Below, one piece after another: positions 1 through 64,000 of a stretch of DNA of 64,000 nucleotides. The DNA lies in NCBI GenBank assembly GCA_902798595.1, contig CADBXE010000006.1, positions 1-64,000 on the forward strand. The letters run 5' to 3'. Both the position numbers and the translations under genes were made by a program. The DNA comes from an uncultured Erysipelotrichaceae bacterium (GTDB lineage: Bacteria > Bacillota_I > Bacilli_A > RFN20 > CAG-826). The stretch's first letter is position 1; each line of letters begins with the position of its first letter. The notes beneath the pieces are model-generated. The model ran no database searches and was not told where the DNA came from. It worked only from the letters and a program-made list of their open reading frames with translations.

Positions 1-228
1 ATTAACAATAGACCTAGGAAATGTAACAACTGGATATCTCCATCAACATTGATGTCTAAAGCTATCTCAGAGTGTTGCACTTAAGATTACAATTTACTGA
101 CTATATGTTATAAAGGTTGCGTATATACGTGCATTTGCACATGATAAACAGCCACAAAAAATATAATAATCCTATTTTAATAAGCTTAATCATGTGAGAA
201 TATATGACATAGAGAGAGGTTTTTTAAA

Positions 229-1395
229 ATGAAAAAACAAGCATTATTATTTGTATTGCTCGGTTCTTTAGTTTTAACAGGTTGTGGTAATCATACCTCA
301 TCTAAAGATGAAGGTCCAAAGGCAGACTTCGATTTAGGTGAAAAAGAATTCCACACTGATCTAATGGATAGCTATCTTAAAGATGATTGGAAGAATATTA
401 AAGAATACGTTCCAGTTGTTAGCGCTGACAACCCAACAGGAGATGACAAAGCCAAACTCCTTGGTGACGTTTCTAAGCCAGAAGCTATCAAATTAGAATT
501 CAAAGAAGCCGCTGAAGCTGAAGAATACGTTGTTCAAATTGCTAAGACAATTGACTTCGCTAACGCAAAAGAAGTGACTGTCAAAGAAAAGTCCTATGAC
601 TTCTACAATTCTGAAATCAACCAACAATACTACTACAGAGCTGCTGCTAGCAAAGAAGCGTTAGAAGCCGCTAAAATCTACACATTCAAAGTGAAAGATG
701 AAGCTCCACGTAACATCAGAGTGGATGGCGTCATTAACTTCCGTGACTGTGGTGGTTGGAAAACATCCTTAGTGGAAAACGGCCGTGTTAAACAAGGCTT
801 ATACTATAGATGTGCTCAATTCGACAATGGTGGTAGAGCCAATATTACCGATGAAGGCAAAGCCACAATTAAAGAATTAGGTATCAAAGTCGATATCGAT
901 ATGAGAGATAGACCTCCAGCAAATTCTCCAGCTTCTTCTGAAGGTTGGGACGTTGAACTCTTAAACGGCGCTGTTGCTTCTGGTACAGAAAACATCCGTT
1001 GGGAAGGCCAAAACGCTTCCGGTAGTGATAAGAAGATTGCTAAAACATATAAAAAGATCTTCGAAGCTATCGCTGTTGCTGATGAAAAGCCAATCGCCTT
1101 ACACTGCACCCATGGTGCTGACCGTACAGGCATTGTCTCCTTCTTCTTATTAGCGTTATGCGGTGTCAGTGTTGATGACTGTGGTAGAGACTACTCCTTA
1201 ACCAGATTCGCTGGTGAAAGAAAAGTCTGGCACGAAGATGAATTTGACAACTGGGTTAACAAAACCAACGCTTTAGAAGGCGCAACATTTGCAGACAAAA
1301 TGTTCAAACACATGAACGAAGATTTCGAAATTGAAGCCGATACACTCGAAACAATTAGAGAAAAATTCGTTCCTGGTTATACAAGAGCTGCCTAA
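229..1395 (+). CDS. Lipoprotein tyrosine phosphatase-like protein (Y_phosphatase3 type)
   Basis: A 388-residue protein with a lipoprotein signal (hydrophobic run ending in L-T-G-C, Cys19), so it is probably anchored on the outer face of the membrane. Residues of about 90-165 form a beta-rich region that may be a fibronectin-like module. The C-terminal half matches the Y_phosphatase3 tyrosine/serine phosphatase family: an N-F-R-D-C-G-G motif, a Y-Y-R-C segment, and the phosphate-binding loop H-C-T-H-G-A-D-R-T-G with Cys293 as nucleophile and Arg299 (CX5R). The start is supported by AGAGAGAGG at 211-219, and a TATAAT lies at 162-167. A terminator follows, so it looks monocistronic. The substrate is unknown; surface phosphopeptides or phosphoinositide-like compounds are possible (inference). 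Confidence 0.85.
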   Translation: MKKQALLFVLLGSLVLTGCGNHTSSKDEGPKADFDLGEKEFHTDLMDSYLKDDWKNIKEYVPVVSADNPTGDDKAKLLGDVSKPEAIKLEFKEAAEAEEYVVQIAKTIDFANAKEVTVKEKSYDFYNSEINQQYYYRAAASKEALEAAKIYTFKVKDEAPRNIRVDGVINFRDCGGWKTSLVENGRVKQGLYYRCAQFDNGGRANITDEGKATIKELGIKVDIDMRDRPPANSPASSEGWDVELLNGAVASGTENIRWEGQNASGSDKKIAKTYKKIFEAIAVADEKPIALHCTHGADRTGIVSFFLLALCGVSVDDCGRDYSLTRFAGERKVWHEDEFDNWVNKTNALEGATFADKMFKHMNEDFEIEADTLETIREKFVPGYTRAA

Positions 1396-1418
1396 TTAGC
1401 GCGAATAATTAAAAAAAT

Positions 1419-1451
1419 AAAACGACGTTCTTAACTGAATGTCGTTTTTTC
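1419..1451 (+). terminator. Rho-independent terminator after the phosphatase gene
   Basis: An inverted repeat (AAAACGACGTTC paired with GAATGTCGTTTT around a short loop) is followed by a T-run, 23 nt after the stop codon. Confidence 0.85.
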
Positions 1452-1555
1452 TTGTCTATTTCAATCAAAAAATAGGCAAAAATGCTATTAGGCAATATAT
1501 TCAACTTTTTAAGGTTGGCTAATTTTTCACTCATATCATTAAATAATCCATTTTT

Positions 1556-1572
1556 TATACACTATGTGTATA
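1556..1572. promoter_or_regulatory. 17-bp inverted repeat upstream of the AraC gene, possible operator
   Basis: TATACAC-tat-GTGTATA is a perfect 7-bp inverted repeat. The 294-bp gap 1396-1689 also holds the phosphatase terminator, two TGCGCAA words (near 1582 and 1631) and a weak promoter candidate, TTGTGG 1618-1623, 17 bp, TAATAT 1641-1646. Autoregulation by the AraC protein is a guess. Confidence 0.35.
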
Positions 1573-1689
1573 TTTAAAATTGCGCAACATTATGCCCCAA
1601 GATTTAGCAAAATTGTGTTGTGGATAAATATGCGCAATGATAATATGAAGTAGCCAAATAACTAAGTTATTGAAGGCAGGAGAAAGTAT

Positions 1690-2664
1690 TTGACGATGAA
1701 ACAGTTAGACGTTGAATTAATTCGTTACGAAAAACTCAAACATGTTAAATTTTTAGTCAACCGCATCCAATTTAGAAAAGAACATATCCACAACGAATTT
1801 GAGATCTTCATTGTTCTCAGAGGTAGTGGTATCGCTAAAATCAAAAATAAGTCCTATAACCTTAAAACAGGGGACGCTTATTTAATCAACTCTGGTGAAG
1901 TGCATTCCTATATGCGTGACCCATTATATTCTTTAGATATGGAGAATATGGATGATGCGCCTTTATTCTTATTCGCGCAGATTTCCAATCACTGCTTAAG
2001 AGAATACTTCCCACAAATCAGAACTACAGTTTTTAATTCATGCAATTTAAGAGACTATTTAAACGAAGATGAATTAAAATCTTTGATTTTGCTTTTAGTG
2101 AATTCTGCAAAAGCTTATTTCGTTGAAGAACCTTTATATCAATTAAATATTCTTTCTAATATCGCTAAAGTTTTAACAACTTGTTATAAGAAAGTGCCAT
2201 ACGAAATTATCTCTGAAGCACAAAAGACAAACTTAAAGCAAAAGAACTTAAGAGTGGAACGTATTATCTCTTATATCGACGCGAACTTTGAAACACAAAT
2301 TCGTTTACAAGATCTCGCTGAGCAAGAGAATTTATCACCAACTCACTTCTCACATTTATTCACATCATTATTCGGTGTGACATTCCAAAACTATGTCAAC
2401 ATTAAGAGAATGGAACAATGTATCCGTTTAATGCCTAATAAAGAAAAGACGTTGTTAGAAATCTCTTATGAATCAGGTTTCTCTGATCCTAAATATATGA
2501 ACAGAATGTTCATTAAGCACTTTGGCTATACACCAAAGGAATACCGTAAGAGATTAGGCATGGAGCAAAAAGAGATTAGTCAAATCACTCGTGAATTTGA
2601 GAGCATCTATTCCATTGCTGAATCTGTTCAAGCTTTAACGGATTTCGAGCAACAGCTTAAATAA
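1690..2664 (+). CDS. AraC-family transcriptional regulator
   Basis: A 324-residue protein with an N-terminal cupin-type sensor domain (about 20-110; H-N-E-F-E-I-F and G-D-A-Y-L-I-N-S-G-E-V-H are typical AraC_binding motifs) and a C-terminal double helix-turn-helix (about 190-290; D-L-A-E...L-S-P-T-H-F-S-H-L-F and E-I-S-Y-E-S-G-F-S-D). The TTG start at 1690 is preferred because AGGAGA at 1678-1683 sits 6 nt away; ATG at 1696 would be 12 nt away. The next gene downstream is a GH3 glycosidase, so it probably senses a carbohydrate and controls that locus, as is common for this family (inference). Confidence 0.9.
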   Translation: MTMKQLDVELIRYEKLKHVKFLVNRIQFRKEHIHNEFEIFIVLRGSGIAKIKNKSYNLKTGDAYLINSGEVHSYMRDPLYSLDMENMDDAPLFLFAQISNHCLREYFPQIRTTVFNSCNLRDYLNEDELKSLILLLVNSAKAYFVEEPLYQLNILSNIAKVLTTCYKKVPYEIISEAQKTNLKQKNLRVERIISYIDANFETQIRLQDLAEQENLSPTHFSHLFTSLFGVTFQNYVNIKRMEQCIRLMPNKEKTLLEISYESGFSDPKYMNRMFIKHFGYTPKEYRKRLGMEQKEISQITREFESIYSIAESVQALTDFEQQLK

Positions 2665-2677
2665 CAAGCAAATGTTC

Positions 2678-2704
2678 AACATCGGGCAACCGATGTTTTT
2701 TATT
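2678..2704 (+). terminator. Terminator after the AraC gene
   Basis: AACATCGG-gcaa-CCGATGTT forms a perfect 8-bp stem followed by a T-run. Confidence 0.9.
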
Positions 2705-2728
2705 GTTCTATTATAGATAGCACTCACA

Positions 2729-2763
2729 CATGTATACATGCCTATATCGCATGAAAGTCATGC
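2729..2763. promoter_or_regulatory. Two palindromes upstream of the glycosidase promoter, possible AraC operator
   Basis: CATGTATACATG (2729-2740) is a 12-bp perfect palindrome and GCATG-aaagt-CATGC (2749-2763) is an inverted repeat. They lie about 70-100 bp upstream of the -35 of the GH3 gene, a usual place for an activator site. Confidence 0.4.
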
Positions 2764-2831
2764 GCCTGTGTGGGCGAAATATAGTTAAATAAAAGAGGAA
2801 AAAAAGCACAAATAATTCAATTGAAATATTT

Positions 2832-2860
2832 TTGCTCATTTTTATACGCGCGAATATAAT
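2832..2860 (+). promoter_or_regulatory. Sigma-A-type promoter of the GH3 glycosidase gene
   Basis: TTGCTC (2832-2837), a 17-bp spacer and a perfect TATAAT (2855-2860). AAAGGAAA precedes the ATG at 2881. Confidence 0.7.
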
Positions 2861-2880
2861 GCGCAAGAAAGGAAAAGCTT

Positions 2881-5800
2881 ATGGCAAAACCAAAATTATG
2901 GTTAGGTCTATCCACCGTTGGTATTGTTCTCACCTCACTATTTTTAGCTGGTCGTGATTTAGCGACAGTTAACGCAGGTCTTATCAACGACCAGTTAGGT
3001 CTATCCACACAAAGAATTGGCACCATTGACAGTGCTGAAGTCGAAGGTTCTGCTTACAAAGACGCTAAGGGTTCATTATCAGATGAAGGCTGGTATGAAA
3101 TGATCGCTGACTCTTACAAATTCTGTGAAGAAGCAGTCGAACAAGGCTCAGTTCTTTTAAAGAATGAAAATAATGCTCTCCCATTAGGTAAAGAAGAAAG
3201 ACACGTTACTCTTCTCGGTCAAGGTAGTAAGAACTTATTCATGCGTTCTGGTGCTGGCGGTGCCGCGCCAAACCCAAACTTGAAGGTCACATTAGACAAA
3301 GCTTTCAAGAATAGTGGCTTCTTTATTAACAAAACAATCTTCGATAAGTACGCAAAACTTACCGGAAGACAAATGACAACTCCAAGTACAAAAGTTGAAG
3401 CTGATTATAAAGCCAGCCTTTATGATCAAGATGTCATTGATTCATTTAAGGATTATAGCGATGCAGCGATTATCACATTCGTTCGTATCGGTACAGAAGA
3501 CTCTGACCCACCAGCAAAACAATTAGATATCAAAGATGATGAAATCAAAGTCTTGGAATTAGCTATGGCTCAAAAGAAGGCTGGTGTCTTTAAGAAAATC
3601 ATCGTTCTTATCAACTCCCCAATGCCAATGTCCATGGACTGGGTCAATAATCCAGATTACGGTATTGATGCATGTGTCTATGTTGGTGTTCCAGGCTACT
3701 ATGGCGCTGGTGGTATTCCACACGTCTTAGCTGGTGAAAAACCACGTACTGAATATGATCCAGGCGAAAAGAAGATGGTTCCTCAAACCAGACCAGATGG
3801 CTCCATAGTTATGGAAGTCGTTAACCCATCTGGTCACTTAGTTGATACATTTGCCTCTAACGCCTCTTCTTCTGCGGCTTATCAAAACTTTGGTAACAAT
3901 AGTGTTGTTGTTTACAAAGAAGGTGTCTACGTCGGTTATAAATATTACGAAACCAGATATGAAGACGCTGTCTTAGGCCAAGGCAACGCTACCGGTGGTA
4001 AAGGTTGCTCCATGAAGGAAGCTAACTGGGACTACGCTACTGAAATGGGTTACCCATTCGGTTATGGTCTCTCCTATGGTAACTTTGAACAAAAGATTAC
4101 TGAATTAAAGTACAACGCCTCTGACGATACAATTACCGCTACTGTGGATGTTGAAAACAAAGGCGACATGAATGGTAAAGCTTCCGTTCAGCTTTATGTC
4201 CAACAACCATATACCCAATTCGATAAAGATAATGGTTTAGGTAGACCATCAATCGCCTTAATGGGCTATAACAAGATTGATGTTCCAGCAAAACAATCTC
4301 GTACAGCAACAGTCACATTTGATCGTTACTTCTTAGCGACATATGACTATAAAGTGAACAAACAATACATCTTAGAAAGTGGTGATTACTACTTTGCAGT
4401 TGGTAATGGCGCTCACGAAGCATTAAATAACATCATCTCTGTTGCTCACCCAGATAAAGCTAATGACTTAGTCGACCATAACGGCCAAGCCTATGTTGGC
4501 AAATCCGCAGCAGTTAAGAAATTAACTATTGCTGACGATAGTTCAACATTCAATGCATATAAGAATTCTCACTATAATGAAAATTATCCAGTTGAAAACC
4601 AATTCGATGATGCAGATTACAACTATTTAGCTAAAAAGAATAACAAATCACAAATCACTTACTTAGACAGAACAGACTGGGAAGGCACATGGCCAAGCAG
4701 CACCACAACAAGTCCTGCTTCCAGTGGTGACCTTAACATGTCTCAATACTATTCCAAACCAGCTGATGCTCCATCCTATAAGAATACTTCTGGCGAAGAA
4801 TACAGTGTTCCATTCATTCTCAACGATGAAGAAGTGACAGTGACATTCAATGATATGGCTAAAGTGCCACTTGAAGGCGAAATTACAGAAGGTAAATTTG
4901 CTGGTATGAAGGGTGAAGATGTTTGGGAAAGATTCGTTAAACAAATGAGTTTAGATGACCTTATTATCTCCATGACCGATAACCGTGGTATCTTAGACGT
5001 TAAGAAAGTTCAAAAGAAAGGTAACTCCGTTGCTGAAGGTCCAGAAGGCCTCCTCTCCCATTACCAATATGGTGATAAGAGATGGGCAACCGGTTTCCCA
5101 ACTGGTCCAACATACACAGGTACATGGGATCACTCTATGCAAGCCAAGTTCGGTGCATTCTATGGTGAAGACGCCCTCTTCTGTGGTGTCGCTGCTGTTA
5201 ACGCTTCTGGTGCTAACATTCACCGTACAGCTTACACATCCCGTGCTTCTGAATATATGTCAGAAGATGGTATCTTAAATTACAACACTGCCGCTAACAT
5301 TATTGGTGCTGCAAGAAAGAAAGGCTTAGTTATGAACATTAAGCACTGCTTCTTGAACAACCAAGAAAGTGGTAGAAAAGGCGTTCAAACATATTGTAAC
5401 GAACAAGCTATTAGAGAAATCTATTTAAGACCATTCGAAGGTGCTTTAACAAAAGGCCGTGGTATGGGTATCATGACATCCTATAACAGAATTGGTGCTA
5501 GATACGCAGCCTGCCATGCTCCATTAATGCAAAACGTTATGAGAGGTGAATGGCAATACAAAGGCTTAATCATCGACGATGCTTATGCCGATCGTGATGG
5601 TAATACATCAAAATATTCCAATGGTCCTGCTATGTTACATAGTGGTACAGACTTATTCTGTTTAGACGGCGCTCGTGGTAGCCAAATCAAAGAATACATC
5701 GAAAAGAACGACGATGGTTATCTCTTGAAAGACTTACAACGCGCTAACAAATACGTTATGTACGCTATTTCCAGATCTTGGATGGGTGGCGTTTCCAGCG

Positions 5801-5952
5801 GTGACGTTGGTAAAGCTCCATGGTGGAAGATCACCATTGATGCCCTAACAATTAGTGCTGGTGTTGCGACTGTTGCTCTCTTTGGTATGTATGTCTTCAC
5901 TGAAATCGTTACCAAGAAGAAAAACGCTGCACCTGCAGAAGCGGCAGAATAG
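2881..5952 (+). CDS. Membrane-anchored glycoside hydrolase family 3 beta-glycosidase, permuted domains
   Basis: A 1023-residue GH3 enzyme that removes terminal sugars from beta-linked oligosaccharides or glycosides. Domains occur in inverted order: N-terminal membrane segment (about 7-24), the GH3 C-terminal-type domain (about 85-400), a fibronectin-III-like module (about 405-520), a linker, then the GH3 catalytic barrel (about 680-960) with S-E-Y-M-S-E-D, I-K-H-C-F-L-N-N-Q-E and G-L-I-I-D-D-A. Asp900 is the expected nucleophile; the usual SDW context is DDA here. A second membrane segment (about 985-1008) and a Lys-rich tail end the protein. The inverted domain order is known in some GH3 enzymes, but anchoring at both ends is unusual. 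The gene shares a transcript with the next membrane gene (12-bp gap). Confidence 0.9.
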   Translation: MAKPKLWLGLSTVGIVLTSLFLAGRDLATVNAGLINDQLGLSTQRIGTIDSAEVEGSAYKDAKGSLSDEGWYEMIADSYKFCEEAVEQGSVLLKNENNALPLGKEERHVTLLGQGSKNLFMRSGAGGAAPNPNLKVTLDKAFKNSGFFINKTIFDKYAKLTGRQMTTPSTKVEADYKASLYDQDVIDSFKDYSDAAIITFVRIGTEDSDPPAKQLDIKDDEIKVLELAMAQKKAGVFKKIIVLINSPMPMSMDWVNNPDYGIDACVYVGVPGYYGAGGIPHVLAGEKPRTEYDPGEKKMVPQTRPDGSIVMEVVNPSGHLVDTFASNASSSAAYQNFGNNSVVVYKEGVYVGYKYYETRYEDAVLGQGNATGGKGCSMKEANWDYATEMGYPFGYGLSYGNFEQKITELKYNASDDTITATVDVENKGDMNGKASVQLYVQQPYTQFDKDNGLGRPSIALMGYNKIDVPAKQSRTATVTFDRYFLATYDYKVNKQYILESGDYYFAVGNGAHEALNNIISVAHPDKANDLVDHNGQAYVGKSAAVKKLTIADDSSTFNAYKNSHYNENYPVENQFDDADYNYLAKKNNKSQITYLDRTDWEGTWPSSTTTSPASSGDLNMSQYYSKPADAPSYKNTSGEEYSVPFILNDEEVTVTFNDMAKVPLEGEITEGKFAGMKGEDVWERFVKQMSLDDLIISMTDNRGILDVKKVQKKGNSVAEGPEGLLSHYQYGDKRWATGFPTGPTYTGTWDHSMQAKFGAFYGEDALFCGVAAVNASGANIHRTAYTSRASEYMSEDGILNYNTAANIIGAARKKGLVMNIKHCFLNNQESGRKGVQTYCNEQAIREIYLRPFEGALTKGRGMGIMTSYNRIGARYAACHAPLMQNVMRGEWQYKGLIIDDAYADRDGNTSKYSNGPAMLHSGTDLFCLDGARGSQIKEYIEKNDDGYLLKDLQRANKYVMYAISRSWMGGVSSGDVGKAPWWKITIDALTISAGVATVALFGMYVFTEIVTKKKNAAPAEAAE

Positions 5953-5964
5953 GAGGTAATTAAA

Positions 5965-7368
5965 ATGGAAAAGATTTTCAATCTTAAAAACAAAGCTGTT
6001 GGCTATTTCATTGTCGCGGCTGATGTCTTAATCGCTCTTATCTTAACTATCATCTATTTCGCAACATTCAAAAATGCGATGGCAACAAGTGCTGTCAACC
6101 CAGAAGTGCTCGGTATGTTCTTACTCGCTGGCGCTATCGTTGATATTGTTGTCTTAGTGTTACCACAATATAGATTCATTCATATCATTGCTATCGTGAT
6201 GTTTGCAATGGCGTTATTCAAAGAAGTGATGTTTATTCCAAACCTTATCGCTGACTATGTCAATAACGTCTTCTATCAAGGTGGTAACCTTGCAATCAAC
6301 GTATTCTATCTTGTTACTCTCCTTCTTATCATTGGTTCTGCTATTGCTGCAGGATTCATTGGTTTCTATAAGAGTGAAGAAGAAGCGAACGCTGATATGC
6401 CAATCGCCAAGGATAACGTTCCACATATCGTCAAAGTTAGCGTTGGTGGTGTCGTTGTCTTAGCCGCGGTATTAACAAGTACTCTCATCGCAGCAGATTT
6501 ACAAAGAAAAGCAAGTATCGCTGCCCCAGTCGAAGGTTTCAATCCAATTACTGAAGAAGTGAAAAAGATTGCCGATGAATATGTCTATGATTTCAAACCA
6601 GGTAAAGTGGTCCAAAAAGAACAAGATTCTTATGATTTCACAACTGATGTCAAGAATGTGACCACAAGCACCAAGAGAGACAACCACTATATGGTTTACT
6701 ACTTTGAAGGTTCTTACTCCGAAGGTTGGCAAGGTGACTACTCTGCTACATATGGTTACATCTGCTTATGGGATGATGGCATTTATGGTGGTAAAATCGG
6801 TAGCCAAAATATCAGAGGTTACTGGTTCAACTCTTCCAAAGCTGCCGCTGAAGGTGTTAAAGACTGCTTAAAGATGGTTTCTGACCCATCTATCAACGAT
6901 AAAATTAGTGATAAACCAACTGAAAAATATAACTCATTAATCGCTGAAGCTGTTCCAGGCTTCTATCAATACCAAGTATATGCTTACTTAAGAATGAGCT
7001 GGGGCGATGACCGTAGTATGATTCTCGGTGGTTATGAATATTCTCCAGAAGTCGCTATTGCTATCGATACTCAAAACGCTGAACTCGAAGCTATCAAGGG
7101 TGAAGAATTTGATATGAGTTCATGGGTTCCAACCCGTGTCTTGAAGAACTTAACATTCTCCTCAATCTTCAAACCAGTTGATGTTGCTTGGAGTGTGGAT
7201 AATGGTAAAGTTGCAATCGAATACGTTGATGACGATAAGAATAGAGGTATCAGCAGTATTACAGCAACCTTCAACGAAGCTGGTGAACAAAACGTGACAA
7301 TTAAATGGAACGGTTTTGAAGCGAGCGTTAAAGTTAACGTCGTTGAACCAGAAGAAGAAGCTGAATAA
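5965..7368 (+). CDS. Membrane protein with a large extracellular domain, partner of the GH3 enzyme
   Basis: I do not recognise the family. The 467-residue protein has four hydrophobic helices in its first ~140 residues, a fifth at about 155-175, and a ~290-residue soluble region rich in Tyr/Trp that should face outside. The C-terminus (about 400-460) resembles an Ig-like beta-sandwich. AGGAGGT at 5952-5958 begins on the last base of the GH3 stop codon and drives translation from ATG 5965, so the two are co-expressed. A role in glycan binding or in holding the glycosidase at the surface is inferred from context only. Confidence 0.7.
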   Translation: MEKIFNLKNKAVGYFIVAADVLIALILTIIYFATFKNAMATSAVNPEVLGMFLLAGAIVDIVVLVLPQYRFIHIIAIVMFAMALFKEVMFIPNLIADYVNNVFYQGGNLAINVFYLVTLLLIIGSAIAAGFIGFYKSEEEANADMPIAKDNVPHIVKVSVGGVVVLAAVLTSTLIAADLQRKASIAAPVEGFNPITEEVKKIADEYVYDFKPGKVVQKEQDSYDFTTDVKNVTTSTKRDNHYMVYYFEGSYSEGWQGDYSATYGYICLWDDGIYGGKIGSQNIRGYWFNSSKAAAEGVKDCLKMVSDPSINDKISDKPTEKYNSLIAEAVPGFYQYQVYAYLRMSWGDDRSMILGGYEYSPEVAIAIDTQNAELEAIKGEEFDMSSWVPTRVLKNLTFSSIFKPVDVAWSVDNGKVAIEYVDDDKNRGISSITATFNEAGEQNVTIKWNGFEASVKVNVVEPEEEAE

Positions 7369-7383
7369 TTAATCATTCAAAAT

Positions 7384-7417
7384 AGGGTGCTGTCCATCAG
7401 GATGGCATCCTTTTTGT
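7384..7417 (+). terminator. Terminator of the glycosidase operon
   Basis: GGGTGCTGTCC-atca-GGATGGCATCC followed by TTTTTGTTT. Confidence 0.9.
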
Positions 7418-7446
7418 TTGCAAAATAAATAGTTTATATATAAAAT
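7418..7446 (+). promoter_or_regulatory. Promoter of the tmRNA gene
   Basis: TTGCAA (7418-7423), 17 bp, TAAAAT (7441-7446); transcription would start about 4 nt before the mature 5' end. Confidence 0.65.
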
Positions 7447-7456
7447 AATCGCACAT

Positions 7457-7851
7457 GGGGTCGTATTGGTTTCGACCAGGAATGGTTAGGCTCTAACTGC
7501 AGTCGAGTGATGACGTTATCATCGAAACAAAAATAACTGACAACAGTTATATGAGAGCTCCTAGAGCTCAATCTCTCTGCTTAGCTTAATTTAGCTCCCG
7601 ACATAGGGTTCCGACGCAAGGCGCCGGGCAGAGCATCCCTCAAGGTTTTATCCTTTCACGCTTGAGTAGGGTGTCATACCAAAAGGATAGGTGTCTAGAG
7701 TCGATAAGTTACTAGCGCCGAAACTCGGTTTATCTCGCACGTCCTAGTGAGTCGATATACGAAAACGTGTTAAATCTTAATATCGTCTAAACTGTAGACG
7801 TTATTGAAGAGCCTTCTTGGGACAGGAGTTCAATTCTCCTCGGCTCCACCA
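7457..7851 (+). ncRNA. ssrA: Transfer-messenger RNA (tmRNA)
   Basis: The 5' end GGGGTCG...TTTCGAC and the 3' end with T-loop GTTCAATTC and CGGCTCC-ACCA are the two halves of the tRNA-like domain. GGGGTCG pairs with CGGCTCC in a 7-bp acceptor stem with two G-U wobbles, and CCA is encoded. The length of 395 nt suits a one-piece bacterial tmRNA. It rescues stalled ribosomes and adds a degradation tag. The GH3 operon terminator and a promoter precede it. Confidence 0.96.
7539..7589 (+). other. tmRNA tag reading frame
   Basis: By position relative to the conserved ATAACT-G...AACAGT region (as in Bacillus tmRNA), the resume codon is probably GAC 7539-7541. The frame gives DNSYMRAPRAQSLCLA and stops at TAA 7587-7589. 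The frame is inferred from alignment by eye; the ending -CLA differs from the common -LAA. Confidence 0.6.
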
Positions 7852-7911
7852 AAACGCATAATCAGTCATCGCTATGATGACTTTTTATTTTTTATAGAGT
7901 ATTCTTTTGAT

Positions 7912-9033
7912 ATGAGCAAAATGTCTTCCTTATTTAGAACAAGGAAAAAGAAAATATATTGTCTTGATGATGATTTATTTTATTTAGCAATGAAAGAGAA
8001 TTGCTCGTTTCATTATAAGCATAATAAGGATTATAAAACCCTCTTAGATAGAATGCATTTTTCTCCAGAAGACATTAATTCTTACGAGGATTTAGAAAAG
8101 ATTCCTCCTTTACCAACTTTATATTTCAAACACCATAATCTTTTATCTTTAAAGAGTAACCGCTATTGGGTTAAAGCCACCTCAAGTGGCACAAGTGGAA
8201 AGAATGTTTCCTTAATTGGTCTCACCTTTACTGATTTATTAAGAGGTTGGGATATGGTGAGAAGAGTGTTTTCTTACCATCATTTATGGTCTTTGAGGCC
8301 CCATCGATATATCGTTTTTGGTTATGAACCACATAAGGGTAATGATAAAGCGATTGCTAAAACCGCTCATGGATTTACTTTCCTTTCTCCCGCTTTAAGC
8401 AAGGACTATGCGATTAGATGGACTAAAGATGGCTACAAAGTTGATTTAGATAATTTAGAAAAGAAATTTATTAAGTATTCCAAAGGCAAAACGCCAATTA
8501 GAACATTAGGTTTCCCTGCTTATACATATTTCCTTTTAGAACAAATGAAAGCTAAGGGCATTAAATTAAAACTGCCTAAAGGATCAGTCATATCCTTAGG
8601 TGGTGGTTGGAAGTCCTTTTATAAAGAAAAAGTTGATAAGCAAGTCTTCTATGATTTAGCGTATGAAGTTTTAGGCGTTGATGATAAGCACATTTTTGAA
8701 TTCTTTGGAGCGGTGGAACATCCGATTCTATATACCGATTGCCGTTATCATCATTTCCATATCCCTAACTACGCAAGAGTCATTATTCGTGATGTTGAAA
8801 CGCTTAAACCTTTAAAACCAGGACAAGTGGGTTTAATCAATCTATTGACCCCTATGAGTGTAGGGACACCAATTCTATCAGTTATGACTGATGACTTAGG
8901 CATCCTTCATGAAGAAATATGTCCATGTGGGGAAAAGAGCGTGTATTTAGAAATACTAGGTAGAAGTGGCGTTGAAGATATTAAGACATGCGCTGCGGGG
9001 GCGGAAGAGCTCTTAAAAGGAGATAAATCATGA
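7912..9033 (+). CDS. LuxE-type acyl-protein synthetase
   Basis: A 373-residue member of the LuxE/acyl-protein synthetase family of the adenylate-forming superfamily, which activates a fatty acid with ATP and passes the acyl group to a reductase. The ATP-loop motif A-T-S-S-G-T-S-G-K is present, with F-F-G-A-V-E-H-P and a C-terminal C-P-C-G pair. The frame opens further upstream inside the tmRNA, so I start at ATG 7912, where TATTCT (7900-7905) lies 6 nt ahead and no ribosome binding site is seen (leaderless pattern). The gene overlaps the LuxC-type gene by ATGA. No luciferase genes are nearby, so a role in making fatty aldehydes or modified lipids is likely (inference). Confidence 0.85.
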   Translation: MSKMSSLFRTRKKKIYCLDDDLFYLAMKENCSFHYKHNKDYKTLLDRMHFSPEDINSYEDLEKIPPLPTLYFKHHNLLSLKSNRYWVKATSSGTSGKNVSLIGLTFTDLLRGWDMVRRVFSYHHLWSLRPHRYIVFGYEPHKGNDKAIAKTAHGFTFLSPALSKDYAIRWTKDGYKVDLDNLEKKFIKYSKGKTPIRTLGFPAYTYFLLEQMKAKGIKLKLPKGSVISLGGGWKSFYKEKVDKQVFYDLAYEVLGVDDKHIFEFFGAVEHPILYTDCRYHHFHIPNYARVIIRDVETLKPLKPGQVGLINLLTPMSVGTPILSVMTDDLGILHEEICPCGEKSVYLEILGRSGVEDIKTCAAGAEELLKGDKS

Positions 9034-10295
9034 TTTTATATAAAGGTGAAATATATCCTAACGAGAAACAAGATAAATTAATCTCTTCTTTGAAAGAAGA
9101 TATGTATTTAACTTTGGAAAAAGGTGAGTCTCTTTCATATCTTACAGTAATTGATGCTTGCGATAAGCTTTATAAACGAGTGATTAACCATGAATTTGAT
9201 AACATTGCCTTACCATTATTAAAATCCCTTAACATGCCATACTCGTCTTTAGAAAGATACGCGAAAGTCTTTTCCAAAGAAGGCTTATTAAAAAAGATTG
9301 ATATTGAACTAGGCGATTTAAAAAATGGTCTTCTTTCTTTAGATGAAAATAATAATCGTTATTATGAACCATTAGGTATCTTATTCCATATCGCTGCAGG
9401 TAATGTTGATTTATTGCCAGCATATAGTGTGGTTGAAGGTCTTTTAGTGGGCAATATCAATATCTTAAAATTACCAACCGGTGATAATGGTTTATCAATT
9501 CTTCTTTTGAAAGAATTAATCAAAGAAGCACCAGTATTAAAAGACTATATTTATGTCTTTGATGTACCAAGTACAGAAGTTGAAACAATTAAGCAGCTAT
9601 CTTCATTTGCGGATGCGACAATTGTTTGGGGTGGAGATGAAGCGCAAAAGGCCGCGAGAGCGTTCGTGGATATCCACTCATCTATCATTTCTTGGGGACA
9701 TAAAATCTCATTCAGCTATGTAGATAACAATGTCACTGATCAAGAAATCATGGACTTATGCAAATCCATATGCCTATCTAACCAATTATTTTGCTCGTCT
9801 TCTCAAGGTATCTATTTAAACACTAATGATATAGATGAACTACATCGCTTAGCGAAAAGAGCGTTACCAATATTTGTTAAAGTTAGCAAAGAAATGAATA
9901 CTTTGCCTTTAACCATGAAGGCTAAAAACTCGTTACTTCTTTATAACGATAAGTTAGAAGGTAACGTTGATAACATTTATCAAGATGGTGGTGTTTCCGT
10001 TGTTGTTAAAGAAGATCACAAGTTAGAGCTATCATATTTGTTCCAAAACATCTGGATTAAGCCACTTATTAAAGAAGAGATAGTAAATGTCTTAAAACCA
10101 AATAAAAACCTCTTACAAACAGTTTCTATTAATAAAAACATTAAGGATAAAGAAGGAATCACTCGCTTATTAGCTAAAGCGGGCGCGACAAGAATTGTCT
10201 CTCTTGGCGATAACTCGCGTATGCTCGCAGGTGAAAGCCATGATGGCGAGTATGCTTTACGCTGCTACATCAGAATAGTGGAAGTAATAAAATAA
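9030..10295 (+). CDS. LuxC-type acyl-CoA/acyl-protein reductase
   Basis: A 421-residue member of the LuxC family (aldehyde dehydrogenase fold), which uses NADPH to reduce a thioester-bound acyl group to an aldehyde. The expected catalytic Cys lies in S-N-Q-L-F-C-S-S-S-Q, and I-L-F-H-I-A-A-G-N-V and W-G-G-D are dinucleotide-binding-side motifs. It is translationally coupled to the LuxE-type gene by a 4-nt overlap, giving a complete synthetase/reductase pair. The short segment after the stop carries an inverted repeat but no clear T-rich terminator. Confidence 0.87.
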   Translation: MILYKGEIYPNEKQDKLISSLKEDMYLTLEKGESLSYLTVIDACDKLYKRVINHEFDNIALPLLKSLNMPYSSLERYAKVFSKEGLLKKIDIELGDLKNGLLSLDENNNRYYEPLGILFHIAAGNVDLLPAYSVVEGLLVGNINILKLPTGDNGLSILLLKELIKEAPVLKDYIYVFDVPSTEVETIKQLSSFADATIVWGGDEAQKAARAFVDIHSSIISWGHKISFSYVDNNVTDQEIMDLCKSICLSNQLFCSSSQGIYLNTNDIDELHRLAKRALPIFVKVSKEMNTLPLTMKAKNSLLLYNDKLEGNVDNIYQDGGVSVVVKEDHKLELSYLFQNIWIKPLIKEEIVNVLKPNKNLLQTVSINKNIKDKEGITRLLAKAGATRIVSLGDNSRMLAGESHDGEYALRCYIRIVEVIK

Positions 10296-10332
10296 ATTTT
10301 TAGATGGGCGCGTATCAATAGGTTACAACGTA

Positions 10333-10347
10333 GTGTGAACATCACAC
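10333..10347. promoter_or_regulatory. 15-bp inverted repeat upstream of the attenuator, possible operator
   Basis: GTGTGA-aca-TCACAC sits about 55 bp before the candidate -35 (TTGCGC 10402-10407, 16 bp, TAAACT 10424-10429) of the ABC transporter leader. It has no T-run, so a protein site is more likely than a terminator. The protein is unknown. Confidence 0.35.
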
Positions 10348-10446
10348 GCACTAAAAAGCAACGATATTATCAAGATAAATAAATAGCAAAAAAAGTTTTT
10401 GTTGCGCATTTTTTGTATAGTGCTAAACTTATAGCCAAGTAAAATT

Positions 10447-10503
10447 ATGAAAAGAGCATTTTATTACTTTTATAGCTACTATTATCCAAGAGGTAATCAA
10501 TAA
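10447..10503 (+). CDS. Tyrosine-rich attenuator leader peptide
   Basis: An 18-codon frame encodes MKRAFYYFYSYYYPRGNQ, with six Tyr and two Phe codons between 10459 and 10485, and ends at TAA 10501-10503. It lies in the leader of the ABC transporter operon. The stop codon falls inside the 5' arm of an antiterminator helix, as in ribosome-mediated attenuators such as pheA or trpE leaders. A ribosome stalled on the Tyr codons would leave that arm free; one that reaches the stop would cover it. No strong ribosome binding site is seen, but Tyr codon clustering together with the matching RNA folds makes chance unlikely. Confidence 0.8.
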   Translation: MKRAFYYFYSYYYPRGNQ

Positions 10504-10546
10504 TCTTGGCCTTTTAGCTATTAAGGTGTTATTGATTACAAGTTGG
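10486..10546 (+). promoter_or_regulatory. Antiterminator helix of the tyrosine attenuator
   Basis: GTAATCAATAA (10493-10503) pairs perfectly over 11 bp with TTATTGATTAC (10529-10539). The helix continues past a 3x3 internal loop as CCAA (10486-10489) with TTGG (10543-10546), and that TTGG is the 5' arm of the terminator. A competing fold pairs ATAGCTA (10472-10478) with TAGCTAT (10515-10521) and CCAAGA (10486-10491) with TCTTGG (10504-10509). Confidence 0.75.
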
Positions 10547-10570
10547 TGCCAAACAGGACACCAATTTTTA
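10543..10570 (+). terminator. Attenuator terminator before the ABC transporter operon
   Basis: TTGGTG (10543-10548) pairs with CACCAA (10559-10564), followed by TTTTTA. It lies 23 nt before the first structural gene and shares its 5' arm with the antiterminator. Confidence 0.8.
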
Positions 10571-10592
10571 TTTCATTAAGGGGGACATTAAA

Positions 10593-11573
10593 ATGAAAAA
10601 GACAAAATTACTCACGCTCTTACCACTCATGCTTACACCATTTATGATGACAGGCTGCTCAAACGAAAGCACTGATATTGGTATTCTCCAATTTGGTGAA
10701 TTCGCTGCCTTAGACAATGCGAGAGAAGGCTTTATTCAAGGCCTTAAAGACGCTGGCTTCGGTGATTTGAAGATTGACGTTCAAAACGCTAAAGCAATAG
10801 CGGCTACTAACTCCACATTAGCCAAAGGCATGGCTAGCAAAAAGCACAAACTCAATTTGGCGATTGCTACTCCATGTGCTACAGCCTTAAAAGCCGCACA
10901 AGAAAATATTGGTTCTACAACTCCTTTATTATTCACTGCTGTGACTGATCCTGTTGGTGCGGGTTTACTTAAAGACAATAAAGCTCCAGAAGGTTTCGTC
11001 ACTGGTTCAAGTGACTTACAACCAGAAGAAGCTTTAGGCAATCAAATCAAATTAACAAAGAAAATGATTCCTGATGCTAAAAAGTTAGGTATCTTCTACT
11101 GCGCTAATGAACAAAATTCACGTGTTCAAGCAGAAATGGCGGAAGAAGTTGCTAAAACTGAAGGCTTAGAAGTTGTCACTAAGACATGCGTTGACCAATT
11201 CACAATTAAGACAAACATCGCGGAATTAGCCGCTGAAGTTGATGCTATTTGGATTCCAACAGACAACACAGTCGCTAGTAACATGGCTAAAGTCAAAGAC
11301 GGCTTAGGACAAAATAAAACATTAGTCATCGTTGGTGAAGAAGGTATGCTTGATGGTGGTCAAGTTACTGTTTCTATCTCCTACTATGATTTAGGACTTA
11401 AAACTGCTGAATTAGCGGCTAAAATCTTAAAAGGTTCCGCTATTAAAGATGTACCTGTGTTCTTCAATACCGCAGAAACATGCTCATACACATTCAATAA
11501 AAAGAACTTAGAAGATGCTGGTTTCAAAGCAGAAGACTTACCAGCAGAATTCCCTTGGAAAGAAGCTAAATAA
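10593..11573 (+). CDS. ABC transporter substrate-binding lipoprotein (TrpX-like), predicted tyrosine/aromatic
   Basis: A 326-residue lipoprotein (lipobox M-T-G-C) of the ABC_sub_bind family. Members such as streptococcal TrpX bind aromatic amino acids outside the cell. Typical segments are I-G-I-L-Q-F-G-E, P-L-L-F-T-A-V-T-D-P-V-G-A-G-L and V-I-V-G-E-E-G-M. AGGGGGA precedes the ATG. It is the first gene of a substrate-binding, permease, ATPase operon. The Tyr-rich leader peptide upstream points to tyrosine as ligand (inference). Confidence 0.87.
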   Translation: MKKTKLLTLLPLMLTPFMMTGCSNESTDIGILQFGEFAALDNAREGFIQGLKDAGFGDLKIDVQNAKAIAATNSTLAKGMASKKHKLNLAIATPCATALKAAQENIGSTTPLLFTAVTDPVGAGLLKDNKAPEGFVTGSSDLQPEEALGNQIKLTKKMIPDAKKLGIFYCANEQNSRVQAEMAEEVAKTEGLEVVTKTCVDQFTIKTNIAELAAEVDAIWIPTDNTVASNMAKVKDGLGQNKTLVIVGEEGMLDGGQVTVSISYYDLGLKTAELAAKILKGSAIKDVPVFFNTAETCSYTFNKKNLEDAGFKAEDLPAEFPWKEAK

Positions 11574-11575
11574 TC

Positions 11576-12502
11576 ATGGATTTCGCAGAGCTAATACGTT
11601 TGACATTAAGCATGGGGTTACCATGCTGTCTATTGGCCCTCGGTGTATTCTTAACATTTAGAATACTCGATTTCGCTGATATGACCGCTGAAGGTAGTTT
11701 GTTAATTGGTGGTGCTGCATGCGCCCTCATGATTACACAAAACGTACCTCCAATTCTCGCCACATTTGTCGGCATGCTAGCCGGTGGCTTGTGCGGTTTT
11801 GTGACTGGCTTTTTGAATCGAGTATTAAAAATACCAAAGTTACTTAGTGGTATTATCACCATGACCGCATCTGGTTCTATTGCCTTATTATTATTTGGTT
11901 TAGCCAATGGCAGAATCTTTGCTTCTGAAATCAATGGCATCGATAACTCTAAAACAATCTTTGGCTTCTTAGATCCACGCATCTTCCATGGTTGGCAACA
12001 AATCATGGTCGTGGCAGTGATTGTCGCAATTGTCTTAGGCGTAGCGTATTTCTTCTTTGGCACAGAATACGGCATGGCTATCCGTGCCACTGGTATCAAT
12101 GAGAAAATGGCTAAATCACAAGGCATTAACACAACAGTAACCACAATTATCTGCGTTTCTATTAGTAACGCTCTTATCGGCTTAGCGGGTGCTCTTATCG
12201 CCCAAATCGATAGTGGCATGAATGCTCAAGGCGCGACTGGTTATCTTGTCGTTGGCTTAGCGAGTATCTTAATTGGTGAAACATTATTTGGTAAGAGATC
12301 GTTTAAAAACGCTCTTATCTCCATCAGTTTAGGTTCCATCCTTTACTTCGCTATCATCATGATTGCGACACAGGTATTCAAGATGCCAACAGACTTAACT
12401 AAATTACTATATGCCTTCTTAATCGCTTTAGCGCTTTGCTTACCAATGATTAAATCAGGCATACTAAAACTCTTCTCTAGAAAGAACAAGGAGGCTGAAT
12501 AG
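11576..12502 (+). CDS. ABC transporter permease (TrpY-like)
   Basis: A 308-residue polytopic membrane protein of the branched-chain-type permease family (BPD_transp_2), with about eight hydrophobic helices. E-Y-G-M-A-I-R-A-T-G-I-N-E-K-M-A resembles the cytoplasmic loop that docks on the ATPase. It begins 2 nt after the binding-protein stop codon and would form the translocation pore with the ATPase downstream. Confidence 0.88.
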   Translation: MDFAELIRLTLSMGLPCCLLALGVFLTFRILDFADMTAEGSLLIGGAACALMITQNVPPILATFVGMLAGGLCGFVTGFLNRVLKIPKLLSGIITMTASGSIALLLFGLANGRIFASEINGIDNSKTIFGFLDPRIFHGWQQIMVVAVIVAIVLGVAYFFFGTEYGMAIRATGINEKMAKSQGINTTVTTIICVSISNALIGLAGALIAQIDSGMNAQGATGYLVVGLASILIGETLFGKRSFKNALISISLGSILYFAIIMIATQVFKMPTDLTKLLYAFLIALALCLPMIKSGILKLFSRKNKEAE

Positions 12503-12504
12503 TT

Positions 12505-13518
12505 ATGCTAGAACTTAAAAACGTTACCAAAACATTCAACCTCACTGGTAATAAAGAAGACTTAAGAGTGGCTCTAGACCATGTTAATTTGCAAATCGAA
12601 AGTGGTGAATTCGTCACCATTATCGGTAGTAATGGTTCTGGTAAAAGTACCACAATGAACATTCTTACTGGTGTTATTAAACCAGATTCAGGACAAGTCT
12701 TATTAAACGATGTTGATATTACCAAGATGGAAGAACATCAACGTGCCGCTTATTTTGGTCACGTCTTCCAAGACCCAATGATGGGTACATGTGGTGAAAT
12801 GTCAGTCATTGAAAACTTAGAAATTGCCTATAGACGTGGTAGAAAACACTCACCATTCTTATGGGGCTTTAGAAAATCTCACAAAAAAGAATTCATCCGT
12901 GAATTAAAGAGATTTGATTTAGGTTTAGAAGATAGACTTAATCAAAAAGTTGGTGTGATGTCTGGTGGTCAAAGACAAGCTTTAACACTTTTAATGGCCA
13001 CGATGCGTAATAAACCGACACATAAGACCGTTAAAAAGGATTACATCACATTTTCAGAAAAAGATTATGATGTCGCTAAAAAGGAGTTTGAAAGTGTCTA
13101 TAAACCCGCTTTAGTGGGATACAAGAATCAAAAAGCGCAAATTAGAAAGAACAAATACTTATCGTTCAAAGAAAAACGCGAAGCGCTCGCTAACGCGTAC
13201 GAGGAATTTGATAAGAAGATTCGTCAATTTGACTTAACTAAACAAATCCTTTTATTAGACGAACATACCGCCGCTCTTGATCCAAAAACAGCAAAGAAAG
13301 TCTTAGAACTAACAGATAAAATTGTTAAAGAAAATCAAATGACAACATTGATGATTACCCACAATATGAAAGACGCTATTACATACGGTAACCGTCTTAT
13401 CATGTTCCATACTGGCCATATCATTTTTGATGTTAGAGGCGAAGAAAAAGCAAAATTGACCGTTGAAGATTTACTAAAAAAATTCGATGAAGCCGATAAA
13501 AAAGCTATCGAAATGTAA
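12505..13518 (+). CDS. ABC transporter ATP-binding protein with ~75-residue insertion (TrpZ-like)
   Basis: A 337-residue nucleotide-binding subunit that powers import. It has Walker A G-S-N-G-S-G-K-S-T, the signature S-G-G-Q-R-Q (Ser153) and Walker B L-L-L-D-E-H-T-A-A-L-D (Glu253). The E-H-T variant is usual in this transporter subfamily. Signature and Walker B are normally about 25 residues apart but are 100 apart here, because a Lys/Glu-rich, probably helical segment (about 168-240) is inserted. The reading frame is open throughout, so it is not a frameshift. It is the last gene of the operon. Confidence 0.9.
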   Translation: MLELKNVTKTFNLTGNKEDLRVALDHVNLQIESGEFVTIIGSNGSGKSTTMNILTGVIKPDSGQVLLNDVDITKMEEHQRAAYFGHVFQDPMMGTCGEMSVIENLEIAYRRGRKHSPFLWGFRKSHKKEFIRELKRFDLGLEDRLNQKVGVMSGGQRQALTLLMATMRNKPTHKTVKKDYITFSEKDYDVAKKEFESVYKPALVGYKNQKAQIRKNKYLSFKEKREALANAYEEFDKKIRQFDLTKQILLLDEHTAALDPKTAKKVLELTDKIVKENQMTTLMITHNMKDAITYGNRLIMFHTGHIIFDVRGEEKAKLTVEDLLKKFDEADKKAIEM

Positions 13519-13569
13519 CATATCCCCCATGTTACACTGTACCAATTTCAGCAGATATGCGTGCTAGTG

Positions 13570-13597
13570 TGGACATGAAAAAATAATCGGCTATAAT
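13570..13597 (+). promoter_or_regulatory. Promoter of degV, leaderless arrangement
   Basis: TGGACA (13570-13575), 16 bp, TATAAT (13592-13597). ATG 13607 is only 9 nt past the -10 and no ribosome binding site exists, so the mRNA should begin at or within about 3 nt of the start codon. Confidence 0.7.
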
Positions 13598-13606
13598 AAT
13601 CGTGTT

Positions 13607-14461
13607 ATGAAAATTGCTATATCTGTCGAATCTACTGTCGACCTTTCAAAAGAACTAATTAAACAATATAACTTAGAGATGATTCCATTCACTGTCTTAT
13701 TAGGTGAAACCGCCTATTTAGATGGAGAAATCACCTCACAAGACATCTTTGACTTCGTTGCCAAGGAAAAGGTCTTACCACGCACAAGCGCGATTAACGA
13801 TTTCCAATATCGTGAATACTTTGATGGCTTAATTGCTAAAGGATATGACGCTATTATTCATATCTCATTAAGCTCTGAAATCTCTTCATCTTTCAGCCAT
13901 GCTGAATTAGCGTCCACTAAATACGATAACGTTTATATTATCGATTCAAGAAGCTTATCTACCGGTATTGCTTTACAAGCTATCTATGCTGCTAAGTTAA
14001 GAGACAAAGGCCTTGAGCCAGAAGAAATCGTCAAGAAAGTTAAGGCACGTATCCCTTATGTTCAAGCAAGCTTTGTTATCCAAACTCTTGAATACTTACA
14101 TAAAGGTGGTAGATGCTCTGGCTTATTAAGATTTGGTGCTACCATTCTTAGAATCAAACCACAAATCATCGTGAGTGACGGTAAAATGGCTCCTGCTAAA
14201 AAGTATATTGGTCGTAAGACACAAGTTATCGCAGGATATTGTAAAGACACATTAGAACAATTTGCAAATCCAGATCTCTCCGTCGCCTTCGTGACACATA
14301 CACAAGCAACACCAGAAATGGTCGCCGTTGCTATCGAAGCGTTAAAGAATCGTGGGTTTAAAACAATCTATGAAACCAATGCTGGTGCCACAATCACCAG
14401 CCACTGTGGTCCACAAACTCTTGGTATTCTGTTTATCAATGACGGAATGGATGAGGAATAA
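13607..14461 (+). CDS. DegV family fatty-acid-binding protein
   Basis: A 284-residue DegV protein. The family binds fatty acids, and FakB members present them to the kinase FakA for phosphorylation and entry into phospholipid synthesis. Typical motifs are S-V-E-S-T-V-D-L near the start, P-R-T-S-A-I-N near residue 60, I-H-I-S-L-S-S-E-I-S-S-S, I-D-S-R-S-L-S-T-G and a C-terminal H-C-G-P-Q-T-L-G. No FakA gene is nearby. Translation appears leaderless. Confidence 0.9.
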   Translation: MKIAISVESTVDLSKELIKQYNLEMIPFTVLLGETAYLDGEITSQDIFDFVAKEKVLPRTSAINDFQYREYFDGLIAKGYDAIIHISLSSEISSSFSHAELASTKYDNVYIIDSRSLSTGIALQAIYAAKLRDKGLEPEEIVKKVKARIPYVQASFVIQTLEYLHKGGRCSGLLRFGATILRIKPQIIVSDGKMAPAKKYIGRKTQVIAGYCKDTLEQFANPDLSVAFVTHTQATPEMVAVAIEALKNRGFKTIYETNAGATITSHCGPQTLGILFINDGMDEE

Positions 14462-14487
14462 AAAACTGGCAAGCGCCAGTTTTCTTT
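14462..14487 (+). terminator. Terminator after degV
   Basis: AACTGGC-aagc-GCCAGTT followed by TTCTTTTT. The opposite-strand gene ends at its right edge. Confidence 0.88.
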
Positions 14488-15099
14488 TTACTTCTTTCTA
14501 TTTCTTCTGAATAGATACCAGATGATTTCGAGTATTTCTAATGGTATTGCTACCACAAACAATAGAGGTAACGCTAAGTTCATCACCACTAAGAAGGTGA
14601 GGAATAATGATAACGCTGATGTCCAAATAATGATGGACGCGGCAATCATTCTTAAGAATCTATTATGATAGATAAATTCCCAAACCACTAAGATGATGCC
14701 AGTGATTAATGTGCCGTATATAAATGTTAACCATGGTTTAAAGGCGTATGAATCGCCCAATAAGGTATTAAGCAAGAAGAATGTGAGAGTTGTTACTAAC
14801 CAGCCTAAGCCGATAGATAGAAGTTTAAGATATGTTTGTTTTCTCTTTTTACTTTGTGAAATCTTTACTGCTTTATGTTCGCTTTGAAAGAAATCATCAA
14901 TGTTAATACCATAGAAATCCGCGAGTGATTTCAAAACAAAAATATCTGGGAAGCCTTCGCCTCTTTCCCATTTAGAAACAGACTTATCGGAATAGTTGAA
15001 TTTTTCCGCAAGCTCTAATTGGGTAAGACCGCTGGCCTTACGATAATAAGCGAGATTTTTCGCTAGTTGTTCTTGTTGGTTGATAAGATCGTTTTCCAT
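14488..15099 (-). CDS. XRE-type helix-turn-helix regulator with membrane domain
   Basis: A 203-residue protein with an N-terminal XRE DNA-binding domain (about 10-66; R-K-A-S-G-L-T-Q-L-E-L-A and S-V-S-K-W-E-R-G) and four hydrophobic segments after residue ~90. Such membrane-tethered regulators are common in Bacillota and are thought to answer envelope or nutrient signals. No clear ribosome binding site precedes the ATG. The target is unknown. Confidence 0.85.
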   Translation of the reverse strand: MENDLINQQEQLAKNLAYYRKASGLTQLELAEKFNYSDKSVSKWERGEGFPDIFVLKSLADFYGINIDDFFQSEHKAVKISQSKKRKQTYLKLLSIGLGWLVTTLTFFLLNTLLGDSYAFKPWLTFIYGTLITGIILVVWEFIYHNRFLRMIAASIIIWTSALSLFLTFLVVMNLALPLLFVVAIPLEILEIIWYLFRRNRKK

Positions 15100-15166
15100 A
15101 AATGTGCTTAGATTTTATTATTTATTTCATAAAAAGGCAAACTTTATGCAACTAGGTTGTTTCAAA

Positions 15167-16327
15167 TTAGTCTTTTTGTTTTAAAAATTGTTTAAGGAAG
15201 AGAATAGTGCGGCGGTTAATCATTTGCATTGAATAAATCTTATTTGCGTCTGCATTAGCCTTCTTAATCGTTTCGCTTCTCTCGGTTTTATTCATATTAA
15301 GTGCGGCTTTTAAGCCCTTTAATAAATCATAGATTTCATTAGATTTGATCCATATAGCGTCGCTATCGAAATACTTTTTGAAATGACGATTTCTGACACT
15401 CACTAAAATAGAATCAGCGCTTAAGTAGTCAACAAGACTATCAGGAATCAAATAACGGTCATAGTCTTCAGAATATGGACATGGATTGATGTTCACTAGT
15501 GATTGATTCGCTAAAGAGATAACATCATCGCTTTGGAGCATACCCATATTGATAATGTTATGGCTACCATTAATCACCTTGTTAAGGTGTTCCTTGTTTC
15601 CGTGATATCCAGAGATATATAAGTTGATGTTTGGATTATCTAGTTCCTTAAAGGCTTTGATTAATTCATAAACACCAAATCTTTCTTCTAAAGAACCGTT
15701 ATAGAAAATGTATTGTCCATAGTGGTTCTTATTCTTTGCAACAGCTTTGGTATCCAAGATACCTTCAAACGACATGTTAGCGCGGTTGCTCTTATTAAAT
15801 AATTCATTTAATCCAGGTGTTAACGTTATATAGCCTGATAAGTTACCCGCTTTATTAAGCAAGGACTTGGTATATGAAGGGCCAGTAGAATTAATAATGC
15901 TAGGAGTATTGGTGCAAACACCAATAATTGGTAAGTTTCTCTTTTTAGCAATCCCGATAGCGTTAGCTAAGACATTAGGATTCAATGTGTCGGTAATAAT
16001 AATTGCGTCATTAAGCTCTATGTTATTAACGATCTTTTTGCATTGCGCTTTGACTGAAATATTACGAGCAATTTTCAATCTTTTAATACCAACGTAGTGC
16101 CAAGTAATCTTTCCTTCAACTTTGGTTTCTGGTTCTAATTTTCTGAGTTTACAGTATCTTCTTGAAAAAGGACGAATTGAAATGACTTCTACTTCGTGAG
16201 TTAACGCTAGAGCGCGAATTAAACGGTTATGAAGATTTTGAATTGATGTGTTTAAAGATTCCCATGCTGAAGAAAAGGCAACATAGTCCTCTTTCTTAAG
16301 CGCGGTTGTAAAATAGATAATCTTCAT
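15167..16327 (-). CDS. Glycosyltransferase, GT-B fold, probable group 1
   Basis: A 386-residue protein counted from ATG 16327. The C-terminal half has I-F-Y-N-G-S-L-E-E-R-F-G-V-Y-E-L-I-K-A-F, N-L-Y-I-S-G-Y-H-G and the N-P-C-P-Y-S-E-D-Y acceptor/donor loop, as in GT4-like enzymes that move sugars from nucleotide donors to glycans or glycolipids. An in-frame TTG at 16354 is an alternative start; the -10 ATTATA (complement of TATAAT, 16365-16370) lies 10 nt from it. I prefer the ATG because M-K-I-I-Y-F begins the first Rossmann strand. Donor and acceptor cannot be told. Confidence 0.78.
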   Translation of the reverse strand: MKIIYFTTALKKEDYVAFSSAWESLNTSIQNLHNRLIRALALTHEVEVISIRPFSRRYCKLRKLEPETKVEGKITWHYVGIKRLKIARNISVKAQCKKIVNNIELNDAIIITDTLNPNVLANAIGIAKKRNLPIIGVCTNTPSIINSTGPSYTKSLLNKAGNLSGYITLTPGLNELFNKSNRANMSFEGILDTKAVAKNKNHYGQYIFYNGSLEERFGVYELIKAFKELDNPNINLYISGYHGNKEHLNKVINGSHNIINMGMLQSDDVISLANQSLVNINPCPYSEDYDRYLIPDSLVDYLSADSILVSVRNRHFKKYFDSDAIWIKSNEIYDLLKGLKAALNMNKTERSETIKKANADANKIYSMQMINRRTILFLKQFLKQKD

Positions 16328-16414
16328 AAACTTAGTTCTGTTTGGCGAGGCCAAACACGCCTACATTATAAAGTTTTATCTTCATGAATAACATAAAAAT
16401 GTTAAAATTGGTGC

Positions 16415-17089
16415 ATGGAAAAGACACCAAAGACATGGAATGAGTTCTTCAAGAAACTCCAAAACAAAGAGTTTTGCTTAAAGCTTAACGATTTCCTAAA
16501 CAAAGAATATCGAGATTATACCTGCTACCCACCAAGAGAACTTTTATTCAATGCTTTTAGATTAACACCGTTAGATAAAGTCAAAGTGGTGATAGTGGGC
16601 CAAGATCCATATCATGAACCAGGTCAAGCAATGGGTTTATCTTTTTCAGTACCTGAAGGAATTAAGGTTCCTCCATCCTTAGTGAACATTTATAAAGAGA
16701 TTGCTCAAGAATATAACTGCAAAATGAATTTCTCGTCTGGCGACTTAACCTATTTAGCAAATCAAGGCGTTCTTCTTTTAAACTCAATTCTTTCCGTAAG
16801 AGCGCATCAAGCTTTAAGCCATAATATTGAAGAATATAGACAGTTTTTAGCGGCAGTGCTAGAAGTCTTAGATAAACAAACTACCCCAATAATTTTCCTT
16901 CTTTGGGGAGGACCAGCGAGAAAATTAAAAAGTTATTTACATAACCCTTCTCATTTAATCTTAGAATGCATTCATCCATCCCCATTAGCCGCTAATCACG
17001 GGGGATGGTTTGGAAATAATCATTTTAAAAAGGCCAATCAATATCTTCGTGACAACGGTCTCAAAGAAATCAACTGGCCTAATATTTAG
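16415..17089 (+). CDS. ung: Uracil-DNA glycosylase
   Basis: A 224-residue family 1 uracil-DNA glycosylase that removes uracil from DNA for base-excision repair. The water-activating loop G-Q-D-P-Y-H, the L-L-W-G segment and the DNA-intercalation loop H-P-S-P-L-A (usually H-P-S-P-L-S) are present. TAAAAT at 16403-16408 is 6 nt before ATG and there is no ribosome binding site, so it fits the leaderless pattern. It converges with thiT without a visible terminator. Confidence 0.97.
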   Translation: MEKTPKTWNEFFKKLQNKEFCLKLNDFLNKEYRDYTCYPPRELLFNAFRLTPLDKVKVVIVGQDPYHEPGQAMGLSFSVPEGIKVPPSLVNIYKEIAQEYNCKMNFSSGDLTYLANQGVLLLNSILSVRAHQALSHNIEEYRQFLAAVLEVLDKQTTPIIFLLWGGPARKLKSYLHNPSHLILECIHPSPLAANHGGWFGNNHFKKANQYLRDNGLKEINWPNI

Positions 17090-18169
17090 CTATTCAGTAA
17101 CTGTTTCCTCTTTAACAGGATAACGTTGATTGATCTTGATTAATGGTCCATAAATCGCCATGAACGCGAGAGTGGAAATTAATCCAGATAATGGAATGTA
17201 GAAGGCGTTATATTCTAATGCCGCTTTTAATGAGTATCCATACACTACAATTGAAGAAGCGTTAGAACCGATATATCTCACAACTGTGGATAATAAACCA
17301 GCTACGAAAATGAAGATTAAACCTTTGACGTTGTAGTTCTTTTGTTCTTTGGAGAAAACGAACTTTCTGAAGAAGCCCATCACAGCCACAGAACCGAAAC
17401 CAATTAAGTAGTCAAATGGATAGCAAGCAAAGCCATAGCCATCAGTTAAACATGTTAATAAACCATACACGATACCACCGGCAATGAAACCATGTTGCGG
17501 ACCATGTCTTAAGGCAATAATCATTAATGGCAACATTTGGAAATTAATAGAACCACCTGTTGGGCCAACTGGAATCTTGATGAAGTTAAGGACGAAAGCA
17601 AGAGAAATTAACATGCCTTCTTCAACGATTTCTCTCACTGTATGTTGTTTGTTGCTCGCCATTGTGAAGGCAAAGGCAAAGTTAGTAAAAGCAATACCTA
17701 AACCGCTACCCCAAGATAGAGAAACATCATGTAATGAAGCTTCAAAACCTTCTTGGCTAGCATCACCAACGATTTTAGCGTATTCCACAACAGCATTTTC
17801 ATCTGCTTTAAAGAATTCTTTACTTAAGATAATCATGCACATCGCAAGTAAGAAGAACATACCTCCAGCGGTTAATAACTCTTTTTTGAATTTGCTAGCG
17901 ACAGCAAAGCCGATACCAAAGACAATTAAGCCTAATGTGATGTACATTGTGTAATTTAATTTGAAATTAGAAGTGAAGTAGGTAATTAGGTTTACGTTAT
18001 AAACGTAATCTGTCTTACTTATCCTATCCCATGTTGTTGTGTCATAAACCGCTTCTCTGATTTCATAATTAAGAATTGGTAAGAACATAAATAAGATGGC
18101 TAAGACTGCGCTACCAATAGCGAAAAGCCAACCATATTTAGCCCAAAAGTTTTGAGTTTTTTCTTCCAT
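17090..18169 (-). CDS. thiT: Thiamine ECF transporter substrate-binding subunit with N-terminal extension
   Basis: A 359-residue membrane protein. The C-terminal ~180 residues match ThiT: E-E-G-M-L-I-S-L-A-F-V-L, P-T-G-G-S-I-N-F-Q-M-L-P, R-H-G-P-Q-H-G-F and Y-P-F-D-Y. ThiT captures thiamine and works with the shared ECF energising module, which is not in this window. ThiT proteins are usually about 190 residues; here some 170 residues with four more hydrophobic segments precede the domain. AAGGAGG lies just before the ATG. The TPP riboswitch upstream confirms the vitamin. Confidence 0.92.
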   Translation of the reverse strand: MEEKTQNFWAKYGWLFAIGSAVLAILFMFLPILNYEIREAVYDTTTWDRISKTDYVYNVNLITYFTSNFKLNYTMYITLGLIVFGIGFAVASKFKKELLTAGGMFFLLAMCMIILSKEFFKADENAVVEYAKIVGDASQEGFEASLHDVSLSWGSGLGIAFTNFAFAFTMASNKQHTVREIVEEGMLISLAFVLNFIKIPVGPTGGSINFQMLPLMIIALRHGPQHGFIAGGIVYGLLTCLTDGYGFACYPFDYLIGFGSVAVMGFFRKFVFSKEQKNYNVKGLIFIFVAGLLSTVVRYIGSNASSIVVYGYSLKAALEYNAFYIPLSGLISTLAFMAIYGPLIKINQRYPVKEETVTE

Positions 18170-18183
18170 AATTGGACCTCCTT

Positions 18184-18214
18184 AAAAATAAAAACCCTCA
18201 AACTAGTCGAGGGA
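18184..18214 (-). terminator. Terminator of the TPP riboswitch expression platform
   Basis: On the minus strand CCCTC-gactagtt-TGAGGG is followed by TTTTTATTTTT. Its 5' arm can instead pair with GAGGGAAC at the 3' end of the aptamer (an antiterminator), so TPP binding should favour termination. Confidence 0.87.
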
Positions 18215-18233
18215 AGAACAGTTTTAAATAAAA

Positions 18234-18322
18234 AAGTTCCCTCCGCTAGAATTACCTAGATCAGGTACGGTCGGTCCCAAGAAGGACCCTCTCAGCCGAA
18301 TTTCGTTCAGCTCCCACCAGTA
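18234..18322 (-). promoter_or_regulatory. TPP riboswitch (THI element)
   Basis: Minus-strand core elements are GGGAGC, CGGCTGAGAGGG (18285-18300), the pyrophosphate-site ACCGACCG, CCTGATCTAGGTAAT (18251-18265) and AGCGGAGGGA, in the order of the THI box. It controls thiT by transcription attenuation. Confidence 0.97.
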
Positions 18323-18350
18323 ATCATAAACTTTTGTTTAAGTAATGCAA
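18323..18350 (-). promoter_or_regulatory. Promoter of the TPP riboswitch transcript
   Basis: Minus strand TTGCAT (18350-18345), 16 bp, TATGAT (18328-18323), just upstream of the aptamer. Confidence 0.7.
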
Positions 18351-18436
18351 ATGGATTTTTGTCACATACGCGATATAAATCAGTAACATTTATAATGTTG
18401 TTGTGTTATAGTTATTACAGTTTTGGAGGAACTCCC

Positions 18437-19381
18437 ATGAAAGAAAAAGATATCAAGGAAAATGTTGAGGGTTTAGAAGAAGAACAAGAAGAATCTAAAC
18501 CTTACCAATTCATTGTTGAAGAAAAAAGAAAAGACCTTTTTAAGGCATACGTTAAACAAAGAAGAATTAGCAACATCTTAATGGTTGCGGTTCTTGTCGC
18601 AATTGTTGGCGTGATGTTCTTAATTATGAATAATAACCAAATCTTAAAAATCGTTGGCTATTGTTCAGCAGGCGCTCTTCTCTTAGGTATGATCCTTTAC
18701 TACGTTTTAAGTAGAAAGGGCTTTCCAAATAAGACTAAAGACTATATGGCTTCTGTCACTCAAATCTTAAGAGACAGACAATTCAAAGACACATATGAAA
18801 ATGTGAGCTACAATCCAGAAGAAAAAATGGTCACAACTGATTTCTCTGGCGATGGCATTTACAAAGAAATAGCCGGCACCAATTCCAGAAACATTGTGAG
18901 AATGGAATATAAAGGTCATCACGTCTTATATGGCGAAGTTGCCTTATTAAGACCTGCACAAAAAAGAGTGCAAGTCCCACCTTTATTTGTTGGAAAATAC
19001 ATTTCCTTACCAAATGAATTAGAATTCGAAGGCCGTTTTGTCATCGTTTACAAGAATCCTAAACAACCATACGATTTACCAAACGATGTTGACGATTTGG
19101 TGGCCCTAGAAGAAAAAGAAGATTTAGTTGTTTATGGACCAGAAGGCGCTGATTTCCGTAAGGTTTTAGGCAGTAACTTTGTTAATGATGTCCGTAGATT
19201 TAGATTAGACAATCGTCTATTCAATATCAACATTGCCGTTTGGGCCGGTCATTCCGCTGCATACTTAAGTTATGATGACGCAGTAATGGCTATCCCATTT
19301 GACAAGCCATTTGACTACGAAGGATTTGAACAATCCTGCAAAGATGTTGATTCAATCGTTAAGTTATTAGCGGGAGAATAA
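18437..19381 (+). CDS. Conserved membrane protein of unknown function, first gene of the t6A cluster
   Basis: Not recognised. From ATG 18437 (GGAGGA at 18424-18429) the protein has 314 residues: an acidic N-terminus, two membrane helices (about 48-66 and 74-92) and a ~210-residue cytoplasmic domain with G-K-Y-I-S-L-P-N-E-L. The frame also extends upstream but without a ribosome binding site. It ends 1 nt before the DUF402 gene and seems co-transcribed with the t6A genes. Confidence 0.7.
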   Translation: MKEKDIKENVEGLEEEQEESKPYQFIVEEKRKDLFKAYVKQRRISNILMVAVLVAIVGVMFLIMNNNQILKIVGYCSAGALLLGMILYYVLSRKGFPNKTKDYMASVTQILRDRQFKDTYENVSYNPEEKMVTTDFSGDGIYKEIAGTNSRNIVRMEYKGHHVLYGEVALLRPAQKRVQVPPLFVGKYISLPNELEFEGRFVIVYKNPKQPYDLPNDVDDLVALEEKEDLVVYGPEGADFRKVLGSNFVNDVRRFRLDNRLFNINIAVWAGHSAAYLSYDDAVMAIPFDKPFDYEGFEQSCKDVDSIVKLLAGE

Positions 19382-19382
19382 T

Positions 19383-19913
19383 ATGTCATCCGTCGGACGT
19401 TGGTATAGCATCCGTTGTTATAAACATAATGGTGCCTTACATCGTGTTTGGGACCGTGGTTTAGTTTTAGAAAACAACGAAGACTATCTAGTCATAGCGA
19501 CTAAAAAGGCCAAGGTTATTGAGGCCAATGGCCGCTGCTGGTTTACTAAAGAACCAGCGGTTACCATCTTTTCTAAAAAGGAATGGTGGAATGTTATCTG
19601 TATGTTGAAAAAAGATGGCGTTTGCTACTACTGCAATATCGCTTCTCCAAGCATCATCGATAAAGACTCAATCAAATACATCGATTATGATTTAGACGCC
19701 AAACTCTTTCATGACAATGAAATTAGAGTTTTAGATGAAAAAGAATATCTACATCATAAAAATACCTATCAATATAGTGACGAATTAGATGCGGTTCTAA
19801 AGAACCAAACAAAAATCATCGTTGAAAGAATGCGTAAACGCGAATTCCCATTTAATGATGATTTAATCAACAACTATTTCGCACAATATTTAGAAAGCAC
19901 AAAGAAAGAATAA
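19383..19913 (+). CDS. DUF402 family protein, probable nucleoside di/triphosphatase
   Basis: A 176-residue DUF402 protein related to NtdP-type nucleoside di- and triphosphatases of Bacillota. Typical segments are R-W-Y-S-I-R-C-Y-K-H-N-G near the start, W-F-T-K-E-P-A-V, Y-Y-C-N-I-A-S-P and Y-I-D-Y-D-L-D. The length fits the family. It lies between a membrane gene (1 nt) and tsaE (1 nt), so it belongs to the operon. The exact substrate cannot be told. Confidence 0.8.
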   Translation: MSSVGRWYSIRCYKHNGALHRVWDRGLVLENNEDYLVIATKKAKVIEANGRCWFTKEPAVTIFSKKEWWNVICMLKKDGVCYYCNIASPSIIDKDSIKYIDYDLDAKLFHDNEIRVLDEKEYLHHKNTYQYSDELDAVLKNQTKIIVERMRKREFPFNDDLINNYFAQYLESTKKE

Positions 19914-19914
19914 A

Positions 19915-20361
19915 ATGGAATATCAAATTACTACAAGAAGCGCCGAAGAAACAATGCAACTTGGGCAGAAATTTGTTGCCCTCTGTAAACCTGGTTCAAC
20001 ATTCTGTTTAACCGGTGATTTAGGCGCAGGAAAAACCACTCTTGTTAGAGGTATTGCCAAAGCTTTAAACATTAAAAGCGTTGTTCAATCTCCAACATTC
20101 AACATTATGAAAGTTTACTTCGATGGTGATAGACCACTCATCCACATTGATGCCTATCGTCTCGCGGATGTGAATACCGATATTGGTTTAGATGAATACA
20201 TTGGTTATGAAACCGGTATTACCGTTATTGAATGGCCAGAATTCATTAAAGATCTCATCCCAGAAACCGCCATTGAAGTGAATATTACTCACGTCCAAGA
20301 TAACGTGAGAAACATTAAGATTACAAGCGATGATAAAGAGCTTATGGAGGGATTAAAGTAA
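19915..20361 (+). CDS. tsaE: tRNA t6A synthesis ATPase TsaE
   Basis: A 148-residue P-loop ATPase that cycles the TsaB-TsaD complex during synthesis of N6-threonylcarbamoyladenosine on tRNAs reading ANN codons. Walker A is G-D-L-G-A-G-K-T-T, followed by S-P-T-F-N and I-D-A-Y-R-L, as in the family. Its stop overlaps the tsaB start by one base. Confidence 0.95.
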   Translation: MEYQITTRSAEETMQLGQKFVALCKPGSTFCLTGDLGAGKTTLVRGIAKALNIKSVVQSPTFNIMKVYFDGDRPLIHIDAYRLADVNTDIGLDEYIGYETGITVIEWPEFIKDLIPETAIEVNITHVQDNVRNIKITSDDKELMEGLK

Positions 20362-20942
20362 TGATTACAGTTCTATTAGATTCCTCAAATACCAACCTTT
20401 CAGTTGGCATTGCCAAAGATAACCTCTTATTGGAATACATTTCTTATGAAGCTTGGCAAAGACAATCAGAATATATGATTGTGGAACTTAACAAGCTTTT
20501 AGAGAAACACAACATCCAAAAAGAAGACATTAAAGAAGTAGTTGTCGCTAAAGGTCCTGGCTCATATACAGGCGTTCGCATCGCGATTACAATCGCTAAA
20601 ACAATCGCGGTTGCATTGGATGCTAAGCTATATGCAGTTAGTTCGTTAAGAGCACAAAAAGATGGTGTACGTCCGTCGATTTGTTTAATCAACGCGAGAA
20701 GTGGTCGTTCTTACGTTGGTGTGTATGAAGACCAAAAAATCTTACTCAATGACTGCATTATGAAAAACGATGAAGTCATGAACTACATTAAAGATCATCC
20801 AGACTACAGTGTCTGTGGTGAAACCAAATATTTAAACATTGAAGGTGTGATGGCTAACAATCTTCAAGAGATGTTAAACCTTAAAGATTCATTAGAATCC
20901 ATTAACCCACTTTCATTGAAACCAGTGTACATGAAGGACTAA
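20361..20942 (+). CDS. tsaB: tRNA t6A synthesis scaffold TsaB
   Basis: A 193-residue ASKHA-fold partner of TsaD: D-S-S-N-T-N-L-S-V at the start and G-P-G-S-Y-T-G-V-R-I are its usual signatures. It lacks the metal-binding His motif of TsaD, as expected for the non-catalytic subunit. Slightly shorter than many TsaB proteins. Confidence 0.93.
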   Translation: MITVLLDSSNTNLSVGIAKDNLLLEYISYEAWQRQSEYMIVELNKLLEKHNIQKEDIKEVVVAKGPGSYTGVRIAITIAKTIAVALDAKLYAVSSLRAQKDGVRPSICLINARSGRSYVGVYEDQKILLNDCIMKNDEVMNYIKDHPDYSVCGETKYLNIEGVMANNLQEMLNLKDSLESINPLSLKPVYMKD

Positions 20943-20943
20943 T

Positions 20944-21417
20944 ATGCAAAACCTATTCGTGAACATTAGAGAGGCAAAAATAGATGATCTCAAAGTCATC
21001 ATGGAAATCGAAGGCTTATGTTTTCCTCATGGGGCTTGGAGAGAAGAAAATATCCTTTACGAACTAAAGGAAAATCCGGTAGCCCATTTCTGGGTTATTG
21101 AACTCTCAATTAATAACGAACAGGGTTACCAAGTAGTTGGCTTCTGTGATTATTGGGAAACATTCGATAGCGCGACAATTTGTCAAATCGCTGTTCATCC
21201 ATATTTGCAAAGAAAGCAATTAGGCTCAGCGATGATGGATGAAATCTATAACGACTGCTATGCGAAAAAAGTAAGAACACTAACTCTTGAAGTTAGAACC
21301 AATAACACATCCGCTATTAACTTCTATAAGAAACATGGTTTCAAAATTGAAACAACAAAACCGCATTATTACGATAACGGTGATGATGCATATTACATGA
21401 TTTTACAGGTGAAATAA
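20944..21417 (+). CDS. rimI: GNAT acetyltransferase, RimI-type
   Basis: A 157-residue GNAT protein with I-A-V-H-P-Y-L-Q-R-K-Q-L-G-S-A (acetyl-CoA loop) and L-E-V-R-T-N-N-T-S-A-I-N-F-Y-K-K-H-G-F, the RimI signature. RimI acetylates the N-terminus of ribosomal protein S18 in E. coli and often sits between tsaB and tsaD, as here (1-nt gaps). Confidence 0.92.
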   Translation: MQNLFVNIREAKIDDLKVIMEIEGLCFPHGAWREENILYELKENPVAHFWVIELSINNEQGYQVVGFCDYWETFDSATICQIAVHPYLQRKQLGSAMMDEIYNDCYAKKVRTLTLEVRTNNTSAINFYKKHGFKIETTKPHYYDNGDDAYYMILQVK

Positions 21418-21418
21418 C

Positions 21419-22438
21419 ATGGCATTAATATTAGCAATAGAATCAAGTTGTGATGAAACAAGCGTGGCAATTACCAAGGATGGTAAGCTCCTTTCTAATG
21501 TCATCAACACACAAATAGAAGTCCACCAAAAATATGGTGGCGTTATGCCTGAGATTGCTTCTAGACTTCACTGTGAGAATATCTCATTAGTCTTAAAAGA
21601 AGCTTTAGAAAAGGCTGACGTTAAATTGGAAGACATCGATGCCTTTGCAGTTACAAGAGGCCCAGGTCTTATCGGTGCGCTTCATGTGGGAATGCAATGC
21701 GCTAAAACACTAGCAATGCTCTACAAGAAACCATTAATTCCAGTCCATCACTTAGCGGGACACATTTACGCTAATGAATTTAATGAAGAACTTAAGTTCC
21801 CAATGTTAGCGGTTGTCGTCAGTGGTGGTAACTCCGAATTAGTCATCATGAAAGACCATATGAACTTTGAAATCATTGGTGAAACAAGAGATGACGCGAT
21901 TGGTGAATGTTACGATAAAGTAGCTAGAGTCTTGGGACTACCTTATCCAGGTGGTATCCCAATCGATAAATTAGCCAAAGAAGGCGAACATACATATCAC
22001 TTACCGACACCATTAAGTGGCGAACATACTTATGATATGTCTTTCTCTGGTCTGAAGACCAATGTCATTAATTTAGTGCATAATCTCCAACAAAAAGGAG
22101 AAGAAATAAGAGTGGCCGATATGTGCCGTAGCTTCCAAGATGTCGCTGTCGGTATGGTCGTCTCAAGAGCGGTTAAAGCCATCAAAGAATATGACGTTAA
22201 ACAAGTCGTTCTCGCGGGTGGTGTATCCGCTAACTCGTACCTACGTGCAGAGATGCAAAAAGAGTGTGATAAATTAGGCGCTCACATCATCATTCCACCA
22301 ATGTGGTGCTGCACAGATAATGCAGCAATGATTGCAAAGGTCGCTGAACACTTGTATGATATGAAGGTTTTCGCTGGACTAGATTTAGGGGTTGATCCTA
22401 ACTGGTCTATCGAAAAATGGAACGAATTCCAAAATTAA
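21419..22438 (+). CDS. tsaD: tRNA threonylcarbamoyladenosine synthase TsaD
   Basis: A 339-residue catalytic subunit that transfers threonylcarbamoyl to tRNA A37. The metal-binding H-H-L-A-G-H is present, with E-S-S-C-D-E-T-S at the start, S-G-G-N-S-E-L and D-D-A-I-G-E-C-Y-D-K. Full length, and last of the four clustered t6A genes. The TsaC/YwlC enzyme that supplies the carbamoyl-adenylate is not in this window. Confidence 0.97.
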   Translation: MALILAIESSCDETSVAITKDGKLLSNVINTQIEVHQKYGGVMPEIASRLHCENISLVLKEALEKADVKLEDIDAFAVTRGPGLIGALHVGMQCAKTLAMLYKKPLIPVHHLAGHIYANEFNEELKFPMLAVVVSGGNSELVIMKDHMNFEIIGETRDDAIGECYDKVARVLGLPYPGGIPIDKLAKEGEHTYHLPTPLSGEHTYDMSFSGLKTNVINLVHNLQQKGEEIRVADMCRSFQDVAVGMVVSRAVKAIKEYDVKQVVLAGGVSANSYLRAEMQKECDKLGAHIIIPPMWCCTDNAAMIAKVAEHLYDMKVFAGLDLGVDPNWSIEKWNEFQN

Positions 22439-22490
22439 AGTGACAAAGTTATCAAAGATAACTAGAATAAAAGTTAAGGAGCATATTAAT

Positions 22491-23882
22491 ATGGAACCTA
22501 TGAAGATTACCAATTTCGAACTCTATGACATCGTCCTTAACGGCGACCAAGAAGAGATTAATTCCTTAGAAACATTAGAACTTGAAGGTTGGGTCAAAAC
22601 CAACCGCGATAACGGTTCTATCGGTTTCGTGGAATTTAATGACGGCACATATTTTAAGAGTGTGCAGTTAGTATATAACGATAAGTGCGCTAATCACGAT
22701 ATCTTATCAAGCCTTAAGACCGGTGCGGCTATTAAAGTCACTGGTAAATTAGTTTTAACTCCAGATAATAAACAACCATTTGAAATTGCTGTGGAATCCT
22801 GTTCCTTAGAAGGTGATGTCGCTGATGACTATCCACTTCAAAAGAAGAGGCACAGCTTTGAATTCTTAAGAGAAATCGCCCACATTAGACCAAGAGCGAA
22901 TACTTTCCAAGCGGTCTATCGTGTGAGAAGTGTTCTTTCCTTTGCGATTCATGAATTCTTCCAAAACAATGGTTTCATTTATGTCCACACACCATTGATC
23001 ACCACTAACGATGGTGAAGGTGCTGGTAACGTCTTTGACGTTGTCACACACGACACAAAAGATCCAAACAGCTTCTATGGTCGCAAGGTCAACTTAACAG
23101 TTACTGGTCAATTGCACGTTGAACCTTTCGCCTTAGCCTTTAGAGATGTTTATACATTCGGTCCAGCCTTTAGAGCGGAACACTCCAATACAGTTCGTCA
23201 CGCTTCTGAATTCTGGATGGTGGAACCAGAAATGGCGTTCACTGATTTAGAAGGTAACATGAATGTTATTGAAGACTGTGTGAAGTTCTGCATTAACTAC
23301 ATCATGTCTGCTTGTCCACAAGAAATGGAATTCTTCAACAACATGATTGATAAGACATTATTAGAAAGACTCAATCACGTCGCTAATAGTGACTTCAAGA
23401 GAATGACATACACTGAAGGTGTTGAACTCTTAAAGAAAGCGGTCGCTGAAGGCCATAAATTCGAAAACAACAATATCGAATGGGGTATGGACTTACAAAG
23501 CGAACATGAAAGATATCTCACCGAAGAAATCGTTAAGGGTCCATTATTCTTAACCGATTATCCAAAAGAAATTAAAGCCTTCTATATGAGAGAAAACGAT
23601 GATGGTAAGACCGTTGCTGCTTGTGACTTATTAGTCCCAGCCGTTGGCGAACTCGTCGGTGGTTCTCAAAGAGAAGAAAGATATGACATCTTACTCAAGA
23701 AGATGCAAAAACTCGGTAACGATAAGGAATTAGACTGGTACTTAGATACCCGTAGATACGGTGGCTGCAAACACTCTGGTTTCGGTATCGGATTCGACAG
23801 ATTATTAATGTACATCACCGGTATGCAAAACATCCGTGATGTCCAACCATATCCAAGAACAAGCAATAGCATTAAATACTAG
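22491..23882 (+). CDS. asnS: Asparaginyl-tRNA synthetase
   Basis: A 463-residue class II synthetase with an N-terminal OB anticodon-binding domain (about 25-115) and the catalytic domain: motif 2 F-R-A-E-H-S, W-M-V-E-P-E and motif 3 G-F-G-I-G-F-D-R-L-L. ATG 22491 is chosen because AAGGAG (22476-22481) lies 9 nt upstream; the frame also runs 33 codons further upstream into tsaD without support. tsaD ends 52 nt before. Confidence 0.96.
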   Translation: MEPMKITNFELYDIVLNGDQEEINSLETLELEGWVKTNRDNGSIGFVEFNDGTYFKSVQLVYNDKCANHDILSSLKTGAAIKVTGKLVLTPDNKQPFEIAVESCSLEGDVADDYPLQKKRHSFEFLREIAHIRPRANTFQAVYRVRSVLSFAIHEFFQNNGFIYVHTPLITTNDGEGAGNVFDVVTHDTKDPNSFYGRKVNLTVTGQLHVEPFALAFRDVYTFGPAFRAEHSNTVRHASEFWMVEPEMAFTDLEGNMNVIEDCVKFCINYIMSACPQEMEFFNNMIDKTLLERLNHVANSDFKRMTYTEGVELLKKAVAEGHKFENNNIEWGMDLQSEHERYLTEEIVKGPLFLTDYPKEIKAFYMRENDDGKTVAACDLLVPAVGELVGGSQREERYDILLKKMQKLGNDKELDWYLDTRRYGGCKHSGFGIGFDRLLMYITGMQNIRDVQPYPRTSNSIKY

Positions 23883-23893
23883 GAGGTAACGCC

Positions 23894-24046
23894 ATGATAG
23901 AAGAAGTTGTCGATAGTGAAAAACTTGCCCGCAAGGCACGTCTTAAAACACGTCTATTATGGATCGTTATTGCGCTAGATATCCTCATCTTTGGATATGC
24001 GGCTTACGAGATAATAGCCATTATCATCAAGTTAATTAATAATTAA
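23894..24046 (+). CDS. Small single-pass membrane protein
   Basis: A 50-residue protein with a charged N-terminus (I-E-E-V-V-D-S-E-K) and one long hydrophobic helix (about 21-48). AGGAGGT (23881-23887), which begins right after the asnS stop codon, is among the best ribosome binding sites of the window, so it is translated with asnS. Function unknown. Terminator directly after it. Confidence 0.75.
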   Translation: MIEEVVDSEKLARKARLKTRLLWIVIALDILIFGYAAYEIIAIIIKLINN

Positions 24047-24051
24047 AAAAA

Positions 24052-24080
24052 GAACCTCTCACTCGAGAGGTTTTCTTTTA
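24052..24080 (+). terminator. Terminator after asnS and the small membrane gene
   Basis: AACCTCTC-actc-GAGAGGTT with TTCTTTT after it. The convergent gene ends at 24078, so it may serve both strands. Confidence 0.88.
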
Positions 24081-24746
24081 TTGTTGAACTGGTTGATTGT
24101 TTGTTGGTGGTGTAGGAGTGTTTTGATCAAAGTTATCAAGACTCTTTTCAAACACTTTCTTAGAGAGTTTAATCGCTCTAATGGTTCTTGCTAAATATGC
24201 TTGAGCGGCAATCATGTACCAAGTACCACCGACAACTACACATGGAACATAAATATATGACCAGATAGCTTCTACGGCAAAGTGTGGTTGATTCGCTAAC
24301 TTTGGCCAATCAGAGATAACTTTCCATTTGCCAAAGAATGTGGCGTAGATTTCTGGATCACTGAAATCCCAAGTGAATAATAATGTTCCAAAACCATTAG
24401 TGGTGTTAAATGGATCGTATGTCCAATCTTTCACAATTGCGTTTCTAATGAGAATGGTGGCCACACCAACAATGATAATGAGAATACCAATCCAAGCTTG
24501 TTTAATGAATTGACGGATATTCTTTTTAGCGGCATATTTTCTTAATTGATGTGGTGTTGTAACGATGTGGTTTGTCACGACATCACTCACTAAGGTATCG
24601 CACTTCTTGCCTTGCCACTTCATGGTTCTAATCATGATTGAGCCAATCACACCGATAAGAACAAAGATAATAATGACGATGAAAAGAAGGGCGATAATCA
24701 CTCTCTTGTCATTTTCTGTCATTTTAATCAATAGTGCTGGATTCAT
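24078..24746 (-). CDS. Membrane protein of unknown function
   Basis: Not recognised. 222 residues with three or four hydrophobic helices (about 15-38, 83-103, 160-185), a Trp/Phe-rich loop between the second and third, and a Thr/Pro/Gln-rich tail. It follows the acidic membrane gene on the same strand: that gene's TGA is part of the TGAGGTAAATA that precedes this ATG, so the two are coupled. Confidence 0.65.
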   Translation of the reverse strand: MNPALLIKMTENDKRVIIALLFIVIIIFVLIGVIGSIMIRTMKWQGKKCDTLVSDVVTNHIVTTPHQLRKYAAKKNIRQFIKQAWIGILIIIVGVATILIRNAIVKDWTYDPFNTTNGFGTLLFTWDFSDPEIYATFFGKWKVISDWPKLANQPHFAVEAIWSYIYVPCVVVGGTWYMIAAQAYLARTIRAIKLSKKVFEKSLDNFDQNTPTPPTNNQPVQQ

Positions 24747-24754
24747 TATTTACC

Positions 24755-25414
24755 TCAATCATCAAATCTAATATCAACACCGCTGTCGGTGTCGTCTTCA
24801 TATTCATCAGCGTCAAAGGAATCATTATTTCCTCTTGGCTTATAAACTTCTAGGATTTCATTGCTTTCATCTCTCATGACTGGCTGGTCATTAAATGGAT
24901 CTAAGAAATCCGCGAGTGGTGCATCATCTGCATTTTCATCAGAGAGTAATTCATTACTCGCTGGTTCTGATTCTGGTTCTGGCTCAGGCATTGGCGCTGG
25001 AGCAGGAGCAGGTGCAGGAGCAGGTTCGGGCTTAACTTCCTCTTGGAAGCAGGCTTGTTCTACAGTTTCAGGTTCTCTCATTGGAGTAACTACAGGAGCT
25101 GCCTTTGGTTGTTCGTTATATATTTCTTCAAACACATTATTGGTTTGCTGATTCTGTATAGGGGCTTGTTGTTGAGGTTGTGGTTGTGGGTTTCTAGCCG
25201 CTTCCTCAGCCTCTCTTTTTAGTCTAAGTTGTTTATCTTCAGGTAATTCTGGGAAGAATTTTTGACCAGTGAAGAAATAGAAGATAGATTTAAATAGTTG
25301 GAAAACAAACGCGAGAAGGCCAATCACCGCGAAAAGCGCCAATACTACTAAGAAGAATGGGCATAAAATAACATAGAGTATACCGCGTCCGAACGCCTTG
25401 AGTAAATCCACCAT
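24755..25414 (-). CDS. Membrane protein with long acidic, Pro-Ala-Glu-rich tail
   Basis: Not recognised. 219 residues. One long hydrophobic region (about 10-45) is followed by a disordered tail rich in Gln/Pro, a P-E-(P-A)5 repeat at about 130-145, and a very acidic end. No ribosome binding site precedes ATG; TAAAAT lies 9 nt upstream, so leaderless initiation is possible. It resembles cytoplasmic tethers of cell-envelope proteins, but that is only an impression. Confidence 0.6.
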   Translation of the reverse strand: MVDLLKAFGRGILYVILCPFFLVVLALFAVIGLLAFVFQLFKSIFYFFTGQKFFPELPEDKQLRLKREAEEAARNPQPQPQQQAPIQNQQTNNVFEEIYNEQPKAAPVVTPMREPETVEQACFQEEVKPEPAPAPAPAPAPMPEPEPESEPASNELLSDENADDAPLADFLDPFNDQPVMRDESNEILEVYKPRGNNDSFDADEYEDDTDSGVDIRFDD

Positions 25415-25426
25415 AGTAATATTATT

Positions 25427-26320
25427 TTAAATATTAGACTCTCTATTTAGCAAACAATTTTGAAAGAAACTTGTTATTGCAATTCCAAGAGGGAATAAAC
25501 CAAAGAGCATAAAGCCCATTGGTTTATCTATTTTCGTAAAGAATAAAACAAATAAAACAAACATGATTAGGAAGTTTATTCCTAAAACAACATACACCAA
25601 TGGTTTCTTACAAACGGCAATATTAAATAATAAAAACATTCCAAAATAGAACGACAACGCAATGAACGCTAGTGATGGTGGTCGATAGGTAAAAGCGAAG
25701 ATTAAGCCAATCGCTAAACAAGCAAGTAATCCTACTATATAAGGAATAAAAGAGTTAACACGTGTATTAGTTTCGACACCAATCTTCTTAATTTCTGTTA
25801 ATAAAACAAAGTGAGTTAAAGAACACTGCGCTAAGGCCACAAATAAGAGGAATAGGTGTCTTAATTCTTCGCGATATTGGAAATCAGTGAGCTTAAGAAT
25901 GAATAAAAGTTTATCTTCAAAGTTCTCATTGCTTAAGAAATTCACAAGCGGAATAAAGGCGTAACTCAATATTACTTCAATTAATACCGAGCAGAGAATC
26001 ATCCAGAAAGGATTGATCTTCTTGTCTAAAAGTAAACCAATTACAAAGCCTGAGCATATTGCAGGGACAACATAAAACAAAGTGTCAAATGGGTTGAAAA
26101 TCATGCATAAGCCAATACTCGCAATAGCGTAGATGATGTAGTACTTCTTTTGACAGAAATAAGAAACAACCGCACTGACAAATGGTAATAACAAAATAAG
26201 TAAAACCATCATAAGTGGCACATAAGTATCAAGGACAATAAAAACTAGGTTTATTGCCGTCATGATGGCCATATATGTGATGTTATGCACCAATGTTGTC
26301 TTTTTGCTAAAAAGCGCCAT
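25427..26320 (-). CDS. Polytopic membrane protein, possibly DUF2232/ECF-type
   Basis: 297 residues with about nine hydrophobic helices. The opening (short charged end, helix, then Y-V-P-L-M-M-V-L-L-I-L-L-L-P-F) resembles YybS/DUF2232 proteins and ECF substrate subunits, but I cannot confirm the family. TAAAAT (complement of 26327-26332) is exactly 6 nt before ATG, with no ribosome binding site: a leaderless start. It diverges from the thioredoxin-like lipoprotein gene. Confidence 0.65.
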   Translation of the reverse strand: MALFSKKTTLVHNITYMAIMTAINLVFIVLDTYVPLMMVLLILLLPFVSAVVSYFCQKKYYIIYAIASIGLCMIFNPFDTLFYVVPAICSGFVIGLLLDKKINPFWMILCSVLIEVILSYAFIPLVNFLSNENFEDKLLFILKLTDFQYREELRHLFLLFVALAQCSLTHFVLLTEIKKIGVETNTRVNSFIPYIVGLLACLAIGLIFAFTYRPPSLAFIALSFYFGMFLLFNIAVCKKPLVYVVLGINFLIMFVLFVLFFTKIDKPMGFMLFGLFPLGIAITSFFQNCLLNRESNI

Positions 26321-26376
26321 ATAAATATTTTACATTTTTTGTGAACAAAAATAACAAAAACTCGTATACTTTTTGT

Positions 26377-26823
26377 ATGATATTGCGTTTGCTATTCGTT
26401 TCGCTAACAAGTCTAGCGATAGTGGCATCGTGTTCGCCTTCAATCGATACCACGAATATAGAAAACGCCATCGAACAAGAAGAATACATCAATGATCATG
26501 AAATTTTATGGTTAGATGTCTTGAAACAAGAAGAAAATAACTATCTCATTTTTATTTATTCCAAAACCTGTGGCCATTGTCACGATATGATGGATGAAAT
26601 CATAGATTTCGCTAAAAGTGAGATTTTACCAACTTACTTCATAAATACCCGAAATTCAAATATCCCAATTAATAAAGAAATACATGAAAATATTTCGGAT
26701 ATCGATGAGTTAAGCATTATCGGAACACCGACAATTCTGGAAATAGAAAACAAAGTCGTTATCAAAAATATCGCTGGTATCGATAAGTGTTTATCATTTC
26801 TTATCGATAAAAGAGTTAGTTAA
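26377..26823 (+). CDS. Thioredoxin-fold lipoprotein
   Basis: 148 residues counted from ATG 26377. A lipoprotein signal ends in V-A-S-C, followed by a thioredoxin-like domain with the redox motif C-G-H-C in Y-S-K-T-C-G-H-C-H-D-M-M and a cis-Pro region G-T-P-T-I. It probably acts in extracytoplasmic thiol-disulfide exchange. TATACT (26365-26370) is 6 nt before ATG and there is no ribosome binding site, so I reject the upstream part of the frame and call the start leaderless. Confidence 0.8.
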   Translation: MILRLLFVSLTSLAIVASCSPSIDTTNIENAIEQEEYINDHEILWLDVLKQEENNYLIFIYSKTCGHCHDMMDEIIDFAKSEILPTYFINTRNSNIPINKEIHENISDIDELSIIGTPTILEIENKVVIKNIAGIDKCLSFLIDKRVS

Positions 26824-26852
26824 ATATTGCATGTACGTGCTTTTCTTTGTTA

Positions 26853-26870
26853 ATATATTGTTAACAATAT

Positions 26871-26872
<2 letters not shown>
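26853..26872. promoter_or_regulatory. 20-bp perfect palindrome overlapping the pcrA start
   Basis: ATATATTGTTAACAATATAT is self-complementary; its last two bases are the first two of the pcrA start codon. A possible promoter (TTGCAT 26827-26832, 18 bp, TAATAT 26851-26856) overlaps it, so a bound repressor would block transcription. It is not the known Bacillus SOS box. Confidence 0.5.
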
Positions 26873-31084
<4,212 letters not shown>

Positions 31085-31113
31085 AATATATATTTGGCTA
31101 ACGGAGGTTTATT

Positions 31114-32130
31114 ATGGCTATTTTAGTTACCGGTGGAACAGGTTATATCGGTTCCCATACAGTCGTCGAATTATTGAATAACGGTTATGATGTCGTTATC
31201 GTTGATAACTACGTTAATTCCAAGCCAGAAGTCTTAAATAGAATTAACAAGATTACAGGCAAATCACCAAGATTCTATGAAGTTGATGTTTGTGATTATG
31301 AAAAACTCAAAGAAGTTTTCCAAAAAGAAAAAATCACTGACATCATTCATTTCGCAGGCTTAAAGAGTGTTGCTGAATCTGTGGCAAAGCCACAATTATA
31401 TTTCGATAATAATGTTGGTAGTAGCAAAGTCTTATTAAGACTCATGGATGAATTCAAAGTTACTAACTTAGTCTTCTCTAGCTCCGCAACAGTGTATGGT
31501 GTTCCTGAACACGTCCCACTTAAAGAAACTGATAAAGTCGGTGGTTGTACAAACCCATATGGTCAAACTAAATTAGATATCGAATATCTCTTAAAGGACT
31601 ACGCTAAAGAACATAAAGAAGCTAACATCGCTATCTTAAGATACTTTAACCCAATCGGCGCTCATGAAAGCGGCCTTATCGGTGAAGATCCAAATGGCAT
31701 TCCAAATAACTTAATGCCATATATCACTCAAGTTGCCGTTGGTAAACGTCCACATCTTAACGTCTATGGTAACGATTATAAGACCGTTGATGGTACTGGT
31801 GTGAGAGACTATATCCATGTTGTGGACTTAGCCCATGGTCACTTATGCGCCTTAAAGAAACTCGAACAAAAACCAGGCTTAGTGATTTATAACTTAGGTA
31901 CTGGTAGAGGTACATCTGTTCTAGAACTTGTTAAAGCTTTTGAAAAGGCTAACAACATGAAACTTCCATATGTTATCTGCCCAAGACGTCCTGGTGATGT
32001 TGATGAAAACTATGCAGAAGTCACTAAAGCTTACGAAGAAATGGGCTTTAAGACCAGACTTAACATCGAAGATGCCTGCCGTGATTCCTGGAGATGGCAG
32101 TCCAAGAACCCAAACGGCTACGACAAATAA
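31114..32130 (+). CDS. galE: UDP-glucose 4-epimerase
   Basis: A 338-residue short-chain dehydrogenase/reductase that interconverts UDP-glucose and UDP-galactose. G-G-T-G-Y-I-G binds NAD, the catalytic Y-x-x-x-K is Y-G-Q-T-K, and S-S-S-A-T-V-Y-G and N-P-I-G-A-H are GalE-type. CGGAGG precedes ATG. A tRNA gene begins 12 nt after the stop codon. Confidence 0.95.
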   Translation: MAILVTGGTGYIGSHTVVELLNNGYDVVIVDNYVNSKPEVLNRINKITGKSPRFYEVDVCDYEKLKEVFQKEKITDIIHFAGLKSVAESVAKPQLYFDNNVGSSKVLLRLMDEFKVTNLVFSSSATVYGVPEHVPLKETDKVGGCTNPYGQTKLDIEYLLKDYAKEHKEANIAILRYFNPIGAHESGLIGEDPNGIPNNLMPYITQVAVGKRPHLNVYGNDYKTVDGTGVRDYIHVVDLAHGHLCALKKLEQKPGLVIYNLGTGRGTSVLELVKAFEKANNMKLPYVICPRRPGDVDENYAEVTKAYEEMGFKTRLNIEDACRDSWRWQSKNPNGYDK

Positions 32131-32140
32131 TTTATTTGTC
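32122..32140 (+). repeat. 19-bp palindrome between galE and tRNA-Arg
   Basis: GACAAATAA-T-TTATTTGTC pairs perfectly over 9 bp, spans the galE stop codon and ends 2 nt before the tRNA. It has no T-run. It could be an RNA processing signal or a weak barrier. Confidence 0.5.
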
Positions 32141-32142
32141 AC

Positions 32143-32219
32143 GCGCTTGTAGCTCAGCTGGATAGAGCGCTTCCCTCCTAAGGAAGAAGTCGGGCGTTCA
32201 AATCGTCTCAAGCGCGCCA
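32143..32219 (+). tRNA. tRNA-Arg (anticodon CCT)
   Basis: Acceptor GCGCTTG pairs with CAAGCGC, discriminator G and encoded CCA. D-stem GCTC/GAGC, anticodon stem CTTCC/GGAAG with loop CTCCTAA, T-arm GGGCG-TTCAAAT-CGTCT. It reads AGG codons. Close to galE, it may share that transcript. Confidence 0.96.
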
Positions 32220-32231
32220 CTATACAATAAA

Positions 32232-32256
32232 GAGGATTCAATCGAATCCTTTTTTA
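32232..32256 (+). terminator. Terminator after tRNA-Arg
   Basis: AGGATTC-aatc-GAATCCT followed by TTTTT. Confidence 0.92.
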
Positions 32257-32301
32257 ATGCATATTGTTTTGCGTTCATTTTTAAAATGTTAAAATATCGA
32301 C

Positions 32302-34131
32302 ATGAAAAAGAGAAGAATTGTTCCATTAGTTGTTTCCCTTATATTAGCCCTCTTAGTGAGCGCTATAGTGATTTTCTATTTAGATCTCGCTAATGGACCT
32401 CTTGTTATCCTTATATTATCTATAATTAATATTATTTTATTTATTGGGGCAATTATTGTTTTTAACAATAAAAGAAAACTATTTAGGTTTATCCCTTGGT
32501 TATCTTTTATTCTTTTAAATGTCATTCTTTTACCTTTGGCAAAACCTACAGTGAAAGAAAGAATGGCGGTCACTAATAAGAATCCAGAACACACTGAAGT
32601 CATGCATTTAGTGAACGGTGATATTAGAGGTGTTTATAACAAAGATAAAAGTGTGGAAGTCTACGCTGGCATTCCATACGCTAAAGCACCAATAGGGGAA
32701 CTACGTTGGAAAGAACCGCAACCATTAGATAATTGGTCAGGTGTTAGAGAATGCAATAAGTTTGCCCCTAGAAGCATGCAACCAACTAAACCTGCCGTTA
32801 TTAACTCCTTAGTGGATATCTATTCTGAAAAGGGTTGGCATCCAGATTATAAAATGCATCCTGCTCAGAATATGAGTGAAGATTCTTTATATCTAAATAT
32901 CTGGAAACCAAGTAACGTGTCCACTAATTTGCCAATTTTATTCTATGTCCATGGTGGTTCATTAACTACCGGTAGTAGTGCATATGAAGACTATAACGGT
33001 GAAGAAGTTGCTAAACGTGGTGTCATTATGATTACCATTCAATATCGTTTAGGGGTGTTCGGTTACTTTGCCCATCCTGATTTGGCCAAAGAATCCCCAA
33101 ATGGCACAACTGGTAATTATGGCTTATTAGATCAAATTGCCGCATTACAATGGGTCAATGATAACGCTGCCAGTTTTGGTGGTGATAAAGATAACATTAC
33201 TATTGCTGGAGAAAGTGCTGGTTCATCTAGCATCTCCGCTTTATGCACATCTCCATTAGCCAAAGGCTTATTTAAAAGAGCCATTGGTGAATCTAGTTCC
33301 TTAGTGGTTAAACAAGCTCCTCATACATACCGCACCATGAAAGCAGCGCAGGAAGTTGGCCAAAAGATTATGAAAGAGCAGAAGTGTTCATCTGTTGATG
33401 ATTTAAGAAAAGTGAGAGCTTCTAAACTAGTAAGCACTAAATATGAAAACCCATCTATGACCTTAGATGGTTATGCCCTTACTAAAGATCCATATGATGT
33501 CTATTTAGCAAATGAAAATAATGAAGAAGCATTATTAAATGGTTATAACGTTAAAGAAGCTGATGCTTTCGTAGTCCCAACATATTTATTCAATCCTACA
33601 AATAAAGGCAATATCTTATCTAGATTACAAAAAACCTTTAATAAAGAAATTGGTCAAAAGATGTATGACCTCTATAAAGATGAAATCGAAAAAGATGCTT
33701 TCAGTGCCTTTAATGAAATATTCTCTGTCTATTGGTTTATTCAGCCACATCATTCCTGGTCAAATATGGCGTATCAAAATGGTGTAAAAGTATACCGTTA
33801 CCAATTCACTAAAGAAAATGGCTATCATGGCACTTATCACGCTGGTGAAATGATATATGCCTATGGCAATGTCAAACACACTTATCGCTCTTATTGCTAT
33901 AACGATAGTGATCTCGCTTTAGCGGACACGATGGTTTCATATTGGACTAACTTCGCTAAAACAGGTGATCCAAACGCTAATGGCCTTCCAACATGGGATT
34001 TATATAACCCCGCTGATAACAAAGTTATGGAACTAGGGGAACACGTTGGAGCGATAGAAGACCGCTATTTAAAGCTCTATGAAATCATTGATGAATTCAT
34101 TAACTGGAAAATAATCAATGAAAACTCATAA
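32302..34131 (+). CDS. Membrane-anchored type B carboxylesterase
   Basis: A 609-residue alpha/beta-hydrolase. Three hydrophobic helices (about 7-27, 32-54, 62-80) anchor it; the rest is a carboxylesterase/lipase type B domain: V-Y-A-G-I-P-Y-A-K-A-P, E-D-S-L-Y-L-N-I-W, oxyanion Y-V-H-G-G, nucleophile elbow G-E-S-A-G, a downstream acidic K-E-A-D, and catalytic His in Y-H-A-G-E. The N-terminal multi-helix anchor is unusual. TAAAAT (32290-32295) is 6 nt before ATG with no ribosome binding site: leaderless. Substrate unknown. Confidence 0.88.
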   Translation: MKKRRIVPLVVSLILALLVSAIVIFYLDLANGPLVILILSIINIILFIGAIIVFNNKRKLFRFIPWLSFILLNVILLPLAKPTVKERMAVTNKNPEHTEVMHLVNGDIRGVYNKDKSVEVYAGIPYAKAPIGELRWKEPQPLDNWSGVRECNKFAPRSMQPTKPAVINSLVDIYSEKGWHPDYKMHPAQNMSEDSLYLNIWKPSNVSTNLPILFYVHGGSLTTGSSAYEDYNGEEVAKRGVIMITIQYRLGVFGYFAHPDLAKESPNGTTGNYGLLDQIAALQWVNDNAASFGGDKDNITIAGESAGSSSISALCTSPLAKGLFKRAIGESSSLVVKQAPHTYRTMKAAQEVGQKIMKEQKCSSVDDLRKVRASKLVSTKYENPSMTLDGYALTKDPYDVYLANENNEEALLNGYNVKEADAFVVPTYLFNPTNKGNILSRLQKTFNKEIGQKMYDLYKDEIEKDAFSAFNEIFSVYWFIQPHHSWSNMAYQNGVKVYRYQFTKENGYHGTYHAGEMIYAYGNVKHTYRSYCYNDSDLALADTMVSYWTNFAKTGDPNANGLPTWDLYNPADNKVMELGEHVGAIEDRYLKLYEIIDEFINWKIINENS

Positions 34132-34138
34132 ATTTTTA

Positions 34139-34166
34139 TTGTCTAAAAAATGAATTAATGTATAAT
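34139..34166 (+). promoter_or_regulatory. Promoter of tRNA-Ala
   Basis: TTGTCT (34139-34144), 16 bp, TATAAT (34161-34166), with the tRNA 14 nt downstream. Confidence 0.75.
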
Positions 34167-34180
34167 AAATATCGCACTGT

Positions 34181-34256
34181 GGGTCCGTAGCTCACCTGGG
34201 AGAGCGCCTCCATGGCATGGAGGAGGTAGCGAGTTCGATCCTCGTCGGATCCACCA
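34181..34256 (+). tRNA. tRNA-Ala (anticodon GGC)
   Basis: Acceptor GGGTCCG pairs with CGGATCC, discriminator A, encoded CCA. Anticodon stem CCTCC/GGAGG with loop ATGGCAT, D-arm GCTC/GAGC, T-arm GCGAG-TTCGATC-CTCGT. It reads GCC and GCT codons. Confidence 0.97.
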
Positions 34257-34269
34257 AAACAGTAAATTA

Positions 34270-34296
34270 AGTCCTGAGAAATTCAGGATTTTTTTG
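34270..34296 (+). terminator. Terminator after tRNA-Ala
   Basis: TCCTGA-gaaa-TTCAGGA followed by a run of seven T. Confidence 0.92.
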
Positions 34297-34357
34297 TTAG
34301 AATTATTTTAGAAAAAAATATTTTTATCCATTTTCAATTATTTATTCGTCTTAACTA

Positions 34358-34882
34358 GTGAAAGCTGCTTTCAAAATGAACGTGACCATCAAAACCGCTA
34401 AACTCTTTCTTCAAGGTGAAGAGGAGGCAACCGCTATCGTCTACAAAAGTTATCGAGCCCTTCTTTATTTCATCATTGCAACTTATCTAGATCAAAAAGA
34501 AGATTGTGATGATGTCTACCAAAACGTATTTGTAAAAATACTGTCTAAAAGAAATGAAGTCAGCGAACCATCTTCCTTACATTCCTATTTGTGTTCAATG
34601 GCGAAAAACGAGGCCATTGATTACGCAAAGAAACGCTCGCACGAGCAAAGTAGTGAATTATTAGAAGATATATGCGCGGATAGGCAAGTTAGCCAATTGG
34701 ATTACTTTCTTCCTTACGACTTGACTAAAGAAGAAAAGAAAATCATTGGTTACCGATTAACATTTAGCCTTTCTTGGAAAGAAATCAGTGAGCTAATGAA
34801 CATCCCAGTCTCGACCGCGAAATATCGTTACGTTCAGGCGATCAATAAGATCAAAGGAGTCTATAAAGATGAAAAGAATTGA
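34358..34882 (+). CDS. ECF-type RNA polymerase sigma factor
   Basis: A 174-residue sigma-70-family factor with region 2 (about 20-85; D-D-V-Y-Q-N-V-F-V-K-I) and region 4 (about 120-170; L-S-W-K-E-I-S-E-L-M-N-I-P-V-S-T-A-K-Y-R). The start is uncertain: GTG 34358 or ATG 34376; neither has a ribosome binding site. The upstream CGTC (34347-34350) resembles an ECF -10 and could mean self-activation, but no -35 partner is clear. The gene overlaps the membrane protein gene downstream by 14 nt, the layout of sigma/anti-sigma pairs. Confidence 0.85.
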   Translation: MKAAFKMNVTIKTAKLFLQGEEEATAIVYKSYRALLYFIIATYLDQKEDCDDVYQNVFVKILSKRNEVSEPSSLHSYLCSMAKNEAIDYAKKRSHEQSSELLEDICADRQVSQLDYFLPYDLTKEEKKIIGYRLTFSLSWKEISELMNIPVSTAKYRYVQAINKIKGVYKDEKN

Positions 34883-36701
34883 AAAAGACATTAAAAAGAA
34901 TAGTGCTAAACTTATTGAATCATCCTTACCGGAAATAGATGCTTTAGACAGCATTCCTACCAAAGTCAAAAAGACTTATAAATTCCCATTTTATTTGATA
35001 CCTGCTGGTGTAGCTGCTTGTGCGGCCGCGGCAATCATTATTCCTCTTTCTTTGAAAGTTGCCGCTCCTCATTCTTCTATTCAACCAAGCAACAACACAA
35101 GTTATCAACAACCTTCTACTCAATTACCTATTCCAACATCCAACCCAGGTGGTAATCAAAATCACAACCATTCATATCATTATGATTTAGATTCATATAC
35201 TCCAACCCTTAATAATTTTAATGAAGTTGCTTATTATTCATATTCCTTCTATAAAGCACCAAATAGTAATGCGCTTCATAAACGTAATCAACTATTAAAG
35301 ATTAACGATGAAGTGGAAGCTGAAACGCCTGAAACATCTTCCTCAAGTCCTTCGCAACGCACCGCTTATACTGACTACTATGGAAGACTTCATTATCCAA
35401 TAGATCTAGATAGACCAATTACCTTCTCAGATTTCCTATTCTTTGAATTCGATACAGTTGATAACATCTTCTTAGAAGAAAGAATTGGCAACGGCCATAT
35501 TTATGGCCTTACCCTCGCTACTGATGTTTTCTATGACGAAAATATCATCATCTTAAAAAACGGTGATAAATATTATTCCTGTTTCAAAAATGGCGCTGGT
35601 TATTATAACGATGGAACAGTCTATATGAATTTTTCCGCCCACAAATTTATTGAAGGCTTTGACTTAATCAAAGACTCCACGAATAAGAGAAGAATCGATT
35701 TGTATTTTGGCAATAACGGAAATGGCACATTCTATAATGAAAGTTTAACTAGCATCAATATTGAAGGAAATGTGTTTAATATTGATCCTTCCACTGTGAT
35801 GTATGATAACGTGTCAGTCCAATGTACATATGAAGAAATGAGAGAACGTTTCAATTTAGATTCTGATTATGAAATTATTGATGATTACGGTGGTGAAGAT
35901 CGATTAGTTTATGACGCTTCTCAAGCGGAAGAGTTCCCAACATTCGAATTAGAAGAATTTAGTGGTACGTTTAATATCAAAGGCGATAAACTTTGCTTAA
36001 ACGATAACGAACTCATCACTCTATATAACGTTTCTAAGATTTACGCTTCTGAAATCAACAAAGACTCAAGCCGTGACTTAGTGTTTGAAAGCTATGAAAA
36101 CGAAACACGTATGTTCAACATCTATGATGTCAAACGAAACAGATTCCTCTATCACAAAGCGGTTTCTGAAATTGGCAACAACTATGATTATTATCTTGAT
36201 ATGATTGATAACCGTCTTGTTGTTAAGGTACTTGAACCAGGACAAACTGATAATAGGTATGTGGTTGACTATGGTTACTTTGCTTATTATGGTTTTGATG
36301 GCATTACCATTAACTGGAAAAACCCATTTGAGTTAACAAGCCTACAATTAATGGCTATCTATGAAGCGGATGGAGTAACACCTGTTGAAGAAGTATCAAC
36401 ACATTACGTCTTCCATAGCAATACCCCATACATCGTGCAAATGAAGTTGAATAAGTATACAGATGATAATTTAAACTATCCACGCGATGGGCTTGAAATC
36501 AGATATTCACCTTCGAAGTATATTTCTAATATGCCAAACCTTACCCCTAACTGGAACTTAATTAGCGAAAGTAGTGGCATATACCGTTATCAGATCAGTT
36601 TCCAAGAGAGCGGATACAGTTACTACACAATCTTCTTCCATCGCTATAGTTTTGATTTAAGATGTGCAGTGGATGTTTCTCCAGAACCATCGCAACAATA
36701 A
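34869..36701 (+). CDS. Putative anti-sigma factor, membrane protein with large extracellular domain
   Basis: 610 residues: a ~38-residue charged cytoplasmic end, one membrane helix (about 42-62), a Ser/Gln/Pro-rich stalk, and a ~520-residue Tyr/Asp-rich outside domain I do not recognise. The overlap with the sigma gene and this topology suggest that it holds the sigma factor until an outside signal is met. The short inner part lacks the zinc motif of ZAS-type anti-sigma factors, so the call rests on context. Confidence 0.6.
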   Translation: MKRIEKDIKKNSAKLIESSLPEIDALDSIPTKVKKTYKFPFYLIPAGVAACAAAAIIIPLSLKVAAPHSSIQPSNNTSYQQPSTQLPIPTSNPGGNQNHNHSYHYDLDSYTPTLNNFNEVAYYSYSFYKAPNSNALHKRNQLLKINDEVEAETPETSSSSPSQRTAYTDYYGRLHYPIDLDRPITFSDFLFFEFDTVDNIFLEERIGNGHIYGLTLATDVFYDENIIILKNGDKYYSCFKNGAGYYNDGTVYMNFSAHKFIEGFDLIKDSTNKRRIDLYFGNNGNGTFYNESLTSINIEGNVFNIDPSTVMYDNVSVQCTYEEMRERFNLDSDYEIIDDYGGEDRLVYDASQAEEFPTFELEEFSGTFNIKGDKLCLNDNELITLYNVSKIYASEINKDSSRDLVFESYENETRMFNIYDVKRNRFLYHKAVSEIGNNYDYYLDMIDNRLVVKVLEPGQTDNRYVVDYGYFAYYGFDGITINWKNPFELTSLQLMAIYEADGVTPVEEVSTHYVFHSNTPYIVQMKLNKYTDDNLNYPRDGLEIRYSPSKYISNMPNLTPNWNLISESSGIYRYQISFQESGYSYYTIFFHRYSFDLRCAVDVSPEPSQQ

Positions 36702-36711
36702 TAACAATAAA

Positions 36712-36745
36712 ACCCCATATCACTCCGATACGGGGTTCTTTTTTA
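36712..36745 (+). terminator. Terminator of the sigma/anti-sigma operon
   Basis: AACCCCATATC-actcc-GATACGGGGTT followed by CTTTTTTATTTTT. Confidence 0.9.
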
Positions 36746-36777
36746 TTTTTATTTAAATTGGATATATAATAATATCG

Positions 36778-37347
36778 ATGGAAAACCAAGATAATATCGA
36801 TATAAATAAACCTGAACCACTTCAGAAAAAGAAACTGTCTAAAAAAGAAAAAAGACATACCGATTTCCCAGGTAATCCCGTTAAAGGAAGAGGCTTATAT
36901 AAGTGGTCAAAGTTCTTTTTCGTTTTAACAATATTAGGAACAGTTCTCACAGGCTTTGTTCTAGTTTTACCCGCTTTATTAGCGCTTCTTAGTGGCTTCA
37001 TATTAGTCCTTTGGTTTGTAGTGGTTGTCGTTGTTTCATTATTCACAATCTTTTTAATCTGGAGCACTGATGAAGGCAAAAGCTTCTTTAATGGTTGGCG
37101 AGAATTTGGCACTACATTATTTAATAGCGCTACTGATGTCGAAAAATATACTAATTCACTGATCCCAACAATTCTCATCATTGGTGGTTCACTCATCATT
37201 GTTGCGTGGTCATTTATATCAATTGGCTTTTGTACTGATAAGGTTAGAAAAAAGAAATACATCGGCATGATGATTGCCCTTGGTATAGTGACACTTATAT
37301 ACGTTTTATTCTTAATTATTAATTTACGAAAATATTATTTCTTGTAG
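36778..37347 (+). CDS. Membrane protein of unknown function
   Basis: 189 residues: a charged, Lys-rich N-terminus, a strongly hydrophobic pair of helices (about 42-100), then helices at about 128-150 and 165-185. Not recognised. TATAAT (36765-36770) lies 7 nt before ATG and there is no ribosome binding site, so the mRNA is probably leaderless. Confidence 0.65.
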   Translation: MENQDNIDINKPEPLQKKKLSKKEKRHTDFPGNPVKGRGLYKWSKFFFVLTILGTVLTGFVLVLPALLALLSGFILVLWFVVVVVVSLFTIFLIWSTDEGKSFFNGWREFGTTLFNSATDVEKYTNSLIPTILIIGGSLIIVAWSFISIGFCTDKVRKKKYIGMMIALGIVTLIYVLFLIINLRKYYFL

Positions 37348-37396
37348 CAGTTTTCCTTATTTGCTATTGTCTAATGTAGTGAAAAGAGAACCCGCT

Positions 37397-39379
37397 ATGA
37401 AGAGATTTAGAAACACCTTACTTATTGGGCTAGTATTATTACTTAGTTCCTGTCATGAAAGATTTGAACATGTCGCTGATGCACATGATGGTATCAGTGG
37501 TATGGCTATGTTTGGCTATGTTGTTTTCATGATTTTCTTCTTAGGTTTTCTTGCTGGTGGTATTCCTCTTATCGTTTTTGGTGTGAGACGTTTAAAAAGA
37601 AGACCAGACACTAATAAGGCCACACCAATTGTTCGCATTAGCATCGGTAGTGTGATGGCAACAGTTGGCTTGGTTTCTATGATTGTGTTTTCTTGCACAT
37701 TTTTTAATAAAGAACTTACTATTCCAGAAGCCCGTGATTATCGTACAGTGGAAAAGGTTTTAAAAGAAGCTAATGACTCTACAAACTGTTTCTTCCGTGT
37801 TTCCACGAGAAATTATCTTAGAGACTATTACGCTAAGGATGATGGATTATATTTAAAGAGCGCTCTCTCGGATATGACGTTTAAATCTTCCTTTCAAAGA
37901 GGAAGCGACTCTGCTCATGGTCAATGTGTACATTACTATGTTGAACTTAATGGTCATTACAATTATCCATATTCTGAAATATGTGTCTATGAAGATGGCT
38001 ATTCCTATGTTGACTACGTCAAAGATTATAACCGTCGCACAGTCACGTATTATTACACAACCGATAGTAATGACGCTAAAAACTTAATATCTCTTGCAGA
38101 AGAAAGAAACGATTACGCTCATAAGCAAGCGGAAGCAATCGATAAAGAGGCTTATGAAGCAGGCAAGATTGAAAACTTCTTTGCGAGTGCTATGAATGTT
38201 GATTCAGTTGCGTCTCTAATTTATATTGATGGTCGTGCCTATGGCTTTAATTTTAAAAAAGAAGCTTACGACATAATCGCTGACTTACGTTATACGCAGG
38301 TATCTGAAGAGGATGTCTCTTATTCCGCCACATTGTTCACAACATCCACAAATGGTGAACGATGGGGATTTGCATTACGCCAAAACAATCCTTCTGGCTA
38401 TTATGTTGAAATAACTTATACCTACGAAAACTACTATAAAAATTTCGATAGTTTCAAATACTATTACTTGATTCGCGATGTTGATGGAAAACAAATCTAC
38501 GATATCGCTTTCAATCAATTCAAAGAACAAAGACCAGATTTATTTGATACCGCAAAAATGGAAGCTTATGGTAAGATTGAAAACTTCTTTAAACAAACAT
38601 CTAACATGAGCGGTGAATTTAGCGCACATATCTCATATGGCGCTTATAACCGTGACTTTGCTTTCAAACAAGAAGGTTTTGCCGCTTTTAAAGATTTCGC
38701 CTATACACAAGTGGAAGAAAGCGCAATTACTAACCATTTCCAACTCGTGACAATCAATATCAATAATCCAAGATGGGAATTCCAATTAATTGCTAAATCG
38801 AGCAGCGAGCATACAAACTGCGCTATTAAACTCGTTTATGAATATAGAGAGATCACAGGTGAAACTCATGAAGTGATTTACTATTACGATATTAGCGATG
38901 AAGATGGTCAAGCCATCTATGATGTAGCCTTCAATCAATTCAAAGAAGAATATCCAACCACTTACTATGCTGGTTATCCAGAAGGCTATATTGAAAAATT
39001 CTTAGCTAAGGCAATTGAAAATGACCATGAAGGTAGTGTAGTTACTTATCTTAAGAAGACTTACACAATTAATATGAAGAAAGAATATTTCGCTAGTATG
39101 CGTAATTTCGAATATACATTAGTAACAGATAGGAAGTTCACATCCGAAGAACACCTTCTTAAGGTCACTAATGCTTCACCATACTGGGAATTCAACTTAC
39201 ATAGTGATAACAGTTTTGTTAATGACTACTTCATTCATCTTAAATACAAGTATTTAGAGAAGAATAACGAAGAAGTTACTCTTGAATACTATTACACACT
39301 AAAAGCGGATGAAGCTATAACAATCTATAACTTCGCTCTTAACCAACTAGCGTTTGAGCAACCCGAAGTATTCTCCTAA
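37397..39379 (+). CDS. Lipoprotein with three tandem ~137-residue repeats
   Basis: 660 residues from ATG 37397. A lipoprotein signal (L-L-L-S-S-C), two more hydrophobic segments (about 40-62 and 80-102), a ~150-residue unique domain, then three tandem repeats beginning at about residues 258, 394 and 532, each opening with I-E-[NK]-F and closing with I-Y-[DN]-[IVF]-A-[FL]-N-Q. Family unknown. Alternative start: GTG 37379, which has TATTGT (37365-37370) 8 nt upstream and would fit a leaderless start. Having both a lipobox and later membrane segments is unusual. Confidence 0.7.
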   Translation: MKRFRNTLLIGLVLLLSSCHERFEHVADAHDGISGMAMFGYVVFMIFFLGFLAGGIPLIVFGVRRLKRRPDTNKATPIVRISIGSVMATVGLVSMIVFSCTFFNKELTIPEARDYRTVEKVLKEANDSTNCFFRVSTRNYLRDYYAKDDGLYLKSALSDMTFKSSFQRGSDSAHGQCVHYYVELNGHYNYPYSEICVYEDGYSYVDYVKDYNRRTVTYYYTTDSNDAKNLISLAEERNDYAHKQAEAIDKEAYEAGKIENFFASAMNVDSVASLIYIDGRAYGFNFKKEAYDIIADLRYTQVSEEDVSYSATLFTTSTNGERWGFALRQNNPSGYYVEITYTYENYYKNFDSFKYYYLIRDVDGKQIYDIAFNQFKEQRPDLFDTAKMEAYGKIENFFKQTSNMSGEFSAHISYGAYNRDFAFKQEGFAAFKDFAYTQVEESAITNHFQLVTININNPRWEFQLIAKSSSEHTNCAIKLVYEYREITGETHEVIYYYDISDEDGQAIYDVAFNQFKEEYPTTYYAGYPEGYIEKFLAKAIENDHEGSVVTYLKKTYTINMKKEYFASMRNFEYTLVTDRKFTSEEHLLKVTNASPYWEFNLHSDNSFVNDYFIHLKYKYLEKNNEEVTLEYYYTLKADEAITIYNFALNQLAFEQPEVFS

Positions 39380-39390
39380 AAAATAAAAAA

Positions 39391-39421
39391 AGCACCCTTC
39401 GAATGAAAGGTGTTTTTCTTT
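39391..39421. terminator. Bidirectional terminator
   Basis: An AGCACC...GGTGT stem with T-runs on both strands (TTTTTCTTTT rightward, TTTTTTTATTTTT leftward). It can end both the repeat lipoprotein transcript and the leftward nfu/tRNA-Gln transcript. Confidence 0.8.
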
Positions 39422-39425
39422 TATG

Positions 39426-39500
39426 TGGCTGGGGTGACTGGGATCGAACCAGTGAATGGTGAATTCAGAGTCCACTGCCTTACCGCTTGGCTACACCCCA
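39426..39500 (-). tRNA. tRNA-Gln (anticodon CTG)
   Basis: Minus strand: acceptor TGGGGTG with CACCCCA, discriminator G, encoded CCA. Anticodon stem GTGGA/TTCAC with loop CTCTGAA. D-arm GCCAAGCGGTAAGGC matches tRNA-Gln. It starts 1 nt after the nfu-like stop codon, so both come from one transcript. It reads CAG. Confidence 0.95.
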
Positions 39501-39501
39501 A

Positions 39502-39753
39502 TTAGTCCTGATTTGGGTCGTACAAGCGGACTTCAGTCACACCTGGAACTTCTTCTTGAAGAATAACTTCCACTAAATCTTTAATATCGTTGTTCGCATA
39601 AGCACAGTCCTGGCAAGCACCATGGAGAGTGACATAAACAACACCATCAACAAAAGACACAAAAGACACATCGCCACCGTCTCTTTGGAGGAAATGTCTG
39701 ATTTTGTCTAATGTCGCTGTAATAAGTTTTTCTGTATCGTCTTTCATATCCAA
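39502..39753 (-). CDS. NifU C-terminal-type iron-sulfur scaffold protein
   Basis: 83 residues, the NifU C-terminal (Nfu) domain alone, with the cluster-binding C-x-x-C in H-G-A-C-Q-D-C-A. It carries and passes Fe-S clusters. The frame opens at TTG 39753; ATG 39747 is the alternative. TAATAT lies 6 nt before the TTG and 12 nt before the ATG, with no ribosome binding site. The tRNA-Gln gene follows almost at once. Confidence 0.88.
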   Translation of the reverse strand: MDMKDDTEKLITATLDKIRHFLQRDGGDVSFVSFVDGVVYVTLHGACQDCAYANNDIKDLVEVILQEEVPGVTEVRLYDPNQD

Positions 39754-39830
39754 GTTAAGATATTAGCACAACCAAATAAAAAAGTTCACTTAAATGATAA
39801 AAAATATTATTAATACTATATAATATTGGT

Positions 39831-40244
39831 ATGAAAATTAAACTTGATGAATACGATAAGGTCAGTTTCTTGATTTCTGGTTTATTTCAATTTGAGGAGA
39901 ATGCACTCTTTTCTCAAGCGGCTTTAGCCATCACCGAAGATGAAATCCTTATTTATGATGACCACCGTCCAACCGATAAGAATGAAGGTGTTTATCATTA
40001 CGCCATTAAAAAGCGTTTTAAGATTTGTGATATCGATTTAGTGATAGATGAAAAGATTACCGGTAATGCAGATTTATCTAACTATGGACGCTTATATTTC
40101 TATCGTGAAGACGATGAAGACTCTTTTGAATTCTATTACATGCAAAATGATAAAAAAGAGTTATATAAACTATTAAAAGAACTTAATAAATTAGGCGTTC
40201 CAAACACTAAAAAGACCGCAAAGATTAAAGCCACAAAATTCTAA
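39831..40244 (+). CDS. Small cytoplasmic protein of unknown function
   Basis: 137 residues, no membrane segment. Alternating strands (A-A-L-A-I-T-E-D-E-I-L-I-Y-D-D) and a C-terminal helix give a PH-like look, but I cannot name the family. TATAAT (39819-39824) is exactly 6 nt before ATG with no ribosome binding site: leaderless. Confidence 0.65.
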   Translation: MKIKLDEYDKVSFLISGLFQFEENALFSQAALAITEDEILIYDDHRPTDKNEGVYHYAIKKRFKICDIDLVIDEKITGNADLSNYGRLYFYREDDEDSFEFYYMQNDKKELYKLLKELNKLGVPNTKKTAKIKATKF

Positions 40245-40330
40245 ATAATCACAAGTAAGTACTTTTATTGTTAATAAAAAAGACTTTCTTTTTTCTCATA
40301 AACAGTTAAGATATGTAACCGTATATTATT

Positions 40331-41653
40331 ATGGCTAAACAAAAACTAACAATCGCAGAGCAACTCGCAACAAGAGAATATAAAACCCCAGGCAACCTTG
40401 CTTGGTTCTTTTATGGGGTGCTAGCAAGACTCCCATTCTTTGGTCCTAAATATCATGTTACTTATAAGAAAATTGATGATATTAACAAATATAAAGGTCC
40501 TGCTTTTATTATTTGGAACCATCAATCTAGAAGAGACTATTTATTCTTAAAGAATTTAATCGCTCCTCATAAATTTAATATGCTCGCTGGTTATCAAGAA
40601 TTTTTTAGAAAGAAATTCGTTTGGTTATTTAAGCAAGCCCAAGTTATTCCAAAGAAGAACTTCACTAACGATCCAAAGAGCATTAGAGCGATGGACCGCA
40701 TTATCAAAAGTGGTGGTACAATTGCCTTTGCTCCAGAAGGTACATCTTCCATCTTTGGCCATAATCAACCAATTGTTCCAGGTACAGGTAGATTCTTAAA
40801 ATACTACCGTATCCCTGTTTACTTTATGAAATTGGAGGGGGCTTATCTCACCTCACACAAAGTGTGTATTGATGACCGTATTGGTAAAGTAAACGCTACA
40901 TTATCTTTATTATTTACTCCTGAAGATTTAAAACAAATGACTCCGGAAGAAATTGATTTAAAGATTAACGAAGTTTTCCATCACGATGACTATAAATGGA
41001 ATAAGACCGCTCGTGTTAAATATAAGAGTAAAGGTCGTATTATGACCAATATGCAAGACATGCTCTACAAATGTCCTAAGTGTGGCAAAGAAATGCGTAT
41101 GGACGCCGCTCATAGATATATTAGATGCCTAGAATGCGGTAATGGGGCAATCATGGATGACTATTATGATTTCCATCCATTTGATGATACTTGCAAAATC
41201 TTTGATACCCCAACTGATTGGCTAGACTGGGAAAGAGTCAATGTCATTCATGAAATTAGAGATAATAAAGATTTCTACATGGAAGAAGAAGTTGACCTTG
41301 GTGAACTTCCAGAATATAAACCAGTTAAAGATAACACTAAAACATCTATCCCATGTGGACATGGTAAGATCAGATTTGACCATGATGGTATTCACTTTGA
41401 TGGTATTAAAAACAATCAACCATGGCACTTTGATTTATCCTATAGTGTCATCTATTCCCCAATCATTGAAAACGATCTCACTCAATTTGCTCTCGCAGTA
41501 AATGAGAAAATTTATGACTTTATTCCAAAAAATCATGTTGTTGGCAAGATAATTCTTGTCATCGAAGAGATGCATAGATTACACTTTAATACATGGAAAA
41601 ACTTCCCTTGGAATGATTACATGTATAAGGGAACTGAATTAGAAAAGAAATAA
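40331..41653 (+). CDS. PlsC-type acyltransferase with internal zinc ribbon and C-terminal domain
   Basis: 440 residues. Residues ~15-230 form a 1-acylglycerol-3-phosphate acyltransferase domain with N-H-Q-S-R-R-D (the H-x4-D motif) and F-A-P-E-G-T-S-S. PlsC enzymes add the second acyl chain during phospholipid synthesis. A four-Cys zinc ribbon (C-P-K-C-G...C-L-E-C-G, about 252-280) and a ~150-residue C-terminal domain follow; these are not part of ordinary PlsC. No ribosome binding site is clear; TATATT lies 3 nt before ATG. Two membrane paralogues follow 2 nt apart. Confidence 0.85.
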   Translation: MAKQKLTIAEQLATREYKTPGNLAWFFYGVLARLPFFGPKYHVTYKKIDDINKYKGPAFIIWNHQSRRDYLFLKNLIAPHKFNMLAGYQEFFRKKFVWLFKQAQVIPKKNFTNDPKSIRAMDRIIKSGGTIAFAPEGTSSIFGHNQPIVPGTGRFLKYYRIPVYFMKLEGAYLTSHKVCIDDRIGKVNATLSLLFTPEDLKQMTPEEIDLKINEVFHHDDYKWNKTARVKYKSKGRIMTNMQDMLYKCPKCGKEMRMDAAHRYIRCLECGNGAIMDDYYDFHPFDDTCKIFDTPTDWLDWERVNVIHEIRDNKDFYMEEEVDLGELPEYKPVKDNTKTSIPCGHGKIRFDHDGIHFDGIKNNQPWHFDLSYSVIYSPIIENDLTQFALAVNEKIYDFIPKNHVVGKIILVIEEMHRLHFNTWKNFPWNDYMYKGTELEKK

Positions 41654-41655
41654 TT

Positions 41656-42543
41656 ATGAACAATCAAGAACCATACAGATATTGGAAAAATAAACGACAT
41701 GTCATTCATTTTTCTATTCTGATGGCGACTATCGCATTGTTCTTTTTATTTTTCTTTATCTATGTATTCTTTTGTGAAGATAATAGTCCATTTGTTAATG
41801 TATTAACGGCTTCATTATTATCAATCTGCCTTGCGTTAATCGCTTTTTTAATCGATTTCATATTCTTTCTTTATAGAAAAAATAATAAAGATAAGCCCGT
41901 GGAACAAGCTCCTCAAAATCAAGTGGAGATTAAAGCGGAAGTTGGTTCCCCTTCTATAGAAACTAAAGAGCAAGCGAAAGTGGAAACCACTAGTGAAGAG
42001 AAACAAGAACAACCAGTTTTTGAATCTAACGTCAAAGTACTTAACGGTGCTAAATTTAGTAAAACTGCGTTATTGACCTATTATGGAGTGTTCTGGAGTC
42101 TTGTGGCCCTTTGGCTTTTGTTCTCCCTTATTTATTCCGGAATCGTTTATTTAATTAATATTAATCATCCTAAGGGAAGTGTTCTTCCAATCATTATTGG
42201 GGTGAGCATTGCCGCTAGTCTATTTATCTTGTTTTATATCGTCGCATTATGGGCCAATTATAGTAACTCTAAAACAAACAAAATTACTGATATGTATGTA
42301 AAGGTTTATAAAGACCGCTACGAATACGGTTATCATGAAGAAAATCCAAATACATTAAAAAGTGAAATTAAAATGCTTATTTATTTCCGTAATGCTAATT
42401 ATATGGAAACAAAAAAATATATCGTCTTTAAAGGCATTGTTAATCGTAATACCACAATGCTTCTTTTAGAAAAAGATGACCCTGATGATGTTAATATTAT
42501 CGAACAAATTAAAAAAGGCATTAAGGCTGCGAAAGGGAAATAA
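41656..42543 (+). CDS. Membrane protein, first of two tandem paralogues
   Basis: 295 residues. Two N-terminal helices (about 17-40, 48-70), a charged linker, two more helices (about 135-160, 170-195), then a ~90-residue cytoplasmic domain that resembles YcxB-like tails. The opening Y-W-K-N-K-R-H-V-I-H-F is shared with the next gene. Function unknown. Confidence 0.65.
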   Translation: MNNQEPYRYWKNKRHVIHFSILMATIALFFLFFFIYVFFCEDNSPFVNVLTASLLSICLALIAFLIDFIFFLYRKNNKDKPVEQAPQNQVEIKAEVGSPSIETKEQAKVETTSEEKQEQPVFESNVKVLNGAKFSKTALLTYYGVFWSLVALWLLFSLIYSGIVYLININHPKGSVLPIIIGVSIAASLFILFYIVALWANYSNSKTNKITDMYVKVYKDRYEYGYHEENPNTLKSEIKMLIYFRNANYMETKKYIVFKGIVNRNTTMLLLEKDDPDDVNIIEQIKKGIKAAKGK

Positions 42544-42545
42544 TT

Positions 42546-43472
42546 ATGATTCAACAATATAATTATTGGAAAAGAAAAAGACACGTTATTGTTTTTATCT
42601 TAACTGTTACTCTTTTAACTGCGTTTATTGTGTTTCTTGTTTTAGGCGCTGTTGACACCCTTAAACACGATGAAGCGTTTGCATCATATGATCCAGATTA
42701 TGAAACGCCATATATTCTTCCAACTGGTGTCTGCTTTATTTTGAGCTTCTTTATGCTCATTTATTTCTTCACTGATTTATTCTATTTCTTCAGAATGAGA
42801 AGAAGATTAAGACAGACTATTGGCAACAATGTTGAAATCAAACCATTAAATAGTGATGCCGCTATGTCATATAGTGCCGATAATAAGCTTTTATCATCTG
42901 GTGTTATCGCTGATGTTAATAAAAGCGAAGTGGAAGAAGAAACTGCCGAATACGCTTATAAAGTGGAAATTGATGAAGCATATAAAGATACAGGTGCCTT
43001 AATAGTGTATATGGCCACTAAGCCATTTATTCTCTCGTATTTAATGATACTTGTAGTAATTGCGATGCTTTGGCTCCTAGTTAATATGGGAGACCTATTA
43101 GGTGGGCTTTCTAATCTCATCTCACTAGCGGTTATTTCCTTCCTTATCTTCTTAATTGGTTATATTCTTTTATTCATTATTTCCGCTGCTACTAAGAAGA
43201 AAAGAAAGAAATTCACTAAAGAAGTGGGCTATAGAATATACGCTGATCACCTTGAACAATATCTTATTCAAGATAAAAAAGGTAGTTTAGTGGAAATTCG
43301 TCACAAAATCTTTTTTAACGCAAAGATGAAACATAAAGAAACTAAAAAGCATCTCTTCTTTAAAGAGTTAAATAATGGCCAAATGTTGGCTTTAATGTTA
43401 ACCAAGAGAATCATGCCTGAAGAAGCAATGGCACTCATCAAAGGCAAAATTGAAAAAATCGCCAAGAAATAG
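42546..43472 (+). CDS. Membrane protein, second of two tandem paralogues
   Basis: 308 residues, same plan as its neighbour: Y-W-K-R-K-R-H-V-I-V-F start, two helix pairs, and a basic cytoplasmic tail with K-E-T-K-K-H-L-F-F-K. The duplicated arrangement and 2-nt spacing suggest a heteromeric membrane pair co-expressed with the acyltransferase. It converges on glyA with 2 nt between stop codons and no visible terminator. Confidence 0.65.
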   Translation: MIQQYNYWKRKRHVIVFILTVTLLTAFIVFLVLGAVDTLKHDEAFASYDPDYETPYILPTGVCFILSFFMLIYFFTDLFYFFRMRRRLRQTIGNNVEIKPLNSDAAMSYSADNKLLSSGVIADVNKSEVEEETAEYAYKVEIDEAYKDTGALIVYMATKPFILSYLMILVVIAMLWLLVNMGDLLGGLSNLISLAVISFLIFLIGYILLFIISAATKKKRKKFTKEVGYRIYADHLEQYLIQDKKGSLVEIRHKIFFNAKMKHKETKKHLFFKELNNGQMLALMLTKRIMPEEAMALIKGKIEKIAKK

Positions 43473-43474
43473 TA

Positions 43475-44683
43475 TTAAATATCTTGAATTTGTTTCCAGT
43501 TATTAACTAGGTTAGAGACCAACTCTCTAGCCTTTTCTTTATCTATTTGCTTGCTTAAATAATTATGGATAATAACCGCTACTTGTTCAGCTTGTTCTTT
43601 GGTGCAACCTCTAGTGGTGACAGCGGCAAAGCCTAAACGTAAACCACTTGTTTTAGCAGGAGATAAGGTATCATTAGGAATCATATTCTTATTAGTGGTG
43701 ATATTGATATCTTCTAACGCTAATTGTGCTTCTTTGCCGTTAATACCATAGGTATCTAAAACATTAACTAAGAATAAATGGTTATCAGTACCGGAGACTT
43801 TGGCCCCTAATTCTTGGAGTTTATCCGCACAAGCTTTAGTGTTAATCATTACTTGCTTAATGTAAACTTTAAATTCATCACTCATCGCTTCTTTAAAGCA
43901 AATCGCTTTAGCGGCAATAATATGTTCCAATGGTCCACCTTGATAATATGGGAAGATAGCGGAATTAATGCGCTTAATAAGTTCTTCGCTGTTAGTGAGG
44001 ATAATACCGCCTCTTGGACCTCTTAATGTTTTGTGAGTGGTGGAGGTTACCACATCAGCATATGGCACTGGACTTGGATGAAGACCGGCAGCCACTAAAC
44101 CGGCGATATGGGCCATATCGACCATGAAATACGCTCCTACTTTATCAGCGATTTCCTTAAATCTTTTGAAATCAATAGTGTATGGATAAGCGCTATAGCC
44201 CGCCATAATGAGGTTTGGTTTTTCTTCTAAAGCAATGCGCTCAATAATATCGTAATCTAAATGGCCATCCTTTAATGGATAGTGGACAAAGTTATATAAA
44301 TGGGATGAGAAAGAAACAGGAGAACCGTGTGTTAAATGACCACCGTCATTAAGCACTAAAGAAAGAATCTTACCACCATCTGGAAGTAACGCTCTATAAG
44401 CGGCAGCGTTAGCTTGTGAGCCACTATGTGGTTGCACGTTTGCGTACTTACTACCAAATAACTTACACAATCTATCAATTGCGAGGTTTTCAACCTCGTC
44501 AACGACTTCACAACCACCATAATATCTATGGCCAGGGAAGCCTTCGGCATATTTATTGGTGAGAATAGAAGCACACATATCTCTCACGTCTTGACTAGCG
44601 TAGTTTTCACTAGCGATGAGCTCAATGCCTCTGTTTTGTCTTTCTTGTTCTAAAAGTACAAGTCTGTTTAATTCTTTATCCAT
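43475..44683 (-). CDS. glyA: Serine hydroxymethyltransferase
   Basis: A 402-residue PLP enzyme that makes glycine and 5,10-methylene-tetrahydrofolate from serine. The PLP-Lys motif [13 protein letters not shown] is intact, as are E-L-I-A-S-E-N-Y and [13 protein letters not shown] precedes ATG. Confidence 0.97.
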
Positions 44684-44724
44684 ATGATTAATTACCTTTG
44701 AACCTATCTTACATTATTAAAAAT

Positions 44725-44758
44725 ATAAAGAAAAGAACTCTCTGTTAAGAAAGTTCTT
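44725..44758 (-). terminator. Terminator of the histone-like gene
   Basis: Minus strand AAGAACTTTC-ttaaca-GAGAGTTCTT followed by TTCTTTATA. Confidence 0.82.
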
Positions 44759-44780
44759 ATTCTAAATTAAGAGATAACCC

Positions 44781-44951
44781 TTATTCCTTTTCGGCAAGGA
44801 TTTCTTGACGGCGAACTTTGCAGAGTTTTGCTAATTCGCTAAGAGCTTTACGAGCACGGCCAGCTGCGGCTTTGTTACCTTTTTCAACGAATTTTTCGTT
44901 TTCAGCGACGAATGCTTCGTAGGCTGCTTTAATTTGTTCTAAAGTTGACAT
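44781..44951 (-). CDS. Small histone H1/Hc1-like DNA-binding protein
   Basis: A 56-residue basic helical protein: M-S-T-L-E-Q-I-K, then G-N-K-A-A-A-G-R-A-R-K-A-L-S-E-L-A-K-L-C-K. This central part closely resembles the Hc1-type histone-like family of Chlamydiae and Bacteroidota (G-N-K-A-A-G-T-R-A-R-K-A), which binds DNA non-specifically. AGAGGAA precedes ATG and a terminator follows, so it is a separate transcription unit between glyA and the ABC operon. Confidence 0.8.
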   Translation of the reverse strand: MSTLEQIKAAYEAFVAENEKFVEKGNKAAAGRARKALSELAKLCKVRRQEILAEKE

Positions 44952-45024
44952 TATAATTTCCTCTAGTTTTTTGCCTTTCTAATTTAACTTTATAGAAAAG
45001 CAGGCTAAATGTGAATGATTTTTG

Positions 45025-46038
45025 TCAAAAATTAATGTTTGCCTTTTTTAGGAAAGCTTTGGTTCTTTCTTCTTTTGGATGATTGAAGAATGATTTGCTA
45101 TCCCCGCTTTCAACGATATATCCCTCATCCATAAATATCACCTTATTAGCAACGTTCTTAGCAAAGTTCATTTCATGAGTAACCACAATCATGGTTCTAC
45201 CTTCGTTAGCGAGTTTCTTCATGACTTCTAAGACTTCGTTAACCATTTCAGGGTCTAAAGCACTAGTGGGTTCGTCAAATAAAATAATCTCTGGATCCAT
45301 GCATAGAGCACGGGCGATGGCCACTCTTTGTTTTTGACCCCCAGAAAGAGCGCGTGGGCGATAATTCATACGGTCTTGCATATTTACTTTAGTTAATTCT
45401 TTAATCGCTCTCTCTTTAGCTTCTTCGTGACTACGTTTTAAGACTCTTGTCTGCGCAATAGTGCAGTTTTTTAAAGAGTCCATATTGTTAAAGAGATTAA
45501 AGCTTTGGAAGACCATTGTCATCTTGCTACGCATCGTGTTTCTTTGCTTTTCGCTAATCGCCATGGATGGATGTTCATTAATAAACGCTTCATAAGCAGT
45601 CTTATCAAAGAACTGCTCTTTTCTAGGTCTGTCATTAAGCACCTTTTTATAAGCCTTTTTACACTCTCTAACGCGACGATAGTTTTCTTTAGTTTTATAT
45701 CCCTCAATAATCTTATTTTGATAAATCGCTAAGATATCTTCGGCGTCCACAAGTCTAAGGTCATATTGATCTAAGGCTTCATGATATTTAGTGTAGTCCA
45801 CAAAATCATCCTTGCATTTCTCAATATTAAAGTATGGCTCACCTTTAAAAGACAATAATCCTCTTGTTGGTTCTTCTAATAAGTTTAAACATCTTAAGAA
45901 TGTGGACTTACCAGAACCACTAGGACCAATAATCGCTATGACGTCACCCTTATTAACGGTCAAGCTAATATCTTTAAGGACTCTATTTGCCTCAAAGAAT
46001 TTGGCTAAGTTTTTAACTTCTAAAACAACATCACTCAT
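45025..46038 (-). CDS. Amino-acid ABC transporter ATP-binding protein with ~90-residue insertion, predicted lysine
   Basis: A 337-residue GlnQ/HisP-type ATPase with Walker [10 protein letters not shown] (Lys44), Q-loop V-F-Q-S-F-N-L-F (Gln178), signature L-S-G-G-Q-K-Q-R and Walker [14 protein letters not shown]. Family members are about 240 residues with about 45 residues between Walker A and the Q-loop; here the gap is 134, filled by a charged, Tyr/Lys/Glu-rich segment. The catalytic motifs are intact. The start overlaps the permease stop by 4 nt. Confidence 0.93.
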
Positions 46039-46823
46039 GCAAATAGTCCTCTTTTAAATCTCGCAAATGGATTAAGAGATATTTTCTTTCCATCTAATTT
46101 CTTTTCAATAAGTTTCAAGATACCCGCGGCTAATAAAGTTAGAACTAAATAGATAAGGGCTAAGATTAAATATCCCTCTAAGAAAGCATATGAAGCACTG
46201 GAAATCACTTTCATACGATAATATAACTCAGTAGTGGCTATCACATTGAGTACTGAAGAGTCTTTAATGTTAACGATTAATTCGTTACCAATAGTGGGCA
46301 AAGAATTTCTAATTGCCTGTGGTAGGACCACAAAAAAGGATGTTTCACTGCTTTTCATACCAAGCGATCTAGCGCCTTCAACTTGGCCCATATCCACGCC
46401 ATTAAGGCCAGATTGGACAATTTCCGCCATATAGGCTGCGGTATTAAAGGTAATAACAATTAAGCCTGCAAAGAACCAACCATTAAAGACGTTACTAATC
46501 ATGCCTGGGAATCTAATATTGTCCCAGTTCAGTCCTAATGCAGCACAACCATACTTAAAGATTAAGGCTTGAACCATCATCGGGGTGCCTCTTAAAACCA
46601 CTGAGTAGATATTACATAACCATCTAACGACACTTAATCCAATTCTTTTAAACCAGTTCATCGTAGGTTTGGTTTTAATGTTTTTGCCATACGCAATAAA
46701 CACACCCAAAAATAGACCCACAACTGTACCAAATACAGAAAGAATAATGGTGGATATAACACCAGAAATTAGTAAAGCCTGGTTGTTAGCGAAGATATTA
46801 ACGACTTTTCCAAAATCAATCAT
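46035..46823 (-). CDS. Amino-acid ABC transporter permease, predicted lysine
   Basis: A 262-residue HisM/GlnP-type permease with five or six helices and the ATPase-docking loop E-G-A-R-S-L-G-M, followed by [15 protein letters not shown], the polar-amino-acid uptake signature. It lies between binding protein and ATPase and is controlled by the lysine riboswitch. Confidence 0.93.
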
Positions 46824-46828
46824 CTTAA

Positions 46829-47689
46829 TTAACCGTTACTTCTTCTAGAGGCTTCGCCCATCATTGTGCTTCTTTCATCTTGTGTTAGTTTTCTTAAAGA
46901 AGCGTTTAAATCATTCAGCAATTCCGTGTTACCTTTCTTAAGACCAATATTAACGGATAAACCTTCCAAGTCACCTTCGTTTAAGAAAGAATAATCACAA
47001 TATAAAACACCTAAGCCTTCAAGAGACGACATGGCTTCCACAACTGGAAGTTCTGCCGGCATTGCGAAAGAAATACCACGTTGAACATCTAAAGCGGCTA
47101 AAGGATATGTTTGTTGAGCGGCGCTGTGCTTAATGTTATATGTTGAAGCGCTTACGAAGTAATCTTCAATAATATCGTCGCCAACAACATTAGCCTGACA
47201 GACTAATGATTGTCCTCTAAATAATTCTTTTAATCCCTCATATGAAAGTGGATTGTCTTTAGAATTACCCGCTGGGATATTGCTTTCTTTAATTAAGAAG
47301 GCTAAATCACTTTTTAAATATGGTTCTGTGAAATCGATAGTCTTTCTTCTTTCAGCAGTGCTTGACATACCCGCTAAAACCATATTAATAGAGCCGCTAT
47401 TTAAAGAAGGAATAAGATCATCCCATTCAATTCTTTTAATAACAACATCTCTACCTAAATCTGTAGATAAGTATCTAGCGACAGCGATATCATAACCATC
47501 AGCGAATTCGTTTGTGCCATCAATTGGTAATGTAAATTCGTTAGCCTTGTTTTCTGTCCAGTTAAAAGGTTGATATGCACATTCCATACCAATGACTAAT
47601 TTGGAATTATCAACTTGTGATGTCCCACACGCGGATAAAGATAATGATGATAAAAGCGTTAATAACGCGAATAAATTGTTTCGTCTCAT
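46829..47689 (-). CDS. Amino-acid ABC transporter substrate-binding lipoprotein, predicted lysine
   Basis: A 286-residue SBP_bac_3 protein with lipobox L-S-A-C. Ligand-pocket segments G-M-E-C-A-Y-Q-P-F-N-W, G-Y-D-I-A-V-A-R-Y and M-S-S-T-A-E-R-R-K-T-I-D-F-T-E-P-Y are typical of polar amino-acid binders. First gene of the operon, directly behind the lysine riboswitch, which gives the ligand. Confidence 0.93.
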   Translation of the reverse strand: MRRNNLFALLTLLSSLSLSACGTSQVDNSKLVIGMECAYQPFNWTENKANEFTLPIDGTNEFADGYDIAVARYLSTDLGRDVVIKRIEWDDLIPSLNSGSINMVLAGMSSTAERRKTIDFTEPYLKSDLAFLIKESNIPAGNSKDNPLSYEGLKELFRGQSLVCQANVVGDDIIEDYFVSASTYNIKHSAAQQTYPLAALDVQRGISFAMPAELPVVEAMSSLEGLGVLYCDYSFLNEGDLEGLSVNIGLKKGNTELLNDLNASLRKLTQDERSTMMGEASRRSNG

Positions 47690-47707
47690 TGATGAAACCC
47701 CTTTCCT

Positions 47708-47740
47708 AAAAAATAAGATTGCATTCTATCGATGCAATCT
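47708..47740 (-). terminator. Terminator of the lysine riboswitch
   Basis: Minus strand AGATTGCAT-cgatagA-ATGCAATCT with TATTTTTT after it, between the aptamer and the first gene. Confidence 0.9.
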
Positions 47741-47759
47741 CATGAACATTCAGGATTTC

Positions 47760-47923
47760 ATCAATAGCTCCTCTACAATAGTCTATTGTAGGAGTGCATA
47801 AGATGTTCTCTTATACCCCAACTCACTTAAGTGTCCCTAAGTGGTTTCGGCGGTATTTCCTTTCGTAAGCTTCATCGACTACCGTCTCAACTTACTACTG
47901 ATAAAGACCGCGCCTCTATCAAT
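47760..47923 (-). promoter_or_regulatory. Lysine riboswitch (L box)
   Basis: Minus-strand core words appear in the L-box order: GATAGAGGCGCGG (47920-47908), AGTAGTAAG, GATGAAGCTTACGAAAGG, CCGCCGAAAC and a closing GAGCTATTGATG. P1 forms between ATTGATAG (47923-47916) and CTATTGAT (47767-47760). It should switch off the transporter when lysine is plentiful. Confidence 0.92.
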
Positions 47924-47933
47924 CTATGCGAAT

Positions 47934-47961
47934 ATCATATATGATTTTTGAAACATGTCAA
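47934..47961 (-). promoter_or_regulatory. Promoter of the lysine riboswitch transcript
   Basis: Minus strand TTGACA (47961-47956), 16 bp, TATGAT (47939-47934): close to consensus. Confidence 0.88.
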
Positions 47962-48044
47962 TATTAATGCTTTTTATTTTTTGTTTAGCAGATATTCCTC
48001 GTTTAATCAGTCTAATTGGTAGAAAAGATACTTGGCCCAAAACA

Positions 48045-48073
48045 TTGAAAGCTTTTTCATAGGTCAGTATAAT
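48045..48073 (+). promoter_or_regulatory. Promoter of the 203-residue membrane protein gene
   Basis: TTGAAA (48045-48050), 17 bp, TATAAT (48068-48073). Confidence 0.82.
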
Positions 48074-48097
48074 CTATTAGGAAGGTGGACATATTAT

Positions 48098-48709
48098 ATG
48101 CGCACAAAATACGAATTTAAGAAATTTCCTGTTGCCGCGGTTACTTTGACAATTATTAGTTTAGTACTTGCCGTCTTAGCAACATCTATTTCCATTACCG
48201 CAACCGATAGTGGTTTCCATGGTGATTATCATTTAGGTGGTTTAGCCATTATTGAAGTTGTCGCTGCTGTTTTGTTCTTAGCAGGCTTAACAACTGGTAA
48301 AGGTGGCTTAGTCAAAGTTATTTCCATTATCTTAACAGTAGCTTTAGTCATCACATCATTTGTCTTAGCGATTGTTAAATTAACTGATCATGATGTTCTT
48401 TACTTCTCCATTTCCTTGATGATGCTCATTTCATCAGTCTTAGAACTCATCTATTTCTTAAGTGTTAAAGGTGATGGCAGAATTTCTAAATTATATATGG
48501 TTGCTAGTATCACATTCTGTGGTTTAGTGGCTTTATATGGTGTTGTCTATACCACAATTGACTTAATTGATTTAGCTCAATACAACTATCCAGTTCAAAT
48601 CGATAACTACTTATTATTATTCGGTTTAGCTTTCATTGCTTCTTTACCGGTTGTCTCTTACGCATCATTGGCCAAAGAAGAGGAAGATAAACCAAGCTTA
48701 GAAGCCTAA
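48098..48709 (+). CDS. Four- to six-helix membrane protein of unknown function
   Basis: 203 residues from ATG 48098 (GGAAGGTGG at 48080-48088). Five or six hydrophobic segments, short loops and an acidic tail. Not recognised. It has its own promoter and terminator, so it is monocistronic. Confidence 0.65.
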   Translation: MRTKYEFKKFPVAAVTLTIISLVLAVLATSISITATDSGFHGDYHLGGLAIIEVVAAVLFLAGLTTGKGGLVKVISIILTVALVITSFVLAIVKLTDHDVLYFSISLMMLISSVLELIYFLSVKGDGRISKLYMVASITFCGLVALYGVVYTTIDLIDLAQYNYPVQIDNYLLLFGLAFIASLPVVSYASLAKEEEDKPSLEA

Positions 48710-48736
48710 TACAATTATTTTAGAGAATAAATAAAT

Positions 48737-48766
48737 GCGACTATCTTAATCGATGGTCGCTTTTAT
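48737..48766 (+). terminator. Terminator after the membrane protein gene
   Basis: GCGACTATC-ttaat-CGATGGTCGC followed by TTTTATT. Confidence 0.85.
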
Positions 48767-48851
48767 TAATGAGAACAAAAGTATATTGTTTCAAAACAAC
48801 AACGTTTCTTGCTATGATGGATTTAGATAGAAGGATTGGAGAAACATAATA

Positions 48852-49223
48852 ATGAAATTTTTAAGATGTAAAGTATGTGGCAAGATTGTTGCCCTAGTAA
48901 ACGATTGTTCAAGCTGTCCCACAAAATGCTGTGGTGAAGCCATGGAAGAAATCCCAGTAAATACACAAGATGGTGCTCATGAAAAGCATGTTCCAGTATA
49001 TGAAGTAGTGGATAACATTGTTAAAGTTAAAGTCGGTTCAGTAGAACACCCAATGTTAGAAGCCCATTACATTCAATGGATTGCTTTAGAAACAAATAAA
49101 GGCAATCAAAGAAAAGTATTAAAACCAGGCCAGGCACCAGAAGCAGAGTTTGCTCTCCTTCCAGGCGAACAAGTTATCGCAGTTTATGAATACTGCAACT
49201 TACATGGCTTATATAAGGCTTAA
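48852..49223 (+). CDS. dfx: Desulfoferrodoxin / superoxide reductase
   Basis: A 123-residue two-iron superoxide reductase that turns superoxide into hydrogen peroxide without making O2, typical of anaerobes. Center I ligands are Cys6, Cys9, Cys26 and Cys27; an extra C-S-S-C (19, 22) lies between. Center II ligands are seen in E-K-H-V-P, V-E-H-P-M...H-Y-I-Q-W-I and C-N-L-H-G-L. AGGATTGGAG lies upstream of ATG, and TTGTTT-ca-AAACAA near 48786 could be an operator. Confidence 0.94.
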   Translation: MKFLRCKVCGKIVALVNDCSSCPTKCCGEAMEEIPVNTQDGAHEKHVPVYEVVDNIVKVKVGSVEHPMLEAHYIQWIALETNKGNQRKVLKPGQAPEAEFALLPGEQVIAVYEYCNLHGLYKA

Positions 49224-49241
49224 TGAATAGGCGAAAAGAAA

Positions 49242-49265
49242 AAACGGGCTATCTAGTCCGTTTTT
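49242..49265 (+). terminator. Terminator after desulfoferrodoxin
   Basis: AACGGGCTA-tc-TAGTCCGTT followed by TTTTG. It overlaps the 3' end of the convergent gene. Confidence 0.85.
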
Positions 49266-49735
49266 TGATTACTTTTAACTATAGCCCTAACAGTATCAAG
49301 GAATATTGGAAGAACATTTAAAGACATATTAAATCCATAGATTAATTTAGACTTCTCATATATGTATCTAAAAAATACAAAAGCATCGCTTATACCGTAT
49401 AGTGCCTCATCGAATTTCTGATTCCACTCTTCCAGCTTTGGACTAACCATTTCTCTAATCTGATTCTGAAGATTAGGCTTAAGCGCAAAGAAAATATCTG
49501 AAATATTATGTTTAAGCTTTCTAATTCTTATTTGTCTTTTTGAAATAAAACTTTTTAAGTATAGTTCTAAGGCAAAAGTACCATTAACTATTTTTGGAAT
49601 GTTCGCTACATCAGAAACCGTTCTTCCGAATTCATCTCTGCGTGTGTTCTTTTCTTCTCCGCATCTTTCAAACGCTTCATAAAAATCATCAGCGATATCA
49701 ACTATACTGATTGGGCTTCCACATAGGTATTTCAT
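49253..49735 (-). CDS. HEPN-domain-like protein
   Basis: A 160-residue all-helical protein. F-A-L-E-L-Y-L-K-S-F and K-H-N-I-S-D-I-F-F-A-L resemble the core helices of HEPN domains, which appear as minor nucleotidyltransferase partners, abortive-infection RNases or toxins. The RNase motif R-x4-6-H is not clear, so catalytic activity is doubtful. AAAGGAGA precedes ATG. No antitoxin gene is adjacent. Confidence 0.55.
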   Translation of the reverse strand: MKYLCGSPISIVDIADDFYEAFERCGEEKNTRRDEFGRTVSDVANIPKIVNGTFALELYLKSFISKRQIRIRKLKHNISDIFFALKPNLQNQIREMVSPKLEEWNQKFDEALYGISDAFVFFRYIYEKSKLIYGFNMSLNVLPIFLDTVRAIVKSNQKTD

Positions 49736-49764
49736 AAAAATCTCCTTTATATTTTCATTGTAAT

Positions 49765-49796
49765 AAAAAAACGCCAGGTTTGAACCTAGCGTTTTG
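49765..49796 (-). terminator. Terminator of the divergent SipW-class surface gene
   Basis: Minus strand AACGCTAGGTT-ca-AACCTGGCGTT followed by TTTTTATT. Confidence 0.88.
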
Positions 49797-49813
49797 ATTT
49801 ACTTAATCATTGA

Positions 49814-50806
49814 TTAGGCGATTGTGCTAATTGCTTGAACACCAGCATAACCAGCATCAGAAGGATTACCAAGCTTGAATTCTAAGTCTAATTTCCAATC
49901 GCGTGTTAATTCAGCGAAAGTAGATGTTGTACAAGTTGTGTCTTCACCTTCAAGCCATAAACGAACGATTACTTTGTAACGTTGTGTTGTGTTCACTGTT
50001 GGGGAAGCATCAACGATGGCAGCTGCGTTTGCGTTAGTGACATCATCTAAGGCACCATCATCAGCGCCTTTGACTGCCTTACCAGCAGTTTGGTTTGCAG
50101 AGGAAGAGAATTTGAGAATGGTCTTAACACCTGCTGCAACAGCGGTAGCATCTGTGACTGTGTTGTTGTTGTCATTCGCATTGCAAGGTTGAGCAAACAT
50201 GCCAACTCTCCATGCAAAGGCTGTTGTAACAGCACCATAGACAGATTCGCCTTTATATTGCATTTCGCATTTTGTCATAGCAATTCTGTGAGCAGCATTG
50301 GCATAGCCACCTTTTAAATAGAAGGAATAGTCAATATAACCGTAACAGACGTTGTCTGGATCAGACGCTTGTGTTCTAACTGATGGTGTGCCAAAGCCAT
50401 AAGCTGTATTGAAAGCAGCATCATATTTTGCTTTGCCGGCATATGAGTTAGCGAGAGCTGTGCCGTTAGCTTCGTCATACGCTGTGTATGTGGTTGCACC
50501 TTCTGTGCCTTGCGCTGTTGCAGCGCCGTTACCACTTGCTTTAACGGTATACCAGAAACTAGCAGCATTGATAGAAGAAGCTGGTTCAAGAATGCCTGAT
50601 CTTGCTTGTTGGAGAGAATCAGCGTAATTCTCTTCTAAGTTTGTTTCAGCAATTTGTAAGTTGCTAGAAACTTTTGTTGTAACTGTCATACCTGTGACAG
50701 AAACGATATTGTTCATAGAGAACCATGCAACGGTACCAGAAACGGAAGCCGCTGTGGATAAGAGTAACATTCCTAATGCAGGAATTATAATTTTTGTCTT
50801 TTTCAT
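49814..50806 (-). CDS. SipW-class signal peptide surface protein (divergent copy)
   Basis: 330 residues from ATG 50806. The signal region has a Lys-rich start, a hydrophobic stretch and S-V-S-G-T-V-A-W-F, as in TasA/camelysin-type proteins processed by SipW. The mature part is rich in Ala, Asn, Thr and Tyr and ends with V-R-L-W-L-E-G-E-D...L-D-L-E-F-K-L, matching the C-terminal motif of the proteins in the operon to the right. It probably forms or caps an extracellular fibre (inference). It has its own promoter and structured leader. AAGGAG lies 12 nt before ATG. Confidence 0.8.
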   Translation of the reverse strand: MKKTKIIIPALGMLLLSTAASVSGTVAWFSMNNIVSVTGMTVTTKVSSNLQIAETNLEENYADSLQQARSGILEPASSINAASFWYTVKASGNGAATAQGTEGATTYTAYDEANGTALANSYAGKAKYDAAFNTAYGFGTPSVRTQASDPDNVCYGYIDYSFYLKGGYANAAHRIAMTKCEMQYKGESVYGAVTTAFAWRVGMFAQPCNANDNNNTVTDATAVAAGVKTILKFSSSANQTAGKAVKGADDGALDDVTNANAAAIVDASPTVNTTQRYKVIVRLWLEGEDTTCTTSTFAELTRDWKLDLEFKLGNPSDAGYAGVQAISTIA

Positions 50807-50937
50807 ATAATTTATTAAACTCCTTATAAACGACAAAATCACTCAACTTATTTCCTAAACTGAGTGGATGATAGATTTTGCATCACATGTCGCCAATAAG
50901 AAATGGGACGTTCTTATCGCTTTCGCTTTGCACAATT
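50807..50937 (-). promoter_or_regulatory. Structured 5' leader of the divergent surface gene, class not identified
   Basis: Reading leftward from about 50931: a GCGAAAGC tetraloop hairpin, ATAAGAA...TTCTTAT, then CACTCA...TGAGTG followed by ATTTTG, which looks like a weak terminator. The leader is about 125 nt. I could not fit it to c-di-GMP-I/II, TPP, lysine, SAM, purine or preQ1 riboswitches. The rest of the gap (50968-51254) is AT-rich; I see only a possible promoter for the next gene (TTGGTA 51192-51197, 16 bp, TATAAA 51214-51219). Confidence 0.5.
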
Positions 50938-50967
50938 AGTATAGAAAAAAATCGGAAAAATAGTCAA
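50938..50967 (-). promoter_or_regulatory. Promoter of the divergent surface gene
   Basis: Minus strand TTGACT (50967-50962), 18 bp, TATACT (50943-50938). Confidence 0.75.
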
Positions 50968-51254
50968 ACATTATTTTTGTATACAGAGTATAAAAGTAGC
51001 GAAAAATATGATAAAAAACGATAAAAACAATAAGAAGCGGTGGATCTTCATTGCTAAACTTAACATAATATTCAACCGAAACCAGACAGCGATTAACAAG
51101 TGAATATTTTGTTATAAAAGGTTAGAAACGTGACAACAAATTATTAACCTTCATAAAATAACTTTTTACGTGTAACGTATATAAAAAACGCTTGGTATTT
51201 ATTAAGGAAATATTATAAAATAACCTCGCATATACCTATTCGGTGTTAGTTAAT

Positions 51255-51623
51255 ATGGAAAAATTTAAGAAACCTTTAATCATTGCTGCTCTTGTGTTGG
51301 ATGTTGGTGTTACCATCTTCCTTTTTGTTATTAGTATTTTAATACTAGCGAAGGTTATTCCTGCTGCAACATTGAACGAAGCAATTAATAATTCTCAAAA
51401 TATGCCATTGATTCATTATTTGTTAAAGAATCCAACGGTTTATCTAGTAGCGTTCGTTATCCCATTATTTGTTCTTTTAGCGGGCAATGTTATTGGCTTA
51501 ATCTTCTATGTCAGAAAGACAAGCGGTAAGCAACCTGCTCAGTTAGAAGATCTTACCGAAGAGCAAAAAGAAGCTCTTAGACAAGAACTCTTAAAGGATT
51601 TAGGAAATAAAGATAACAACTAA
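51255..51623 (+). CDS. Small two-helix membrane protein with a signal-peptidase-like tail
   Basis: 122 residues from ATG 51255. Two long hydrophobic helices (about 9-33 and 57-84) and a cytoplasmic tail L-T-E-E-Q-K-E-A-L-R-Q-E-L-L-K-D-L. A closely similar tail, L-S-D-A-D-K-K-R-L-K-E-Q-L-L-E-E-M, ends the SipW-type signal peptidase at 61263. No ribosome binding site; an in-frame GTG at 51243 lies 6 nt after TATACC and may be the true leaderless start. It sits between the divergent surface gene and the c-di-GMP-controlled operon, so it may be an accessory factor. Confidence 0.65.
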   Translation: MEKFKKPLIIAALVLDVGVTIFLFVISILILAKVIPAATLNEAINNSQNMPLIHYLLKNPTVYLVAFVIPLFVLLAGNVIGLIFYVRKTSGKQPAQLEDLTEEQKEALRQELLKDLGNKDNN

Positions 51624-51630
51624 GAAAATT

Positions 51631-51649
51631 GCGCACTCGCGCTTTTTTC
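51631..51649 (+). terminator. Terminator after the small membrane protein
   Basis: GCGC-actc-GCGC followed by TTTTTTC. Confidence 0.78.
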
Positions 51650-51687
51650 TTTAATCAAAGATTTTAATAAAAATATAAAAAAGTATT

Positions 51688-51715
51688 TGCACTTAGAATT
51701 TTTTGTGATAAATTA
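51688..51715 (+). promoter_or_regulatory. Promoter of the c-di-GMP-controlled operon
   Basis: TTGCAC (51688-51693), 16 bp, TAAATT (51710-51715); the predicted start is right at the aptamer. Confidence 0.75.
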
Positions 51716-51721
51716 ATCTCG

Positions 51722-51795
51722 AGTTAAAGGCAAAACCGGAGCAATCCGGCGACGCAAAACTATAGGGTCTTTATAAGATAGCCAGCAACCTCAAT
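51722..51795 (+). promoter_or_regulatory. Cyclic di-GMP-I (GEMM-I) riboswitch
   Basis: AAAGGCAAA, then CCGGA-gcaa-TCCGG (a stem with a GNRA tetraloop), GACGCAAAAC, TATAGGGTC and GATAGCCAG followed by AACC, all in the order and spacing of the GEMM-I aptamer. The 3' end runs into a terminator 5' arm (AACCTCAA 51787-51794), so ligand binding should change termination; whether it turns the operon on or off cannot be decided by eye. Confidence 0.93.
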
Positions 51796-51823
51796 TGTTT
51801 GAAGCAGTTGAGGTTTTATATTT
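51787..51823 (+). terminator. First terminator of the c-di-GMP riboswitch
   Basis: AACCTCAA (51787-51794) pairs with TTGAGGTT (51808-51815), followed by TTATATTTC. Confidence 0.8.
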
Positions 51824-51835
51824 CTTACAGAAGAT

Positions 51836-51899
51836 AGCCAGTTGCCTTAAGGGAGTTGGAATCCCGCCATTGTAATGGATGATAGGCAACTGGCTTTTA
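51836..51899 (+). promoter_or_regulatory. Second, multibranched terminator-like element
   Basis: AGCCAGTTGCC (51836-51846) pairs with GGCAACTGGCT (51885-51895) over 11 bp, with inner hairpins GGG...CCC (51851-51865) and CCATT-gt-AATGG (51867-51878), then TTTTAATTT. The 11-nt word AAGATAGCCAG at its left edge (51831-51841) repeats the 3' strand of the aptamer (51775-51785). Confidence 0.65.
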
Positions 51900-51962
51900 A
51901 TTTCAACCCCATTGGGACAATTAGAAAACACAAAACTACTGACAGAGTAAGAAAGAAGGACT

Positions 51963-52847
51963 ATGTACGATCTAATTTTGGTAAGAAGACGTAGAAGAAG
52001 AAAGATTGCGGCAATCGTCAGTTTTGTCTGTTCAATCGGCATTACTGCATTGATTATCATTTCTTTCCTCGGACAATACACTGGTACATTTACTATTTCT
52101 TTAGTTAGCTCTTCTGTGAAGTTATCTCTTTCCGACGAAGAAAGTTTTGCTAATCCAACATCTTACTTACGTATCGATAAGTTGAACCTGTTTGAGGAAT
52201 ATACTTACGATTACATCAAGGAAATTGATTTGGATAAAGAAAACAAAGAAGTTCCTTTTGATACAGGTGAACACGAAGTCGTAATTAGAGATAAGGATGG
52301 TAACAAAAAATCTTCTAGGAAGTATCTATCTTACTTTAAGTACACATTCTATCTGGGGAATTTAGGGAGTAAAGTGGCATCTTATGACATGAAGATTAAT
52401 CTTGTCGAATGCACACAATCCACAGATGGTACTGGAAGAACATTAGATGATACTCTCCGTGTGATGGTATACGAAAACGACGTTAATGACGCTGATAATT
52501 TAGGGGAGCATAACGTCGCAGTCTACGCCAAAGAAGTGGGCAATTCCGATGGTACAAATATTGACCTCGAAAATCACCCAACAAAACGCGAATTCATTTC
52601 TGCTAAGCCTTACAGGACAGATGAAGGCTATGTTGAAGATGAAGCCCATCCTTTAGCAATTTCATTTGAAGATGAAAAAACTATCAAGACATATAATCGT
52701 ACTGATTTCTACGCAGGCCAAATTCGTAGATATACAATAGTCAGCTGGTTAGAGGGACAAGATCGTGACTCAACCGGCAAAAAAGGTGCTCCTGTCAATG
52801 CTACTTTAAAATTAGGAGTTGAAATAACTGCTTATGAAAATGAATAA
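51963..52847 (+). CDS. Membrane-anchored surface protein, first gene of the c-di-GMP-controlled operon
   Basis: 294 residues. An Arg-rich start (R-R-R-R-R-R-K) and one helix (about 16-36) act as an uncleaved anchor; the rest should be outside and beta-rich. F-K-Y-T-F-Y-L-G-N-L-G-S-K-V-A-S-Y-D-M-K resembles the start of TasA/camelysin-like sandwiches, and the C-terminus has I-V-S-W-L-E-G-Q-D...L-K-L-G-V-E-I, like the secreted proteins that follow. It lacks the A-W-Y cleavage motif, so it could be the membrane base for a fibre (inference). AAGGA lies before ATG; the stop overlaps the next gene by 14 nt. Confidence 0.75.
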   Translation: MYDLILVRRRRRRKIAAIVSFVCSIGITALIIISFLGQYTGTFTISLVSSSVKLSLSDEESFANPTSYLRIDKLNLFEEYTYDYIKEIDLDKENKEVPFDTGEHEVVIRDKDGNKKSSRKYLSYFKYTFYLGNLGSKVASYDMKINLVECTQSTDGTGRTLDDTLRVMVYENDVNDADNLGEHNVAVYAKEVGNSDGTNIDLENHPTKREFISAKPYRTDEGYVEDEAHPLAISFEDEKTIKTYNRTDFYAGQIRRYTIVSWLEGQDRDSTGKKGAPVNATLKLGVEITAYENE

Positions 52848-53805
52848 AATTATAATTCCTGCCGCCGCATTGGCGATGGGTATCGCGTTAGTGGGCTCCG
52901 TTTCAAGCACATTAGCGTGGTATCAATACTCAACAAAAGCACAAGCAGCATTCATCGGTACAAGTGTTGGCCAATCTGAGAACTTAGAGATCCAAAAAAC
53001 ACCTGAAAAATGGACATCTAATCTAACAAATGCAGAGGTTAACGCCTTAGCCGGCATTAACGAAAGTTATCCAAACCTCCTTCCTGTCACTCCAGGTGTA
53101 TCCGTTGCTAAAGACGGTGCAATTCCTGCTAAGAGTGCGTTCAAAGAAGGAATTGAAACTGGCGTTTCTGAATACCGCAAAAATGCTGACCCAACAAACA
53201 TTATTCAATTTGATTTAAAGATTCGTTACAAGAAGACAACTGCTGATTCAGAATATCTTGCCAAAGATTTAATGCTTTCTGATTTAACAATCAAGAACGA
53301 TGCTGCAAATACAAAAGGCGCTGATTTGTACAAAGCAATCAGAGTTCATTTGGCTGTTGGCAATACGTCATATTTCTTGTTTGCTAACGATAATGATTCC
53401 AGCGAAGCTGAGTTAACCACTCAAACTTATGGTCCGTTAGACACTAATAACGATGGTTTTTATGATAAGACTATTGGTTATCAATGGGATAATACAACCG
53501 AAGTCCTCTACGGTGTCAACAATTCAACCGAAGTTGCCAATAATGCCCATCAATTGGATTTAAACAACCATCCAATTAAACTTGGTACATTACCTGCCGG
53601 CGACAAAGACAGTGCTGCTAAAGATGGCTTGAATGTTAAGGTAACCATTTGGATTGAAGGCTGGCATAAGTTTAATGGAGTCCCAGATGGAAATAAAGAT
53701 AAAGTCTCTGGCGAAGGTTCGCCTTCTTCTATGTGGGATCCACAACAATATGTTAATCAAAAATTCAACGTTGGTTTAAGATTCCAAGGCGTTGATGCTG
53801 AATAA
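52834..53805 (+). CDS. SipW-class signal peptide surface protein 1
   Basis: 323 residues. The signal ends with G-S-V-S-S-T-L-A-W-Y-Q-Y-S-T-K; SipW-type cleavage is expected near A-W. The mature part contains D-T-N-N-D-G-F-Y-D (a possible Ca-binding loop) and ends with V-T-I-W-I-E-G-W-H...F-N-V-G-L-R-F. Paralogous in both ends to the neighbouring genes. ATG 52840 is an alternative start two codons in. Predicted secreted fibre or matrix subunit. Confidence 0.8.
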   Translation: MKMNKIIIPAAALAMGIALVGSVSSTLAWYQYSTKAQAAFIGTSVGQSENLEIQKTPEKWTSNLTNAEVNALAGINESYPNLLPVTPGVSVAKDGAIPAKSAFKEGIETGVSEYRKNADPTNIIQFDLKIRYKKTTADSEYLAKDLMLSDLTIKNDAANTKGADLYKAIRVHLAVGNTSYFLFANDNDSSEAELTTQTYGPLDTNNDGFYDKTIGYQWDNTTEVLYGVNNSTEVANNAHQLDLNNHPIKLGTLPAGDKDSAAKDGLNVKVTIWIEGWHKFNGVPDGNKDKVSGEGSPSSMWDPQQYVNQKFNVGLRFQGVDAE

Positions 53806-53839
53806 TTAAAATCTTTATTGTTGCAATTGGAGAAAAGCA

Positions 53840-55030
53840 ATGAGAATCAACAAAACGAAATTTGTTGTTACTGCTTTGATTACGTGCTCTACAGCTGCAT
53901 TAGTGGGTTCTATTTCGAGTACAATCGCGTGGTACCAATACTCTACAAGAGTAAGCGCGGTTTACTTAGGAGCTTCTGCTGGTGCTAGAGGCAATTTGAG
54001 ATTAAGAATCAAAGGTACAAATAATTGGATTAATGATTTGACTTATCTTGATGTCGCAGATTATTTACGCGAACAAAATAAAGGGCAATTGATTACCCCA
54101 ATTACATCTGGCCCAATGAATGCCGACGATGCTATTAAAACTGACAATAATGGCGGAATGGTATTCTATCAGAATCCAGATGGTGGTGTACCTGCTGAAC
54201 GTGTTGACTACAACAATCTTTCTTGGAAGCCTGCCGATGATTCAATGTATGTATCAATTCCTCTGGAATTACGCTTTGAACACGAAAGTACAAATGGTTT
54301 AACGTTTTTAGAAAAAGATGTCTATATTTCTGACCTTCTTATACAAGGTGATTGGAAAAACAGCCAAGATTCTGAAAATAAGAAAGAAGATTTGTCAGAA
54401 TCCATACGTGTTCATATCAGCTCATACCAAAGTAATGATCAAAGCCAAGGTCATGCGGACACCGCTATTAATAGATTAATATCTAAAAACGGTGGCACGA
54501 TTTTAACCGAAGGCTATTTGGATCTCAACGGAGATGGTGATTTAGACGAATATGCCAATAATCAAGGCAACCATAGTGGTGCTAACTACCATTTTGGTGG
54601 CGAAGATGATGGAAATCATTATTACACTGCCTATGGTGAAGGCACACAAACCTCTTATTGCAATAAATCAATTATTCAAAACGGTTCATATAAAACTTTG
54701 CAGGATGAAACTGTTAACGAAAAAATTTACCCAATGACGGTAGAAACCATCGAAAACACTAACATCTTGGAAGAAGAAAGCTTTGAATACACTAAAGAAG
54801 GCGAAACGAATCCAACATCAAAATGTATTGGAAAAACAATCGCCTTTGATGATATGGCTAACGAAGCCTATCTTAATGTCGTTATGACAATTTGGGTAGA
54901 AGGATGGGAACCGCTTCCTTCACCAACAACTAGTGATCCGAATGCTAAATCTCCGATTTGGAACCCTTCGGATTACATCGGCTCTATGTTTGATGTCGGT
55001 ATTACATTTGCCGTTCAAACAGAGCAATAA
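53840..55030 (+). CDS. SipW-class signal peptide surface protein 2
   Basis: 396 residues. Signal motif G-S-I-S-S-T-I-A-W-Y-Q-Y-S-T-R; mature part with an Asp-rich D-L-N-G-D-G-D-L-D-E loop that resembles a calcium-binding (dockerin/EF-type) loop, and the C-terminal M-T-I-W-V-E-G-W-E...F-D-V-G-I-T-F motif. TTGGAGAA precedes ATG. Same length class and operon as the others. Confidence 0.8.
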   Translation: MRINKTKFVVTALITCSTAALVGSISSTIAWYQYSTRVSAVYLGASAGARGNLRLRIKGTNNWINDLTYLDVADYLREQNKGQLITPITSGPMNADDAIKTDNNGGMVFYQNPDGGVPAERVDYNNLSWKPADDSMYVSIPLELRFEHESTNGLTFLEKDVYISDLLIQGDWKNSQDSENKKEDLSESIRVHISSYQSNDQSQGHADTAINRLISKNGGTILTEGYLDLNGDGDLDEYANNQGNHSGANYHFGGEDDGNHYYTAYGEGTQTSYCNKSIIQNGSYKTLQDETVNEKIYPMTVETIENTNILEEESFEYTKEGETNPTSKCIGKTIAFDDMANEAYLNVVMTIWVEGWEPLPSPTTSDPNAKSPIWNPSDYIGSMFDVGITFAVQTEQ

Positions 55031-55077
55031 AACTCCGAAATCATCAAATTTATTAAACTTTAAAAATAGAAATATCT

Positions 55078-55115
55078 GCGAAGTCCTATATGTGTATATA
55101 CACACGGGACTTCGC
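55078..55115 (+). repeat. Intercistronic hairpin between surface genes 2 and 3
   Basis: GCGAAGTCC (55078-55086) pairs perfectly with GGACTTCGC (55107-55115); inside is the 14-bp palindrome TGTGTATATACACA (55091-55104). No T-run follows, so it is more likely an mRNA stability, processing or protein-binding site than a terminator. Confidence 0.75.
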
Positions 55116-55140
55116 GGGTGTACAATGGAAGAAAGGGTAT

Positions 55141-56376
55141 ATGAAAAAGATTAATCCGTTAAAACTTGCAATCGCTGTTCTTGGTTTTGCCACAACCGCA
55201 TCTTTAGTCGGTTCAATAAGCGGTACTATTGCTTGGTACGCATACTCTACGCGTGCTCTTGTTTCATATACGGGAACATCTGTTCAAAGTACAACACAGT
55301 TACAGATTGGTATTAAGAGTGATATCGTGGTTGATTTCACCACAAATAATGAATTGCTTGAACATGTAACGTTCGATAGTGATTTGTATTACGATGAGGT
55401 GAATGATCCTGGTCACGAACACAAACTATATCATTACCATTACTACTTTATGAAAGTAGGATCTGGTGGCTTACCTGCTGCTGTTATCAATGACTATTTG
55501 AGTGCAAAAGGTTATGCTACAAATATTTTGGAACCGCTTTCTTCCTATGGTTATAACACAGGCGAAAACATTAATTTAAGAAATAGACCAGCCACTAATA
55601 ATCCAGACATTGTTCCTGGCCCAGCTGAAATTACTAAATACGTTGAAATTCCGTTTGTTTTCCGTGTATTAGCATCTAACACATCTACTCTTTCCTATGT
55701 TGAAGGCCACGATATTTTCTTGGGTTCTGCTCAAGCTATTGCCGCACCAAACTTAGAAAATAGCACTGCTGGTAATGTGATTCACAACTCCATTCGTTTA
55801 TATATTGATCGCAGCAATGGCAGTAACTTCATTTTAAATCCGACATCTAAATATGATGGAAGAGATAAAGTTGCGGGTGTTTTAAACCTTACGGGTGGTG
55901 GCGCTGGTAATCAGTTCTATGATTATGATAATGATCCATCATCTCCTACATATATGTGCGAGTATTTGTATGGGGATTACGATTGGAACGAAGGCAAAAC
56001 CTGGGCGAATTCTTTGTCTGAACCTCTTGCTGCTTCATCTGGCTTAATAGATGTTAACGGCACTGGTAATAGTGAAGTTGAGACAACTTTCACTTCTAGA
56101 CATTACAGAGGTGTCAAATATTTCAGTGACTTGAGTTGCATTACTCCTCATTATGCCAATTACCTCGGATATAGCACAGTATATCCACAAAAGAACGATC
56201 AAGGAGATTTTGTTGGCAATTATGCCGTTTGCAGAACTGGTGACGAAACCGCCAATTACCTCGGTACGTTTAATATGAAAATATATCTCGAAGGTTGGGA
56301 CCATTCAGTTATTGATTCTCAACTTCAAAATAAATTCTATTTAGGTCTAACATTTGAAATCAATATCGTGAGATAG
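55141..56376 (+). CDS. SipW-class signal peptide surface protein 3
   Basis: 411 residues from ATG 55141 (GAAAGGG just upstream); the frame runs 17 codons further upstream but through the hairpin without support. Signal motif G-S-I-S-G-T-I-A-W-Y-A-Y-S-T-R, mature part rich in Asn, Ser and Tyr with D-Y-D-N-D-P-S-S, and C-terminal M-K-I-Y-L-E-G-W-D...F-Y-L-G-L-T-F. Predicted extracellular fibre or matrix subunit. Confidence 0.8.
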   Translation: MKKINPLKLAIAVLGFATTASLVGSISGTIAWYAYSTRALVSYTGTSVQSTTQLQIGIKSDIVVDFTTNNELLEHVTFDSDLYYDEVNDPGHEHKLYHYHYYFMKVGSGGLPAAVINDYLSAKGYATNILEPLSSYGYNTGENINLRNRPATNNPDIVPGPAEITKYVEIPFVFRVLASNTSTLSYVEGHDIFLGSAQAIAAPNLENSTAGNVIHNSIRLYIDRSNGSNFILNPTSKYDGRDKVAGVLNLTGGGAGNQFYDYDNDPSSPTYMCEYLYGDYDWNEGKTWANSLSEPLAASSGLIDVNGTGNSEVETTFTSRHYRGVKYFSDLSCITPHYANYLGYSTVYPQKNDQGDFVGNYAVCRTGDETANYLGTFNMKIYLEGWDHSVIDSQLQNKFYLGLTFEINIVR

Positions 56377-56383
56377 GAGGCAT

Positions 56384-57475
56384 ATGAATAAGAGAAGACT
56401 TGTCATATCACTAATACTCGGAACCGTTGCGTTATCTGTGATATCGCTTTCCGCTTCTTTAGCGTGGTATGCAAGTAGTGACCTTCTCCAAGTCAACATG
56501 ATTGATTTAGATGTCAGAACAGATGAATCTGTTGGTTTATTTATTTCCACTGAAAAAGATGAGAATTCATTTAAACCTAAGCTTGAAAATAAAGACTTAA
56601 ATAAAGTTAAAGAATTTGAACCTGCTTCCAGCATGTTCCAAGATAACTGGATGAACACTAAGAGTGATATTCCTTATTTCTATAACTTTAAAGAACGTTC
56701 GTTCATGGGTTTACCTGATTTTAATAAGCCAAGCACAGAAGGTTTCTTCCAACAAAAACTCTATCTTTTAAACAATATTGATTATTATGTCACACTTGAT
56801 GCTGAACAAACCTTTATCATTGCTGATAAAGAATCTAATCATTTACGCGCGCAGGCTCTTGTGGGCAAAATCGATTCATTAACTGCTGATGAAATCGAGG
56901 AAAAGTTAAACAAATTAGAGAATTGCATGAGATTCTCCATCCTTGTTAATAATCCAAATTACTACCGTTACTACATCATCGACCCAAATAAAGATGAAAA
57001 CAAAGTGACATACTTCGCTGGTAGATTGGATAACGATGGTGACGAATTTTATGACACATATCAAGTCGATATTAATGACACACCAAAAGAGATTGTCTAT
57101 GGCGAAATTGAAAATCGTGATGCAATTAAATATGACAATCCAAAAAGCACAACATCATCTCCTCGTAGCATTGATCCAGATAAACAAGAATTCTTCGGTA
57201 ATGCGTTCACAGGTAAAAGTGATGCAGGTGCATATACATATAATGAACAACAATCGCTTGACGCAGGCGTTAAATATAAACAAGAACCTTCTATCTCTTT
57301 AGAAGAAATCGCGTCAGACGATAACCCAGTCTTAATCCCATGTTATAACGGTGTTGCTACCGAAATAGTATTATCCATCTATTTGGAAGGTTGGGATTTA
57401 GATTGCTATAACTCCACGATGGGAGCGAGCTTCAATGCACAATTAAGTTTTAAGTTATTAAGGGGGATTATCTAA
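56384..57475 (+). CDS. SipW-class signal peptide surface protein 4
   Basis: 363 residues, AGGAGG before ATG. The signal is more diverged: S-L-S-A-S-L-A-W-Y-A-S-S. D-N-D-G-D-E-F-Y-D is a putative Ca loop, and the end is L-S-I-Y-L-E-G-W-D...F-N-A-Q-L-S-F. One base separates it from the AAA+ gene, showing that the surface subunits and the ATPase share a transcript. Confidence 0.8.
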   Translation: MNKRRLVISLILGTVALSVISLSASLAWYASSDLLQVNMIDLDVRTDESVGLFISTEKDENSFKPKLENKDLNKVKEFEPASSMFQDNWMNTKSDIPYFYNFKERSFMGLPDFNKPSTEGFFQQKLYLLNNIDYYVTLDAEQTFIIADKESNHLRAQALVGKIDSLTADEIEEKLNKLENCMRFSILVNNPNYYRYYIIDPNKDENKVTYFAGRLDNDGDEFYDTYQVDINDTPKEIVYGEIENRDAIKYDNPKSTTSSPRSIDPDKQEFFGNAFTGKSDAGAYTYNEQQSLDAGVKYKQEPSISLEEIASDDNPVLIPCYNGVATEIVLSIYLEGWDLDCYNSTMGASFNAQLSFKLLRGII

Positions 57476-57476
57476 T

Positions 57477-59003
57477 ATGGCATCTTATTTTGAGTACTTA
57501 AGGTACATGTTCCTAAGAGTCCTAGAGCATATTGGCACATTCTTTTACAAAGCCATTGTCTCACCATGGACTGACTTACCAAAAAACTTCGGCGTCTATA
57601 ATGATTTAATGGGCAGCCACTACGCGAGTTTTGGTCCAGTTGGTTGGATCTTCTGGGTCATCTTCTTGCTCTTATTCATCGGTTTAATCGCTGGTCTTCT
57701 TTTCTTGATTGTTATTTTCTTTAGAAAGTACGTCAGATTCGTGAAGAAGGAATTAGATAAAGAAGAATTACGTAGACAAGTTGAAAGACTTAACTATGAA
57801 CTCTATCAAGCCGTACAAGAAAAAGATAAAATCCTCAATCTTAAAATTGGTTACATGGGCTTACGTAGTCCTGATCAAGTTGATCTTGACCAAGAAAGTA
57901 AAGAAGTCGTGGAAGAAGTTTCCTCCAGATTCCCAAAACTTATCCATGTTGATAACAAATATAGAGGCACTAATAACGATATTCCATTTAGACCAAACCT
58001 CACCCTTGAAGAATTATGTAATGCCTTCCGTAACTTCGCTGCTTCTCAATTGAAGTTATATTATAGGGAAGATGTTATTAAACAATTATTTGCCGGTATG
58101 GCGGCCTCTAAGTTAATCATCTTAGAAGGTATCTCTGGTACAGGTAAAACATCCTTAGCGTTCGCGCTTGGTAAATTCTTCAAATTTGACTCTGCAATTA
58201 TTCCAGTTCAACCATCATGGAAAGATAGAAGTGAACTCTTAGGTTACTATAACGAATTCACTAAGAAATTCAATGAAACTGAATTCTTAAGAGCGTTATA
58301 CACCACAACCTATAGACAAGATATGGACATCATCGTTCTCGATGAAATGAACTTAGCCCGTATTGAATACTACTTCGCTGAATTCTTATCTATTATGGAA
58401 ATGAGAGATCCTAATGACTGGGTAGTGGACCTTATCCCTGCCACTATGAGCAATGACCCAGTTAATTTAAAAGAAGGTAAACTCTTAATTCCACAAAACG
58501 TCATGTTCTTCGGTACCGCCAATAACGATGATAGTACATTCACTATCTCCGATAAGGTCTATGACCGTGCGGTCTCCATCTTCTTTGACGATAAAGGCCG
58601 TCCATTTGATGCGCCACAACAAGAAGCAATGTCTATCCCATATAGCCAAATCAGAAAGTTATATGATGAAGCCATTGCCCAATATCCAATTAGTAAAGAT
58701 ATGTCCGCGAAGTTTGAACAATTAGATAACTTCGTCATTAAGAAATTCAAACTCGCCTTTGGTAACCGTATTCTTAAACAATTAGATACATTCATTCCTG
58801 TTTATGTCGGCTGTGGTGGTAAAGAAGTCGATGGTTATGACTTCATCTTCACCAACAAAGTCTTAAAGAAATTTGAATCCTTGAATATCGCCTTCTTAAA
58901 AGACGAATTAAAAGAACTCGATGCTCAATTAGACAAGATGTATGGCAAAGGTAACTTCAAGATGGCCCATGCCTATATTGAAAGCTTAATTAAAAACAAC
59001 TAA
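57477..59003 (+). CDS. Membrane-anchored McrB-like AAA+ ATPase
   Basis: 508 residues: N-terminal helical part, one membrane helix (about 57-82), a coiled-coil (about 85-120), then a MoxR/McrB-clade AAA+ domain with Walker A G-I-S-G-T-G-K-T (Lys224), Walker B V-L-D-E-M-N-L-A-R (Asp289, Glu290), sensor G-T-A-N-N-D (near Asn349) and D-R-A. McrB proteins use GTP and drive a nuclease; this one has a membrane tether and no DNA-binding domain that I can see. With the DUF2357-like gene next to it, it forms the typical McrB/DUF2357 pair, here inside an envelope operon. Confidence 0.85.
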   Translation: MASYFEYLRYMFLRVLEHIGTFFYKAIVSPWTDLPKNFGVYNDLMGSHYASFGPVGWIFWVIFLLLFIGLIAGLLFLIVIFFRKYVRFVKKELDKEELRRQVERLNYELYQAVQEKDKILNLKIGYMGLRSPDQVDLDQESKEVVEEVSSRFPKLIHVDNKYRGTNNDIPFRPNLTLEELCNAFRNFAASQLKLYYREDVIKQLFAGMAASKLIILEGISGTGKTSLAFALGKFFKFDSAIIPVQPSWKDRSELLGYYNEFTKKFNETEFLRALYTTTYRQDMDIIVLDEMNLARIEYYFAEFLSIMEMRDPNDWVVDLIPATMSNDPVNLKEGKLLIPQNVMFFGTANNDDSTFTISDKVYDRAVSIFFDDKGRPFDAPQQEAMSIPYSQIRKLYDEAIAQYPISKDMSAKFEQLDNFVIKKFKLAFGNRILKQLDTFIPVYVGCGGKEVDGYDFIFTNKVLKKFESLNIAFLKDELKELDAQLDKMYGKGNFKMAHAYIESLIKNN

Positions 59004-59022
59004 TCACAATTAACACTCATTT

Positions 59023-61257
59023 ATGAAAAAACAAAACTCAACTAGACAAATCAATCGTTCCTATCAAAGCCGTATGAAAGCTTTGATTAAAGGCAAACAT
59101 GAACAAGAAATCTTTGATTCTTTAAAAGATGGCAAGAATTCTTATTTAAGATTGGATCGTTTAGCGAGTTCTTCTTTCGATAAAAGCTGGATTGAAACCA
59201 TTGAAAATGTCATCTTTGATTTAGGTGCAATCATCGCTAATCCAAGAAGTAACACAAAAGTGGAAGGCACTTTAACACCAGTTGAATTAGCAAGAAAAAC
59301 CAACAGTGAATCCGTCCAACATTTAGCGAGTCACACCCAATACATCAAAGAAGTTGATGAATATGGAAACGTTATTCCAAGTAAGCTTTTAAGCATGTAC
59401 GCGGATGACGATATCCATACATACGAGAATAGATTCATCGCCACTTTCGTGAGAAGATTAATGCTTTTTATCTCTAAGCGTTATGAATACATTACCAAGT
59501 ATGCGGAATTACGTAATGAAGAAATCCTCTTCTTTAAAAACTATTCTGTTGTCGATGGAGCGGATGTTGAAATCGAAACTAAAGTTAAAGTTTCTTACAA
59601 GAATGAAGATGAAGAAGCGGTCAGAAACTCTAAGTACGTTGACCGTATTATGCAAACAAGACAATACATCCTCTATTTCTATAACTCTCCATTTATGAAG
59701 GCTTTAAAGAATGAAAAGGATGTTCGTAATCCAATCATTCAAACCAATATCATTAGAAAAAATCCTAAGTATAGACACTGCTACGAAGTGTATAGATTCA
59801 TCGAATCATACGATAGACTTGGTGTTAACTACAAGATTGATGAAAACTATTCCTTATTTAACGATGAAGAGATTAACGAATTAAATAGAACATTATTCGC
59901 TAATTACATCACTCTTAAAGGCAATTCTGAATCTAAGTCTTCCAAGAAGAACACTAAAGTTTATAAGCCAAAGATTCTCACATCCATGGATGATGAATCA
60001 TTTATCTATGGCAAGTTATTTGAAGGACCAATTGAATTTGTCCGTATTGACCAAGGCTATCAAGACTATTTAGATAGCAAGATTAAAAAAGACTTACCAT
60101 TACACCCAACCAAGAAAGAAAAGGAATACTATTCTCTAGAATATGAAAAGAAGTCTGAGAACAAACAAGACTTAAAGCAAAAGAACGATTTAATTAAGCG
60201 TACTGAAAAGCAAGTCAATCAATTCGAAAAGAGTGTTAGGAACATTCTCGCTAAACGTGAAGAAGCAAGACTCAAACTCCTCGAACTTGAAAAACAAACT
60301 ATCAGACAAGAAGAAATTGATCTCCTTGAAGCCGCGAGACGTGAAATCATTGAAGCTTCCAAACAAGAAATGGCCAGAGCCAATCCTAAAAAGCAACCAA
60401 AAGAAGAAGCGCCTATCGTTGAAACACCTAAGGAAGAGGAACCAATTAAAGAAAAAATTGTTTACGTTCCTACCGTTAGTTTTGATGATGCCTCTAAGGA
60501 GATTTGGCCGCAATTAACTAAACCTCTTAAAAAGGCTAAAAAAGCCCCTAAAGAGGTAAAGGCAGTGGAACCACAACCTGTGGTTAATGAAAAACAACTA
60601 GCAGTGGAAGAAGTCCCAGTTGCTATCACTCAACCAGAAGAAGCTAAACCAGCTCCAGTTGTGTATGTTCCAACAGTGAGCTTCGCGGAAGCTGCTGATG
60701 AGATTTGGCCACAACTTAATAATCCTCAACCATTAAAAGAGGAACAAAAACCACAAGAACAACCAAAGGTTGTCGTTAAACAAGTTAATAAGCCAGTTAA
60801 AAAGGCTCCAATAGTAAAACAAGAAGAAGTTAAATCTGAACCAAAGGTTTATATTCCAACTGTTTCATTTAATGAAGTTGCTGGTGAGATTTGGCCACAA
60901 CTTAATAATCCAAAGCCTCTTCCAAAAGAAGAAAAGAAACCAGCCCCTGCTCCTACACCTATTAAAAAGCCAGTGGCTAAGAAACAACCAGTCGTAGAAG
61001 AAGCTAAACCAGATTCAAGAAAAGTCAGAGCGAGATTTAAAATCTACGATGGTTCTGAAGTAGTTATTTTCGCTAAAAAGGAAAAACCAGCAGAAAAGGT
61101 TGAACCTAAAAAGGAAGAAGTTAAACCTGCTCCTAAAAAAGAGCAAACTAAACCAGCACCGGTTAAGAAACCTGAACCAAAAGTTGAGGAAAAGAAACCT
61201 GTGCCACCACAAAACAAACTTAAATTCAAACACAGCAGAAAGGGATTTAGGAAATAA
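59023..61257 (+). CDS. DUF2357-like coiled-coil protein with three EIWPQL docking-type repeats
   Basis: 744 residues, cytoplasmic. Residues ~1-330 resemble the DUF2357 domain that pairs with McrB-like ATPases (D-D-I-H-T-Y-E-N-R-F-I-A-T-F-V-R-R-L). Residues ~380-460 are a long coiled-coil. The rest is Lys/Pro/Glu-rich linker with three copies of Y-[VI]-P-T-V-S-F...E-I-W-P-Q-L beginning near residues 481, 548 and 610, and a basic tail. The restriction-endonuclease core found in McrC-type proteins is not evident. I read it as a scaffold or adaptor for the ATPase (inference). 19 nt after the ATPase gene. Confidence 0.75.
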   Translation: MKKQNSTRQINRSYQSRMKALIKGKHEQEIFDSLKDGKNSYLRLDRLASSSFDKSWIETIENVIFDLGAIIANPRSNTKVEGTLTPVELARKTNSESVQHLASHTQYIKEVDEYGNVIPSKLLSMYADDDIHTYENRFIATFVRRLMLFISKRYEYITKYAELRNEEILFFKNYSVVDGADVEIETKVKVSYKNEDEEAVRNSKYVDRIMQTRQYILYFYNSPFMKALKNEKDVRNPIIQTNIIRKNPKYRHCYEVYRFIESYDRLGVNYKIDENYSLFNDEEINELNRTLFANYITLKGNSESKSSKKNTKVYKPKILTSMDDESFIYGKLFEGPIEFVRIDQGYQDYLDSKIKKDLPLHPTKKEKEYYSLEYEKKSENKQDLKQKNDLIKRTEKQVNQFEKSVRNILAKREEARLKLLELEKQTIRQEEIDLLEAARREIIEASKQEMARANPKKQPKEEAPIVETPKEEEPIKEKIVYVPTVSFDDASKEIWPQLTKPLKKAKKAPKEVKAVEPQPVVNEKQLAVEEVPVAITQPEEAKPAPVVYVPTVSFAEAADEIWPQLNNPQPLKEEQKPQEQPKVVVKQVNKPVKKAPIVKQEEVKSEPKVYIPTVSFNEVAGEIWPQLNNPKPLPKEEKKPAPAPTPIKKPVAKKQPVVEEAKPDSRKVRARFKIYDGSEVVIFAKKEKPAEKVEPKKEEVKPAPKKEQTKPAPVKKPEPKVEEKKPVPPQNKLKFKHSRKGFRK

Positions 61258-61262
61258 TCATC

Positions 61263-62144
61263 ATGAGCGAACAAGTTAAGGAAAAACGCGTTAAAAAGCC
61301 AAAAAGTAAGGCCAGAAAAATCGTTGAATGGATTCTTACTGGCATTTTCCTTGCGCTCTTCGCTTTCGTTATGGCGGGTCAAATTGATGGCATGGTCCAT
61401 AAGAAAGATCACTATAATCAACAAATTAGATTTGGTTATGGTACTTTCATGGTTAAAACAGATTCCATGAAGCCTGTTTATGGCATTGATACCGCTTTAA
61501 TCACTTATAACGAGGATCCTGAAAAGATTTTACAACGCTTTGAAAAAGGTGAAACCGTGGATATCACCTTCGTCCATGTCCCAATCGCGAGCAATGATTA
61601 TACTCAACCAGAGAATAATCCAGAGCTCACTGTTCGCACTAACGCGAATAGAGATGAGAGAATAGATGGCATTCCTATGACCCACAGAGTCAGAGAAATC
61701 CACGTCAACAAACAAGTTGAAAAAGGTCAAGGCCGCTATACCTTCATCACCGCTGGTATCAATACTAAAAGTGAATGGATGGGTTGGAAAGAAGGCGACC
61801 CAGAAATGGTCATTAATCAATATCAAGCCATCACTGAAAAAGAATTATTAGGTAGAGTGGTGGTCAATTCACCGGTCTTAGGAGGAGTGTTCTCCTTTGT
61901 GAGTTCGGTATTCGGTTTATTAATTTTATTACTTATCCCAGCGTTCTATCTGGTCATTACTTCGGTAATCGACATCTTTAAGGCCTATAAAGATCCTGAG
62001 GAAGCAAAAGAAGGTGCCGCTAGCGGTAATAATAATGGTGGAGGTCCTGTCACTCTCTCAGACGCAGATAAAAAGAGACTTAAAGAACAACTCTTAGAAG
62101 AAATGATTAATAAGAAGAAGGAGGCCAACAATGAAAAAGAATAA
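61263..62144 (+). CDS. sipW: SipW/ER-type signal peptidase I
   Basis: 293 residues with helices at about 20-41 and 213-240. Catalytic Ser68 is in T-D-S-M-K-P, and the partner is His141 in M-T-H-R-V-R (ER/SipW-type Ser-His dyad instead of Ser-Lys). SipW processes TasA-type fibre subunits, so it is the natural processing enzyme for the four secreted proteins encoded just upstream. The tail L-S-D-A-D-K-K-R-L-K-E-Q-L-L matches that of the small membrane protein at 51255. The stop overlaps the next start by 14 nt. Confidence 0.88.
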   Translation: MSEQVKEKRVKKPKSKARKIVEWILTGIFLALFAFVMAGQIDGMVHKKDHYNQQIRFGYGTFMVKTDSMKPVYGIDTALITYNEDPEKILQRFEKGETVDITFVHVPIASNDYTQPENNPELTVRTNANRDERIDGIPMTHRVREIHVNKQVEKGQGRYTFITAGINTKSEWMGWKEGDPEMVINQYQAITEKELLGRVVVNSPVLGGVFSFVSSVFGLLILLLIPAFYLVITSVIDIFKAYKDPEEAKEGAASGNNNGGGPVTLSDADKKRLKEQLLEEMINKKKEANNEKE

Positions 62145-63678
62145 GGATCGATACTTAGTCGCGGTTGCCATCTTCGGTATCCTTTTAACTTTGATGTTTA
62201 TCTTCCTAGGCTTTGTTTTACTAGGGGAAATTTTTGGCGATAATAAAGTTTTACCAAATGTGATTAACGCTATGACATTTGGTTTGACCATTATTTACAT
62301 TTTGGTTTTATCTTTCTATATCAATAGTCGTTTCACTTTGGTCTCTATTCAAAATGATAACGAATATAACTTAGGAGAAAGAAGTACTTTCAATAACTTG
62401 TATGCTTTCCAAAGACAAGTTGAGTACCGTATCAAAATCAACAATAGATTCTTTAAGAAATCACAACATATTATTGCATTTACCTTCTCCTCTTTGGCGG
62501 TTGCGCAAAACGTCAATAGAAATAGAGAAATCTATGCTTTAAACAGTCATATTGCCTCTTTCTTAGACGAAATACCAGGCAAGATTAATTGTAAGAAGAA
62601 TGCAGTTGTCTCCGCCTTCTCTCGTGGTGCTTTCTTAATTTATCTACAAAAGCAAAGTGAACAAGTGATTCAAAACATTTGTGAAATCCTTACCAAGGAA
62701 ATCTATGATTTCGGTGAGGCTAACTGCCCACATACATGGGTACAACCATTCTTTGGTATTGCCGTTATTTCTGGTGAAGAAACATTAACTCACCAAATTG
62801 AAAACGCTTTACTCGCTAGAGACCACTCCGAAAAGAACTTCGAAACAATTACTTTCTATCAACCATCCTTCCGTAAGAGTGTTTCTTCTTCTGAAGTTGA
62901 TGAATTATATGAAGCTTTAGAAAAGAAAGAATTCGTTGTTTACTATCAACCTAAGTTTGATTTAAATAACAAACAATTCATTTCTTCTGAAGCTTTGATT
63001 AGATGGAACAGTAAAAAGTATGGCTTATTAGCGCCTACTAAGTTCCTCGCGAAAGCGGAATCCATCGGTCTTATCCACGATATTGATATCTATGTTTTAA
63101 GACAAGTTTGTGAAGACCTTAACGATTTGATTAGAAGAGGTAGAAGAACTCTTCCAGTCTCCGTTAACTTCTCGTTATTTGAATTCTATAGCACAAACTT
63201 CTTAGATAAGATTATGTCTATCTTAGACGAATTCAAAGTGCCACCTCATTTAATTGAAATTGAAATTACTGAAGCGACATCACAAGCTAACCAATTCCTT
63301 TCCATTTCCATTATTAAGAAACTTAAGGAACAAGGTATCCGAGTCTTAATGGATGACTTTGGTATTGGTTATTCTAACGTCGGTAACTTAAGAAAGATTC
63401 CATTTGACGTTGTTAAGATTGATAAATCCTTTATTGATGGTATTGTCACAGACACTAAAGCAAGAGAAATCGTTAAGTTCTTAATCGGTCTTTGTAAGAT
63501 TAACGGTATGGAAGTCGTTGCCGAAGGTGTTGATAACAAAGAACAAGTTGAAATCTTAAAGAAGGCTAAGTGCGACACTATTCAAGGCTTCTATTATTCC
63601 AAAGCTCTTGAAAAGAAGGCTTTTGAAGACTTCTTATTAAATAACCCATTCGAAAAGAAGGAGGCAGTTAAAAAATGA
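62131..63678 (+). CDS. Membrane GGDEF(degenerate)-EAL c-di-GMP phosphodiesterase
   Basis: 515 residues: two helices (about 9-33, 46-66), a degenerate GGDEF domain (about 85-250; the GGDEF site reads F-S-R-G-A-F, so no cyclase activity is expected), and an EAL domain (about 265-505). EAL residues look intact: S-E-A-L-I-R-W, V-N-F-S, E-I-T-E, M-D-D-F-G-I-G-Y, K-I-D-K-S-F and A-E-G-V. It should hydrolyse c-di-GMP, the ligand of the riboswitch at the head of the operon. AAGGAGG precedes ATG. Confidence 0.9.
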   Translation: MKKNKDRYLVAVAIFGILLTLMFIFLGFVLLGEIFGDNKVLPNVINAMTFGLTIIYILVLSFYINSRFTLVSIQNDNEYNLGERSTFNNLYAFQRQVEYRIKINNRFFKKSQHIIAFTFSSLAVAQNVNRNREIYALNSHIASFLDEIPGKINCKKNAVVSAFSRGAFLIYLQKQSEQVIQNICEILTKEIYDFGEANCPHTWVQPFFGIAVISGEETLTHQIENALLARDHSEKNFETITFYQPSFRKSVSSSEVDELYEALEKKEFVVYYQPKFDLNNKQFISSEALIRWNSKKYGLLAPTKFLAKAESIGLIHDIDIYVLRQVCEDLNDLIRRGRRTLPVSVNFSLFEFYSTNFLDKIMSILDEFKVPPHLIEIEITEATSQANQFLSISIIKKLKEQGIRVLMDDFGIGYSNVGNLRKIPFDVVKIDKSFIDGIVTDTKAREIVKFLIGLCKINGMEVVAEGVDNKEQVEILKKAKCDTIQGFYYSKALEKKAFEDFLLNNPFEKKEAVKK

Positions 63679-64000
63679 TTATGATCGTCGGTTCTCAACA
63701 TGATGATATCCTTTATTTCGAAAGTGTCATCACCAATAAGAGAGAAGAAACAGTCTTAGGTAAATTCAAAGTTACGATTGGTAAAATCTTTAACCAAGCC
63801 GTCCTTTTAGTGGACCAAATGAAAACCAACTACTTAAGTAGTGCTTTAACTTTATACTTAATCGAAAAATACTTTGTGATTCTTGTTATTAATGTCGGTC
63901 GTTGCATCGCTTATACACGCGATGTGAAGCCTACAAGTATCGCAATTAGTAAGCATGTTATTTTAGGGGATGTGGATCAAGTTAACGAAGATAATGTTAA
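63675..64000 (+). CDS. Nucleosidase/phosphorylase superfamily protein (partial)
   Basis: The first 108 codons only; the gene runs off the window. I-V-G-S-Q-H-D-D-I-L-Y-F-E-S, G-K-F-K-V-T-I-G-K-I and V-I-N-V-G-R-C-I-A resemble the N-terminal half of the MTA/SAH nucleosidase and purine phosphorylase family (compare M-E-E-E and N-T-G-S-A-G), with key positions changed, so it could be a non-catalytic relative. GAAGGAGGC precedes ATG and the start overlaps the EAL stop by 4 nt, so it belongs to the same operon. Confidence 0.6.
   Translation, partial: MIMIVGSQHDDILYFESVITNKREETVLGKFKVTIGKIFNQAVLLVDQMKTNYLSSALTLYLIEKYFVILVINVGRCIAYTRDVKPTSIAISKHVILGDVDQVNEDNV

Follow-up and report, generated by a model that had tools for sequence, protein, structure and literature searches.

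A c-di-GMP riboswitch-headed operon linking SipW-type surface proteins to an McrB-like membrane NTPase in uncultured Bacilli

Introduction

Why should an NTPase related to McrB, whose kin are restriction systems, be encoded among surface proteins behind a riboswitch for c-di-GMP? The locus that raises this question lies in a stretch of 64,000 nucleotides (here called the window), part of contig C6 in the 1.37-Mb, 77%-complete genome of an uncultured Erysipelotrichaceae bacterium. An earlier note on this DNA had proposed a single c-di-GMP-regulated unit combining SipW-processed surface proteins with a membrane McrB-like/DUF2357 pair. That proposal is borne out by the linkage of the components across 49 loci and by the presence of GEMM-I aptamers beside the AAA gene. 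What the NTPase pair does within the unit is the question taken up below.

Results

Organization of the locus

The features of the locus and its immediate surroundings are as follows.

49814..50842, - strand: further SipW-type-signal protein (GTVAWFSM), a neighbour whose orientation varies between relatives
51243..51623, + strand: U126, small protein with two transmembrane (TM) segments, a conserved upstream gene; its C-terminus resembles the C-terminal TM segment and tail of SipW
51719..51850, + strand: GEMM-I (c-di-GMP-I) riboswitch aptamer; RF01051 at 51719-51793, c-di-GMP-I-GGC at 51720-51850 with a hairpin insert
51836..51903, + strand: intrinsic terminator-like hairpin; its 5' arm, AGCCAGUUGCCUU, is the aptamer 3' strand, as expected of an ON switch
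51963..52847, + strand: membrane-anchored surface protein (anchor), N-terminal TM segment without a SipW motif; the conserved first gene after the riboswitch
52834..53805, + strand: sig1, SipW-type-signal surface protein 1 (SSTLAWYQYS)
53840..55030, + strand: sig2, SipW-type-signal surface protein 2 (SSTIAWYQYS)
55141..56376, + strand: sig3, SipW-type-signal surface protein 3 (SGTIAWYAYS); listed start 55090, with a better start at 55141 (ribosome-binding-like site)
56384..57475, + strand: sig4, SipW-type-signal surface protein 4 (SASLAWYASS), the best conserved of the surface proteins
57477..59003, + strand: membrane AAA+ NTPase, McrB-related; TM 62-80, likely coiled coil, P-loop GISGTGKT, Walker B VLDEMN, signature ANNDDST
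59023..61257, + strand: DUF2357 (McrC N-domain)-like protein; core 1-290, long helix, K/E/P-rich tail
61263..62144, + strand: SipW-type signal peptidase, Ser68/His141, SEC11-like
62131..63678, + strand: membrane EAL phosphodiesterase, 515 aa; catalytic motifs present, GGDEF degenerate
63675..64000, + strand: start of a PNP_UDP_1 nucleosidase-like protein of 246 aa; whole gene at L051:3675-4415 in the next stretch of the contig

The aptamer had been thought to head at least nine tightly packed genes; we count ten on the + strand between it and the window edge, separated by gaps of -14 to about 110 bp, with the NTPase gene starting 1 bp past the sig4 stop. Terminator-like matches on the + strand downstream of the leader are few, and none lies outside genes. 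The operon continues beyond the window, where the nucleosidase-like gene is completed and followed by one for a 1020-aa EAL-related protein, and it ends at L051:7480, about 3.5 kb beyond the window, facing a convergent gene.

The neighbouring gene at 49814-50842 runs opposite to the operon in the window and in three relatives (L037, L043, and L047), and in the same orientation in four others (L034, L035, L041, and L050). Inverted repeats able to flip it are only weak (75% over 28 nt). Further upstream, a lysine riboswitch (47757-47926, - strand, 100.2 bits) precedes an amino-acid ABC-transporter-like operon.

The riboswitch and c-di-GMP signalling

The Rfam c-di-GMP-I model RF01051 matches positions 51719-51793 of the + strand with 47.7 bits (gathering score 35), and an alignment to the c-di-GMP-I-GGC family extends to 51850 with 51.8 bits, below that family's cut-off of 59. 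The aptamer is kept at the same place in relatives. In the terminator of the window, AGCCAGUUGCCUU pairs with UAGGCAACUGGCU, which is followed by a U-rich tail. The 5' arm of the terminator lies inside the aptamer 3' strand in 23 of the 35 switches scanned, so that binding of c-di-GMP should stop termination. Judging from this conserved anatomy, the riboswitch should be an ON switch through which c-di-GMP turns the operon on. The aptamer family and the ON logic by terminator overlap are common to GEMM-I-controlled genes in general, whereas the target operon differs here, as does the duplication of the aptamer 3' half in this genus. The duplication occupies 51775-51850 of the window, comprising AAGATAGCCAGCAACCTCAA and AAGATAGCCAGTTGCCTTAA, which a terminator-like hairpin separates, the second half being the better pairing one; it recurs in L034, L035, L037, L041, and L050 and is absent from L043 and L047.

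We surveyed GEMM-I in 40 genomes, all of them selected for carrying the AAA gene. It is found in 30 of these, and in 26 of the 30 it lies no more than 12 kb from the AAA locus; in the remaining four, the contig is short or ends close to the AAA gene. In these AAA-carrying genomes, 45 of 85 GEMM-I sites fall within 12 kb of the AAA gene, every one of the 45 on the AAA strand, as against one or two of the 85 by a rough estimate of chance (about 24 kb of a 1.5-Mb genome). The other 10 of the 40 AAA-carrying genomes possess the locus without GEMM-I. No GEMM-II match was obtained in genomes without GEMM-I, a result that carries little weight because the controls of that search were also unmatched.

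Ten GGDEF matches above cut-off are present in the genome, seven of them strong, which makes it likely that c-di-GMP is produced and that its signalling is present in this organism. Within the operon, the supposed GGDEF-EAL protein proved to be half right: the EAL domain of the 515-aa protein is a strong match (4e-68) with intact catalytic motifs, but its GGDEF half is degenerate (RGAF). The EAL domain of the distal 1020-aa protein, as read from its sequence, has lost some catalytic residues. The two other GEMM-I riboswitches of the genome also head operons of SipW-type-signal proteins of up to 1347 aa (L172:9719-10675 and 5926-9762; L173:14444-15394, 11446-14442, and 7384-11427), without NTPase genes.

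The SipW-type peptidase and the surface proteins

The peptidase matches the NCBIfam SipW model (5.7e-6) and, in profile searches, SEC11A/C (SEC11A, 8e-14). Its Ser68 and His141 are invariant in 23 sequences, marking a catalytic Ser/His rather than Lys enzyme, and it is the only strong SipW match in the 77%-complete genome. The anchored protein and the four proteins with SipW-class signals are present as the earlier note had described them, the signals being a motif call (a hydrophobic stretch followed by [ST]xAW[YF]) that none of the NCBIfam models for SipW-type signals confirms. The surface proteins have no Pfam match. An AF2 model of sig4 (pLDDT 76) found no fold match in the PDB, none being better than E 0.67, and no match to the TasA fold.

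Across the genus, the surface proteins are mostly 23-47% identical and the NTPase 71-89%. A constant NTPase accompanied by variable surface proteins would fit a fixed machine handling variable cargo. The sig2-sig4 proteins of one relative, L037, are 73-82% identical to those of the window, as against 22-45% for other genus members at the same AAA identity (89%); this pattern would reflect either an exchange of cassettes or the existence of two divergent kinds of cargo.

The NTPase and its DUF2357 partner

The AAA protein scores above cut-off against AAA_5 of Pfam, and its relatives in the PDB are McrB only. A single TM helix spans residues 62-80, with a charged and probably helical stretch behind it. 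From genus to class, the protein keeps its P-loop, its Walker B motif, and the N349-x-D351 signature, N349 and D351 being invariant also in L061/L062 and the 900-aa relative. In eight genomes, a DivIC/FtsB model matched none of the fibre-type AAA genes, so that homology of the NTPase N-terminus to FtsB is undetected.

The DUF2357 match of the partner encoded in the window (20.5 bits) is below the cut-off of 23.3, but 43 matches in class relatives score above it, nearly all adjoining the AAA gene; together with the AAA_5/McrB match and the SipW score and Ser/His residues, these bear out the identities previously assigned to the three proteins. Across 41 orthologues, none of the acidic residues past position 136 is conserved; thus, the nuclease signature of McrC is missing. 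The protein has a predicted long helix at 371-449 and a low-complexity, K/E/P-rich tail with three copies of VPTVSFxxAxxEIWPQL. Its structure model is too poor in quality for fold judgement, and its likeness to McrC therefore rests on sequence.

One copy of the tail motif (WPQLDNPKPLPKEEK) occurs in a 468-aa membrane protein (L069:7709-9115) adjoining a very large surface protein (2951 aa, open-ended). This recurrence of the EIWPQL-type motif would fit a docking role. The genome that contains the window also encodes a stand-alone pair of a 903-aa AAA and a DUF2357 protein without surface genes (L052:8186-12389). Both this AAA and that of the window (1.4e-40) match the PADLOC defence candidate PDC-M26A.

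Conservation across Bacilli

Relatives were drawn from the genus, order, and class. Among them, we counted by hand 49 fibre-type AAA loci, spread over twelve or more families of Bacilli. A DUF2357 gene adjoins the AAA gene in 47 of the 49 and a SipW-type gene is nearby in 47, so that the proposed co-occurrence of the three was recovered by gene neighbourhood; SipW-type-signal proteins on the same strand accompany 45. The missing parts are in part explained by contig ends or by other spellings of the signal. The gene order is anchor-sig-AAA-DUF2357-SipW in the family to which the window belongs and anchor-sig-SipW-AAA-DUF2357-SipW-sig in several others. That the contents of the locus are kept while their order shifts points to function rather than operon inertia. 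The earlier note had staked its single-system reading partly on the two halves staying together in relatives. On the NTPase side they do, the AAA gene being nearly always found with DUF2357, SipW, and signal proteins; surface genes can occur alone, as the two GEMM-I operons lacking an NTPase in the genome of the window attest.

Stand-alone AAA relatives of 900 aa occur without SipW. An AAA tree, with SH-aLRT as the only support measure, resolves clean groups that follow architecture: the stand-alone type of 900 aa, the ABC-linked type of 600 aa, the paired type, and the fibre type, the last containing a small subclade of giant proteins. A strongly supported split separates the fibre-type AAA from the stand-alone 900-aa AAA. 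The 600-aa subtype (L066, L120, L127, and L130) is accompanied by SipW-like and exported proteins, and in three of these (L066, L120, and L130) also by probable ABC-transporter genes. In the paired type (L065, L122, L123, and L126), DUF2357 lies between two AAA genes that have 1.1 kb of DNA in common at 99-100% identity; the pair in L121 is 76% identical. The near-identical pairs look like ongoing gene conversion, the alternative being an assembly artefact in draft genomes.

Comparison with known systems

The view that no described system has this set of genes was too strong, for the core parts match CoCoPALM, a group named in a few sentences, with details deferred, by Bell et al. (2024, eLife, PMC11090510). 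They describe an McrB NTPase of the NxD kind that carries an FtsB-like TM/coiled coil, together with a McrC homologue that has a coiled coil and signal peptidases to which pilus assembly is ascribed. Three of the four features are found here: the NxD NTPase with its TM segment and probable coiled coil, the DUF2357 partner with a long helix, and the adjoining signal peptidase. For the fourth, the FtsB-like N-terminus, the DivIC/FtsB search detected no homology. The system fits this short description; it additionally has the c-di-GMP riboswitch, multiple SipW-type substrates, and the EAL and nucleosidase-like genes. The main text of PMC11090510 makes no mention of c-di-GMP, riboswitch, GGDEF, biofilm, or TasA. 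Our literature search found no later paper on CoCoPALM and none treating McrB and SipW as one system. New relative to the CoCoPALM description are control by c-di-GMP, the substrates of SipW, and a DUF2357 partner that lacks the nuclease.

With McrBC Type IV restriction, the locus shares neighbouring genes for an AAA+ domain and a DUF2357 partner; however, it has a membrane anchor, no modified-base reader was found, no PD-(D/E)xK residues are conserved, and surface genes replace the methylase and defence context. With the tapA-sipW-tasA operon of Bacillus subtilis and sipW-tasA/calY of B. cereus, it shares a SipW peptidase of the ER type (Ser/His), encoded in the same operon as secreted proteins bearing SipW-type signals. 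In published accounts, those operons lack the NTPase pair and are under SinR rather than riboswitch control, and the TasA fold was not matched by the sig4 model.

Discussion

We read the locus as a single functional system, namely a surface-protein apparatus that c-di-GMP turns on and in which the NTPase pair is most likely a motor or gate, and give this reading a rough probability of 0.55. At high c-di-GMP, the GEMM-I aptamer would hold the terminator-forming strand, and the whole operon would be transcribed, if the conserved anatomy is a guide. The four SipW-type proteins would then be exported and cut by the SipW of the operon; the anchored first protein would probably tether them at the membrane, and they would probably form a fibre or matrix coat. 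The McrB-like AAA+ protein probably assembles into an NTPase ring anchored in the membrane. Its McrC-like activator would be the DUF2357 protein, in which a long helix and repeated linear motifs stand in place of a nuclease. At the inner face of the membrane, this pair most likely serves as a motor or gate, coupling NTP hydrolysis to the processing, release, or assembly of SipW substrates. The EAL protein, with its intact catalytic motifs, would lower c-di-GMP and thereby provide a negative feedback loop. The more specific proposal, that this is a c-di-GMP-gated, NTP-powered builder of SipW-type fibres, widespread in uncultured Bacilli, in which a McrBC restriction motor has turned into a membrane assembly platform, and that it represents a class of surface-assembly systems in Gram-positive bacteria whose mechanism is undescribed, we advance tentatively, at somewhat less than even odds.

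Several observations weigh against this reading of the locus. The published account of TasA fibres in Bacillus is one of assembly by donor-strand exchange, involving SipW and TapA, and it includes no NTPase; hence, a motor is not obviously needed. To this are added the NTPase-less GEMM-I operons of SipW-type proteins in this very genome, the AAA-carrying genomes whose locus lacks GEMM-I, and the want of Pfam or PDB fold matches for the surface proteins and the sig4 model, respectively. That fibres of the TasA type can form without an NTPase sits comfortably with a different role for the AAA/DUF2357 pair, namely membrane quality control, in which it would extract or clear uncleaved or misassembled SipW precursors during bulk fibre production rather than build the fibre. 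The gene content is equally expected under both the motor and quality-control models, and an NTPase that is membrane-anchored and nearly always accompanied by the peptidase would suit the latter; yet apart from the signal peptidase, the locus conserves neither a protease domain nor a partner for proteolysis, and the NTPase domain is of the McrB type, outside the known extractase families. We consider quality control unlikely.

The same domain type raises the prospect of an anti-phage system resembling Type IV restriction that rides in, or guards, a surface operon. The PDC-M26A match, the restriction systems among McrB/McrC kin, and the stand-alone 903-aa AAA and DUF2357 pair of this genome all lend themselves to such a role. 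It is nevertheless quite improbable, given the 41 DUF2357 orthologues devoid of conserved nuclease residues, the class-wide preservation of the DUF2357, SipW, and riboswitch context, and the tree split separating the fibre type from the stand-alone 900-aa AAA; as the main reading, a defence island is rejected on account of the absent nuclease residues and the conserved surface context. Finally, two independent modules might share a transcript by operon inertia, as the NTPase-free surface operons of the same genome and of Bacillus would allow. Against this, the linkage has outlasted changes of gene order across many families, and AAA loci without SipW-type genes usually adjoin other very large or exported-looking proteins, which leaves inertia very improbable. 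A mere chance neighbourhood is ruled out by conservation across the 49 loci and by the GEMM-I linkage in AAA-carrying genomes.

Should the reading as a c-di-GMP-switched surface apparatus be right, an NTPase of the restriction type has been enlisted for construction of the cell surface, directly controlled by c-di-GMP, and the ON-switch prediction and the link to cargo are directly testable. CoCoPALM, at present a group in name only, would gain a concrete hypothesis in which regulator, cargo, protease, and motor are found within one operon. Defence databases may be counting such loci as anti-phage systems, as the PADLOC candidate illustrates. More generally, these findings suggest that, in many families of Bacilli from gut and rumen, a defence-type motor was recruited for building the cell surface.
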